The notes under the pieces are model-generated. The model was not told the origin of the DNA and ran no database searches. It worked only from the letters and a program-made list of their open reading frames with translations. From assembly GCA_903813345.2 (NCBI GenBank), contig CAIIXF020000009.1, forward strand, positions 29,610,740 to 29,674,739: DNA of 64,000 nt. The letters are read 5' to 3'. A program made the position numbers and the translations under genes. The stretch comes from Owenia fusiformis (lineage: Eukaryota; Annelida; Polychaeta; Sabellida; Oweniidae). Below, in pieces: positions 1-64,000 of this stretch (the stretch's first letter is position 1; every line of letters begins with the position of its first letter).

Positions 1-54
1 GGCGTCATTGGTATAAGGTAGCCATGATGTAAAAGTATGTAATACAGTTCAATT

Positions 55-173
55 ATGTCTGTATCATTGAATATATGCCTTCGGTCTGTAGTAATATATA
101 GCCCTCGCAAGCACGGGCTTTATTGGTGACAGACCTTAGGCATATCTTCAATGATAGGGACATAACTGCTACA
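55..173. repeat. Imperfect hairpin, arms about 33 nt
   Basis: The segment starting GTCTGTATCATTGAATATA is answered in inverted orientation by a segment ending TATCTTCAATGATAGGGAC. An inner AGCCC...GGGCT stem lies around the loop. It is likely a small foldback MITE. No clear target duplication was seen. Confidence 0.5.
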
Positions 174-402
174 CACGCATCTTAGCATATTGGGAAACTT
201 CAGAACCTACCACAGTAGTATATGATTGTCATCATATATTGCAACACAAATGCCATCTTTTGATTGAAACAGAATTCAAATCACCTTCTGACTTCTAATC
301 ATTCTCTCAATCATTTAATCTCATGTGTATGACTGGATGATAATCATCAACTGTCTCTTTCAACAAATAATCACGTGCTTAATAGTTTATACTATTGAGT
401 CT

Positions 403-630
403 CAGGGCTCTCGCCAGGCATTTAGACTGTGGCGCAGCACAACGCTCTATTTAGCTCCCACCATACCCTACTGACAAATCATGATTGTTTCCACAGTCTA
501 AACTTGACTGAATATACAATAATAGCATTTAAAAAGGATAAAATATAACATAAATATGATTTATCACGATTAAACTGTAATGCTGAAGATGTTTGCACCA
601 CACCCTAAATATCTCCTGGTGAAAGCCCTG
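403..630 (-). mobile_element. 228-bp MITE, CAGGGCTCTC family, copy 1
   Basis: It begins CAGGGCTCTCGCC and ends GGTGAAAGCCCTG, giving imperfect terminal inverted repeats. The flanks are AGTCT and AGTCA, a probable 5-bp target duplication with one change. The same element, same length and opposite orientation, lies at 49390-49617. No coding capacity. Confidence 0.75.
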
Positions 631-822
631 AGTCATATATCTTTATAAAAAAATTTGTGCAAGTATAGCATTCTCATATTAAAATACTTTCATAACTAGG
701 ACAATTATGTCCAAGTCAATGATGTTAGAACACTAAAAAACAAAGTGTAGCCCAATGACAACTGGATAATGCATTATGAACAATGAAAACTAAAAGCCCC
801 CTTCCCCAAGGTCTCCCCTTAT

Positions 823-1714
823 CACCAGCGGATCTAGACGGGGGAGTGGGGGCGCACGCCCCCTCCCCCCCTAAAAAGTCTGAAAAGGACAGGTATCGAT
901 ATGGAGAACTGAATTCAACAATGTTTTTCTCTTAAACCAATCATTGAAAACATTCTGTAAAAAAAATGGTATTTTATGTAATGTTGACTGATTAACAACA
1001 ATTTAATGCGAAAATTATTTAGAAATATTTTATATAACTGTTTTTGTTAACATTTTTTGTTTTTTTAGTGCAATTGTTTTTGCTCCTTTCTACCAATTCT
1101 TGAGAAAATAAATAAAATGTCTTTCCGAACCTTGTTGGAACAAAATAGCATATACAACATGTTTCTAGACCTCTCAATATTAAAGTTATACAAAGGAATT
1201 TTTGGTTGATTTTAAAAAAGTATTCAAAAAATTAAAACAAAATCCCCGAAAATAGATAAAAATCAAGAAAAACCTTTTATTTCATTAACAAGATACTTTT
1301 TTAAAATCAACCAAAATTTCCTTTGTACAATTACAATATTGAGAGACCTAAACATGTTATGTTTATGTCATTTTGTTCCAATGAGGTTCGGAAAGATGTT
1401 TCATTTCACTCTGGAAACATGATACCAAGAACAAAACAAGTTTTTGATGTGTTTTTTAAAACAATATAGATGAAAGTATGTATCTATTTCAAATTATATT
1501 GTTACCATTCAAAAGATCGCCATTAAATTGACAATTTGTAAGATTTTCAGAAATTTTTGATGACTGGTTTAAGAGAAACGTGTGTTCAAAAAGTTCGTCA
1601 TATCGATACCCATTCTTTGTGTTTTGTCTCAGCGCTTTTTACATTTGACTCTTCTTAATTCGCTCATCATCACATGCCCCCCCCCCCTAACACAAAATCC
1701 TGGATCCGCCCCTG
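823..1714. mobile_element. 892-bp non-autonomous element, CACYRGCGGATC family, with an internal inverted repeat
   Basis: The ends read CACCAGCGGATCTAG and TGGATCCGCCCCTG, and exact 5-bp CTTAT target duplications lie at 818-822 and 1715-1719. Internally, sequence around 1190-1230 (GGAATTTTTGGTTGATTTTA) is answered in inverted orientation at about 1300-1325, so the element can fold back. The ends match the shorter copies at 3907-4114 and 7636-7865, so it is probably a longer member of that family. No open frame of note. Confidence 0.75.
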
Positions 1715-2078
1715 CTTATGAACACTAAAACCCCCACCCTCATAGTATAGTGTTATATAGGGTATTGACTAATGAACACTAGTCAAGCCATCCCCACCTT
1801 ACAACCTTACAACTGGGTGTTAACTTGGGACAATGAATACTAAACCCCACCAAGGGGATAGCCATATACCTGAACAGTGAAAAACAGCCTCCCCTCCAAG
1901 ATATAGCCCCACAAGTACCTGAGTACTCCCTTACACAGCTATTTTCCTCATACACCCTTGACTTGGACTTCCATCATAATCTGATAAACACTGATCTAAG
2001 TGTAATATGTTATGTTCATATATGTGATGAAAACTTTGTGCACCCAGAAGGGGACTTTTAACAGGGCAAGTAACTTAC

Positions 2079-2236
2079 CTCTCTTTTTGGTTGTAACAGA
2101 ACGTGAGAGTTGTTTCTCCGACATGATGTAACTTTAGATTCTATGTACACTCCTACACTTCAGTGATCCCGGCTGTCAACTGGCATGTACCGCTCCCTTC
2201 AACCCAGTCTCTCTTCCATATATGAGCAAGAGCTGC
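2079..2236 (-). CDS. First coding exon of an unidentified gene that continues off the left edge
   Basis: On the minus strand an exon opens after a TTATGCAG acceptor (exon starts at 2236), has about 112 nt of 5' UTR, and an ATG at 2124-2122 that encodes MSEKQLSRSVTTKKR before a strong GTAAGT donor (exon ends at 2079). Only 46 coding nucleotides are visible, so the product cannot be named. The stretch is basic and Ser/Thr-rich. The acceptor implies at least one upstream non-coding exon, possibly in the E-box/CCAAT-rich region at 4.6-5.7 kb. No further exon was recognised between position 1 and 2078, which would be intron 2. The call rests on splice signals plus the short open frame. Confidence 0.45.
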
Positions 2237-3906
2237 CTGCATAAGAAAGATTAAACATATTTTTTAGAAATACTGTATGCTTATTGACATTAACAATAAA
2301 ATAGCTGTCTCCATAGGGAAATAGTAAAGATCCCTATGTTGTTAATGAATAAAATATGAATTTGGTACCCTACTGATATGCAGAGAATATATTTTCAATC
2401 TAAAGTGCAGTCATTATATGCATCACTTAGTGTCTACAGTCCCAACTATTTCTAAAAGAGAGCAGTCTCTTACGAGTGCTTGTAAGGAGGGAACAGGAAA
2501 ATCCCGCTACGGACAAGAATACAAAACTTGACGAATATTTTAAAATAATTCCACGGTTGGTTGCAAAGTTTCTGAACTTTGGGCAATTGAACAATGTGAT
2601 TGGTATGGGATAAACAGATCATCCTATAGTCGGTTCAGAATATTTGGATTATCCCAATATCCTGAACCTCATATAGGATAATCTCTATGTATTTAATTTG
2701 TATAATATATAACTGGCCAATTGGGAAAATGAATGTAAAATTGGTGTTCAGGAGATATAAATAAATCTCTAATTAAGGTGGTTATATGTAGTCTCTCAGA
2801 CCTAAAAATAACTTTATGCTATAAATAATATACACAATTATATATTGGAATGTTCATGGCATAATCATGATTCATGATCAAGTAGGTGTCACTGACTTCG
2901 ATTGTACGTAAAGCTGGAACGTTTTTACATAATAGATAGTTTAATAAACTTCTTTTATATATTGCTCTTCAAAAAATATGTTTTTTCAATTTTTTGTACA
3001 TTTTTTGTACATTAAAAAAATGAATTACAAGATGTAACTCATTGGATCCATCCAAATTATGTATTTATATAAACTTAAAAATTCATTTTTCAAAAGTGTG
3101 ATATCAGAAAATGTGTGTCAAATCATTGCTCCTATGCTATAGCATGGAGCCACCTTTTGCCAGTGAATGACTACCTTAAACACTGAAAATTTCAGTACAT
3201 AGGAATCCGAGTATAGAGTTTGCACGAGAGAGAGGTCCTTGCTAGAGAAAGGTGTTCACAAGGGGAAGTGTTCACAAGCAAGGTGTTTACTAAGAATAGG
3301 TGTTCACCAAAACAATTGTTCAATAAAGACATATTTACTGATATAGGTGTATTTAAGACAGGGCTTCATTGTATTTGGTCTGAACCTTTGTCCCAATAGC
3401 TAAACACATGTACAGGTATGTGTATGTATCATTTATAGAAACCAAAGCAAGAAATAAAATCAGTTTGTGATAAAAAGAAATTTAAACCAACTCTATCTAC
3501 AAAAATAAATATCACTTTGACCTGACAGCTGGTATTTGGTATCCCTAGAACATATGTACACATGTTTGTACATCATTAGGTCACAATGCCTCAAAATATG
3601 TTGTTTGGTCCTATCTCAAAACATATGTATGTTGTTTGATCCTATCTCATGAAGTCTACCTTGGTACATTGCAGTTTACCTTGACATTTTAGGCAACTGT
3701 GAGCAAATAGAACAACACCTTAAGGCCATTTGGTATACTTTTGTATCATGGGTAGATAAATCTTTTTTGTACCTTGGCCAGTGTAAACAATTAGCCTGTT
3801 TTAAACCTGTATGTAAAGAGGAATGTCAAAATACTGCAAATACCTCAAGCCCCCATCCCCTCCTCTGTTGACTGTATTACTTTGACTTTAGGGGGGTGGG
3901 TTATCC

Positions 3907-4114
3907 CAGGGGCGGATCTGGGAACCAACAAGGGGGGGTCCAAACTTCTGGTCTGAGAAAAAAATTTTGGGCCCCTAAAACCAAAATGTGGGCCCAATTT
4001 TTGAAATTTAAAAAAAATAAGGCCTTAGAAGGTCCATTTATGACCAAAAGGGTCCACTTTTCGGCCTTTTTTAGCTAAAAATTTTTTTGGCCCCCCCTTC
4101 CAGATCCGCCAGTG
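3907..4114 (+). mobile_element. MITE, CAGGGGCGGATC family
   Basis: The ends are CAGGGGCGGATCTGGG and TTCCAGATCCGCCAGTG. Exact 5-bp TATCC target duplications lie at 3902-3906 and 4115-4119. The interior is rich in GGGCCC-like words. An inverted-orientation relative is at 7636-7865. Confidence 0.85.
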
Positions 4115-4619
4115 TATCCCCATCGTTACTGAAATTAACTGCATGAAAAAATTGTTTTAGCATTCAATGTTTTGCCATTTAACATATCTACAATGAATTT
4201 AAAATAGCCATCAGGCAAAGAGCAATAATCGGGTTAACATTACACTACACACAAATTACACTATTTATTCAGGTAGTGTAAAGAGTCAGAATAGTGCATA
4301 ACACTGACATTTCTAGGCAAACAAAATAAATTGTTGTAAACAAAGGTATCATTTTTTCTGTTTTACTACCTAACACTACATGAGTATATGAAAAATTGGA
4401 AACGTTTTGCAAAATGGTAGAATTCTTTTGCAATTGCCTTATCTATTTAAAGATCTAATAGCAAAGGTTTTGCAAAAATAAATCAATGTAGTATAAAACA
4501 AATGTATGTATTATGAAGAAATAAATATATAATGAAAAAAATAGATATGTGTTTGTAATATTGGTATAAACTTAAGATTAAAAAGTGTCACTATCTCTTT
4601 CATTTTTCAACAAATATAG

Positions 4620-5670
4620 GCTCACGTGACATGTGACGCGGGGCAGTCAATTTTGATCTATCGTAGACCATATCAGTATCAAATTACTGATATTTCAACC
4701 TCGTCTTGCGAGGCCATTTTGATTTGAAACATCTTGAATTTGGTGTCAAAATGAAGCTGGTCACGCCCACTTTCAGAGTTATCAATGAATCATTTACTAC
4801 GACTACTATATTCATTTAGGAGGCGTGTAAAGTTAACCAATCAGAAAGACAATTGTTCCATATATGGCAGTTCATTAACATATTCAGTGTTTACTACTGC
4901 TTTTCACGTCATGACAACACGAGTAGTAACCAATCAAGATGCCGTATTTTATCACGTGAGTTCAGAGTGACACGCACGCGACATGTTGTCTGGGGTGATC
5001 GCGATGTTGAACAATTTCTTCTCGGAATTTGTCCAGAGAAATCAGCGATTCTAAATTAAGGTAGGATCTGCCATTTTTTCCTGTACAAGTTATAACTTAT
5101 CTCTATCGAATCCTAAAGTTTTGGAAGAAGATATGAAGCGTAGGTTTAAAAACGAAGCGATTAATTTGACGATCTGATTTTGCAATTTGCAATGGCCAAT
5201 TTACAGTGCAAGTCCAGTGCATGTATTTGACAAGAGATAGCGCCAAGTCTGGTATCTAAATGCTTGTTAAGCCACTCAAAAACAAGATCCATATCTTCTA
5301 AATTTGATAACTTTGCAGAAAACCTGTTTTCATAATCTGTTTTCCGCGTCTAGATTCAAACTGAGTATGATAATAGGATCGCTGGAATCTTCAGTCAATG
5401 GCAACGGGTCTTCATTCCAGAACTCACATTTTTAGTTGATTCTCCGTCATAGTTCTTGTTTAAAGTCCCCATATCTGCTCTCTTACTGCCATACTTGCAC
5501 ACATTTCCCCTCCTTAAATTGTCTTCATTCAAATTACACCCTCTCGCCGATTTATATAGTCATTTCCCAGAACCCGGGAATCAGAATCGCTGATGTTTGC
5601 CATATTGAACATATATTATATGCACTGTAATATCTGTACATTGACTGCTACGCGTTATGGTCACGTGACT
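4620..5670. promoter_or_regulatory. Promoter-like stretch with three CACGTG E-boxes and CCAAT boxes
   Basis: CACGTG occurs at 4623-4628, 4953-4958 and 5662-5667; the last sits in GGTCACGTGACT, close to the palindromic GTCACGTGAC form bound by MiT/TFE and USF bHLH-zip factors. Two AACCAATCA CCAAT-type boxes lie near 4835 and 4929. CpG is locally higher than in the flanks. It could serve the minus-strand gene whose first coding exon is at 2079-2236, or an unrecognised plus-strand transcript (a donor-like AAG|GTAGGA occurs near 5060). Inference from motifs only. Confidence 0.35.
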
Positions 5671-5990
5671 AGCGCGATACAGGAAAAATGGGGAATTTCG
5701 AAACAACAATTTTTGGGCACTTTTATTGCAAATTTCAGGTATTTATAAAGTGTTTGTGGTATAAAATATAATCCACAGACATAAATGAACATCCAAACTA
5801 CATATTTCATTAAGTTTTGGAGCCTTTTTTGCTCTTAAATCAACATCTTTAACAAAAAAACATTTATTCTACTTGACATGCACTTATAGTAAATTTTGCT
5901 CAAAGTATTTCAGTGTTTACATGTGTATTTCAGTGCATATACTAATTTCTTTGAATTTATTTGATGAGGATTAATAAATTACAAACAAGG

Positions 5991-6130
5991 TATTAACACG
6001 GCAAAATGTCACCACCTAGTTGCTCACAATATTGTTACAGACACTGATCGCCAACTGCCGATCGCCAATCGTCATCACAAAAAACGGAGACCATAACAAT
6101 ATGTCACCACTTCTTTTAGTGGTGACATAA
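5991..6130 (+). repeat. Dispersed repeat ending in a GTCACCAC hairpin
   Basis: TATTAACAC...AATGTCACCACC is followed by a run of GATCGCCAAC words, and the segment ends in a perfect hairpin TATGTCACCAC / GTGGTGACATA at about 6101-6130. A related copy lies at 21546-21655. It is probably a short non-autonomous element. Confidence 0.5.
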
Positions 6131-6540
6131 GAAAAAGCTCTCAATTTCAAGACTGAAATTACTTTAAAAAATATACAAATAATCGCAAAGTCACCTACCT
6201 TTAATCATAGAAGTAAATACTCCTCTATCATCTATTTAGTGAACAATCTGGGGAGTGCTTTGACTCTACTAGCAAACTATACTATTATAACCTATCTATG
6301 AAGGACTGTTGTTAACTTTTACTTGAAGAGCAAGTGACGAATCACTCATTATCTCATTATTGAAGTGTTACATCCATGAACAACTAATAACCATTAACTA
6401 TATAAACGTACATATAGGACTGGTATCAATGTACAAGTGCATGAGTGTACCTGGTATTAATTAGTAAGGTATTTGACTTTAGGTGACATATGACCAGGTT
6501 ACGATATGTTGTTGGGTTGATATTTCTATTGTTTATGGGA

Positions 6541-6575
6541 TATGTTTGTTTGTTTGTTTGTTTGATTGTTTGTTT
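6541..6575 (+). repeat. (TTTG)n microsatellite
   Basis: About eight TTTG units with one TTGA variant. Confidence 0.85.
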
Positions 6576-7635
6576 GTATGTTTTTCTGAGGTGCAATGTT
6601 GCCCTTTATGCATAATGAGAAATGTGTTGGTCTCTCACTGAGGTTGAATTGAAATGCATATCTTACAAATTCCCCTCCCCCATTGTGAGGTCTCTCATGG
6701 TATGTTTCTTGCAGGGCAGAGAAGGCCTGGACTACTAGACTGTCCACTAAGGTGATCAATACAGAGTACAGGGAAAAGGCTTCGTACCAAGTCTATCAAA
6801 TATGCATTATTGATTGCACTGTTCTATTTTGTATGTACACTGTACAATTTGTAAGTGAACAGAAGAGTTGTAATAATGTATTCCAGAACAAAGATGAACC
6901 CACAACAATAGACTAAAAATCACAGTAATCATTATCCCCTTGTTCCCCATCTCGATCTATCATGGGGGGAGAAAAGAAAAGTGATGGTAAGTGACTGGAG
7001 GCTTGATGCAATACTAGCCAAAACAGAGCATGTCACTTACACTTACATAAAAGAAACATTATGAATCTTAAAATAATTATATTTTATTCTTACCTTAGTC
7101 CATCATCTCAGTCTGTCAGTGGCAATCTTCACTTTGAGCTTGTTGGTTTAACTGCAGCTACATTTAGGTGAACCATTTGCTACCTGAAATGCATCAGTGT
7201 ACATACTGTATGTATATAAACTTTATAGTTTATTTAAGTATTTAAGTAAGCATATCCCTTTCAAGTTTGACTTTTCAATGGTAACATTTCAATGGTTTTT
7301 ATGCTGGATATTTACAGTAAAGTTGAAACAATATACAAGTTATAAATCAAAGTTAATGAATAGTATAAATCTCATGAAAATATTTGAATTCATTGCAAAC
7401 ATTACAAAAAACATAAACAAGAATGCTTAGCTATGGTTAAAAATCATTTATAGCTTTAAGCTGTAATGATGTCTTAAGATGAAAAGCTCTTTTTGTCACA
7501 ATGACATCTGACAGGGTTTTATTTTAAATTTTTATTGGGACTTTTTGTTAGTAAGCAGATCGCTGAATATGTGGTAAAACTCATTATGCAAAAAAAGGTC
7601 CAAAGGATCTTGATTGTGCAACTCATATGATATAG

Positions 7636-7865
7636 CACTGGCGAATCTAGGGCCAGAAAAAAATTGGGCCCAAAAAGGCCTTAATGTCCCAAAAAGTGGA
7701 CATTTTTTATCATTAATGGGCCTTTAAAGCCTTATCTTTTATTTTTAAGCCAAATTTTTAAGAAAATGGGCCTCAAAATTTCAAAATATGGGCCCACGCA
7801 GAAGTTTTTTTCTCAGACCTGAAATTTTGGCCCCTCCCCCTTGTTGGTTCCCAGATTCGCCCCTG
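7636..7865 (-). mobile_element. MITE, CACTGGCGGATC family, inverted copy
   Basis: Starts CACTGGCGAATCTAG and ends CAGATTCGCCCCTG, flanked by exact 5-bp TATAG duplications (7631-7635 and 7866-7870). The interior is the reverse complement of the 3907-4114 copy with divergence. Confidence 0.85.
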
Positions 7866-7948
7866 TATAGGGCCTTTTTAATAATTCTAATCAGGCAGGT
7901 GCTGATAAGTTCCCACTGTCACTGCACTGCATAGTCTTCTTGGATTGT

Positions 7949-8190
7949 AATAATGCCATCATTCTGTTGCCCATCATAAAAAGTGCCTATCATTCTGTTG
8001 CCTATCATAATAATCCCATCAATCTGTTGCCCATCATGATAATGACCATCATTCTGTTGCATATCATAATAATGCCCATCAATTGTTGCCCATCCAAATA
8101 ATTCTTATCATTCTGTTACTCATCATAAAATGTACATCATTCTGTTGCCTATTAAATGAAAGTACATCATTCTGTTGCCTATCAAATGAA
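7949..8190 (+). repeat. Degenerate minisatellite, unit about 33 bp
   Basis: Seven to eight diverged copies of a CATCATTCTGTTGCCTATCA-type unit. Unit lengths vary, so it is an old array. Confidence 0.8.
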
Positions 8191-9613
8191 TGCCCATCAT
8201 AAGCCCCATCCTTATTGTCCATCATAACAATGCCTATACAGCTGCCTAACTACAAATGGCAATTACTTTTCACTCTTGGCAGCATCGTTGGTTCCCACGC
8301 TCAATCACTACGTTCTATCGGAAAGATCTAAAGCTTGATGAAGCAAGATGCTTGGCAGTAAACTTGGAAAAACTACTTGCCCATCGGGCAATGGACTGAA
8401 TTGGCAATATGTTAATGCTAAAAATGTCTCAGTCAACACTGCAAATATTTGCAACTCAAAGTTTCAATTTATCATGATTGTATAATACTTTTGATATTGA
8501 GATAATTATTATAAAAACACTTGAAATTCTCTAGAATCCTAGTCATAACACAATCATAACTTTAATATTATACATGTACAACATACAAACAACGATGACT
8601 TTACATTTGAACACACAACAACCGGTCCAGAATATGTCATTGCCTAACCCAAACTGGACTTTTGTACTTAGCAGCTCTGTGCCCCTTCCAATCTCTAGCG
8701 AAGGTTACGGTAAATGGAAACATCTGCACATATCTGCATATAGACATGATATTGGTCTGGGGCACATACAGTAAGATAAAAACAAGACTTATAATTATAT
8801 CTCAGGTAACTTATGAGATATCTTCTTATTAAAATTCAGTTGACAGTATCCATTGTATCTTGTTCATGTAAGGTGAAAATATGAAAAAATTATAATGATT
8901 AGCAAAGGTTTAGACATTATAAACTTGCAAAGAAGATGGAGAAATAATTGAAAATCACTGGTGTTTTATGTACTACTTTTCCTCCGGCTTTTCCTATATG
9001 ATGAACACGTGAGTTGTATTGTGCTGAACTTCCAGGTGGAGATCACCAGAGGATGGAGATGTAAGGAAAATTTGGAGATTAGTAGGCAGCTGAATTTAGT
9101 ATTTAAGTTTCATCCGTCACAATTATCTAGCGGCTTGTTGTTGACTGTTATACAAATCAGACAGACTTCGAAAGAGGTAAGATGCAATGGGAAAAAGCAA
9201 ATCATATCATATCTGGGCATACATGTACACGTCTCAACGGCCACTACCACAAAATCAATCCTGAACTGACATCCCTTACTGCAACCACTGTAATTCACCA
9301 CAAACTGTGTATCATTTCTTATTCGGTGTCGAAAATTCAACGAGTAGAGGGAGGTGATGCTAGCGGCTATAGACATTGCCCTTTTAACAAGTGATCAAAA
9401 GCAACATAAAGTGCCATCGTCTTTTGTGTACACAAACACGAAAATTGGATAAAGAAGAAGAATTGGCTATGAAGCATCAAGTAATACATTGAAATTTCAT
9501 GTGCTATTTTCAGATAAACATAACTCATTTCACACATCATCTACATCTTTCATTCTCGCACAAAAGATGCATCTATAGTGTACCTAGAGTATTAATTGAG
9601 AGTTGATAATTCT

Positions 9614-9845
9614 CAGGCCCGTAGCCAGGGGGGGTTCGCAGGGTTCGGGCGAACCCCCCCCCCCCCCACCTAGCCAAAAATTCTTTCAAAATCATGCAGT
9701 TTTTCAGCATTTTGAGCACTTCTTAAGTGATTTTAGCCATATTTGGGCCAAAATTATCAAATGTGAACCCCACCTGGAAATTTTTGAAAACTGAACCCAA
9801 ATGTGAACCCCCCCCCCCCCTTGGCAAATCCTGGCTACGGGCCTG
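9614..9845 (+). mobile_element. MITE, CAGGCCCGTAGCCAGG family, copy 1
   Basis: CAGGCCCGTAGCCAGG at one end and CTGGCTACGGGCCTG at the other form near-perfect terminal inverted repeats. Exact 5-bp ATTCT target duplications lie at 9609-9613 and 9846-9850. C-runs flank the interior. Other copies are at 32911-33017 and 58697-58855; a fragment is near 14436. Confidence 0.9.
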
Positions 9846-11426
9846 ATTCTTCAGAATGTTTGAATAACCATGGCCTCTACCACCTGATAGAGCCCATGGA
9901 ATAACCAAGGACGTATTTCTCAAACTTTTCAAAATTGAAAAAATATTCCAAAGTGCACTCTGGCCTAAGCACAGATAGCAGAATATTTTTCCTAGGAGTC
10001 ATTAAAATGACATTTGTTGTTCTCTATATAAAACCTAAAGGTATATAGCCTAGATCTTTCAGATTTCTAAATTTTTTTAGGCAGAGCTCCAAAAAATTAT
10101 TTGAAAAATTCTGATTCTGAGTGTAACTTTGGTTTGAAGACATATACCACGCATAAGTTAAAACCTTTGCTTTTCAAATAATGGAATAATGTTCTTCTGA
10201 TAAATATGCCTTCAATCCATACCTCCGATGAACGCTAATCTTTACAAATTGCCAAACTGGATAAATTATCGAACTCACCGATTTTCGTTTTAATCATCTC
10301 GCTATATCGAGGTAAATGGTGTTGTTCTTGAACAGAAAAATCCTTTCAATTTTTGCGGGAGATTTAAACACTACATAAAAATGTACGGCCAAATCCCAGG
10401 GGCCTTATCCTCCAATTAGCCTACTCAATCATATGTGCCGCCCCAAAGACGCCCTTTTTGAGCATTTTTCCATTACAATTTCCTCTCAAGATTGAAGGTT
10501 TCCATGTTTAATTCCTCTTAGACTTTTAACTGAAAGACATAAAAACCACTTTCCAGTGATTTTTTTTCCCAGGAACAGGCAATTCAATCCCCCCCCTGTG
10601 AAGAACACATCACGGATGAGCCATGGTGGAGCATAATATTTTTCAAGAAAACACTAAGAACAATTGACAATTTATTTTAAATCATGTTTCGTCATACAGG
10701 CCTATCTATGTGAAGTGTTTGTGTTATTTAGCATTTGAGCAAAGTAGACACCCAGAGACTTATATTTTTGAACTTCATTTTAATAGCTAAGGTCAGCGTT
10801 TACTTATCGGCTATCTTCATAATAGCCTGTAACTTTTGACTTTTTCGGCCTTGATTTAAAACTTTATTTTACATTTTATCGAGAATGCATTTGTAATTTG
10901 CAATATTTGTTTATTATGTTAATTAGTTTATCTCAGTCGGAGTCATCCAAAAGTACGATGTCGTCTGTAGTACAAGGGCATTTATATATTGATAAACAGT
11001 GCAGCCGCGTTTTCTGTGAATCAGATTTCAATAAGTTCTGTCATTGAAGGAAAATACCGAAAGAAAACAGCAACCCTACTTCAGAAAAGTAGAAACACCG
11101 TACCAATCACTCTCAGGTTTGTTACCAGTGTCGTGTCATTTTCGAATTCAGAGGGGCGTTTTAAAAAAAACGGTTTCATTATCAAAGCTTGCACTTGAAG
11201 TTTACCTTCTGCACGGCCTCTTTCTAATGTGTGGTTTCAATTTCAACTGAATATCACTGGTTTGACCAAATGCCCCATCTTTTACATTTAATTTAATTAT
11301 AATAATTATAGAGCAGGTCAATAGAAAAGTGACACTAGACTTGCCAGTCTATTCATGTACCATTTTTACATACAGACTACCACTGCCGTATTTTGCCCAC
11401 CTGGTGTCTAATGACAATAAAAATGT

Positions 11427-11917
11427 TACACTCCCCTCCATAAGTTTGGCAACCCTAACTCACTCATTGGACTACGTGTTAAAGCCTCTTTATGTTTATA
11501 TTTTATTTACATAACCAGCGATGAATATACTTATGATAAAGGTGGAAATTAACTTGATCTTATTTTATTGTATAACTTTGTTGAACATGAAGAAACATAT
11601 CATTTTTTGTTAAACAAAGTTTGCAAATTTAATTTTTCCTAACTTGTATTTTCGCAAGAACTCGGATAAATATCCTGTTATATGACGTGTGACAAACCCA
11701 TCAGTTCCCATTGGTTAGACATTTGAATGTCGATTTTCAAAACTTCATCAGATTTGTCATTATTGTTATTTTTGAAGAAATTGACAAAAAAATAGATGGA
11801 TTCGAAATGATAAAAGTAGACTTTTCTTTACAGTATATTTAAATTCAAACATAAATAGGCTTTAGCATGTAATCCGATGGGGGAGTTAGGATTGCCATAC
11901 TTATGGAGGGGAGTGTA
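11427..11917. mobile_element. 491-bp TA-flanked MITE, TACACTCCCCTCCATAAGT family
   Basis: TACACTCCCCTCCATAAGTT...CCCTAAC at the left is answered by GTTAGG...ACTTATGGAGGGGAGTGTA at the right, giving terminal inverted repeats of about 33 bp bounded by TA. This is the pattern of Tc1/mariner-type non-autonomous elements. No transposase remains. Confidence 0.75.
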
Positions 11918-12069
11918 GGTTGACAGGACAATGGCAGGGATATTACTTTAGTCATTCTGGAAAGCATCCTTGTTGCATCTAGTTTTAAGCAAATTGATAT
12001 CAACTTTGGATAACCAAATGCTATTTGGAACTTGGAGCTTGGAGACGAAATATGAAAAATGAAAACGGA

Positions 12070-12084
12070 TTTATTAAATTTATT
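12070..12084 (-). terminator. Two poly(A) signals for the METTL24-like gene
   Basis: AATAAA occurs on the minus strand at 12079-12084 and 12070-12075, only a few bases past the stop codon at 12090-12092, suggesting a very short 3' UTR. Confidence 0.45.
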
Positions 12085-12089
12085 AATAG

Positions 12090-15000
12090 TTATTTGTATT
12101 TTGTATTAACAAAACCAAAATCGATTTGGAAACAATACTGTTTACAAATAGTTGAAGGATAATTAGGATCATGTTCTACAACACTAAAGGCCTGAAATCC
12201 ATACTTCCAAAACTGTTTTGCAATTGAATACTTCGTAGGATAGTCATATTTCTGATCTCCAAATATATGCCATTCACTAAGAACCTGTCGCACTTGCTTT
12301 AAAGTACCATCTTCCATCATTCTCGAGAGGATATCAAATTCGTAACTTTCTACGTCCATTTTGAGCACATCAATCTGTAAAATATAATCGTTAAATACTA
12401 TAACTTGCTTCATCAAAGCAAAACGGTTACGGGAGATATCCTCAGGTGAACAGTTTCTCACTATACGTTGTCTATATACTAAACTGAATCTAGGATAGAG
12501 ACTGAATTCAAGAATCACAGGTGTGTACCTCTTGGAGAAATGACTTATGGAAGAAAACAATAGAATCGTTTTTTAAACCGTGGTAAATTATGCTAAAGGG
12601 AATTTATAAAGTGAGTCAAATTGTGGTATATGCTATTTATTTACCGTACTATTTGTGTGTCCGAGCATTTTCATGATTGATTCCATCGTTCGCACTTTCC
12701 AGGTGAAAAGCTTTGATTTTTTGACGTAATTATCTACACGAGGAGTGAAAGTATCAGTGTCGATGGTGCCAATGCCTATGTTGTAGAACCAAATGTTGTC
12801 AGCTCGTTTGTGGCTATCAGTATTCATACTTGAACAATAGCAGCACAGTGTGAAAAACATTGCACCGAATCTGATGATCGTATACGTTCATTCAATTTCA
12901 ATTGCAGATGGCAGTGATCACTCGAGTCAACTGTATTTTCTCATCACACTGTATATCAATCATATACATGTACGAGTATTTGGGTTAAGTTATACAAAAT
13001 GTTTATTTATATGTCTTAAATTCACAAACCTGGGATCAAATGCAAACACCTGGCATCCGCGTCTGGCAAAGTCATCCTCGAATTCCCATTGACCAGCAAT
13101 ACTGAAAAATATTAATCTTTATAAATCATAATCCCCCTACTTGGAAAGGAAAGGTTTTAACTGACATCAGCAACCTACGTCGAACAAAACTGCGTTTGAT
13201 AATACAAATAAGTGTAGGCCTATATATCACACATGCATGTGCCCATGGGGGCCCAGTTTACAAATGCCCTTTAATTTTCCATACACAGAAACATAAACAT
13301 AATAGCATACCATTCGCATTTGTTTTACTTGGCTTCTTAATTTCTGCACTCTGGATTGTGTTGGCAAATTCTTACCCAAATGCGTACACGATGCATGGCA
13401 CCTTCACTTCATATGTCTCGTCCATGCAAGTAGGGTAGATGCCTTCTCCATTTCTTTTCTCGGGAGTGCGACCAACTTTTACAATATTTTTACAATTGTA
13501 TCTCTCTTTCGGCACGAATCTATTTTTACAAAAAATGACAATTTTAAAGAGACGACGAGGCTTTAAACATGTTAAAGGTTATTTTCATTAACATCATATT
13601 ACCATTATCGCGATCACTTAGAAGGGAAACATTCTAATCAGAATTGTGCGTTTGGAGGATACTATTCTTGTACAGGGGTCAAAAATGGAAACCCTGCATG
13701 TTTCGCATATCTTTGTCATTTTAAGAAATTACTCCCTTATATTTCACACATTTGTACATCGTTCAATTTCCTACCCCCTATTATATTCCATGACCATAAA
13801 ACCCGGTATACACCAATGGGGCAAGTTGGGACCTCCATAGACTTAACATTGCGTGGGACCTCGTGGGACCTTTTGGGATTTTCGTGCAGTTTGCATACAG
13901 CGCAATGGTGGCCATTGGGGCATATTTTTTAAAGTCCTGTAACATGGTGACTATCAATATGATGGTTATGAAATATAGTAGTAGGATGGTAGAAAATCAA
14001 ATAATGTACAAATGTACATGTGTACAAAGATATGAGGAAAATGGCGTGTTTCCGTTTTTTGACCACCCTGTAGGAGACTATGCCAGAATAGGAAGCCCCT
14101 CGAAAAACGTTTGCTTCTTGTCACTGTTTCTCTGTAAAGAACAAAATAAAGAAGACTATTCAAGGCAGAATAAAAGACAAAGACGTACGTTTTGAACAAT
14201 AGTTCGGCTTCTCGCCATGTCAGATCAGCCATGCCTCCTGTGGAACTTCCAGAACATCCCTGGAATTTTTTATTACAATACATGCCAATCTTTAAATCAG
14301 TAGACAGTTAAGTTTGATTTAATGCAGCAGGGCCGTAGTCAGGATTAAAATTTTGTCGAGGGAAGTTTTCACCCAAGATGTTTTCAAAGGAAAATGGACA
14401 ATTCGGTGCACTCTACCCGACCACTTTTCAAATACAGGCCTGTAGCTAGGATTTTTCAATTTGGGTTATGTTTTTAGCTGTAAAGGCCTACGTACATGAC
14501 GTAAGGGACTTCGAGACTGAAATGTTGTCCTAATTTTGAATACCACCCCTTTCTGTTTTTTCAATGTTTGATGGATCAACATGTTGCGTTTTAAAAACAG
14601 TTAAACAATTTTTATCAGGGGTACTACTTGTTAAATCCATCCACAGCAAAAATATCAAATTTTGCACGCTGGTGACGTTGCGCCTTTTTAAATCTTATAA
14701 GCGTTTCGGTTATCATCAGTTTGTGTTTGGATAACCTATACGTATACGCAATCATTAACTTTAGTGTGTTTATTTTTATTATATGTACGTTTTTATTCAT
14801 AAAGTAGAATTCTCTCCAAAATTATTGATTGCTTCATGCCTAGCATTTTGGCCATGTAACTATATGATTTTTGCCGAGGCAGTATCGCCCGACTACGGCC
14901 ATGCAACGAATGAAATATTTGAGAAATTGGAACAAACGTACACATGTCAAAGGCTGCTGACTGATTTTAATAGAACTATTTATCAGGATCAGTCAACAGC

Positions 15001-15872
15001 CTTTGACATACTACTCCCGGTTAACTTCGCGAATTTTAATTTCTCGAATTTTGAGAAAACACGATTTCGCGGCTATTAAATTTCGCGAATTTCACTAAGT
15101 ACACCTACTACTATGTCATCTTGGTCAACGACATGCTGCATCTTAACCTCTATTTCATCGTTATTTTTTGGTTTATTTGATCTAATAAGCCACTGTAACA
15201 GACATTGTTACTTAGTACCCCATTTACCTAAAAACACTTAACAAACATTTTACAAAACACGAAATGCAATGGAGTCTCAGGTAATGAAAAATTTCACAAA
15301 TCCCCGGGGATTTAATTGACAATTTCGCGAAGATTAATTTTCGCGATTTTACCACATTCGCGAAAAGCGCGAAACTAAATCGCAGGCGAAAAATAGCGGG
15401 AGTACAGTAGGTAAGAACAAACCCATTGTGAGATCCACAGCCTTAACCATCCCTTGGAATACACACTCTCAAGCATTAGATAAAGAGGAGCTCTGATAAA
15501 ACAGAATGAAACAAACCAATTGTAGAGTCAGAAGAGACAATTAATAGAATAGAATTGAATTCAATCCACACACCAATGGACATACAGCCGTTGATTGCAA
15601 TAATTTAGAAATACAATCAATACACACAGCAAGCGCAAAGTAGGCTATACATGTAATCTAGATTCGGCATTTAGAATCAATGATATCAATTTCAAAAACC
15701 TGGATGACCAGCGTAAAATAGGTCGCAGGCCAACAATACAAAAAAGGACTCTTCTAATCACTGTGTTAATATAAAAAGGGTAGCTTACCTGCATCAGCCA
15801 ATGTATGTGTATAAGCAGAACCAGTAAGAAAGGCGTGAAGAGCGTACAGAAAAACAGAACGTGTTTTTTCAT
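12090..15872 (-). CDS. METTL24: METTL24-like, membrane-anchored putative methyltransferase (complete, 6 exons, 279 aa)
   Basis: Coding exons on the minus strand are 15789-15872, 14189-14259, 13376-13519, 13030-13101, 12645-12828 and 12090-12374. All introns are GT-AG and phases agree, giving 280 codons with the stop. Residues 5-24 form a hydrophobic segment after MKKH, expected to be a type II signal anchor. The rest matches the FkbM/Methyltransf_22 type: CKNIVKVGR (61-69), a GEGIYPTCMDE block (76-86), PCIVYAFGIAGQWEFEDDFA (93-112), the nucleotide-site-like GCQVFAFDPS (115-124), IGIGTIDTD, and IDVLKMDVESYEFDIL (186-201), the acidic motif typical of this family. METTL24 relatives are predicted secretory-pathway methyltransferases with no settled substrate, so the reaction is inferred. 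The family is multi-copy in invertebrates, so orthology to vertebrate METTL24 is not certain. Nothing in the frame is broken. Confidence 0.85.
14944..15009 (+). ncRNA. miRNA-precursor-like hairpin (tentative)
   Basis: The 22-nt arm at 14944-14965 (ATGTCAAAGGCTG...) pairs with 14988-15009 (...CAGCCTTTGACAT) with one mismatch and a 22-nt loop. Size and shape fit an animal pre-miRNA, but the hairpin abuts the MITE that starts at about 15009, so it may be part of a transposon. No seed match to a known miRNA was recognised. It lies in intron 1 of the METTL24-like gene, opposite strand or either strand. Confidence 0.25.
15009..15409. mobile_element. TA-flanked MITE rich in TTCGCGAA words
   Basis: The left end TACTACTCCCGGTTA and the right end TAGCGGGAGTACAGTA are inverted relatives. 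The interior carries many TTTCGCGAATT words and a GCGCGAAA motif. It sits in intron 1 of the METTL24-like gene. Probably a Tc1/mariner-type non-autonomous element. Confidence 0.6.
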
Positions 15873-17192
15873 AATCCTGATCGTCTATATATGGACAGTT
15901 ATTGACTTTATACACTTGCAAAGGTCGTTTTCGAATTCGTTCACAGATTTTTAACATATTTGTACATACAGGTTGGGCCCAAAAAATTGCAACTTTTCCA
16001 AAAGGCTAGAAATTTTACCTATTTACGGAAACTGAAGGAAAGACATATTTTACGATTCAAATACTTAGCATTCATCATGATCCTTACATGTCTTTTGTAG
16101 AAAAAAATAAGAATATTGGTTGAATAATAAGCCACAAATGAACTCATCTATGCATAAAAGTAATACAAAGAACATGAAGAAACCAACGGTACAATAATAT
16201 CTAAAACACAATATATTCTTCTTTTCAACCTAGTTAGACAATCAACATTGGTTTATTTTGAAGGTTTAGCATATCTAGAAAAAATTGAGATCGAAATTTT
16301 TTAATTTTTTTTTCAAAAACATTTTTGCACCCTAAATAACATCACGATGATCACTTAGGGTGCAAAAGCTTTTTAATATGCTAAAACATTTAAGTGGCAC
16401 ATTAGGTATGACATTTTATTATTCAAACAGTACGTCTTTTGATCTTCGCAGTAGTGGCAAAAAGTTAAAACATGTAAGTTTTGCACTGAATAGTATAATA
16501 TTGCGAAAAGTGACGGGAAAAGAGGGGGAGTTGTTTGTCGAATGAATTGTGGGAGTTTTTTCATGCATTTTGCTAATGTTTTTCATCCAAAAAATATCAA
16601 TACACTTTAAAACAGTTTATTGACTATAAGATTGCACCATATAATCCTAAAAATCTCATTTTCAAGGATTATCTATGGATTAACACCTAGGTATTTTCAT
16701 TTTTCAAACTTCTGAGGACTGATAATCACTGATAATTAACGCTTTTGAATAATATAAAAGCTATTTTAAATAGGTTTCATGTATGCCAATAATTTATCAA
16801 ATTATGTAAACTGTACACACTCTTTAATCGCTAGAATTTTCTCTTAGGGGAATTCCCCATGGAAATCCAATGGTACAGTTCCAAATAGATTTTGAGGTAA
16901 CAGGAAAATAAATCTTTAATACACACCTTTTTGGGTTGCAATGTAAACCAAAACAACCCAATAAGGTGTGTATAAAAGATACAAAAAGTAGGGTTCAAAA
17001 ACAGAAGATTTATATCTACAAGAACAATATTATATATCAGTATGTTAAATGTCGACAATGTATTAATTTAAAAATCCTTAATGACAAACAGAAATACACC
17101 ATTGTTGATCAAATGGGATCTTGCATGTAGAGAAGCACCATTAGGATGACAGCCAAGATTGCAAAGGAAAACATATTTTTTGTTTTCGTTAA
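15873..17192. other. Intergenic stretch between two minus-strand genes
   Basis: No exon was recognised. On the minus strand a TATAAAG box lies at 15906-15912, about 35 bp upstream of the METTL24-like start codon. Two short inverted repeats are present: TTTTGCACCCTAA / TTAGGGTGCAAAA at about 16322-16371 and a longer hairpin at 16917-16977. Confidence 0.4.
16917..16977. repeat. Hairpin with about 23-nt arms
   Basis: TTAATACACACC...TGGGTTG is followed by a short loop and CAACCCAATAAGGTGTGTATAA. Nearly full pairing gives a compact stem-loop. It may be a small foldback element or a structured RNA; no support beyond pairing. Confidence 0.45.
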
Positions 17193-17198
17193 TTTATT
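17193..17198 (-). terminator. Candidate poly(A) signal for the CENP-U-like gene, beyond the satellite
   Basis: AATAAA on the minus strand lies about 85 bp past the end of the 66-bp array. The consensus repeat unit has no AATAAA, so a transcript ending here would carry the whole array in its 3' UTR. Confidence 0.3.
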
Positions 17199-17282
17199 AA
17201 ATTTAAACATATTCCTAATAAATTGGATCACATTTTTGTTGGTATTTGATTACAATTATTTACAATCAAACAGACACTAATG

Positions 17283-19250
17283 TCATCACTCATTAACTGA
17301 ATGATCCATAGTTGAAAATGGACTGATCTTGCACCCATTGTTCAAGTATCATCACTCATTCACTGAATGATCCATAGTTGAAAATGGACTAATCTTGCAC
17401 ACTTTGTTCAAGTATCATCACTCATTCACTGAATGATCCATAGTTAAAATGGAATGATCTTGCACACTTTGTTCAAGTATCATCACTCATTCACTGAATG
17501 ATCCATAGTTGAAATGGAGTGATCTTGCACCCATTGTTCAAGTATCATCACTCATTCACTGAATGATCCATAGTTGAAATGGACTGATCTTGCACCCATT
17601 GTTCAAGTATCATCACTCATTCACTGAATGATCCATAGTTGAAAATGGACTGATCTTGCACACTTTGTTCAAGTATTATCACTCATTCACTGAGTGATCC
17701 ATAGTTGAAAATGGACTGATCTTGCACCCTTTGTTCAAGTATTATCACTCATTCACTGAGTGATCTATAGTTGAAAATGGACTGATCTTGCACCCTTTGT
17801 TCAAGTATTATCACTCATTCACTGAGTGATCCATAGTTGAAAATGGACTGATCTTGCACCCATTGTTCAAGTATTATCACTCATTCACTGAATGATCTAT
17901 AGTTGAAAATGGACTGATCTTGCACCCTTTGTTCAAGTATTATCACTCATTCACTGAGTGATCCATAGTTGAAAATGGACTGATCTTGCACCCTTTGTTC
18001 AAGTATTATCACTCATTCACTGAGTGATCCATAGTTGAAAATGGACTGATCTTGCACCCATTGTTCAAGTATCATCACTCATTCACTGAATGATCCATAG
18101 TTGAAAATGGACTGATCTTGCACCCATTGTTCAAGTATTATCACTCATTCACTGAATGATCCATAGTTGAAAATGGACTAATCTTGCACCCTTTGTTCAA
18201 GTATTATCACTCATTCACTGAATGATCCATAGTTGAAAATGGACTGATCTTGCACCCATTGTTCAAGTATCATCACTCATTCACTGAATGATCCATAGTT
18301 GAAAATGGACTGATCTTGCACCCTTTGTTCAAGTATTATCACTCATTCACTGAGTGATCCATAGTTGAAAATGGACTGATCTTGCACCCATTGTTCAAGT
18401 ATCATCACTCATTCACTGAATGATCCATAGTTGAAATGGACTGATCTTGCACCCTTTGTTCAAGTATTATCACTCATTCACTGAATGACCCATAGTTGAA
18501 AATGGACTGATCTTGCACCCATTGTTCAAGTATCATCACTCATTCACTGAATGATCCATAGTTGAAAATGGACTGATCTTGCACCCTTTGTTCAAGTATT
18601 ATCACTCATTCACTGAATGATCCATAGTTGAAAATGGACTGATCTTGCACCCATTGTTCAAGTATTACCACTCATTCACTGAATAATCCATAGTTGAAAA
18701 TAGACTGATCTTGCACCCATTGTTCAAGTATCATCACTCATTCACTGAATGATCCATAGTTGAAAATGGACTGATCTTGCACCCATTGTTCAAGTATTAT
18801 CACTCATTCACTGAATGATCCATAGTTGAAATAGACTGATCTTGCACCCTTTGTTCAAGTACCATCACTCATTCACTGAATGATCCATAGTTGAAATGGA
18901 ATGATCTTGCACCCTTTGTTCAAGTATCATCACTCATTCACTGAATGATCCATAGTTGAAATAGACTGATTTTGCACCCATTGTTCAAATATCATCACTC
19001 ATTCACTGAATGATCCATAGTTGAAATGGACTGATCTTGCACCCATTGTTGAAGTATCATCACTCATTCACTGAATGATCCATAGTTGAAATGGACTGAT
19101 CTTTCACCCATTGTTGAAGTATCATCACTCATTCACTGAATGATCCATAGTTGAAATGGACTGATCTTGCATTGTTCAAGTATCATCACTCATTCACTGA
19201 ATGATCCGCAGCTGAAATGGAATGATCTTGCACCCATTGTTCAAGTCTAC
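17283..19250 (-). repeat. 66-bp satellite, about 30 copies, derived from the last exon of the CENP-U-like gene
   Basis: Units are 64-66 bp and share the core CATCACTCATTCACTGAATG. Read on the minus strand, a consensus unit begins CTTGAACAATGGGTGCAAGA, which is the sequence that encodes LEQWVQD at the C terminus of the adjacent gene, and it carries that gene's in-frame TGA stop about 54 nt further on. The gene-proximal unit (about 19186-19250) is the real coding copy; the others follow after its stop. Units differ by a few substitutions and one- or two-base A deletions, with alternating ...CCCATTG / CCCTTTG and TATCATC / TATTATC variants that suggest higher-order duplication. Confidence 0.95.
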
Positions 19251-22200
19251 TGTTCACCTCACGTAAGGAGTCCATAGATTTGATTTTAATCTGTGATAAT
19301 GTCAATAGTGCTGGTATGTTCGCTGTGGCACCATAGTCCTGGAATATTGAAACATAATAATAAAACATTAATTTCCATTTTGCACAAAATGTAATCTTTT
19401 AAATTCCCCCGAAATTCTCACATGGTTTGATTTGGTAATTTAAAAGTTTACATTTAACGAACTGATCTCTTTGAACACAATATGGTATAATAGTGAATTC
19501 ACCATGAAGCAGAATATAGGAAATTGAGAGTTCAGAATTTGACTTATTTTACAGTACTATTCGTGGTATACCGCATAACTGTCTACCATGTAACATTAAG
19601 CATTTAATATTCAATAATTAATTTTTCAAGATCAATAATCAAAAGTTCAAAACTATCAACTTAATTTACTGCAAGCAATATCTATTTTGTCTATTCTCGG
19701 GGTACCATGGATAAATATGAATGTCAATATAAGGGTTAAATGTGACATTTAAATTTTATTTAAAATTGTAATCTTTATTTTACACTTAATGCATTTCATT
19801 TTGACCATGGGGGTATTTGCCCCTTATCGCACCCATTCCTTTCATTCATGGCTAGATGATTTATCAAGTATTGAGGAATAGCCTTGGGCCAATATCATAA
19901 ATGCACTTTGGGAGTTCAAAGTCAGTGTGCTTCCAAAGTATCATAATATTATCAAAAACCAACCATATCTTGTTCCTGTGATGGAGCAGTCTCTTCATAT
20001 CTTGTATTCAGATCTTTGATGTCCCCCAACCAATCAGTGATCTCATGTTCCTCAGAGAAACTGTTCTCAGTCACATTTAGTCGCTCCTTGTGGTGATACA
20101 GATCCTCAGACCTACTACAGTAGGAAGATTACAAGTTGTAACTCTAGACATTGAGTTGTTCCATGTAATACTACAGTTTTTCAATTACTTCAGTGATAAA
20201 TACAAATTGTAACACTAGGTATTGAGTCAATCCTTTTGATTGAACACAGTTCCTCAGACTTTTATTACAGGGATAACACAGAGACAAGATATAAGACTAG
20301 ACATTCAGTTACTCCTTGTGAAGGCACAGATCTTCAGACTTACAACAGTGACAAACACAAGATTGACATGGAAACAGGAGATTTTGAGAGAGTAAGAAAT
20401 TAGTGATAAGTGATTCAAACTTCAATGTGCTAAGTATTTAGCTCATGGGTCACATCTTTAACATATCTTTAAATGATAGTTTACATTATAAATAATTACA
20501 TTTAAGCAAATGTAGGACTGGCTTACTTTGCTTTATCTTCCTGGAGAGAAAGTAGCTCCTTTCTGGCATCCTTCAACTGGGAGGTCACCTACACACATTT
20601 CAAAAGTGCAGTAAAAACTGTTTAATCCTAACACAATTGGGACTGGCTAAAAGCGTTTGGATTGGTAGATGTTTACATTTTGAGTTTTTTTTACAAAGAG
20701 AAGTCTATGGCTGAGTAAAAAATGAGACCAATGAAAAGCACATTGAGATGTGTTCAGATCAGAGAAGTGCTGGAATATACAGATCATTTTTCGATATATA
20801 AAGAAGTCTTGCCTTCAAGTTACAACTATTGTATATTATTTTTTACATTATGATTGTGCAAGCCTACAGGGTGTTTCACTTTGATATGTTGCATCTTTTT
20901 TTCAGGGACACCCCTTGAATCTGAAACTTTGCAATCCAATGTAACTTTCCATAAAGAACAAAATGATATATAACATGATAGGGTAGCAATGTTACATGTA
21001 AGCATTTAGGATATACTCTCCAACAAATTCAATCTTTGTTGGTAAATAAACATACACTAATACAAGGGATTGAACAAATATATTTGAATTACTTACCCTC
21101 CGTAGCGCCTTTTTTAAAGTTTTGGTTTCCATATATCCATCTATCTGAAAAATAGAAGAATAGGAATTGAAATAAAACAGGTGATTATCAATGAAACCAC
21201 ACAAATGACTTCATATTTGAAGAACAAGTTGTCCTCCTTTATCCCCTTACTCAACAAGAACTTCAAATCAACGACTGACATGAATTAATGGTCATCCAAT
21301 AAGACACATGACATGAGGTGACATGACACTATACATTAAGTCATCAGGTCAGATGAACGTAAGGCTGGGTTTCATCATTTAATTATAGCAGTGGTAAATA
21401 AAGGTAGAAATCTTTAGTAACCTACCAAGCCTCCTATTGCTTTTGACGTCACTTCTCCAAAGCCTTCAATTATTTCTTGTATTTGCTGATCATCCTCTTG
21501 TTGACTAAATAAAAGCAGAAATGAGAGTGAATTATGAATACAAGATATTAACATGAAAAATGTCACCACCTACAGAATAGCAACAACCAAACAGCAGCCA
21601 CTGATTGCCACTACAAAAAAGTTGGAGACTATAACAAACAATATGTCACCATTTGTGCCTAATAAATACACATATGTTTCAAAGATCTTTCATTACTGTA
21701 GCACCTACGCGGTATGCCACTTTTAAGATGGGTATTGTAACAATCTCCAGTGTGACAGTTAAAAGGAATCATATTTTTTAATGGAAGTGAAGTTCTGCAG
21801 TCGATAAAAATGCATTCTAGAGAGAATTTTTATGTTCACCAATAAAAGTATGAAACGGTATGATGCAATTTATTCACTTACCATGCTTTTCTAATCACTT
21901 CTGCTATGACGTTAATAGCAATGTCTAGGTCCATCACATCATCAATCTTGCGTGAGATACGACCGCCATCCCACATCAGGATCTCCATATCTGAAAAAAC
22001 AAGATATCACTTACTCTGAATAATATATGTGTATATCAGATGCTATACTGTTTTTTATTAGGTGATATTGTTTTAGATTATTTTTCTATGGTTCTTGCCT
22101 GATTTATATCTTATATATACATGGTATATGATTTACATACAAACACATCATTATGTAAAACTGTAAATATTTAAATTTATGTGCATTCATGATGATCAGA

Positions 22201-25200
22201 TGATTCCTACCTTCCATCCCTGCAGGGATGATCTTCTGCTTCTTGGGTCTACCTGGCTTGGCCACCTGCTTGGGGTGAGGTCTTGGAGTTTTATCCACCA
22301 CTGATGCAATTTCCAAATCCTAGAATGTTCATGGGAAATAGCTTCAGGAATACTTACAAATGAAAAACATATCCAGCAAAGTTAGTTGTTTCATGGTAGG
22401 AAATCATAAGTATATTATGCTCCTCAATGATTATGTATTTATTTTTCGCTGAATAAATGACATAAAAGCTGACCCCCAGTATATATATGTCAGAAGGGTT
22501 TGATTAAACACACAGCACTTTTTGTGTATGACATTTTCACCACTTAAATTTGAATCTGTATGTAGATGTACTTGAATGTACACTGTAACCTCAGAACCTA
22601 TCCCATTCCTAGCACTTATACAGAGGTAATACCTCTCTCTGTTTTAAATGTAAGTCATATCCCAAAATACTAATTTCCAGTCCTCCTTTGTCTCTTCCCA
22701 TCTGGGTTGTCCCATGACATACCAAATAGCTACATTTATTTCTTACCTCATCTGCCTCTTTGGTTGGTGACTGAAACCTGCAACAGATAGATATGCTTTT
22801 ACATTGACTGTATTACACATTGCAGTTTGCACTTACATAAAGTAGCACAATAATAATAAAAAAAGGTAAAGTTTTACTTAAATACAAGGGTTGTTCAAAA
22901 AGTCTTGAATGAAGTGCTAAAACAGAAATGACAGAATCAAATGCTGAAATTAAAGAAGTTCCTGAACTGAATGAAATGATAAAAGTAAACAGTATGGACT
23001 GAATGGATTGCTACAATAAACAGAATGGTCCGAATGTTGGCGAAAATGTTTACCTATCAGATGGCTTGAAGAATGTCTTGATGGAGGCTGCTGGGGCACT
23101 GGGTTTCTTGAACATGTCAACTTTCATAAGGTCTGCTCTCTTCCTCTTACCAGTCACTTTAGATAGTGTTGATTTAGACTGTTTGCTTATGGAAGCTTTA
23201 GGTGTTGATTTAGTGGCTGGTTTGCTGCAAATATATGAATACAAGTTGAATGTAAAAATCAGCACATGCTATTCATGCAACAAATAAAAGAGAACCAAAC
23301 TTCAAATATTAAAACTACTTTTGGTGATTGTAACAAAATGTGCAGTTTGATGAGGATAGCAAAACGCACTAAAACATCTCTGTATACATTTTAAAATAAC
23401 TTTTATCTCTCTTCCAAATTGTGGATGGGAATTAAAAATTTCAACTTTTTTCATTTCAATCATATCAATTTAAATCACTTTTACATGGAGTTTTAGCTTT
23501 AAAATTCAGGCCATATAAAGATTATAATTACTGTTTTATTGAAAATCTGTAAACTCATAAATGCTCCCATTTTGAAAGAGATGGTAATGAGTGTCAATAA
23601 GGAAGTTAAGCTACATGTTTTAAAGATAACTTGTATGTGTACATGTGAGATCCCCAGGCCGGGATTACAGTACTCTCAATTGGTTTTTCCAGAGACTTAA
23701 TTACACTTTTTTATACCTTTAAACTCAATGAGGGGAGTGCTGCACATTCATCTACAAGTTCTCATAAAAATGTGTAGCTTAATCTCCCTTATGTATCCTG
23801 ATGCTGAAAAGTGAAACATGTAAACTAAAATATACAAACCTGATGGGAGTAGAGGTTCTAGTTAAATGTACTTTCAGATACTTTTCTGCAACAATAGATT
23901 CAGAAGTTTTCTCTACAGTCTCTGCAGAGGTTTTCCCATCCAAAATAGATGTCCGAGTTCTAGTAAGCCGTCTTTTTGTTGGTTCAACAGGACCTGATCT
24001 TGGAGTGCCTTCATCGATGATATGTCCACTTGGAGTGTCATTGGAAACACCTGGTGTGTCTTTATTAGTTAATGTTACATTTCTTTCCGAATCAGATTCT
24101 GAACTTAAAGAAGTGATTTTGTTTCTACTTCTACTTTTCACTGGAGAAGACATTCTTGATGCTGATCTTGTATTCACTGGACCAGAACTTGGAGTGCCAT
24201 CTATGATTAATATCCCTCCTCCAATAGGTGTGGAAGTTTTATTGCTTGATTTGCTTCGTAAACTTCGTTGTAAAGTATCTTTAGCAGGAGTTGGTCTTGA
24301 TGATATGTTCTTGGCAGGTGTCTGCTTTGAAGATGAGTCAATTGTTGGTGTTGACCTTGACGAAATGTTAATCTGAGTTGCTGCAAAACTAATGCGACTT
24401 TTCCGGGTTGATGATATCTTGTTTTTAGCCTTCACAGATTCTGAAATTAAAGTGCCAAAAAGGCCCAATAGCTGTTATTCTTATACAAATAGTTTTAATT
24501 CATCAATAGGTAACTACCTTACACAATCAATAGGCTTTGACATCAAGATTTTTTGTAATGTAATTATCAGAGGTGGATTTTTGTTTTTTTGTGTATATAA
24601 GAATCAGAGATAGAGACTGAATCCCTTTAAAGAAAGGCATATCATTGCTTGATAAGCCTAATTTCGGAAGAATCTTCTTACCTTCTGCATCTTCATCAAT
24701 TTCTATTGCAGGAGTGTTATCTTCAACATCATTAACTTCTTCATGTGGAGCAACATCTCCCTCTTGTTCTACAACTTCTTGTTCCTTCTCTCCTTGTTCC
24801 TCCTCTCCTTGGTCCTCTTCTTGTTCCTCCTTTCCTTTTTCCTCTTCTTGTTCCTCCTCTCTTTGGTCCTCTTCTCGATCCTCCTTTCCTTGATCCTCCT
24901 CTCCTTGGTCCTCCTCTCCTTGGTCCTCCTCTTCTTGGTCCATCTCTTTATACTGTGTCTCTGGAACCTCGGCTACATTTTCATTATCATCATCAGGGGA
25001 TTCAGCACCTAAATCTTCTGTGTCAGGAATGGCTTCCTCTTCTTGTGTATCAGGGACTATGGGATCAGTATTCTCTGTATGAGCAGCCAAATGGTCTAGA
25101 TCTTGAGTTTCTGGTATTGGACTTCTTGATCCCTCATGACTTGCATTAGAATGTATTGTGTCCCCTGTAAATACATTGTCCTCCCCTTGGCTGCTCTCAA

Positions 25201-28200
25201 CCTGACCCCCAGATACTGACGTGTCTGCTTCTATTGGGATAGGAGATTCTGGCTCAGAGGTTGAGTCCTGTAGGGTAAAAAAAGCTTTCAATAATTGTGC
25301 AGAAAATTCAAATGTTTTGAGTGACTGGGTAACCAGTGTAATTCTGGCTTTATTATATTATTTCAGTGATCTTAACAGCAATAGAGCAAACGAGAGATGC
25401 ACCATGTTGAAAATTCAAAATTGGATGCTTCCCTGTTAAAAATCCGTTTGCCCATATCAAAAGGATGACTTTTGACAGAATTTGAGAAAAAAAGATAAAA
25501 TTAGGATTTTGCACCATGTTTGGAAAAATGCATATTCATGGATGGATTAAACATAAAATAGTTCTGGAGTTTAAGATGATATTCAAATGTAGTAAGTTGG
25601 TAATAGCCCTATTTCAGTACACTACACCCAACATTCCAAGACGTCTTGGCTAAAACGTTTTAGAAAATTATGTTGAGTTTACACCACCATTTTCAAGATG
25701 TCTTACGAAATATGATTGAGTTTAAGGGATATGTAGGAATATGTACTGGTAAAATGAAAAAAAAGCAGTTCAGTACTGGTTGAATGACGGTTCCGTCAAT
25801 ATAGCTGTTCCTTTTCCACTTCAATACTTTGGGCTAAAGAATGATAAGAATGATAGATCGCCAGGCAAATTAGTGCTTCTCGATATTTTTGGGATGATAT
25901 TGGGAACAAGGAATAAGACAAAAGTAAGGACCATGCGACACACAAGTTTCAAAGATGTTCTTTAATTTTTCCTGATTTATAATAACCTGCTAGTTCAATG
26001 GTCAATTGGCTTTTTTAGTGTTGTTTAATTTCTCATATTAACCTGCCAATTCAATGGTCAAATGGCAATCACTGACTTTTCAAATGACCTCAGTCTGTAT
26101 TACTTATTTACCTGGAAGAAGTCATCTGCTGTGTATTTGTGCTTGGGTTTCTCTAGCACCTTCTTAGTCTTGGCAGGCGGATCATCCTGTGGGGTCTGAC
26201 TAGTAAAGGTGAATGGACGCCTTGTTGTACTTCGTTTCCTGGAAAATAAGATTGAATTTATATATGTAAATCAATTCATGGGCTTTCAAGAGAATAACAA
26301 GACAGAGGTTTATATGGAGTACATAGTTTAGTAGCTAGCCTATTGCATGAGATTGTATTGGGTCTAATTTATCGCGTGCCTACGTGTAGATGGACTTATT
26401 TATCCTGTGTTTATGTCGAATTTGTGCAATCATAAACATATTTTGCCACTAAGTTTTTTCTTTAGAGAAACAAATTGAAACAAAGGAAATGTATTTCTAG
26501 CATAGAACTATGAATAAAGGTATTATTTTGGATTAGTTAGATAAAGCCTTTCCACAGCCGCCAAAATTTGAAGTTCATTTTTCATTTTTTATATCAAAAA
26601 TTTGGTTGTCTATGTCTATGTCAATAATCTGCAAAAGGCTAATAAGCCCATATAAAGCAGATATATAATTTAACAGTGATAGAATTTGAATAGAATATGA
26701 TTTAAAACCTTAACATTTAAAAATAGATCTATGGTTTACAGCTCATTTTACCTGGGGAGACTGTCAGGCTAACCGCGTTGACATCACCCCCTTTTACCAG
26801 TAGTGCAGGCTTGTTGCTGTGCACTGGGGACCCTTTACATTAAAACATAGATCTATATTAAAAACACACCTATTTAATTGCAGTTATTGACATAGGCATA
26901 GTATGATGATTTAAAACTACTTAGACTGTCACAGTCTAAGATGTCACCAGGTAGAGTGTTCCATTTAGCTATTGTCCTAGGGAAATAGCTAAATTTGTAT
27001 GCATCCGTTCTAGCTGATGGTTGTATGAACTTAGAAGGATGATACAACCTAGTGTTGGTATTGATCTGTTGGCGGAAGTATGGAGGCACGTCGATGGCTG
27101 CTAGGTTCTGCTTTCCTTTGTAGAAAAGGAAAACTCTAGCAGCCTCTCGACGCTCCTTCAGTGGCTCCCACTGTAGGTCTTGAAGAGCTTTGGTGACGCA
27201 GCCTGGTTCCCTTGAGTGACATTTGGTTACAAACCTGGCTGCTCTTCTCTGTACCTGTTCCAACATATCAATATCTTTTTGTCGGTATGGATCCCATGCC
27301 GAGCTGGCATACTCTAAATTAGGCCGGACTAGTGACTTATACGCCTGAGCCTTCACTTTTTCAGGGCATTGATGGAGGTTGCGCCTGAGAAATCCAAGCA
27401 CCTTATTGGCTTTGGATACAATAGTTTGAATATGTGTAGTCCAGCGTAAGTTATTTGTGATGTCAATTCCTAGGTATGGGATGTGTGTTACCGACTTAAG
27501 GTTTTCCCCTAGCATGGTGTAATCGTGCATGATAGGGGATTTACCTTTGTGAATATTTAGCACATAGCATTTTGATGGATGGAATTTCATTTGCCATGTT
27601 GATGCCCAGGAGACCAGTTTATCAAGATTCTCCTGTAGTGTTAATGCATCTTGCTTGCTTTCGACTGTCATGAATAAAAGGCTGTCGTCGGCAAAAAGCT
27701 TAAGACTGGCTGAGGATGATAGGTTATTGCCCATATCATTGATATAAACAAGGAAACAGAGTGGTCCAAGAACTGTTCCTTGAGGAACTCCTGATTTTAC
27801 TGGAGTTTTTGAACTTGATTCACCATCGAGCACTACCTGTTGTGATCTTCCCACAAGCCAGGATCTGAACCAGTTCAAGTTATTATTGCGAATTCCATAA
27901 TAGTCGAGTTTGAGCAAGAGGCGTTCGTGAGCCACCGTGTCAAACGCTTTGGAAAAGTCTAATACCAACATGTCTGTTTGTTTATTGTTGTCGAGGGCCC
28001 GAGCTATATTCTCTATTGTATTGACAAGTTGTGTTTCACATGAGTGCTTTGACCTGAATCCATGTTGGAATTTTACTAGAATTTCATAGAGGTCAAAGTG
28101 GGCCATAACATGATGGAATATAATATGTTCCATTATTTTACATGGAACTGACGTCAGAGATACAGGCCTGTAATTCACAGCCTCATCTCTTCGTCCCTTT

Positions 28201-30050
28201 TTGTAGATAGCAGTAACATTGGCATGTTTCCAGTCCAAAGGCACTAAGCCTTCATCGATAGACTGTTGAAAAATTATTTGAAGGAATGGTGATATGCTGT
28301 CACTGCATTCCTTCAGGACCCTAGTCGGAATAAGATCGGGTCCAGTGGCTTTTGATGGATTTAGGCCAGTTAGCAATTTGTGAATTCCTTTTGTCGAAAT
28401 TTTGATATTTGGCATTTCAGGAATTTGACTAGGTACCATTGTCGGTAGAGTGGCATCCTCATCTGTGAATACAGAATTGTATTGGTCATTGAGGATGTTT
28501 GCTTTCTGGGCGGCGTCTGTTATTTCGTCGCCATCTTTGTTACGCAGCACGCTGATACCTGATGCATCTTTGCGTTTAGACTTTATATAGCTCCAGAAGC
28601 GTTTGGTAATGCCTTTGTGCTGAACATTCTCATTTATGATTTCGCTTTCATCAATGTCAAGCAGATCGTTGATGTAGCGCTGATGTTCTTTACGAATTTC
28701 ACTATGGATTAATTTCCGTAGTGATTTGTATTTATGCCAATGATGAGGTTCATTTGAACGTTTGGCAACATTATATCGTCTTTGTTTCTGTCGGATCATT
28801 CTCAGTATCCTGGTGGTAATCCAGGGTACTTTGAATTTCCCACTTAGAGTTTTACTTGGAATATGCTCATTGATTGACGATATTAATGTAGATTTGAAGG
28901 AGGACCAGTTGTCTTCAACTGATCTACTTTCACAGTTCTCTTTGAATTCGCTGAACTTAGATCGTAGAGTCTCTTTAAGTCCAGTCCATTCTGCCCGCTT
29001 GTATATGTGGACCTTACGAGGCTTCTTTTTCTGAATTTTCATTTTTAGGTTTATATCACATAGGACTGCCTCGTGATCACTCATGCCCGGAACCACCGAG
29101 ATTCTTTCTGCGAGGTTTGGGCATGTAGTGAATACTAAGTCAAGGATGTTATTTTGTCTAGTTGGTTCCTTGACTAGTTGGGTTAGGCCATGATCATCAG
29201 TTATTGTAATCATCTTCTCATTAAGATCATTAGAATATTGAGAATTAGGCCTTATAGTTCCATTCTCCCAATCGATGTCTGGTAAGTTGAAGTCACCACA
29301 TAGGAAGATGTTTTTCATATGTGTATTACCATTAGCATAAAGTTTATCGAGGGATGTTTGGAGCGAGTCCAAAGCACCAGTATCGTTGTTTGGTTGACGA
29401 TAGAAGGATCCAAACAGTGTGTCCCCATTTGATAGAGATGCTTTGGACCATATGATTTCGCAATCAGCTGTCGCTTCATATTCGACTGATATGAAGTCAC
29501 TTTTGACTGCGATTAGGACACCGCCAGCACCTTTCTTTCGGTCTTTCCTGTATGGAGGTGGGCTAAGGTAGTCTTGACCAAATATCCATTTGCTGTCGAT
29601 GGTGTTGTCCAGGTGAGTCTCACAGCCTATGATGACATCTGGCTTGTGAGTTTCAATTAGTTGTTGAAGGTGTAGTTGCTTCTCATGACTAATTAGACTG
29701 CGGAAGTTGATAGACATGAGGCGAACCTGGTTTCGCCTCTTTCGTGCAGTCGGCCTCGGTGGTTCTGATTCGGTAGAATCAGATGATGATGACGAATTGT
29801 CAAGATCAGAGAGAGCGCTGAAGGAGTTTGTTACCGAGGAATGAGAAAGAGTGGAGTCATTGAAGAAGCTGTTGGAAAAATTAGGTAGAGTTTTGCAGAT
29901 TTGAATGATAAACATAAAATTTTGAAAACGGCTAAATTGTTGATCTACTCACGTAGCTCTCCTATGGGGGTTATTCACTGCTCTTTCAGGCATAAAAGTA
30001 CTAACTTTCCTCCCCTTTTCATCATAAGTTTGAGAAAGAAATTGTGACAT
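19186..30050 (-). CDS. CENPU: CENP-U-like kinetochore protein (complete, 13 exons, 774 aa)
   Basis: Minus-strand exons: 29953-30050, 26112-26238, 24682-25267, 23840-24440, 23054-23224, 22747-22777, 22211-22319, 21882-21990, 21426-21504, 21097-21144, 20527-20588, 19964-20114 and 19186-19338; all borders are GT-AG and phases agree (775 codons with stop). Residues 1-75 are basic; about 76-180 carry four (I/V)P(E/D)T(Q/E) motifs; about 180-260 are an E/Q/D-rich repeat; 270-530 are Ser/Thr/Lys-rich; KPGRPKKQK (559-567) is an AT-hook-like core. The C-terminal 200 residues are helical and match the CENP-U layout: MEILMWDGG start, heptad-rich middle, then NIPALL (731-736) and LREVNSRLEQ (749-758), close to the SLPALL and LRNINHQLEK blocks I recall for human CENP-U. 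CENP-U is part of the CENP-O/P/Q/U/R group of the inner kinetochore. The protein is much longer than the 418-aa human one because of the middle region. The identification rests on the C terminus only. Confidence 0.7.
20609..20790. repeat. Degraded copy of the TACAGTRAAACC MITE family
   Basis: GCAGTAAAAACTGTTTAATCC at the left and GTGTTCAGATCAGAGAAGTG...ATATACAG at the right resemble the better copies at 41382 and 43071. It lies in intron 11 of the CENP-U-like gene. Confidence 0.4.
20871..20990. repeat. Fragment resembling one arm of the CAGGGTGTCCC element
   Basis: CTACAGGGTGTTTCACTTTG is followed by AATCCAATGTAACTTTCCAT and AATGATATATAACAT, words shared with the arms of the element at 59700-60342. 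No second arm was found. Confidence 0.35.
21546..21655 (+). repeat. Second copy of the AATGTCACCACC dispersed repeat
   Basis: TATTAACATG...AATGTCACCACC and AACAATATGTCACCA match the 5991-6130 copy. It lies in intron 8 of the CENP-U-like gene (between exons 21882-21990 and 21426-21504). Confidence 0.5.
24760..24950 (-). repeat. In-frame acidic coding repeat of the CENP-U-like protein
   Basis: CTTGGTCCTCCTCTC-type units on the plus strand encode EEDQGEEDQ-type repeats on the minus strand within exon 3. The mixture of GAGGAGGACCAAGG variants suggests slippage or unequal crossing-over inside the coding sequence. Confidence 0.85.
26720..29950 (-). mobile_element. Jockey/CR1-group non-LTR retrotransposon in intron 1 of the CENP-U-like gene
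   Basis: The element lies in the same orientation as the host gene. Its large ORF is intact (26874-29915) and about 150 bp of 3' UTR-like sequence follows. No ORF1 or clear poly(A)/microsatellite tail was identified, so the boundaries are approximate; the upstream end can be no further than the exon 1 donor at 29952. The lack of disabling mutations suggests a recent insertion. Confidence 0.8.
26874..29915 (-). CDS. LINE ORF2: endonuclease plus reverse transcriptase (1013 aa, intact)
   Basis: A Ser-rich N terminus (about 1-50) is followed by an exonuclease/endonuclease/phosphatase domain (about 65-290) with the expected acidic and histidine residues: E99 in GCETHLD, GDFN (207-210) and SDH (279-281). 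The reverse transcriptase spans about 500-790, with YRPVSLTSVPCKIMEH (582-597), LDFSKAFDTV (652-661), GVPQGTVLGP (709-718) and the catalytic FADD (741-744). The C terminus (about 900-1013) has the WEPLKERRE and YFPRTIAKWNTLP blocks usual for jockey/CR1-type elements in invertebrates. The protein would nick target DNA and copy the element RNA at the nick. All key residues are present and there is no frameshift. Exact clade (CR1, L2 or jockey) is not settled by eye. Confidence 0.93.
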   Translation of the reverse strand: MFIIQICKTLPNFSNSFFNDSTLSHSSVTNSFSALSDLDNSSSSSDSTESEPPRPTARKRRNQVRLMSINFRSLISHEKQLHLQQLIETHKPDVIIGCETHLDNTIDSKWIFGQDYLSPPPYRKDRKKGAGGVLIAVKSDFISVEYEATADCEIIWSKASLSNGDTLFGSFYRQPNNDTGALDSLQTSLDKLYANGNTHMKNIFLCGDFNLPDIDWENGTIRPNSQYSNDLNEKMITITDDHGLTQLVKEPTRQNNILDLVFTTCPNLAERISVVPGMSDHEAVLCDINLKMKIQKKKPRKVHIYKRAEWTGLKETLRSKFSEFKENCESRSVEDNWSSFKSTLISSINEHIPSKTLSGKFKVPWITTRILRMIRQKQRRYNVAKRSNEPHHWHKYKSLRKLIHSEIRKEHQRYINDLLDIDESEIINENVQHKGITKRFWSYIKSKRKDASGISVLRNKDGDEITDAAQKANILNDQYNSVFTDEDATLPTMVPSQIPEMPNIKISTKGIHKLLTGLNPSKATGPDLIPTRVLKECSDSISPFLQIIFQQSIDEGLVPLDWKHANVTAIYKKGRRDEAVNYRPVSLTSVPCKIMEHIIFHHVMAHFDLYEILVKFQHGFRSKHSCETQLVNTIENIARALDNNKQTDMLVLDFSKAFDTVAHERLLLKLDYYGIRNNNLNWFRSWLVGRSQQVVLDGESSSKTPVKSGVPQGTVLGPLCFLVYINDMGNNLSSSASLKLFADDSLLFMTVESKQDALTLQENLDKLVSWASTWQMKFHPSKCYVLNIHKGKSPIMHDYTMLGENLKSVTHIPYLGIDITNNLRWTTHIQTIVSKANKVLGFLRRNLHQCPEKVKAQAYKSLVRPNLEYASSAWDPYRQKDIDMLEQVQRRAARFVTKCHSREPGCVTKALQDLQWEPLKERREAARVFLFYKGKQNLAAIDVPPYFRQQINTNTRLYHPSKFIQPSARTDAYKFSYFPRTIAKWNTLPGDILDCDSLSSFKSSYYAYVNNCN

Positions 30051-30296
30051 TTTTGTTTGAAGAGTTTGGGGAACACATTCCAAAATACCTTATGGATATA
30101 TCACGATTATTCATATAAAATTCTGTGATTGTCGGATCTCATTCAAATTGATTTAAATTGTTATAAAAAGTTAAGAACCCCAACTCTTGTTGATGATAAT
30201 TAACAAAAAACATAGCATCAATTAATTAGACTGTGTCTTTGTCCTACTTCCGGTTTGAATCATGAAATGAGAAATTTTGAATTTCCACTATAGATC

Positions 30297-31876
30297 CATA
30301 GGAGACAGGTTACCTGAAAAGGAAGATAGATATCATTATCAAGGACTGAAACTGAGGCAAGTCTACCCTGGCTGAAATCAGCTCTGAAATAACATCTACT
30401 GCATGTCAAGCCGTCATTCAATGCTGATTTTGTAGAAAACAGATCTGTCCATCCTTCTACATGTGAGTTTTTCCCATAAAGATGCTTGATTAAGTAGAAA
30501 TTCATCAAATTATACCCCTAGAATATCAAAGTTCAACTGTACATCAATCGCGTGAGGAAAAAAAACAAATCCATTCTTCACCTTCTGTTCACAAACCCTT
30601 CTTCTTCTTCTTGGAAAAGTTGTCCCTCATTTGACTAACAGCAAATGTGTATGTTTATGCAGCAATATATGTTAGTTTAGAAAATGATTAATTACTATCT
30701 TACCTGTACTTCACAGAAACATCCTAAGTATGAAAATATTTCACTAAAAATACATGCTTCCATTTTGTCACATGTTCATAATAATTTACATATTGACCAT
30801 GTGATGTTGACAGGGAGTGTAAACGCACCTGCGTACAGGAAATATGTTATGATATTTATTAAGAAATTAGGTATGGTAATCATTATTACTTATTGTATTA
30901 AGCCCCCAACCCACTTCACAAAGTTCATGAAGTACCAAGGAAAGACCAAATATAAATAAATTAGAAAAATTTGAATTTCCCAAAAAATCAAGTGGGCGAT
31001 AATAGAGTCTCTGAAACATTAAATTTTTCCTTCATTAACTTATTACATACATTATTTTTAGATAATATTAGTTTGATATGGTGTGGAAAGCACACAATGA
31101 TAGATAATTATCGGGAGTGCATTGAAAATTACAAGATATGTCACTTTTGCCATGTTTCAGAGGCTCTATTATCGCCCACTTGATTTTTTTGGAAATTCAA
31201 ATTTTTCTAATTTATTTAATATTTGGTCTTTCCTTGGTACTTCATGAACTTTGTGAAGTGGGTTGGGGGCTTAATACAATAAGTAATAATGATTACCATA
31301 CCTAATTTCTTAATAAATATCATAACATATTTCCTGTACGGTAGGTGCGTTTACACTCCCTGTCAACATCACATGGTCAATATGTAAATTATTATGAACA
31401 TGTGACAAAATGGAAGCATGTATTTTTAGTGAAATATTTTCATAATTAGGATGTTTCTGTGAAGTACAGGTAAGATTGTAATTAATCATTTTCTAAACTA
31501 ACATATATTGCTGCATAAACATACACATTTGCTGTTAGTCAAATGAGGGACAACTTTTCCAAGAAGAAGAAGAAGGGTTTGTGAACAGAAGGTGAAGAAT
31601 GGATTTGTTTTTTTTCCTCACGCGATTGATGTACAGTTGAACTTTGATATTCTAGGGGTATAATTTGATGAATTTCTACTTAATCAAGCATCTTTATGGG
31701 AAAAACTCACATGTAGAAGGATGGACAGATCTGTTTTCTACAAAATCAGCATTGAATGACGGCTTGACATGCAGTAATTGTTATTTCAGAGCTGATTTCA
31801 GCCAGGGTAGACTTGCCTCAGTTTCAGTCCTTGATAATGATATCTATCTTCCTTTTCAGGTAACCTGTCTCCTATG
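30297..31876. mobile_element. 1580-bp foldback element with 8-bp target duplication
   Basis: Arms of about 724 bp (30297-31020 and 31153-31876) are near-perfect inverted copies separated by a spacer of about 132 bp. The element ends are CATAGGAGACAGGTTACC and its complement, and the exact 8-bp sequence TATAGATC flanks both sides (30289-30296 and 31877-31884). An 8-bp duplication is typical of hAT-type transposition. Each arm holds an exon-like open segment (minus strand 30306-30508; plus strand 31665-31862). Confidence 0.85.
31665..31859 (+). other. Exon-like open segment inside the foldback arm (mirrored on the minus strand at 30314-30508)
   Basis: An open frame starting MMNFYLIKHLYGKN runs about 65 codons to DNDIYLPFQ and stops at a donor-like CAG|GTAACC next to the element end; upstream a TTCTAG|GGGTAT acceptor-like site precedes it. 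The mirrored arm keeps the same frame with few changes (for example CSN versus CSR). I do not recognise the sequence. It could be a captured host exon, or element sequence that happens to be open. Confidence 0.25.
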
Positions 31877-32311
31877 TATAGATCATCCATTATACCAGTA
31901 AGTACTGAAGGAATTAATATTATTTTGTGCGCAAATCAAAAAGCCCAGATTCTGCTAACTAATACATTCGTATTTTGGAGGGGCTGAACTCAAACTGAGT
32001 TTTGGAAAGAGATTCTTGAAAACGTATTTTATGAACAGCCCAAAATTCATGATGATTCTGCGTAGAGAATTGCATCAGTCGATTAGTCTAGAAATCAAAG
32101 TCTATAAATATAGACTTTAGATTTAGATCTAATGATCAATGTGAAATATTTGAGTGTAAGATCTTTCGTTTTTTATTTACCAATCAAGTATGTGATGTAA
32201 GCATAAAAAGGAGGCCATTTTGTCACCAAAGCTCCTGCTCTGGGAATAGTTACAATCTCGCAGAGAGGCCTCCAAACTTTTCCATTTTCTACAAAGAATT
32301 TTACAATCTAA

Positions 32312-32700
32312 AGTCCATTTCACTGCTTCATTTCGTCAGTAGAACGGCAAAAATAAGAAATTGGGAGACCATTGTGCAATAATATATGGAAAAGTATATT
32401 CATAATGTACATGAATGACATTTGTTTATTTCAGATTTTTTAGTTTTTTGTGCAATAAGCCTGTGCCGTCTTGTAATTTGAAGAATTTCAGCCATGTTAA
32501 TCTTATTGAAAATAACATGGCAGAGAAACATCCAAATATAAGATGCCACACACTTTATAAGCCAAACTAGAAGCAATCCAAGATATACAAATGTCATTCA
32601 TGTACATTATGAATATACTTTTCCATATATTTTTGCACAATGGTCTCCCAATTTCTTATTTTTGCCGTTCTACTGACGAAATGAAGCAGTGAAATGGACT
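32312..32700. repeat. 389-bp palindrome, arms about 115 bp
   Basis: AGTCCATTTCACTGCTTCAT at the left is mirrored by ATGAAGCAGTGAAATGGACT at the right. Arms are 32312-32426 and 32587-32700 with a 160-bp loop. No certain target duplication; TA is close to both ends. Confidence 0.8.
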
Positions 32701-32910
32701 ATAGCTGCCATCTCCATACGGAATGTTCAAATCAAAAAACCTTCGACCCATAGGGCTTTCAATTAGAAAGCCCATGCCCATACCTAGTATGTATCCAACA
32801 GACCGAATATAATATTCGGTCTGAATTTATTCAGACGAAGGATACAATCTAGACCCATACCCATGTATACTTCAGCCCTCAAACCAACTCAAATACTAGA
32901 CAGTATTATC

Positions 32911-33017
32911 CAGGCCTGTAGCCAGGGGGAGGGTGATTTTGGCCAAAATTGGACCAAAATTATCACAAGTGAACCTCCCCTGGAATTTTTCAAAAAGTGA
33001 GCCTTGCTACGGGCCTG
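32911..33017 (+). mobile_element. MITE, CAGGCCYGTAGCCAGG family, short copy
   Basis: Starts CAGGCCTGTAGCCAGG and ends GCTACGGGCCTG, flanked by exact 5-bp TTATC duplications (32906-32910 and 33018-33022). Confidence 0.88.
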
Positions 33018-33705
33018 TTATCCATCTAAATCCATTCAACCCCCTGTTCGAACAGATGCAAACAAGTTCATCGCCTTTCCAAGGACTATAGTAAAATAGC
33101 AAATTATTAATGTCGATGAAGAGAAGTTTGTCGACTTTCATTTTTTTACATTGCCTCATTTTCTCAATAACTCTGATTGAAAATAGAAGACTGGCCCCCA
33201 TTAGCCACTCCCACTTTTCTCCATTTGAAATCCAACCAAATAAAGTAATCTCAGAAATTGAATACATTAATGTTTGGTGATCAAAAATGTAGTGGATCTT
33301 ACTGCCCATGACTGTCACATTGATTCTCATTCCCCATGGTTAAAAATCAAGGAAACTTCCAGTTTGAAAACTTCTATAAAACGGCAAATTTAATTTCTAT
33401 ATGACAGAATGGTCAGGTGTAATTGTGTGAATTTGTGTTAACACAATACCCTCAATATTATGATTAAAATGAATAAAAAACAAGACTGGTAAATTTCCAT
33501 GTCGTAAATTGTCTTTATTATTGATAGTTATTCCCTGAGAATTTATCGCAGACAATGACATTTCGATTACACTGTTGACACTAACAAAGAAACTAAGACA
33601 CGTCACGATCGACAAATCGGATTGTCGTTCAGACTCTTATCTGTTCTATCCTTAGTGATGTGTAAAAGCAGAAGATATTGATTCAAAAATGTGATCTAGC
33701 AAATA

Positions 33706-34241
33706 CACTGGTGATCCACTCGATTACGCTGGTTACCAAAACGGTTCGTTTTGGTAACAAAATGTCGGAACATCGAAGGTACGATTTTTCTCGTTTCCTT
33801 ATTTTATACGTTGTAGGCAGAATTCCCACGACATTTTTTAACACAATCGTGTATCAGCATCATATGTTTAAGAAATTGTACATATTTGCGAACAAATAGT
33901 TCAGAAGACAACAGAATCGTCGATTTACTTCCTCACTTAAGTTACATAAACGGTTTGGGTTAAAAGTGCAGATCTTAACTGTTTTTCGAAAAACCGTTTA
34001 TGTAACTTAAGTGAGGAAGTAAATCGACGATTCTGTTGTCTTCTGAGCTATTTTTTCGCAAACATGTAGATTTTCTAAAACATATGATACTGATGCACGT
34101 TGTGAGAAAAAAACGTCGTGGGGATTCTGCCTACAACGCGTGAAATCAGGAAAAAAGAAAAACTGTGCCTTCGACGTTCCGAAATTTTGTTACCAAAACG
34201 GTTCGTTTTGGTAACCAGCGTAATCGAGTGGATCACCAGTG
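33706..34241. mobile_element. 536-bp foldback element with 5-bp target duplication, just upstream of erlin
   Basis: Arms 33706-33956 and 33991-34241 are inverted copies around a 34-bp loop; the outer about 60 bp and the inner 60 bp are nearly identical, the middle is more diverged. Ends read CACTGGTGATCC and GGATCACCAGTG. AAATA flanks both sides (33701-33705 and 34242-34246). Each arm carries its own small palindrome GTTACCAAAAC / GTTTTGGTAAC. The right end is 102 bp from the erlin ATG. Confidence 0.88.
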
Positions 34242-34342
34242 AAATACATGTAATAGCAGTTTAACTGGTCTGTCAGTCAATCATTATTTTAATTTCTTTC
34301 ACACTTTCAGATTTTTTATAGTAGATAGCAGTAGAAAGAAAA

Positions 34343-37300
34343 ATGCCATTAGTGAATGTCCTGCCTGTGTTTGGTGTGGGGGCTGCCATATTTGCCATCA
34401 TGATCAACTTCTCAGTGCACAAGATAGAAGAGGGTAAGTTGAAATGACTTGCTTTCTGAAAATTCATTATTCATATCATTATTTAGAGGAAGTAAGCTTA
34501 GAAGTTATATTTGAGGATAAGTTTTTAAAAAAGTGTCACAACTATTTTCTGAAATATCCAAAAGTTCTGACTTCAAACTCTAATTAATTTACTGCCTCTA
34601 AGATAATATCTATATTTGATTATCTTAATTTTTCATAAGATTTAAGGTGTTTAAGTAAAATACACCGTCTTAGAATTGTTTTTGAAAATATTTACAATAT
34701 ACTCTTGATTCACTTTTCTTGATGCTAGGATTGACATGTTGTGTCTAACATTTTTTAAAGTTATGGTGTGCATTTCAGCAAAACATTCAAAAAATAGACG
34801 GATTATTTGTTAAGATAATTGTTTTGTTAAATAGCCTGAGCAAATGAGAATCATTTGATGATTGGTGTTAATTCATACATTTTGACTCTTCCAGGTCATA
34901 CAGGGGTTTATTACAGGGTAAGTAATAACACATTTTCCTAGCTAAATACTGTATTGAAAAATAGTAATCGTTGCCTGAATTGGACTTGAACAAACATTGT
35001 GACTTGATCACATCCATCCATTTTTGCAGGAATCATATCCAGATTATTTAGAAACGGTATTGATTCAGCTCAAGACAAAAACACAAAAGCTAATTAGAAA
35101 ACATAAATTTTATTTCTAAACCACAGATATTTTTATATCTAAACACCCTAACTTTGATAATACTTGCACTACTCGCTTTTAACCACCTCCCACTTGAACA
35201 AAAATCACCATTCTTTACATAGCATTCTTATATCATGACTCTATTTTGAATATAGTGATGCCTGGCTATAGGCATTGTCCAAGTGAGGCAATTGTTTCAC
35301 CAAGATTTTACAGATATAATATTCAGACATTTTTTCAACTAAAACTGTGGAAATGAACTCTATACCTCATTTAGCTTAAATTTGCTTTGTCTATTTAGTA
35401 TTTAATGCCCAGACAACACAGGAGAATACTTGCTCAGTTCCGAACAGGAAGTCTCCACTTAAATATAGAGACAGGTAGATGGAACAATACACCGGTGCAA
35501 GAACGAAAATGTATTCTCTGTGATAATGATTGTATTGAGGATGAGATACACTTTTTGACTCAATGTGAACATTATAAGGACATCAGGAAAGAGTTTTATG
35601 ACAATGTTAAAGTAACAGCCCCTCATATAAACATTAACTCAAATGATGGCCTGGGTACACTGATCAGTCTTATGCATGACAAAAACATCCAAAATTTATT
35701 GGCTTCAACTCTATTTAAAATGTGGCAAAAAAGGAACTTCAATATTGAGAGGGTCTGAAATGATCAAAACAAATGCTCAACAGATATTTATTCTAGTCAA
35801 CTTAAAATGCTTACTCTAAAAACATGCTGATATTATATTTGAACAGTGCAATAATTGTATATTATAGAATAGTATATTTATTTAATGGACATTGTTCCAG
35901 ATTGTAGAAGGACCTAAGTGTCTCATAAGCCGACACCGGCTGGTAGTGTTTTAGTTTACTTTGTATTTGACATTGTATGTATACTTTTAACACTAGTGAC
36001 ACTATAATAAAATATTTTAATAATAATAATAATAATTTAATCCTGGCTACACCCCTGGGCTACACCACTCATGCATATTTCCACCACTCATTCAGAAAAC
36101 AATGTTGAATGAACACAGACTGCTGTATCTAACATGTTATGTTTCCATTCATTTAGGGAGGAGCCCTGTTGTCATCAACATCAGGTCCGGGCTATCATGT
36201 GATGGTGCCGATAATTACAACCTTTCGATCAGTACAGACCACTCTGCAGACAGATGAGGTGAAGAATGTCCCATGTGGTACAAGGTATGGATTAGAGGCC
36301 TGAAATTACCACATAAGATTTGTGCAAATCTGTGTGTGTAGATTGGTTCATTTATGTATCACTATGAAATGTTGAACATTTTCTGACATGAAACATATAT
36401 GCTCTGTCCGAGTATTTTAATTTTATTAAAGCTTTTCCATCTCATTTGCTTTGAATTTGCCACTGTTAAAATTACCAAATAAATTGTCACCATACACAAC
36501 TCGAATTCCTAATTATAGTGAGCTAACATTGGCATGTGTTTTCTTTGCAGTGGCGGAGTTGTTATCTACTTTGATAGAGTAGAAGTTGTGAACCTTCTCT
36601 CTCCTGCCTCAGGTATGACAGTTTATTCTCTTAAACAGAAATGTCTTAGTTGATATTTAGGATTGTGGTGACATTATATACTTTTGACCATTTTTGACCT
36701 CGTGTTTTGGCCATCAACAATATAAGGAATACAGTTTACTACTCAACCTCTGGAATGGTCTGCAATTATTGTACATCAACAGAATTTAAGCCAATGTACT
36801 AGATGTTTTGTACTCCAAAGGGAATCTGTGTTATACTAAATGCAGTATTACTGCAGGGGTTTTGCCAAGATCTAAACAGGGAGACAAAAAATCATTTTCA
36901 CAGATTCTATACAAAAATTGTCTGCAGTATCATTTCTCTGAAAATATTTTGCCTGACTACACCCATGTTCCGACGTAATATTTGAGTTCAGGGATATTGA
37001 CAATGATAAGACTGTTGCTTATTTTTTAAATGTTGGATATTGTGCAAAATTACATTCTTCACTTTCATAAAACTTGCTTATTACACTGTTTGATATTGTG
37101 AGCATCTACATATTTGATATTGTGTGCATTTACATACTTGACTATGATAAGACTTTTGCTCATTTCAGTGTTTGATATTGTGAAGAACTACATACTTGGC
37201 TATGATAAAACTGTTGCTTATTTCAGTGTTTGATATTGTGAAGAACTGCATACTTGACTATGATACGTCTGTTGCTTATTTCAGTGTTTGATATTGTGAA

Positions 37301-40300
37301 GAACTACATACTTGGCTATGATAAAACTGTTGCTTATTTCAGTGTTTGATATTGTGAAGAACTACATTCTTGGCTTTGATAAAACTGTTGCTTATTTCAG
37401 TGTTTGATATTGTGAAGAACTACACTGCTGACTATGACAAGACACTCATTTACAACAAAGTCCACCATGAGTTGAATCAGTTCTGCTCAGTCCACAACCT
37501 GCAGGAAGTTTACATCAATTTGTTTGGTAGGTCTTTAAGATATTCTCCAGTCTTAGTTGGATAACATGACGATGACCACATTTTCATGATTGAAACTAAT
37601 TGATCTGTCAATAAGACATAACAGTATTTTCTCCAAAAGAGTAAAACTTATCTATTCTAGTGCCACTGGGACTGTCTAAACATGTTCGGATTAGCAGGTA
37701 TTCGCATTTCAAAGTTTATTAAAAATAGAAGCGAATAGGAGGTTTGATACACTATGAAAATTGGGTGGCCAGAATACAGAGTGTTCAGATATACAGGTTC
37801 TCCTGTACCAATACTATCTTATAACTCCAATATGTTTGAACCATAATAGGAGAACACACAATTAGACCCTCAACTTTTTGATTAAGGGCCCCAGTTGGCA
37901 TGTCATAGTGAAGTGGCCTCTGTAGTAATTTGACAACCATCAAGATTAGATAAGATTTGTTGATTCTGCAGATAAATCACAATTAAGAATATCTTAAACC
38001 TAAAAACTCTTTTGGCTTTTGCACCGCAAAAAGTTTAGTGTCATTCATGATTTCAATTTAATTTTTATAGGCTGTCAGTGTCACTAGGATTCGGTACTAC
38101 TATATTGTAATGTTGTTATCTTAATCTATAGTACTATATTGTAATGTTGTTGTCTTATTTTATAGATCAAATAGATGAGAATCTAAAGACAGCTCTACAG
38201 AAGGACTTGAACACTATGGCCCCAGGTCTATATGTACAGGCAGTCAGGGTTACTAAGCCAAAGATTCCAGAACAGATCAGGAAAAACTATGAATTAATGT
38301 GAGTATAGACAAACCTGTTCAGTGAACCTGGCTTAGACCAATTTTCAAGTAAACAAATATTGTTAAACCAATGTCCACATGATGTAAAAATATTTTAGCC
38401 TGGTGTTGGTCATTTTGGTATGCTCTATGAGTTTGTTGTAAAGTAGTTCTTCATTCTTGAATTGCATTTTATAATATAGCCTGATGAACTCTACTTTGCA
38501 TAACTCCTCATCATATCTGCTTCAGTTTGATTTCTGAAGGCATATCCATTGTGCTTATGGTTATGTTTGTTTTTCTCAAGGGAAGGGGAGAAAACCAAAC
38601 TTCTGATTGCACATGAGAAGCAGAAGGTTGTAGAGAAAGAAGCAGAAACTGAAAGGAAAAAAGCTATTATCGGTATGTTGTTATTGTCCCTGTATCGATT
38701 CAAAGCACATTGCCAATACAAACATAAATACAAAAAAGGTTTAGTTACAGAAGCTATATTGTCTATCATATATAGGGTGAGTTAAAATTGTCATACTTGT
38801 CTCATATTTTCCATTCATTTTCAGAGGCTGAGAAAATAGCATCCATATCTAAGATTACATGGGAGCAGAAAATCATGGAGAAAGAATCACAGAAAAAAAT
38901 ATCAGAAATAGAAGGTATTTTGTATAACTAGTTTTAAAATATCATCTGTGATCTTCCCAGCATTAAAGCAAGTTGGTGGAACACCCACCTGAGATTTTAA
39001 AAACAGGCTTGCACCCACCTGAAAATCCATTTGCACCCACTTCAAAATGAGAAAAATCATGAAAATTTGGCATATTTTGACCATTTTCTGTGTGAATTGT
39101 GAAAATGTGAATGAGAAATCCTGGGGAGATCACTGATCATGTACATTGATAACAGTCATAAGTCAGGCATGGAGCAGGCGAGGCAATTGCCTCGCCAAAA
39201 GTTTATAGTCAAAATTTGTTCAGACATTTTTTCCAAATTTAGTATAGACTATACCTCATTTAGCCTCAATTTGCCTTCCCTATATTTTGTCCTGCAAATG
39301 CAAGTCAATAAAACACAAATTCATGGAAAACATTGTGCTAGAATGGTCTGATTTGATAAACATATATTTGTTTAACAGACTTTTTATGACTAGAAACACC
39401 AGCGCCTTTGCTTTTTCTGAATAGCTACAGTTTTGCAGTTGGGGTCTGCATATGTGAAACATGTGAAGTTTAAACATGAAATATGAGAGGCATGTGCCAC
39501 ATAGTGATGTGAAAGAAACATGTGAAACAATTATGTTTTAGATTCCACTAGTCTTGCTAAGATCAAATCTAAGGCAGATGCTGACTTCTACAGTGTCCAG
39601 AAACAAGCAGAGTCCAATAAGGTGAGGTTTAATGATCTAATAACCAAACATCCTGTTAAGTTGTTACCATGTTAATTCTGAAAAAAGTGAAATAGACACT
39701 TGATTCTGAGAGTTTGAAAAAATTTAACTGATATAGCCCCATCTCTAATTCTCAACAGATGAACGATTGTCCATCTTACAATCTGCAAACTTGAACCTGC
39801 ATTTGTATACAATTGTATTGACATCACATCTAGGACCTGACTTGGGATGATCAGTGATGATCCTTGACTTGAGAATGACGCAAACTTGAACCTGCATTGT
39901 ATTGACATCACATCTAGGACCTGACTGGGGATGATCAGTGATGATTCTTGACTTGAGAACGACGCAAACTTGAACCTGCATTGTATTGACATCACATCTA
40001 GGACCTGACTGGGGATGATCAGTGATGATTCTTGACTTGAGAATGACGCAAACTTGAACCTGCATTGTATTGACATCACATCTAGGACCTGACTGGGGAT
40101 GATCAGTGATGATTCTTGACTTGAGAATGACGCAAACTTGAACCTGCATTGTATTGACATCACATCTAGGACCTGACTGGGGATGATCAGTGATGATTCT
40201 TGTCTTGAGAACGACGCAAACTTGAACCTGCATTGTATTGACATCACATCTAGGACCTGACTGGGGATGATCAGTGATGATTCTTGACTTGAGAACGACG

Positions 40301-41295
40301 CAAACTTGAACCTGCATTGTATTGACATCACATCTAGGACCTGACTGGGGATGAATAGTGATGATTCTTGACTTGAACGTCACATCTAGGACCTGACTGG
40401 GGATGATCAGTGATGATTCTTGACTTGAGAACGACGCAAACTTGAACCTGCATTGTATTGACATCACATCTAGGACCTGACTGGGGATGATCAGTGATGA
40501 TTCTTGACTTGAGAACGACGCAAACTTGAACCTGCATTGTATTGACGTCACATCTAGGACCTGACTTGGGATGACCAGTGATGATTCTTGACTTGAGAAT
40601 GACAGCAAGATGGTTCCCTCATGGACCTCTGTCCCAATACTTTGAACAATGTTTTCTTCATTTCTATGACTCCACCATAAGTGGTGACGTATTGTTATAT
40701 AGTCTCCAACTTATTTGTGTTGGCATCCGGTGTTCAGAGTTTGATGTCTGTAACAAATGACAGGTGGTTTCATTTTGCATGTTAACATGGTTAATGCCAT
40801 GGTGAAATTCGACACTTGTTGGACAGAATATCAGTACAAATGCATACTGGTTCATGCTTTGTACAGAATAGCCTATCATCATTTATTCCTTAAGGTGGTA
40901 TTCCAGTAAATAACTTTGCCGATAAACATATATTTTTTATGTGCTTATTTTGAAGTATATTCAATTCCTAACACTTTTTCCAGTGTATTACTTTAGTCTC
41001 GTGAAATGATGGCTTTTTATGATTGATGCATATATTTGGTGAAATCTTCAGCTATATCCAGCTAATTAATGTCCTAATACATTAAAAAAAGGAAGCATTT
41101 TATATCAGTTGTGTCGTATTTTTTCAGCTACTTTTAACATCTGAGTATTTAGAAATGAAGAAGTACCAGGCTCTTGCAGGAAATAGTAAAATCTATTTCG
41201 GTAATGACATTCCATCTATGTTTGTGGACTCAACCACAGATACAGCCAAGAGAGCCCCTCTTGATTTTAAGGCAGCTCAAATGAACAATCCTTGA
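34343..41295 (+). CDS. ERLIN: Erlin, ER lipid-raft SPFH protein (complete, 10 exons, 330 aa)
   Basis: Exons: 34343-34433, 34895-34917, 36157-36284, 36551-36612, 37401-37526, 38166-38298, 38581-38672, 38825-38914, 39542-39621 and 41128-41295. Phases agree and the total is 331 codons with the stop, close to the 339-348 aa of human ERLIN2 and ERLIN1. Residues 3-23 are a hydrophobic N-terminal anchor; the SPFH domain follows with [18 protein letters not shown] (26-43), [47 protein letters not shown] and [19 protein letters not shown]. The C-terminal part is a Lys/Glu-rich coiled coil ([19 protein letters not shown]) followed by [14 protein letters not shown]. Erlins form large ring complexes on the lumenal face of the ER that recruit RNF170 to degrade activated IP3 receptors and restrain SREBP processing. 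The last residues are QMNNP. A single gene is expected in invertebrates, so no ERLIN1/2 choice is made. Introns 2, 4, 8 and 9 carry repeats. Confidence 0.96.
35240..36040 (+). mobile_element. 5'-truncated non-LTR retrotransposon in erlin intron 2
   Basis: The only coding remnant is the C-terminal end of the ORF (see 35405-35758), followed by a 3' UTR and an (AAT)n tail at about 36013-36037, the usual 3' end of some LINE clades. The left boundary is approximate. Confidence 0.6.
35405..35758 (+). pseudogene. C-terminal fragment of a LINE reverse-transcriptase protein
   Basis: 117 codons containing [20 protein letters not shown], then [19 protein letters not shown], a C-x2-C...H-x4-C zinc-binding pattern. 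This block is common at the end of LINE-type polyproteins in molluscs and cnidarians. The EEP and RT domains are missing, so it is a dead 5'-truncated copy. Confidence 0.65.
37085..37457 (+). repeat. 58-bp tandem repeat of the 5' edge of erlin exon 5, with its acceptor
   Basis: TTTCAG followed by TGTTTGATATTGTGAAGAAC recurs with the exon-like start at 37169, 37227, 37285, 37343 and the assigned one at 37401, exactly 58 bp apart. A more diverged unit lies at about 37088-37168. The unit tail (CTATGATAAAACTGTTGCTTATTTCAG type) resembles the exon's own CTATGACAAGACACTCATTT, so the repeated block looks derived from coding sequence. Only the last copy reads on into [16 protein letters not shown]. 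Confidence 0.93.
37661..37805. repeat. Degraded TACAGTRAAACC-family MITE
   Basis: ACTGGGACTGTCTAAACATG at the left and TGTTCAGATATACAGGTTCTCCTGTAC at the right match the better copy at 41382-41570. In erlin intron 5. Confidence 0.45.
38946..39135 (+). mobile_element. MITE, CAGTGATCTCCCCAG family, copy 1
   Basis: Begins CTGTGATCTTCCCAGC and ends CTGGGGAGATCACTG; exact 5-bp ATCAT duplications at 38941-38945 and 39136-39140. In erlin intron 8. The interior has repeated GCACCCACCTGA words. Confidence 0.88.
39784..40610 (-). repeat. 84-bp minisatellite, about 10 copies, in erlin intron 9
   Basis: Unit: GCAAACTTGAACCTGCATTG...CACATCTAGGACCTGACTGG... ending TTGACTTGAGAACGAC. One unit near 40350-40385 is shortened. 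Because 84 is a multiple of three and the units are nearly identical, long frames of 219 and 287 codons stay open on the minus strand; they encode only periodic repeats and are not genes. Confidence 0.95.
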
Positions 41296-41381
41296 ATACA
41301 CCAGACATGAACAATTAGGTAAGTACAACCAGTCAAATACATGTACAATGTGACATCATAAATTCATCATGGGGATAAAGG

Positions 41382-41570
41382 TACAGTAAAATCTGTCTAA
41401 TCTGAACACCTCTGGTACTAGTCATAAGTGTTCGTATAAGCAGGTGTTCACATTTCAAGGTTTTAAAAACTTGTAAGTCAATGGGAGATAACAAATTTGG
41501 GACCGAGAAAAGTGTTCACATTGAGAGTTGTTCGGATTAGAGAGGTGTTCAGATATACAGGTTTCACTGT
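41382..41570 (+). mobile_element. TA-flanked MITE, TACAGTRAAACCTGTCTAA family
   Basis: Left end TACAGTAAAATCTGTCTAA and right end ATACAGGTTTCACTGT are inverted relatives. The interior has repeated GTGTTCAGAT / GTGTTCACA words. In the erlin 3' flank. The pattern is that of mariner-type non-autonomous elements. Confidence 0.75.
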
Positions 41571-42214
41571 TTGTAGTAACCATGACATAGATTATGCATT
41601 CCTTCTAATTAAAATATTGGGCCTCCCAAGGTAAGCCTATATTGGCAGAACTCAGGCATATATCACGTTGTATATACATAAGTTGATTTAGAAAGAATAT
41701 GTCAGATTTCGGATGATCAAACAAAATGAATATTGTACGTGTTATTTTCAGTTTGTAGACGATCTGTGCAACTCTCCAGTGTAGGGGTAATTACGAAGAT
41801 TTCAGGACCAACCAATAGCAGCATTTTAGAATTTCGTCCTCATGAATAATAACAATACACAGAAGAAAATTAAAGCAATATCTTTGTGTATCTAGTGGCA
41901 ATACTATTAGACAGTAGTGTAACATTTTAGAATTAGACACAAAATTTTTATAATTTGGAGAAAATGCATTGGTCTTTCATAACTCTGTAGGCTCATCTAT
42001 TTAATATAGCTGACCATTGATTTAAGCAAAATATTGTGAATTACTTTAATTTTGAACCCATTTCATTTTGGTGAATGCCATATTGCCTATTACTTTGAAA
42101 TCAATAATGTTTGAAACATTATTATTTAAAGCATAAAATGATGTAATTTTAGATATGTATCATAATGGCATTTTCATTTTCATTGCGAGAAGTTAGACTA
42201 AGAGACTGTCAACA

Positions 42215-42958
42215 AATAAAGTATTTTATCAGCAAATGATGGTATAGAATGATTATTCATCTTTTGTGCATTTATTCAGACATATATTTCTCGTCAGTAA
42301 AGTTGGTGTGGCATTTTGATGATTTGTTTATTGTGAATAATTTTTGGACTCTCCCCCTTTAGTGTTATTGTACTTTATGTATTTTACATGTAATTATGTA
42401 TTAAGTATCCCCATGCAAGATATCAATTTTGCTCAAATATGTACATGTTTGATTAGATATAATGTTGTTGTGTTATCCACGATGTGCTGTTCTTTAGGCT
42501 TTGGGAAAACAATGAAAATAGTGAGATTATGATATTTAAAAAGCAGAAGCAGATTAATGAATGAAATCAAGCCATACACCTGCAGAATGGCTACAAATGA
42601 TATGAATGTTTGTTTAGATTTCTGATTTAAATGAAATGGTAAAATAATTGTATTATATTGTATTCCTTTAATTTAAAATTAACTAATTTAATTTTTAATG
42701 ATTAGACATATAGCTTTGATTCGTACTGTAAATTGTTAAAAGTTTGCTGTAACAGGCCTTTATTTGGAGACTACATTTAGCCTTAGATACATTTTAATTG
42801 CAATCCAGTGCTTTTTGTAGGAATGCTACCATGTGCATGGACATTTGTCTAATACAATATAATATCAGATTTTGTGATTAATATGTAATATTCCTTCATC
42901 AAATAAAAGTGTACAGTATACTATATTTGTATGTAAGACTGTATTGTAATCTAATAAA
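42215..42958 (+). terminator. Candidate poly(A) signals of erlin
   Basis: AATAAA occurs at 42215-42220, 42902-42907 and 42953-42958. The last two, followed by T-rich sequence, would give a 3' UTR of about 1.7 kb. Confidence 0.5.
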
Positions 42959-42979
42959 ATTTGTCATAACATTTTTAAA

Positions 42980-44142
42980 TAATTATTGTTTTCTTCTATG
43001 CTGTAACTGTTTAAAAAGTTTTATCTAGGTAGGCAGGGTGGATGGACTAATCTGGTCTTTTGCAAAGATGTACAGTAAAACCTGTCTAAGTGGAACACCA
43101 TTCTTACTTATAAAATTGTTCCACTTGGGAGGTGTTCCACTTTTATTTAACATTAAGTCAATTGGTCTTGAGACTGAAAAGTGTTCCACTTACGAAAGTT
43201 TTCCACTTTTAGAGGTGTTCCATTTTACAGGTTTCACTGTACGTTGAGCCGCAAAGGTCCACCTTAATTGAAAAAATTCTGATAAGGATGATTAACAATC
43301 CAGTGTGTACTAACTGTAGTCTAATAATAACAGAAATTAACTAAAAAGCATTATACTTATTTATTGGTATCATTACCATGGACATACTGTTCCTCAAGTC
43401 AGATACCTACTGGTCCTATTACTAACTTATGTGTGAGTTACCATTTTTGTCCCTTCAACAAAACCTATCTCTAGGCATTTCAATCAGGGTAACCTTGCCT
43501 CTTTCTAATAAGTGCAGATGATAAAGGATCCATTACCCCAAGCACCTAAATATGCCCCCAAAGGTTTCATTGAAAATAACATGGAAATGGTTACATTTAT
43601 CAATTATGAACACATCAAAAATGAAATTAGGTCAAGTATATTGATTATTCATCAATCAAAATATCATAAGATAGAACAAAGGGCAACATATTGAAAACAC
43701 AAATCATAAAATAACCCCTAAAAACTAAATATATCATTTGAAAAATTGAACCTGATGTTCTCAACACAAGTACCATGATCCCCTCAGTTGGTTCACAATA
43801 GCTTTAACCAAGGCATTCAAAAACTTTGAAATGTATTAATGTGGATAAATACTCAATCTATTGATCTTGAGCGATGCTAAGATACTTGGAAAGCTAAATA
43901 AAGATCTGAACCAAATTGTTGAGAGAATATTTATTGACTTTAACTCCCTGAAATAATGGCTGCTTTGGTTAGATTGTTCATAATTGAAATACTAAAGTCT
44001 ATAAAAAGCAGCCTGAAAGTTGTATGAAATTCCATAATTGGTCAAGGAGGTGCTGCCATCTTTCTAAATCATCATGAACTAAATACGAAAATATTTTCTT
44101 TCTTAAGGAGAAATCGAATATTAGCTTTTTTGATTTACCATC
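42980..44142. other. Intergenic stretch between erlin and WAPL
   Basis: No gene was recognised. It holds one MITE (43071-43241) and AT-rich unique-looking sequence. Confidence 0.5.
43071..43241 (+). mobile_element. TA-flanked MITE, TACAGTRAAACCTGTCTAA family
   Basis: Left TACAGTAAAACCTGTCTAAG, right TTACAGGTTTCACTGTA; inside are repeated GTTCCACTT words. An inverted relative is at 49137-49315. Confidence 0.85.
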
Positions 44143-44154
44143 TGCGCATGCGCA
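44143..44154. promoter_or_regulatory. Perfect NRF-1-type site in the WAPL promoter
   Basis: TGCGCATGCGCA is the palindromic NRF-1 consensus. It lies about 127 bp upstream of the donor of the proposed non-coding exon 1, a usual place for NRF-1 in TATA-less housekeeping promoters. Confidence 0.65.
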
Positions 44155-44159
44155 TTGCA

Positions 44160-44280
44160 GTCAGGGTTTAAATTTGCTAAAATGGCGCTGAAAGAAAATT
44201 CTAACTAATGATACAAAATGTCAAATATCTTGTACAAATACGTTAAATCTTAGAGCGAAATTCTACCACATCCAACCCCT
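44160..44280 (+). other. Proposed non-coding exon 1 of WAPL with a short uORF
   Basis: The coding exon of WAPL begins at an acceptor (45243-45244), so a 5' UTR exon is required upstream. The strong donor CCCCT|GTGAGTATA at 44281, just downstream of the NRF-1 site, is the best candidate. An 8-codon upstream ORF, ATGGCGCTG...TAA (MALKENSN), starts at 44182. The transcription start is not determinable by eye. Confidence 0.45.
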
Positions 44281-44938
44281 GTGAGTATAAGAATATATAG
44301 TTAAAGAATATAATGCATTTCCCAGATTTAATTCTACAATATGAGCATCTACATAAGAGTGTCTTTTTGTCGAAATTTTGATTTTCTAGAAAATGAATTC
44401 GAGTTCCGGATCAAACCATTATCCTATTTAGTCAGCGTATAATGTTAAACGAGGCTGGGTTTGGATTATGTCCATTGTTCTAAGAGCCAGATTCCCGAGA
44501 CATTTTGAGGCCCCTCTTCTTGGTATTTCATTTTCATTCCACTGTCACTAAACCTACGCCAATTTTGATACCAAAAAAGCATATCCTGTGCCAGGACTAG
44601 GCCTATAGTCCTGAGAATGTCCCACTCCCAATCTTTTGCCTGTATGACTATAGCATGAGAGAATAATCCTGTCTCATTCACCTAATACCTACCTCAATAA
44701 GGTCCAGAGTATTTTAGTAGATTCTTCTTCTTATGTAGTGAATTTCTCAACCAATCAGAATGCAGTGTAGTCGTTCTCTAATTCTCCATACATTCATCTA
44801 TTCAATCATCCGGGAATCTCTGTATTGTGTTGAACTGCGACGTCACATATCATGGGAATGGTAAAAGTAACAGGAAGTTTGGTTATTTCATGGACCTCAA
44901 TTTTCAGAACAATGTTTTATTTTTTTCTGTTCGAATCA

Positions 44939-45089
44939 GAATAAATAATGATAGGCCTTTCAATATGGTGATCACTCGTTTGACAGAATGTCAGGACAAA
45001 TGCACTCACCTTCTGTTCATGCTTTGTATCACATTCTGTCCAACTTGTGATGAATTTCACCATATTGAATTGTCTATCATTATTTATTC
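44939..45089. repeat. Foldback MITE in WAPL intron 1
   Basis: GAATAAATAATGATAG (44939-44954) is mirrored by CTATCATTATTTATTC (45074-45089), with inner arms TTCAATATGGTGA / TCACCATATTGAA. Part of a related sequence lies at about 40770-40895 in erlin intron 9. Confidence 0.65.
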
Positions 45090-45255
45090 CTTAAATAATT
45101 CATGACTGTTTTATTCATGAGTAGCATACATGTTTGAGTCTTTCAATGTCTATGATTAACCTTCAGACAACTTTTTAGTGTAATTTAAAACCGAGTACAT
45201 AGGAGGTGGATTGATTTGTCAATTCTGATTGGTTTCTGTTTCAGAAAGCTTCAAG

Positions 45256-48200
45256 ATGTCACGGCTGGGTACTAAGACATACAGTCGACCAAATAAATCG
45301 GAAGTGACTGTAGGATCATCATGGGATGACATAGTAAATGTCAAGAAGCCAGAAACTCTTCCTCCAAGTCCTCAGTCCTATAAATATTCACGTTGGGGGA
45401 AGACTTCCTATCATGGTGCAAGGAAGGATGATATCATTCAGAAGAAAGCAGAATCATTTGGCGAAGCAGATCCATTTTCATTTGGGGAAACTGATGGTTC
45501 AAGTCCAAAGAAGCGTAAAGCTTCACCTGTTAAAACAATACCTAAGGTTTCTAAAGTGTCAAAAACAAATCATGGCTCTAGTTTATTCCCAAGTAGGAAC
45601 AATTCTACATTGAAAACTTTAGAAACAAATAAGAACAAAAAGCCCATAGAAGAACAAAAAAGTAAAACTTCATTGAAGTGTACCAATGAGAAGAAAACTA
45701 ACTCTAAGCCTTGGAAAACTCTAAGCCGGCCCATCAAGAATTCCAAAGATAACCCAAAGGATCACAAAAGACAGCTGTCAATAGAAGATGCTTTCAAACT
45801 CTCTACAAGTCCTACTAGGATCGTCAATAACAACAAAAGTCCCTCCCAAAGCCCTGAGAGAAAATCAAGTCCTAGGACTAGCCCTGCCAATTTAAGTCCT
45901 ACAAGAAAATTTTACTCAAATACAATAAATGACCATAGCTATTCAAGTCCAGAAAGTAAGAAATCCAGAAGTCCCCAGAAGAACTCACAGACAAGTAGTG
46001 GATATTCAGACCACTCATATAATCGAAATCCAGATTTAAAGAAGTCTTCAGACAGTGAACGAGATACAGATATAAACATGAGTGACAGTGACTCAGAAGT
46101 AGAATTTAAATGGAAAACTAAATCAGGAACTAGTATATACACCTCAAAAAAGTCTGAATCAAATTCCTCACAATCATCTAGTAGTGTAAAATCATACTCA
46201 TCAATATCATCCTTAAAATCAACATTATCGCCATTAAAAATGTCAAAGCCTGCAAAGTTCAAGCAGATTGATCTTAGCCCAACTAAACGGATTACAAAGC
46301 CACCAATAAGAAAAACATATACGAAGAAATTCTTCTTGTCTAGAAACAAAAGTGCTCCCATATTAGGAGGCAGCCAGGAGCTAGGTGACAGTGAAGAAGA
46401 TTCAGTTAACATAACAACCCATTCCCCAATTCCTGAGAATAATCTGAAGAAAAATTCCATGAATGATAGTATTAACTTGTTATCATTGAGCACAAGTGAT
46501 AGTGACACTCCAATAGAAGAGAACAATGCTAAACTTACTGGTACTGATAATGACAGCGATATTGTAGAGGTCAATAGTCACAAGTCCACTGATGATGAAA
46601 GTGAACCTAATGTTGATACAGATGATGAAAAACCTGCCAGTCCTGATTCGATAGAATCAACTGAACTGAAACAGAAACCTAAACTCAGGTTTAATAAAAT
46701 AATTCAGTTGAGAGATGATGACAGAAAAACATCAGTATTGTCCAAAAAAGGGGGTGGCCAAAGATCCAGCAAAATTTTCAGCCCTAAAAAGGTACATGAC
46801 ATATAGAATTCAGTGCTTGACGGCATGCTTCATAGCTCTGTAGATTGTTTAATATTTCATATCATTTATATCTCATTCTCAAGTGACGGCATGTTGCAAA
46901 AATTGACATTATTGATTTTTATTTCTGTTATAAATTTAATGCCACATGTGTTGTAATGATATAGATATGATAGGTTTTATCATTTCAGCTAACATGTGTT
47001 AGTCTTGTATGAAGCCTTTATCTACACACTTATAGGGAAATAAGTTATTGTAGTCAGTACATTTTTTTATGATATTTAACAATATATGTTGACCTTTTGC
47101 TTAACTGCTTGGAAATCTCATCAAAGTCTACAATAATTTTGTATATTATAGTAATTGTATGTGTTAATGTTTGAGTGTTGTTATTGCAGTCACAATCAAA
47201 GGTATCCTACAATGCCAGACAATGGAAAGGTGGTGCTGAGGACGATGGTGATGATGAGGAGCAACAGGTAAAATATCACAAATTTGGGACAAGATAAATA
47301 TCATATCCCCGAGGATGGATATCATATCCAAGTAGCTTAATCCAAGTAAACCAAATCAAAACTGCAATACAATCTATCATGTGACTTGACTTATTGATAG
47401 GCCAATAGCTGTAATTCTTATCCTAAATAACCATAAGCTATTTTAATTCATAATAATATGTATTTATAGCTTACAGAATCAACAGACTCCGATCAATATT
47501 TCGCATTGATTCACTATATTTGTCCCTTCATGAATTAAGATACGACAATGGAGATTTGATTTTTGAACAAATTTTTTAAGTTTTTTAGTTTATCACTTTC
47601 TTTTAGTTGTACCTCTCTTTTATTTCAGGCTGAGTCCATTAAATCCAGCCAATCTCAGGGTAATGGAGTTGCCGATGACTTTGACAGGGAGCTTAACAAG
47701 CTACCATCCCTCAAGTCATACAGTAAACCCCCAAAGTTAAAACGAACAGTGACCTGGCCCACAAAAGCAAAATATGGCGATCCGGAAGCTGTCAGTAAAC
47801 TACAGATATCAAGACATCATAAAGAGGTAAATTCATTTGCTTATTTTCAGGAACAAAAAATAATGAAAATATGTTAATTGTGTTCCATTATTCATTTAAT
47901 TGAAGTTTCCTTAGGTTCGAACTTTTCAACTTGAAATCCAAAATCTTGTCAAAACAGAATCCCTTGTTTTTTCAGAGGTCACACATGATGATTTTGTCAT
48001 GAGAATGTTTTCTGAAATGATTTTCTGATAGTTTTCAAGAATTCATGAGGAAAGAGAGAAATCTATTGGAATTAAGAATTTCTATGTTTGAGAAAAGTGC
48101 ATTATGGGAAATGAGTGCACATGTTAAAAGAAATTTGTGATGCTTTAGTAGTCAGCACATTAGGTTTCCTTCTTGTGATTCAATAATACTTATCTCACTC

Positions 48201-51200
48201 AGCAATGAATTTCCCTTTTGTATCTCACATAAGATTAAGGTCTATGAAGAAAATATCAAGAGCACAGTGATTGAAGGTTCCAGTTTTGTACATGGTAAGC
48301 ATTGAAAGTCCCTTGAATAACCTTATATTTAAACCTACTGCAACAAGTGGTTGAAGATTGCATTCTTGTACATGGTAGATATTAAATGTCCCTCAAATAT
48401 CCTATTTAAACCTACTGCAACTTTTGAATCTTGTTCCAGTTGTATACTGTGGTGAACAATGTAAAAGAAGCTCAAGAGTGCCAAGAACATGGAGAAACTC
48501 AGGAGTTCTTTGATGAAGTGGAATACATACTTGATGGCTTAAAGGATACTGAATCACTCTTCACTAGGTGTCTAAGGTAATGAGCAGCTTGATACTTGAG
48601 AGATTAAGCTACAGTGATCTCCCCAGCATTAAAGCGAGTGGGCGCCGCACCCACCTGAGATTTTGAAAATAGGCTTGCGCCCACCTGAAAATCCATTTGC
48701 ACCCACTTGAAAATGAGAAAAATCATGAAAATTGGCATGTTTTGACCAATTTTGGTCTGAATTATGAAAATGAGAATCTTGCACCCACCTGAGAAAAAAT
48801 CCTGGGGAGATCACTGAGCTACATATTCTGTATTTGGAAGAACTTGAATGTGAATGTGTGATATTATGACCCAAGGAATTATTGTCTCCCTCTGATTTAT
48901 TCATATGGGGACCTTATAATGACTATTTTCCTCATACATTCAATTGGAGACATAAAGGTCACTAAGAAAAATGTTCACAAAACATTCTTCGAAACAGTGC
49001 TACTTTAACCTCCCTATTAATATATACCAAAGTTTTCTTAATAAAATGTTGCTTTGTCTGTAGCGTTCAGCCATTCATAACTCATGTTGGTCTTGTTAAC
49101 AAAATACAATTTTGGGCAGACTGAGGGTGTTCCATGTACATTGAAACCTGTAGAGTGGAGCACTTCTAGAATTGGAACACCTCTGTTATTGGAACACTTC
49201 AGAGTCCCAAGATCAACTGACTTAATGTGAAATGAACCTCTATTAGTGGAACACCTCTCAAGTGGAACACTTTTAGAGGTACAAAAGGTGTTACGCTTAG
49301 ACAAGTTTTACTGTAGAGCCTATTCTAAGTAATTTGGGTAATCATAAGAATTACTGCAGGTTCAACCATATTCAATTTGGTACTGCTAACAGGGCTCTCA
49401 CCAAGAAATATTTAGGGTGTGTTGGAAACATCTTCAGCATAACCATTCAATCTTGATAAATTGTATTTATGTTATATTTTGTCCTTTTTACATGCTGTAA
49501 TTGTGTATTCAGTCAAGTCTAGACTGTGGGAAGGATTGATATTTGCCAGTAGGTTGTGGTTGCAGCTAAATCGCCTGCGGTGCTGTGCCACAGTCTAAAA
49601 GCCAGGCGAGCACCCTGGCTAAGTAGATTCAATGACTCTAGTACTGTACAATGCCTCAGAAATAAGAGACCCATTTACAGTTCGTACCATTTAAACCAAC
49701 AAACATGTTGTTCTCCGATTTCAGTTGTGTAGGTTTGGCTCAGAAATGTACCATGTCAACGTTCAGATGGCATCTACGTGCTCATGGGACTATTGGCAAA
49801 GTATTCAATGCATTACACGATGCATGCTCTTTCTCTGTGAGTACAATATTGATATTACATGTAATAATTCACTTGTTAATATGTTCACTTGTTGATATTA
49901 AAAAGCAACAATGTTGAATTTATTACACAGACAATGTGTTAATAAACGAAACTTGTTTACAGTCGGTTTTAGAGTGAATTTAGAATATGATTTTACTGTT
50001 TTGAGATTTTCACATTTTACTTTCTAGGGATTAGGTGGTCCTAAGATTTGAGTTGCTTGCTGTCCTCATACAGATCTCTTATTCATACTTTGTTTGATGG
50101 GTATTGTAGGCACAAAGGGGGTTTGATCACATTAGTCATTTTCGAAAATCTGATAGTCACTTTGCAGTATGGTTGACGCTCACCCTCATGTTGCGATTAC
50201 TCAATGTGGATGCTAAGACAGCCACAGAGAAAACTAAAGCTGATTTTCAGACTCCGATATTTGGAAAAACAAAATGAGGCCTAATGGGTCATGATTTGTC
50301 CTATAGATTTGCAGTAACTTTACTGGAATTTTTCGAACATAATACACATAGGGTGACTCATTTTTTCGACCATGGCCAATAATTTAAATTTTGGGGTTCA
50401 TCCATCTTGGATTAAGGTCTTGTCCATTGGAGACTTCATTTATTATTTAAAATTTTCAAAAAAACAAACATGGCGGACTGTTTTGAAATTATGCCAGAAT
50501 AACCCCATTGTTGGATGTTGAAATATCCAAATGATGAAGTAAACCCATACATCAAAGTTCGATGGATTCGTTTTTGACACAGTTATGGCACCATAGATTG
50601 CCCATATGTTTGATGGTGAAAGGTGACCATTGATCGACTGGTAATATGAAAATTGCTGCTTAAGTAAAATATTTCACCCCTCACAGCATTTTTATTTAAG
50701 TTTATTAATGGTTTTGTAATATGCATTCAGAGTCTGGCTCTAGCCACCTCAGCTGTGATGTTTATGCTGAGTAGAGACAGGCTGACGATGGACCTGGAGA
50801 AACAGACGCTCACCCTCATGTTGCAATTACTCAATGTGGATGCTAAGACAGCCACAGAGAAAACTAAAGCTGCTACGAAAGAGTATGATAAAGCTCGGCT
50901 GAAGATAAGGGCTATTATTGAAGAGATGCAAAAAGAGGGCGCTGCTAAGAACGTAGATCTCAATGATATATCAGTAAGTAGAATGAAATCGTACATTCAA
51001 CAATTAACTGAGGTTGAAACTTAAAAGATTGAATATTCCCATAATATGCATACTTAGGACTATTTAATATCTCCCATAAAACATTAGGTCCCCTCAATTG
51101 ATAAATTGATAGGTTTTCAAAAAGCCATATACATGTATCTTACTTTCAGACGGGCACACTTGCAATGGATGCTCTCCTGAGCCTCACTTCCAGGAAAGCG

Positions 51201-54200
51201 GGTGATTGGTTCAAAGATGAACTCAGGGAATTAAGTGGTTTAGACCGCATTGTAGAAACAGGTACATATAGTTCAATTTGTCATATTAAGCCATATAATA
51301 TAGGTCTGAAATACTTGAAGATTATACAAATGAAAACTCTTATTACTGGTCACAAGCTACTAATTATATCATTTTAAAAAGTGATATTTCATGGTTTGAT
51401 TTGTATTCATAGTGATGTCAAATTAGATTTCAGCTGAATTTTCACGTTTGAGAGTTCAATCAAAAATTGCTCATTTTGGTTAACCACATACTGACATCTG
51501 TAGAACAATTTATGAGTAGTGATCCATACTTGGTCAAAGTGTCAGAAATGATATATTTTTAAGTGTCGAGAAGTCAGCATTTTATGATGTGGGAGATATT
51601 TCTTTTGTTACTATTTGATTTTGGTATACCACAACTTTGCTTTGTTTCCTTGAAATTTTCATGAATCATATTTCTTAATGAGAACTAAGTTTAATAGTAT
51701 CAAAAACATGACGAAAACAATGAAATATGAAGGATAATCTACAAATAGGGGGATTGTTTGTTATTGATGCCTATCGTAACCATCCAGAATTAAACCCATC
51801 AAAAACCGTTACCCTATTGCTGAATACACATTCTCTTTATTTTTGGCTCACACAGTGAGCCTATGGGATTGACCAGGCGTCAGTCTGTCCGTTGGTCCGT
51901 CTGTCCGTCCGTCCGTCAACATTGGCCGCACAAATTAAAACTGCTATTCGGATTGAGTCGTATCCACATTCATTTTATGCATATCCATAATGCCTATTTG
52001 ACCTATCATCGCCATTTCCCAAGTTGCGGATTTTGACGTCAAAAAGTCAAATTTTCTTTAAATACTAGACACTTTGTTGAAGAATAACTTTCAAATAATT
52101 TTTGGTAGTTGCTGTACATGCAACTTATGTCCTCTGAAGATTTCAAAGCTCTTGGAATTACGGTTTTTGGTGTTTACTCTATAAAATTTGACAAAAAGTA
52201 GGACTGTCAATTTCAGGAACCTTTCTCATGTATAAAGTCAATGGCAGGTTTTGTGATTGACAAGTTTCTTAAAGTTTGCCTTATACTTGATCATTTCCTG
52301 CAATAAATTACATCATTACTAGATTTAAGCATTCCGTACATATTGCTCAATATGTCAGCATCAAATTTTTACCTTTTTGAGATATTTGACGTCGAAAAAC
52401 AGTAAAAATAAGTTATTTTTCAATTTGCTTCAATTTGGCCAATTTTTTTTTGAATATCATCTATAAGTTGCCAGGAGTTCAAATCTGACATTAGTCATAG
52501 GATTTGACCTTTACTTGACCTTCAGTGACCTTCGAAAGGTCAAAAAAGTTGATTTTTCAAATTGATTTTTGGATGTAAATTTTGGTCAGCTTAATCACAA
52601 AAGACCTTACTGAGCTCTGAATAAGTAACATTTTCAAGGCCAAAGGTCATCAAACTAGGTCACACAACTATGCTATCTAAGTTTCTCAAAGTTCGAGACT
52701 ACAAATCCAAATCAATATTTTTGTTTGAAAGTCAGGATATACATTCCTCTGAAGCTTCCAAACTGTGTGAGCACAGGACCGTGGGTCCTTCATTAGAGGT
52801 TTATGACTGACTTTCCCACCTTTTTAAATATCTTGCCTTTATGCTTTCCTGTTGCATACATTCACATTTGTACTTAATATGCTGTTCAGCTTAGCCTATA
52901 ATACCAGTAAGGCGATTGGCAAGCTATTATGTATGAAAATATTTATATGATGAAATAAATTGTTAATCTATAAAAAAAAAACTGATGTAAACAAAGTGGA
53001 TTGCCAGAACATTATTAGCTGCAAAAAAACTTCAATACATAGTTGCAACAATTGAAATCATGACATCATAGTAAATGAACTATAGATTAAAGAACACCTA
53101 ACTTTATACACTGTCAGTCGTCCCTGTTAAACACAAATGTGAAGAGATTATTTCATTTGTATTATAGTGAATGAATCATCAGAGATTATAGGGGAGGAAG
53201 AAGAGGAATTGGAAGAGCAAAAGTTTGAAAAGTTGCGGCGTGTTGACAGGTGTCTCAGGGTATTAGAAAATGTAAGTTTTTTCCTTCCTTGTTTCTTATA
53301 TTCTTTCAAAGTAGTCTTCTAAACAATAAGTATGAACTATTATCAGACCAGTATAATCTTGTATTGTTCAGATAAGCAGTATGAAACTATGAAATAAGAA
53401 TGCTGGTATTGCATTTTTGGGTTTACCCCAGTGACATCTATTCATTCTATCCATAGTTTAGATGTATTGATGTCATTCATCAGTATTTCATTTAAGGATT
53501 TAAGCCCTGGACTTCAAGGTGTTGCTTTCCAAAATTTGCACAACATGCTCGAGTGTTGCTTTTACAAAACAACAGGGTGGGTGGGTGAATTGTTGGTTAT
53601 ATAATAGCATGCAAATATTTGAAAAAGCATGTTCAGATTGGCTGGAATCAAACACACCTTGCTTACCTATGTGTGAAAATTTAATTTATGTGAAATATCT
53701 TTAACTTTGTCCCCTTAAGTTAACTAAATGTGAAAATATTATATTTTGTTATTTCAGGTAACATTCATGAACACAGATAATCAACATTACCTGATAACCT
53801 ATAATAGTTCATTGCTCATTACAGCATTATGCAGGTTAGTAATTCAATAGTATATTTAAAGGCAGAATCTGATCTATAGGGGGTGATAAAATTACAAGCA
53901 ACATGTATAATTGACCTACCAATCTATTCCTCACAATATCAAATACAATATCTCCCAAAAAGATTCACAATATGTTATGAATTGGTGAAGTTATTAATGA
54001 TTCAAAGTGAAAAAATTAGCGAAAAATGTTTAAATTCTCCTAAATTATAAGAATGGTAACCATTCTTATAGAAAAATAAAACATTATTGTGAAAATCTTT
54101 AGTTTTCTTGGAATAAAGTGTGCACATTTGTGATTTTTAGAAAATAGACATGACAAGGAATGACATGAGCCAAAAATATTCTAAAATTGAAACAATTTTT

Positions 54201-57200
54201 TGTTTAGCCTGCTCACTATATCTGATTCTCTCTTTAATATTTTTTGTAATTATGGTAACATGTTAGTTCATTGCTCATTACAGCATTATGCAGGTGATTC
54301 ATTAAGCAATTTTTCAAACTAAAGTTTAAAAGGAATGAAAAGGAATAGAGGGTCGTCTAAAATGTTAAAAAACAATCTTCTGAAATCTTGCCTGAATTTC
54401 CATTAGAATCCTTCTTTCCGAAAAAATGAATTAAGATTTCTGAGCAAAAAGATCATGGGATGTAATTAAAGATTTAATATGCATAATTGTCTGAATTTAA
54501 AAAGAAAGTTTTGGAAATTTTTAATGAATAACCTAAAAAGCAAAGTATTATCTTATACTAATTTCCTTTGAGACTTGTCTGATATTATTGTATCTTTCAT
54601 ATTTCTTTGTCTTGTGTTTCAGTGTGTTAAAAAAGTGCAAAAACTGCATGCCTCTCTACCCAGCTCCTGATGTAGAGAAAGAGAAGCAGCAGAAAGAATC
54701 TCCAAGCTATGTGATATTTAACACCATGTTAGGTGTATTGAGGGTACTGCTAAATTTAACACATGACCATGGTGAGTATAAGCTATGTGATATTTAACAC
54801 CATGTTAGGTGTATTGAGGGTACTGCTAAATCTAACACATGACCATGGTGAGTATAAGCTATGTGATATTTAACACCATGTTAGGTGTATTGAGGGTACT
54901 GCTAAATTTAACACATGACCATGGTGAGTATAAGCTATGTGATATTTAACACCATGTTAGGTGTATTGAGGGTACTGCTAAATTTAACACATGACCATGG
55001 TGAGTATAAGCTATGTGATATTTAACACCATGTTAGGGTACTGCTAAATCTAACACACGAGCATGGTGAGGAAAAGTTGCCTGATGTTTAACACTGGAAT
55101 CTTGAGCCATAATTGAGTTTTGTATTCAACCAAAAATACTTTTGTTCAGTTGTTTCTTATTTCGGGTTGATATTTATTTAACACACATGAATAATGAGTC
55201 TATCAATTAATGTATCGAACAAAGAATTTATATTCATTTTCATTCCCATAATCGTAATGTTATGTAAATACAAGTCCTTTTGGAAGTGAATATATCATTG
55301 ATTTGTAGCATGCTTTCATGAGTCAAAATTTAAAATGTAATGTTAATTTATTCATTCTACAGAGTGGGGTAGCTCCAAGGTTGGTGAACAGAAGGATGTA
55401 TTACAGACTGTACTGTTATGTGTGCTACATACACCTCAATATGTGCCTTCAGATCAGAGATTTGACCTCCTTGTATTGGTAAGTCTTATTTCAAGATCTG
55501 TGTTTGCCTTCAGTTTAAACCTTCCATCTTGTCACTTCAGTAAGAGCGTCCATTTTGTAAAAAGTACTTTTTTTTTCACATGGTGAGACAGTGAAATCGT
55601 CCATCAAGCTGTCCATCCATTTGTCAACAACTTGAAAGCAAATAAAATTTATCTGAACTCTTGTCCATAGAAAGGGACCATAATGGAAATTTAAACCATT
55701 ACACCCAGCTGCTATTTTTATTCCTGATTTTGAGAAATTGGTTCCAGTCATAATTTTTACCTTGTAAACCTGTTGATTGGTGCCATTTTTGGCTCATCAA
55801 GATATGCACTCACCCTCTATACTGACTTTTCTGTACTATGGACTATTAAACCTTTTACAGATTAAAAGATTTAGCCTTTTGCAGATTACCAACGTAGACA
55901 TGGATATTCTATCTTTTCACTGTCAGACAATCCATCATCCATCTTATCTATCACCTAATAACTTAAATATCAGTTGGTCAATTTTTCATACTGAGTACTT
56001 TAAACTAAATAAAATATAGTGGAAGCTTTGAGATAAACTTCAGATAGGATTTGTTGTTTTGCATTTCAGGGTTTGGGTCTGATGATAAATCTGGTGGAAC
56101 ATTGCAGTATAAACCGTAGAATGCTGGCTTCAGTCGAGACTGTAGGACCATATGACTCTATCACTAGTGAGGAGACAATAGATTCCATAGAAGCTCTGAT
56201 GCAGGTAACTAGTGTAGAATCATAATATACTTGGCTTGATAATTTTACCCATTTCAGTCATGCATAGAAATAACTCATCAGAAAAATTGGTGATATTTAA
56301 ATCTGTATCTAACATTTTAGGCTATATTAAATGACAAACATATATGGTTGAGTCTAATTAAAAAGTTTCAGTGTTATTGGTAAGAATGAAAACTGTATGA
56401 AATACCTATACCACAATAAAATGTCATTTGACATCATATTTTCAGTTATTCAATCAGCGAGAGGAGACAGCACGTAACACAGAACTCAACCCTGAATCCA
56501 TCGCTGCTGAGGTGAAAGAAGAGAAAAAGGCCATTGAGGGTCCAAAGATACGGTCAAAGAATAAGAGTGGAGAATGGAAGGAGAGTGAGAGTGGACTTGA
56601 ATGGCTGCCTAATGAGTTTGACTCTGATTCTGACAATGCCAAGGAGGATGAAGATGATGATGATGGCTTGGCTGAGGAGTTGGAGAAGAAGAAAGAAGAT
56701 ATGGTGGATGTCATGGGCAGTACCAGTGAAGAGGAACAACATATGCTTAAGAAAGGTAAATTTCAATATTTTTGTGTTTAACGCGAGTAAATAGAGACAT
56801 GTTTTTGGATTGCCATGGATAAACATAATATTTTGAGTACAACATGCCATATGATGTATTGGTTCATAAACTTTACAGATAGTATTTAATTTCAAAGTAT
56901 CTTCACATTATCCCCTACCAGAAAATAGTTGATAGTATTAAAAGTAGATGTTTTGATAAAAATGGATCCTCATTTGCTTCATGTAAATGTCATTTGTGAT
57001 GCCAATTTTTGATGTTTCAAGTTTATACAAAAAAAAGAAAATATGTTTGAAAAATCATTGCCCATTTTACTAGGATAGTGAATTGACTTTGGCACAGAAT
57101 TTCATTCTGTGTTTTCATTTACTTGTCATGTAAAACATAATAGTAGGATTTTTGAAAAATTCAATTTTGTTTGATGTCCTTGTCATAAATATATTGTCAT

Positions 57201-60200
57201 GTATATATTGTCATGTTTTTAAATATTGCCATGAATGTATTTTATGGATGTATTTTATGTTTATAGAGCCTTGCATATATTGTCATGTACAATTGTATCA
57301 TGTTGTTTCAGCACTGCACAAAGCAGGGAAGCACATGGAAGATAGTATAGTTGCAGCCTATGTTGGTCTCCTGGTTGGATGTCTTATACAGAACAATAAG
57401 GTACACAGTAGTTACTTCTCAGTTCTTGCTAGATGAATAATTATTTGCTGAACCATACCATTCAAAACACCATACACCTTTTACTGTTCACACTGAAAGA
57501 TCAACCAAATAGAGTGGCAGTACTAAATTCTTGCAGTTATACCATTATGTAAGGAATAGCCTTTTACAGTGAACTCAGTTGAACCATGACAAAAACTATG
57601 AAAAACTATCGTAAATGACTTATAGTTACTTTGAATTTTATGAGGTCAATATTTTGCAATCCCTCTTGTAGTGGTGTAACGAGTGACTCGGGTAATCGAC
57701 TAGAACTCGAATGAGCCTAGAAAAATGATTAATCGATTGAAAATTTGAAAATCGTGATCCTGAAAATTTCTGAGAAAAATCGCGATTTACCCTCCATACT
57801 CACGATTTAAGCAAGGAATGTAGCTGCCTTTACGTTTTTCTAATAAATTACATACTTCTGACTATATTCTGCCGATTGTTTTGTTGATTTAATGGTCATT
57901 TGATGAGAATAACGTATGAGAATCGCATTTTATGTTTGTTTACATCCGGTATATCGTATGCGCATGCGCATATGTATTTTGACGGAAGTGGGAATTTCAA
58001 AGTCGAAAAAATCTATAAAAGGCTTATATCATCGCTAATATACGGTAAATGTGCGTCTAAAACATCCAAAACGGAACCCAATCCGTTCAGAACTACATCA
58101 TTGAGTGGTCATTAAACCAAAAGTCGATGTAAGTAGTGACAAATGCCTTGATTTTCCAGGTTCTAATTTTTTGTCAAATAATCGCCAAAATCGTCTACTC
58201 GATCGTCAAATTTATCATTCTACTCGAGTAGAGATTTTGGTGGCGAGTCCCACCACTACCCTCTTGGATTAGAAACCTGTTAATAATGTGTTTGAAAAGA
58301 TCCTTTGATGGTACTTATTGATACCTTATGGAGGCCTTGAAGTACAAAACTGAAAAGTAATATGCTTGCTTGGGAGTCTTTGTGAAAATCATTCAGTAAA
58401 GGTATTTTATATCTAGAGAATTAGTAGTACAAAAAGGTCTACACCCATGTTTATTCACACAAGAGAGCCTCATAATATTTCATCATGTACATCAAGTGCC
58501 TAAACTGTGATTTTTTACTCATACATCTCCTGTATTATTTCAGGCTAAGATAGCTCAAGTACGTAGTTGCCTGAAGGATGGAGACTTTGAACCTATGGTT
58601 ATCATCCTGAAGAAGTTCCTGGGATTCATGAACCTAACTGTGAGTATATCTTACATTGGAATATATATGAGACAGTGTAAATACAGTATGAATTCTCAGG
58701 CCTGTAGGCAGGTGTCATTTGGGAGGGGGGGGGGGTACAAGCGAAGTATGTAGTTTTTCACCATTTCAAGCACTTTTCAAGTGATTTTGGGTCAAAGATG
58801 TCAAATTTGAACTCCCCCTGGAATTTTGTTTTGGCAAAAGTTGGATACAGGCCTGATTCTGTGAAACTTCTGCTCTGGCCCAGGCTTGGGTCGGTGTTCA
58901 ACTAACAGCAACAGTTGTTTGAGTTATTTGCTTTTCATCATAGGATTTAACTTTGGAGCCAGTGGGAGGAATATAAATGGGCCTAGTGAGAGTGTTCATG
59001 TTAAAGAGGCATTAAATATTAGAAACACATTCAGGTTGAACATTTTTATGCATGTACTATCATATATTAAGATAAACCAATGTCTTAAAATGTCTTGTAT
59101 TTTGGCAAAAATATTTTTGTTTCTTTAATTAGACAATTGGCCTTAAATAAGAAAGACAAAAATTGTGTCGTCCTATAATAAAAAAGGCTAAACACTAGAA
59201 TATTGGATTTAGTTAGAGCATTCACCTCCAGGAAATGAGAGAACTTTAATCAGAACATATGGATTTGTCCTTGCATGTTTCTCATCTAAATGTCTCATAA
59301 AATAGCACAGTTTCAATAACTAGAGCTGTTCAATCAAATTATCCTCTATAAGTACTTTTAAATTACATGTCACTGACCACTTCCCCTCCCACCATATATT
59401 TCCAATCAGTGTATTTATGGGGGATGAATACTGGAAAGGGTGGTCCAGGAACTCAGGTGGATTACTATACTATTTGGTGGTTTTCGTTTTACAGTTGCTT
59501 TGCTGTTCTGTTTTCTTGTGCCTAAGAACAGATTAGTTATTAAGCTGACATCTTTTTTTGCTGCAAATCTAAAAGAAATGAATCACGAAAACTGAGTTCA
59601 TGATTAAATGAAGCAATGAATGAATTGTTTCAGTTTCAATTCAGTTAAACTCCCTTTACTGTTTTTCTCCATGTTTTGAAGGAAGAGGAGTCTCATGTAC
59701 AGGGTGTCCCAAAAGTATGGGCCCCCCCCCCTAGGCAGACATACACCAATGTCCCCATACTATGAGTCATATATCATTTTAAAGCTTCTCCAAAGTTACA
59801 TTGATTTGCCAAGTATCATGGTTCAACTCATAAACGGTAAAAAGTTACACGCATTTCAAAATGTAGTGTTTTACCAAAATTAAAGTTTAGTTTTACACAA
59901 AATTAATAGTTGGCGTGTCTCCCTTGGCCATGTTAACAGCAGCAATTCTTTCCAGATATGACCTTAAATGCACTTGAAATAGGGGTATGGCATTTTATAA
60001 TCCTCATAAAACCTTTTTAAGGCATTTTAGAAGAGTTGGAGTATCTGCATTTGCCGACCTCTTTTACAACTCAATGTCCATCCTCTCTTTGACGATAGCA
60101 CCCATATTTTTGGTCACATTCAGGTTAGTGGTGTTTCCAGGATACTGATTTTAACTTTAATTTTGGCCAAACACTAAGTTTTGAACTGCCTCTAACTTTT

Positions 60201-63015
60201 TCCCATTTGTAAGTTGAACGATGATACTTGGCAAATCAATGTAACTTTGGATAAGCTTTTAAATGATATATGACACATACTATGGGAAAATTGGTGTATG
60301 TCTGCCTAGGGGGGGGGGGCCCCATACTTTCGGGACACCCTGTATATATAATTATCCTATGACAAGTGAGGTTTCAGGTACAAAACAGCGGGATATAGAA
60401 TTGATATTTTGGGATAGCGTCACATATATATATCTCCCGCTCCAATATTCCAGAGAAAACATTTTTGTTCAGTGTTGTTAATTTGTTAGAATATCTTGCA
60501 AAGACGAAACATTCAAATTGGATGCAGCAGATGGTAAAATCTTCTTGACCAAAATGTTTATGGATTTCTCAGAAATATTGGAACTGAGAACACTAAAGAA
60601 AACAAACTTTGATTTGGGTGTCCTGAAAATCTCACTCACTTGTGAAACCTCACTTATCATAGGATAAATTAGTTATGTGATGCTCAATACATGTATTTAT
60701 ATTTCCCTCGGGATATACCCCATATCCAAAACCTCTCATAACATTACCTTCATATATTTATTGTAATGCTTCATTTTAAAGTGGGCAATCAATACACCAA
60801 ATAGACAAAGAAATCAAAAGCAATAATGTAACTTTATATTTAGAATAATGATTTTATGTTGAGTTGATTCTACTGCAAAATGTTGGATGGGGGGAATTGG
60901 CAAGAATTGTGGGGAAAAAGTGGGTAACCTCATCAAACCCTACTTGTATTGATACCCTCACAGATAATACTTGCAATTAGTTGTTTTGGGATCAGCAAAA
61001 TTAGAAGGTCCAACAGAGCTAGTCTGGTCTCATAATAAAAATGTTATCCTCATCTATAGATTCTGTATTTAATCAATTTTCACAACTGGTGTCAAATATA
61101 AGGTAAAATCTGAGAATGACTATTTTTATAAAGAAACATATTCTCCTGAAAAAAGGTTTGTATGCAATTCTTATGAAAAATGACTTCTAAAAAATTGTTT
61201 TCATAAATAATTTAACCCAAAAATTGATGAATTTTATGTCAGATCTTATCTTGGTTTATTTATTAGAAAGTTTATTTGAACCATTCATTATATGGAAGAT
61301 AAGGTCTAATCTATGTAATAACTTACATGACATGAATGCATCAGATGAGTGGAACAATAACTTAAAAACCTGAGATCAACAATACATTTGACAGGTACCC
61401 CCTTCAGCTTCATACTTCCTGAACAAGATATAACCATCCATCACTTTATTGACTGTTAAAGCAATATTAAAACTATGATAGCTGTACTGCACTTGGGACC
61501 CCAAGTAGGCGGTAATAGGTTTTGTATGCAATTTTTATGAAAAATAGCTTCTGAAACAATAACAGTCCCCAGGTAATTAATCATGTAGTAATTAAAGAAA
61601 CATAGCTGATTAATATACACGCAACTCCTCAATTAACACTTTTGCGTCAAAAATATTTTTCAATGGGTTTTTGTGGGTATCGATGGCATTGGTTCAGGTT
61701 CCACGGTTCCACTGAGTTTTATTGATATCGTTTTCGCACTTTTGGCTTCTAGGATATTTGTTCTTTTGTTAAGAGTTTTAATTATTGATGTGTAAAGAGC
61801 ACATTTTTTACACTGGTGATGATGAAGAGTTAAATTGCGTGTTACATTGAGTTAGTTGGAGATGTAGTAAAAATTTTAATGGCTATTCTGCCTCCAAAGA
61901 CATCCCATAAAAAACACTTAAAATATTTTATTATCGAATAGCTTATTTTGAAAAGATGGATGTGGCAGATGTAAAAATTACCTAATCAATAAACGGCTTT
62001 GTCATATCTCGATAAAATGTAGGCCTTTTAGGAAGAAAATTGTAAATTGAAGTTGAAAAGTTTGTGGTTTAATGTGTATTAATTCAGCATGATTTGATGA
62101 ATGGTGTCGATAAAAAATGCAGTCCTGTCTAGATTAAATCACATTAGTGATCTAATATCTCACCTGAGACGCTAATTACCTCACCTGTAACTGGTTAAAC
62201 CCCCTCTAAGGTGACTACCGCCCTAAATAATTCAATTTTATCATAGCTTAAAAACACCAGGGTGGTATAAATCACGAAAAAAATTGAGCTGCTTATTTAT
62301 ACGACATATGGAGACAGATTTATGATTCTGTTGCTTTTAAGGAGATCCAGTAAATTATAATCCTGTAATTCATACCTTTTAGGTACAATATGCAGTAATT
62401 CATAGTCTTGTTTCATATGGTGAGATGTTTTGTTTAGTTGGTTAAGAGGTTGTTAGGTCATTCTGTATTGAATAAACATTTCTTATCTGGATGTCAGAGA
62501 ATTAATTTAAGCAACCAACCTTTAGCAGGTGAAACTGGATTTTATCAAATCTGCTGTCATTTTCTCAGAGCTACACGTTTCAAATTTCCTATTTTTGAGA
62601 ATGATGATTAAAAAAAGAGATAATTTTTAAGAATATCGAATAGTTTTTTGTGGGAATCATTTTGCATGAAGATGCAGAAATGTCTTGTTCCATTTGAATT
62701 GAAAATTCATCTTGCCAAATAATCTTAAAAACCAAAAAGACATAAAGTATGCCATGAGCTAAATATTGAATTGTAATTATCGATATTGTAATATTTCAAA
62801 AGGAACCCTATGCTTGTCTATATCCTTTACAGTATCTTTACTTTTCTTTAAGGCAGTGTGTTGCTGCAAGCCTTTTACAGTATATGAACAGTTTTAAAGT
62901 TGTTTTATGATACCAATCTTAATAATTGTTGTTACTTCTGTACTTCCAGAGTGGTATTGGTTCATCAGGTGCCAAGTCCATCACTAAAGTCATCAATGAG
63001 TTGGAAGCACTCTGA
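45256..63015 (+). CDS. WAPL: WAPL cohesin-release factor (complete, 16 coding exons, 1185 aa)
   Basis: Coding exons: 45256-46791, 47190-47267, 47629-47826, 48440-48576, 49725-49836, 50731-50973, 51150-51261, 53168-53271, 53758-53834, 54623-54771, 55363-55478, 56070-56204, 56446-56755, 57312-57400, 58544-58639 and 62950-63015; 3558 nt, phases consistent; human WAPL is 1190 aa. The N terminus has the PDS5-binding YSR motif (KTYSR, 7-11), a second YSR (44-46), FG motifs (68-69, 76-77) and a basic PKKRK (84-88). Residues 100-510 are Ser/Lys-rich and disordered in character. The WAPL domain (about 600-1180) shows [98 protein letters not shown] and [17 protein letters not shown] with PDS5 opens the SMC3-RAD21 gate to release cohesin from chromatin. 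An acidic insert (about 1047-1080) is longer than I would expect. ATG at 45256 is preferred to an earlier in-frame ATG at 45229, which lies upstream of the acceptor. Confidence 0.97.
48612..48816 (+). mobile_element. MITE, CAGTGATCTCCCCAG family, copy 2
   Basis: Begins CAGTGATCTCCCCAGC and ends CTGGGGAGATCACTG, with exact 5-bp AGCTA duplications at 48607-48611 and 48817-48821. In WAPL, just after the exon ending at 48576. Confidence 0.92.
49137..49315 (-). mobile_element. TA-flanked MITE, TACAGTRAAACCTGTCTAA family, inverted
   Basis: Left TACATTGAAACCTGTAG, right AGACAAGTTTTACTGTA. The interior has GTGGAACAC words, the complement of the 43071 copy. Confidence 0.75.
49390..49617 (+). mobile_element. 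228-bp MITE, CAGGGCTCTC family, copy 2
   Basis: CAGGGCTCTCACC at the left, GGCGAGCACCCTG at the right, with exact 5-bp GCTAA duplications (49385-49389 and 49618-49622). Same length as the copy at 403-630, opposite orientation. Confidence 0.9.
50174..50242 (+). repeat. Copy of a WAPL exon fragment in the preceding intron
   Basis: 69 bp starting GACGCTCACCCTCATGTTGC are identical, but for one G/A difference, to 50804-50872 inside the exon 50731-50973. No splice site accompanies the copy, and the sequence diverges on both sides. Confidence 0.93.
51845..52795 (+). repeat. About 950-bp dispersed repeat of the GGCTCAC...GTGAGCC / CGTCCGTC type
   Basis: It starts TTTGGCTCACACAGTGAGCC, has a GTCCGTCTGTCCGTCC run at about 51895-51920, and ends near TGTGTGAGCACAGGACCGTGGG. 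From general knowledge this start is a high-copy repeat in several marine invertebrates. No coding frame. It sits in the large WAPL intron 51262-53167. Confidence 0.55.
54263..54294 (+). repeat. Copy of the 3' edge of a WAPL exon, with donor G|GT, in the following intron
   Basis: 32 bp, TAGTTCATTGCTCATTACAG then CATTATGCAGGT, repeat the end of the exon 53758-53834 plus the first donor bases (53805-53836), 458 bp downstream. Confidence 0.93.
54705..55070 (+). repeat. 76-bp tandem repeat of the 3' edge of a WAPL exon, with its donor
   Basis: Units start AGCTATGTGATATTTAACAC at 54705, 54781, 54857, 54933 and 55009, the last one shortened by a deletion. Each full unit contains CATGACCATG|GTGAGTATA, the genuine exon 54623-54771 donor. 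The first unit is the coding one. The units differ by one or two bases, so the expansion is recent. Confidence 0.96.
57669..58258. mobile_element. 590-bp hAT-type non-autonomous element
   Basis: Ends TAGTGGTGTAACGAGTGACTCG and GGCGAGTCCCACCACTA are inverted relatives. The exact 8-bp CCCTCTTG flanks both sides (57661-57668 and 58259-58266), the hAT hallmark. Internal words TCGAGTAG and AATCGATT recur. It holds TGCGCATGCGCA, an NRF-1-type site, at 57959-57970. In a WAPL intron. Confidence 0.93.
58697..58855 (+). mobile_element. MITE, CAGGCCYGTAGCCAGG family, copy 3
   Basis: Starts CAGGCCTGTAGGCAGG and ends GGATACAGGCCTG; exact 5-bp ATTCT duplications at 58692-58696 and 58856-58860, the same target word as the 9614 copy. 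Confidence 0.88.
59700..60342. mobile_element. 643-bp TA-flanked element with about 200-bp terminal inverted repeats
   Basis: CAGGGTGTCCCAAAAGTATGG begins the left arm and CCATACTTTCGGGACACCCTG ends the right arm. Arms of roughly 190-200 bp match throughout, including CTAGGCAGACATACACCAAT and TTACATTGATTTGCCAAGTA. TA lies on both sides (59698-59699 and 60343-60344). The middle of about 250 bp has no complete open frame. Tc1/mariner-type target, unusually long arms. Confidence 0.88.
60352..60667. mobile_element. About 315-bp element with 25-bp inverted ends
   Basis: TTATCCTATGACAAGTGAGG at the left is mirrored by CCTCACTTATCATAGGATAA at the right. It begins only 8 bp after the CAGGGTGTCCC element ends. 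No target duplication established. Confidence 0.65.
61139..61560 (+). repeat. Two related copies of a GGTTTTGTATGCAATT segment
   Basis: GGTTTGTATGCAATTCTTATGAAAAATGACTTCT at about 61156 recurs with few changes at about 61518. An old local duplication in the last WAPL intron. Confidence 0.5.
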
Positions 63016-63275
63016 GGATCTCTACAGACTGCATACCTGAGGGCTTACATAGCTGAGGGCAGACATACCTGAGGACAATGGGCATGCATAGCTGAGGGCA
63101 GACTTACCTGAGAGTATACATAGCTGAGGGTGTACATAGCTGAGGGCACATATTGCTGAGGGCATACATACCTGATTGTGTACATACCTGAAGGCACACT
63201 TAGCAGAGGGTGTACATAGCTGAGGGTGTACAAAAAGGGCATACACTACAGAGGGTGTACACTTCAGATTGCGTA
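63016..63275 (+). repeat. Degenerate 18-bp repeat starting at the WAPL stop codon
   Basis: ACATAGCTGAGGGTGT / ACATACCTGAGGGCAG units, about 12-14 copies, run from just after TGA at 63013-63015. The last coding bases (GCACTCTGAGGATC) resemble the unit's CTGAGG core. It forms the proximal 3' UTR. Confidence 0.8.
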
Positions 63276-63553
63276 CACTCAAACCAATGGGCTCTCTTGC
63301 TACCTGAATATATGGGAATATCCTTACTCTAATTGCTGTATTGTCATACTGGTTTAGTCTCAATGGGTGTCCCATAATGATTCTGATTTATGTTGATTAT
63401 AATAGATATTTTTGTTTTTTCATGAAAAGTGTGGTGAGTCTGTTGGGTTTAAGAATGATCAGAATAATTACATCAGCTCATCCTGATATTCCATATAATG
63501 GGGATATTGCATTGTCAGGTGTTAAGATTGATTTATATGACTGCTGTGGTCTC

Positions 63554-63559
63554 AATAAA
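63554..63559 (+). terminator. Candidate WAPL poly(A) signal
   Basis: AATAAA followed by a TGTACAATCAG tract; gives a 3' UTR of about 560 nt. No other gene was recognised downstream to the end of the window. Confidence 0.45.
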
Positions 63560-63619
63560 TGTACAATCAGTTTGGAATGCGACCAGAATGGATACAACCA
63601 GGGTTGGATAGATTAGACA

Positions 63620-63900
63620 TGGATATACCTAGACACAGAAAGAAACATTCATGGATACACCCATAAATGGATACCCCAAGACCTCGATACAAACAGTCAG
63701 CGACATATCCAGTCATAGATATACCCATTTATAGCTATCCCAATCATGGATACCACTAGACCTGGATACAAACAGATACATTTAGTCATAGATATATCCA
63801 CGTATGGCTTCACCAATTATGGATACACCATTACACCCAGTCACAGATACACCCAGTCACAGATACAACCAGGCACAGATACTCTCAGTTGGATATGTCC
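63620..63900 (+). repeat. Degenerate GGATACACCCA-type short tandem repeat
   Basis: GGATACACC, CAGATACACCCAGTCA and CATAGATATACCC words recur at irregular spacing with strong divergence. No gene seen. Confidence 0.65.
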
Positions 63901-64000
63901 GCAAGTATTTTCTCCATAGCTCGTCATAAGTGTATATTGAAGAATGATCTTTGTTGTTTTCTGACTACATGATCAACGACAGCCAGACCATATAAAGAGA

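Follow-up and report, generated by a model that had tools for sequence, protein, structure and literature searches.

A local minisatellite in the genome of the annelid Owenia fusiformis probably arose in place, by amplification of the 3' end of a CENP-U-like gene's last coding exon. The stretch of DNA analysed here (the window) is 64,000 nucleotides long, and the array occupies positions 17283-19246, where it reads on the minus strand as 30.0 copies of a 66-bp period with 95% matches (Tandem Repeats Finder, TRF). A first-pass annotation, made from the sequence, had placed the last codons and stop of the gene within a 30-copy array, and this is borne out by TRF, by a division of the array into units and by the in-frame passage of the terminal coding exon into unit 1 (19246-19182), which is coding, with units 2-30 lying past the stop. 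Splitting the array on the minus strand gave 30 units, of which 19 measure 66 bp, 10 measure 65 bp and a single one 61 bp; the final unit was trimmed to 66 by the splitting script.

Minisatellite units are roughly 10-100 bp in size, and the array is of this kind, local and head-to-tail, with 30 copies of 65/66 bp. The earlier term 'satellite' appears overstated for a 2-kb local array with no further copy in the 64,000-base window. A 37-mer spanning the unit junction has 29 matches in the window at up to three mismatches, every one of them inside the array (shuffling expects 0.00), and outside the array resemblance to the unit is limited to matches of 11-15 nt. A 34-mer from the unit had 0 matches in IMG/VR and 0 in prokaryote contigs, as expected for an animal repeat and uninformative about this animal. 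The array itself was rejected as a coding sequence, since no stop-free run exceeds 30 residues (plus strand) or 22 residues (minus strand). Stops occur in all three frames near the end of each unit, so that unit 1 alone can be translated as part of the gene's protein.

The gene adjoining the array is represented by seven minus-strand exons, D to J, which run from 22319 to 19183 and form one open frame, with all seven acceptors ending in AG and all six donors beginning with GT. These are exon D (22211-22319, its upstream junction provisional), exon E (21882-21990, inside the Pfam CENP-U match), exon F (21426-21504, donor score 2.55), exon G (21097-21144), exon H (20527-20588), exon I (19964-20111) and the terminal coding exon J (19183-19338). 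The donor of exon I, ATG/GTTGGT, scores -0.13, the lowest of the six; despite this weakness, the junction of exons I and J is crossed without a gap by the alignment to human CENP-U. The first base of exon J, 19338, is preceded by CAG, and the exon consists of 93 nt, 19 codons of unit 1 and a tandem TGA TGA (19188-19183). The model is incomplete at its 5' end, exons upstream of D being seen partially. An acidic, Glu-rich open frame at 24530-25357 on the minus strand, within which a 15/27/54-bp array lies at 24775-24941, has the appearance of an exon situated upstream in this CENP-U-like gene.

CENP-U partners CENP-Q in the inner kinetochore, and the gene is likely, although not certain, to be CENP-U on the basis of its predicted protein. 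The CENP-U-like label given at first reading has moderate support, from the best Pfam hit and from a shuffle-controlled alignment to the human protein. The Pfam family PF13097 (CENP-U) is the top match but falls below its cut-off (16.5 bits against 21, E 0.0087), and the second Pfam match is to an unrelated RNA polymerase model (E 0.014). In a search of PDB sequences, Centromere protein U was found at E 0.64 over residues 88-221 of the query, fourth of the six sequences listed. CENP-U was absent among the Pfam and PDB matches of an earlier, 136-aa gene model, and pairwise BLASTP of the gene model against human CENP-U gave nothing significant (best E 0.92). Alignment of the 235-aa model to human CENP-U scored 78, compared with 36.6 +/- 6.5 for shuffled sequences, 0 of 2000 being as good. 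Exon J aligned to the last 50 residues of human CENP-U with a score of 45 (shuffles 20.7 +/- 4.0, 0 of 5000 as good), and shares with it, at matching spacing, the signature IPALL, LR, N and LE (IPALL...LR..N..LE). By these shuffle tests, similarity to the human protein is collinear up to the C-terminus; the human chain (7pb8_U, 418 aa) ends in LRNINHQLEKLLDQG.

Exon J enters unit 1 in frame, reading SLREVNSR followed by LEQWVQDHSISAADHSVNE and then TGA TGA, so that the 65-bp unit 1 supplies the residues LEQWVQDHSISAADHSVNE together with a pair of in-frame TGA stops. The terminal exon had been equated with the first unit; unit 1 does end the last exon, although 93 coding nt precede the CTT of LEQ. 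The 66-bp consensus unit had likewise been credited with LEQWVQD and the gene's in-frame TGA, but it has one T more than the 65-bp unit 1, which shifts the frame to read LEQWVQDQSIFNYGSFSE* and to close at a different TGA. At the C-terminus, LEQWVQDH in the window lies at the place matching LEKLLDQG of the human protein. The local alignment to human CENP-U stops at LEQ/LEK, and a second BLASTP piece reaches LEQWV; inside the unit, L and E are the only residues identical to human. Of 79,220 stop-free 21-nt translations from other parts of the window, 790 (1.0%) resemble LEKLL at least as well as LEQWV does, and a 7-mer version of the test found 666 as good (0.84%). The remaining 12 residues, HSISAADHSVNE, are without a human counterpart. 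The conserved reading frame, as judged from these comparisons, probably enters the unit. The first-pass annotation had described the C-terminus beyond LEQ as written in satellite sequence; because LEQWVQD sits where human CENP-U has LEKLLDQ, that direction is probably the reverse of the true one.

The real last exon could instead lie elsewhere, with exon J spliced at GAG/GTGAAC (19257) and the array intronic. This donor scores 2.34, near that of exon F and above that of exon I, but residues resembling the human protein go on past it into the unit (V-N--LE), and the minus strand from 17283 to 15500 offers, as its best match to the human end, a score of 12 against 18 for exon J's own 12-mer. The 12-mer comparison is a weak one, as scores of at least 18, and up to 28, are reached by chance at nine further positions on the minus strand of the window. 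Overall, an intronic array is considered improbable.

With the frame taken to continue into unit 1, the question becomes whether the exon or the array came first. Between the exon and the flank at its other end the array holds 30.0 copies, as predicted by duplication in place; by arithmetic, a random phase would fall within 2 nt of a whole number in 5 of 65 cases. If the extra repeats were removed, the stop would sit approximately 85 nt before an AATAAA, and an AATAAA starts within 90 nt of 10.7% of minus-strand positions. The entry of the frame into the unit, the whole-number copies and the AATAAA 85 nt past the array together favour amplification from exon to array over invasion by a repeat. 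The duplicated segment would have run from the L of LEQWVQD to just beyond the tandem stop. On this reading the 29 remaining units belong to the 3' UTR or to the flanking sequence directly 3' of it.

The alternative is that a pre-existing minisatellite or satellite was inserted into, or joined by deletion to, the end of the gene, with loss of the native last codons and reading through to the stop of the first unit. Any frame entering the unit meets stops in three frames near the unit end, and the position of the stop then needs no coincidence; similarly, a unit end just behind the stop comes free with invasion and needs luck if the array was seeded in place. The tail HSISAADHSVNE, lacking a human counterpart, also fits an invading repeat, and tandem arrays are frequent in the window, where eight hand-picked from the TRF output add up to 4,236 of 64,000 bases and the seven other than that at 17283-19246 to 2,272 (3.6%). 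Invasion, however, would leave the likeness of LEQWV to LEKLL to chance (the 1.0% above), as well as the whole copy number, and beyond the array the window holds only the 11-15-nt matches to the unit. A search for terminal inverted repeats flanking the array (16700-19420, exact seed of 9, length at least 12, shorter ends escaping such a search) found none, and a transposon as carrier of the array was rejected on this ground. The sole hairpin found in that interval, at 16912-16980, is an inverted repeat whose 27-nt arms are separated by 15 nt; it lies downstream of the array, just past the poly(A) signal, and is possibly the remnant of a small mobile element. An invading array is unlikely on this evidence and the exon is favoured as the seed. 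The earlier claim that the gene was amplified into the array is therefore the preferred one, short of proof, given that the human homology seems to enter the unit and that the copy number is whole.

Following seeding from the exon, the array would have grown by unequal exchange or gene conversion, processes that are established theory for tandem arrays. Units resemble their neighbours more than they do distant units (permutation P 0.0011 with gap columns, 0.0038 without), mean pairwise difference between units is 6.0% with gap columns and 4.1% without, and seven unit pairs, confined to units 8 to 24, are identical; the likeness of neighbours and the identical pairs fit unequal exchange or conversion. 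Units 1, 3-7, 13 and 26-28 have the 65-bp form, while the other units of the middle, like units 29-30, have the 66-bp form. This layout suggests that the T insertion probably arose later, as a one-base change in a single unit, and would then have spread through the middle of the array, converting 65-bp to 66-bp units. Unit 1 differs more from the others than any other unit does, on either count (mean 6.59 differences with gap columns, 5.24 without), suggesting that it rarely exchanges with them. An apparent gradient of divergence from the ends to the middle (Spearman -0.50, P 0.005) disappeared when gap columns were left out (-0.16, P 0.39) and was dropped as support; the balance between exon first and array first is unchanged by this, as the gradient is irrelevant to which came first.

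A scan for 11 poly(A) hexamers (AATAAA, ATTAAA and nine variants) found none between 19250 and 17199 and an AATAAA at 17198 (17193-17198, minus strand), the first canonical signal after the stop, 85 nt past the end of the array, with a T-rich stretch no more than about 30 nt further on. The prior statements that the first poly(A) signal comes after the array, and that the array lies in or just after the 3' UTR, both hold, units 2-30 following the stop. Stretches of 1,900 nt on the minus strand without AATAAA and ATTAAA make up 1.9%, a figure that is no independent surprise because the array is one unit repeated. The lack of a scanned signal in the array and the AATAAA 85 nt beyond it point to an mRNA that would carry some 1.9 kb of repeats, and a 3' UTR with 29 units, or about 1.9-2 kb, is plausible from the arrangement of these elements.

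A selected function is improbable for the array, whose main effects would be a long repetitive 3' UTR and differences in length between alleles. It might on the other hand act as an element of the 3' UTR, or provide a store of alternative C-termini for a kinetochore protein that evolves fast. When set in frame behind NSR, 27 of the 30 units give a tail of 17-19 residues and the other three give tails of 15, 7 and 7, although near-identical units yield such tails trivially. The distance of unit 1 from the rest, suggesting little exchange, argues against a store of this kind, the predicted fold of three units barely beats shuffled sequences (z -1.96, 9 of 200 as good), and Rfam gave 0 families at the gathering score in the window. 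A functional array is accordingly regarded as very improbable, and a stable RNA structure in the array was rejected on the same three-unit z score. Equally far-fetched is the more specific proposal of a reservoir of C-terminal cassettes, in which exchange between unit 1 and the array would replace the end of the kinetochore protein, each new tail being terminated by the unit's own stops, and give a fast-changing C-terminus.

Elsewhere in the window, a putative 321-codon open frame with 28-residue repeats (39748-40710, minus strand, Pfam matches below cut-off) contains an 84-bp (28-codon) array at 39812-40608; kinship between that array and the one described here was rejected, the shared stretch being only 15 nt (E 1.5). 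A 1024-codon stop-to-stop frame at 26874-29948 (minus strand) encodes domains of an endonuclease and a reverse transcriptase (Pfam RVT_1, E 3.1e-33) and represents, as predicted from these domains, a non-LTR-like retrotransposon whose long frame is uninterrupted. At 30260-30517 and 31656-31901, a near-same stretch of 80 residues is encoded on opposite strands, and a large inverted repeat at 30260-31901 is therefore likely. A WAPL domain, that of a cohesin regulator, is found at 50668-51021 on the plus strand (Pfam E 7.7e-9), opposite to that of the CENP-U-like gene, and a long frame upstream of it at 45229-46803, without a Pfam hit, may belong to the same gene. An open frame at 12093-12572 (minus strand) has a borderline FkbM methyltransferase match, at 22.4 bits against a cut-off of 22.7.

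Should the gene have seeded the array, then the seed, the flanks on either side and the coding copy all survive in place, which would provide a clean case of how a minisatellite starts and of how a gene tolerates an array beginning in its last codons. Should the mRNA contain the repeats, one could measure directly how their length affects the message. Arrays being frequent in the window, one that overlaps the end of an exon is unremarkable, and the kinetochore identity of its gene is most simply a coincidence. The first-pass view that an origin from a kinetochore exon is unusual carries little weight, as the window has other arrays and as both gene-derived satellites and 3'-UTR arrays are known. 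A narrow search of open-licence PMC papers found no satellite traced to coding codons and a stop.

CapA is a satellite DNA of New World monkeys, reportedly first described by Valeri et al. in 2018. Passages in two later papers give its suggested origin as an intron of NOS1AP (PMC7210261, PMC8210747), and the likeness to the present case is that a piece of a single-copy gene served as the seed of a tandem repeat, through duplication and unequal crossing-over (PMC7210261, PMC8210747). As those passages describe it, CapA differs in having an intronic seed, a unit of about 1,500 bp and a share of about 5% of one genome, whereas the Owenia seed would be coding sequence with its stop, and one local array is known here. 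The zinc-finger array of Prdm9 is located in the last exon of its gene. According to part of the account in PMC3890296, it too is a tandem array within a gene, turning over as a coding minisatellite (PMC3890296). The units of Prdm9 are translated, whereas here all units end in stops and the first alone is read. A parallel in position, from a section of PMC8210747, is the CharSat01-52 array of Astyanax mexicanus, whose 34 imperfect monomers span about 1.8 kb near the end of the ppfia1 3' UTR; the authors suggest insertion there after an origin of the satellite elsewhere, and the repeat is common to many species (PMC8210747). The model of Haber and Louis, as outlined in a portion of PMC3389668, has minisatellites born by duplication between short direct repeats and resembles the present case in that a unique segment is duplicated in place and then expanded, although by eye no clear 5-10-bp direct repeat is seen at the two edges of the array here (PMC3389668). 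More generally, a passage in PMC5615363 states that satellite repeats could in theory come from any sequence. A gene-derived repeat and an array at the 3' end of a gene each have precedents, and the Owenia array is probably a neat but ordinary case of minisatellite birth.
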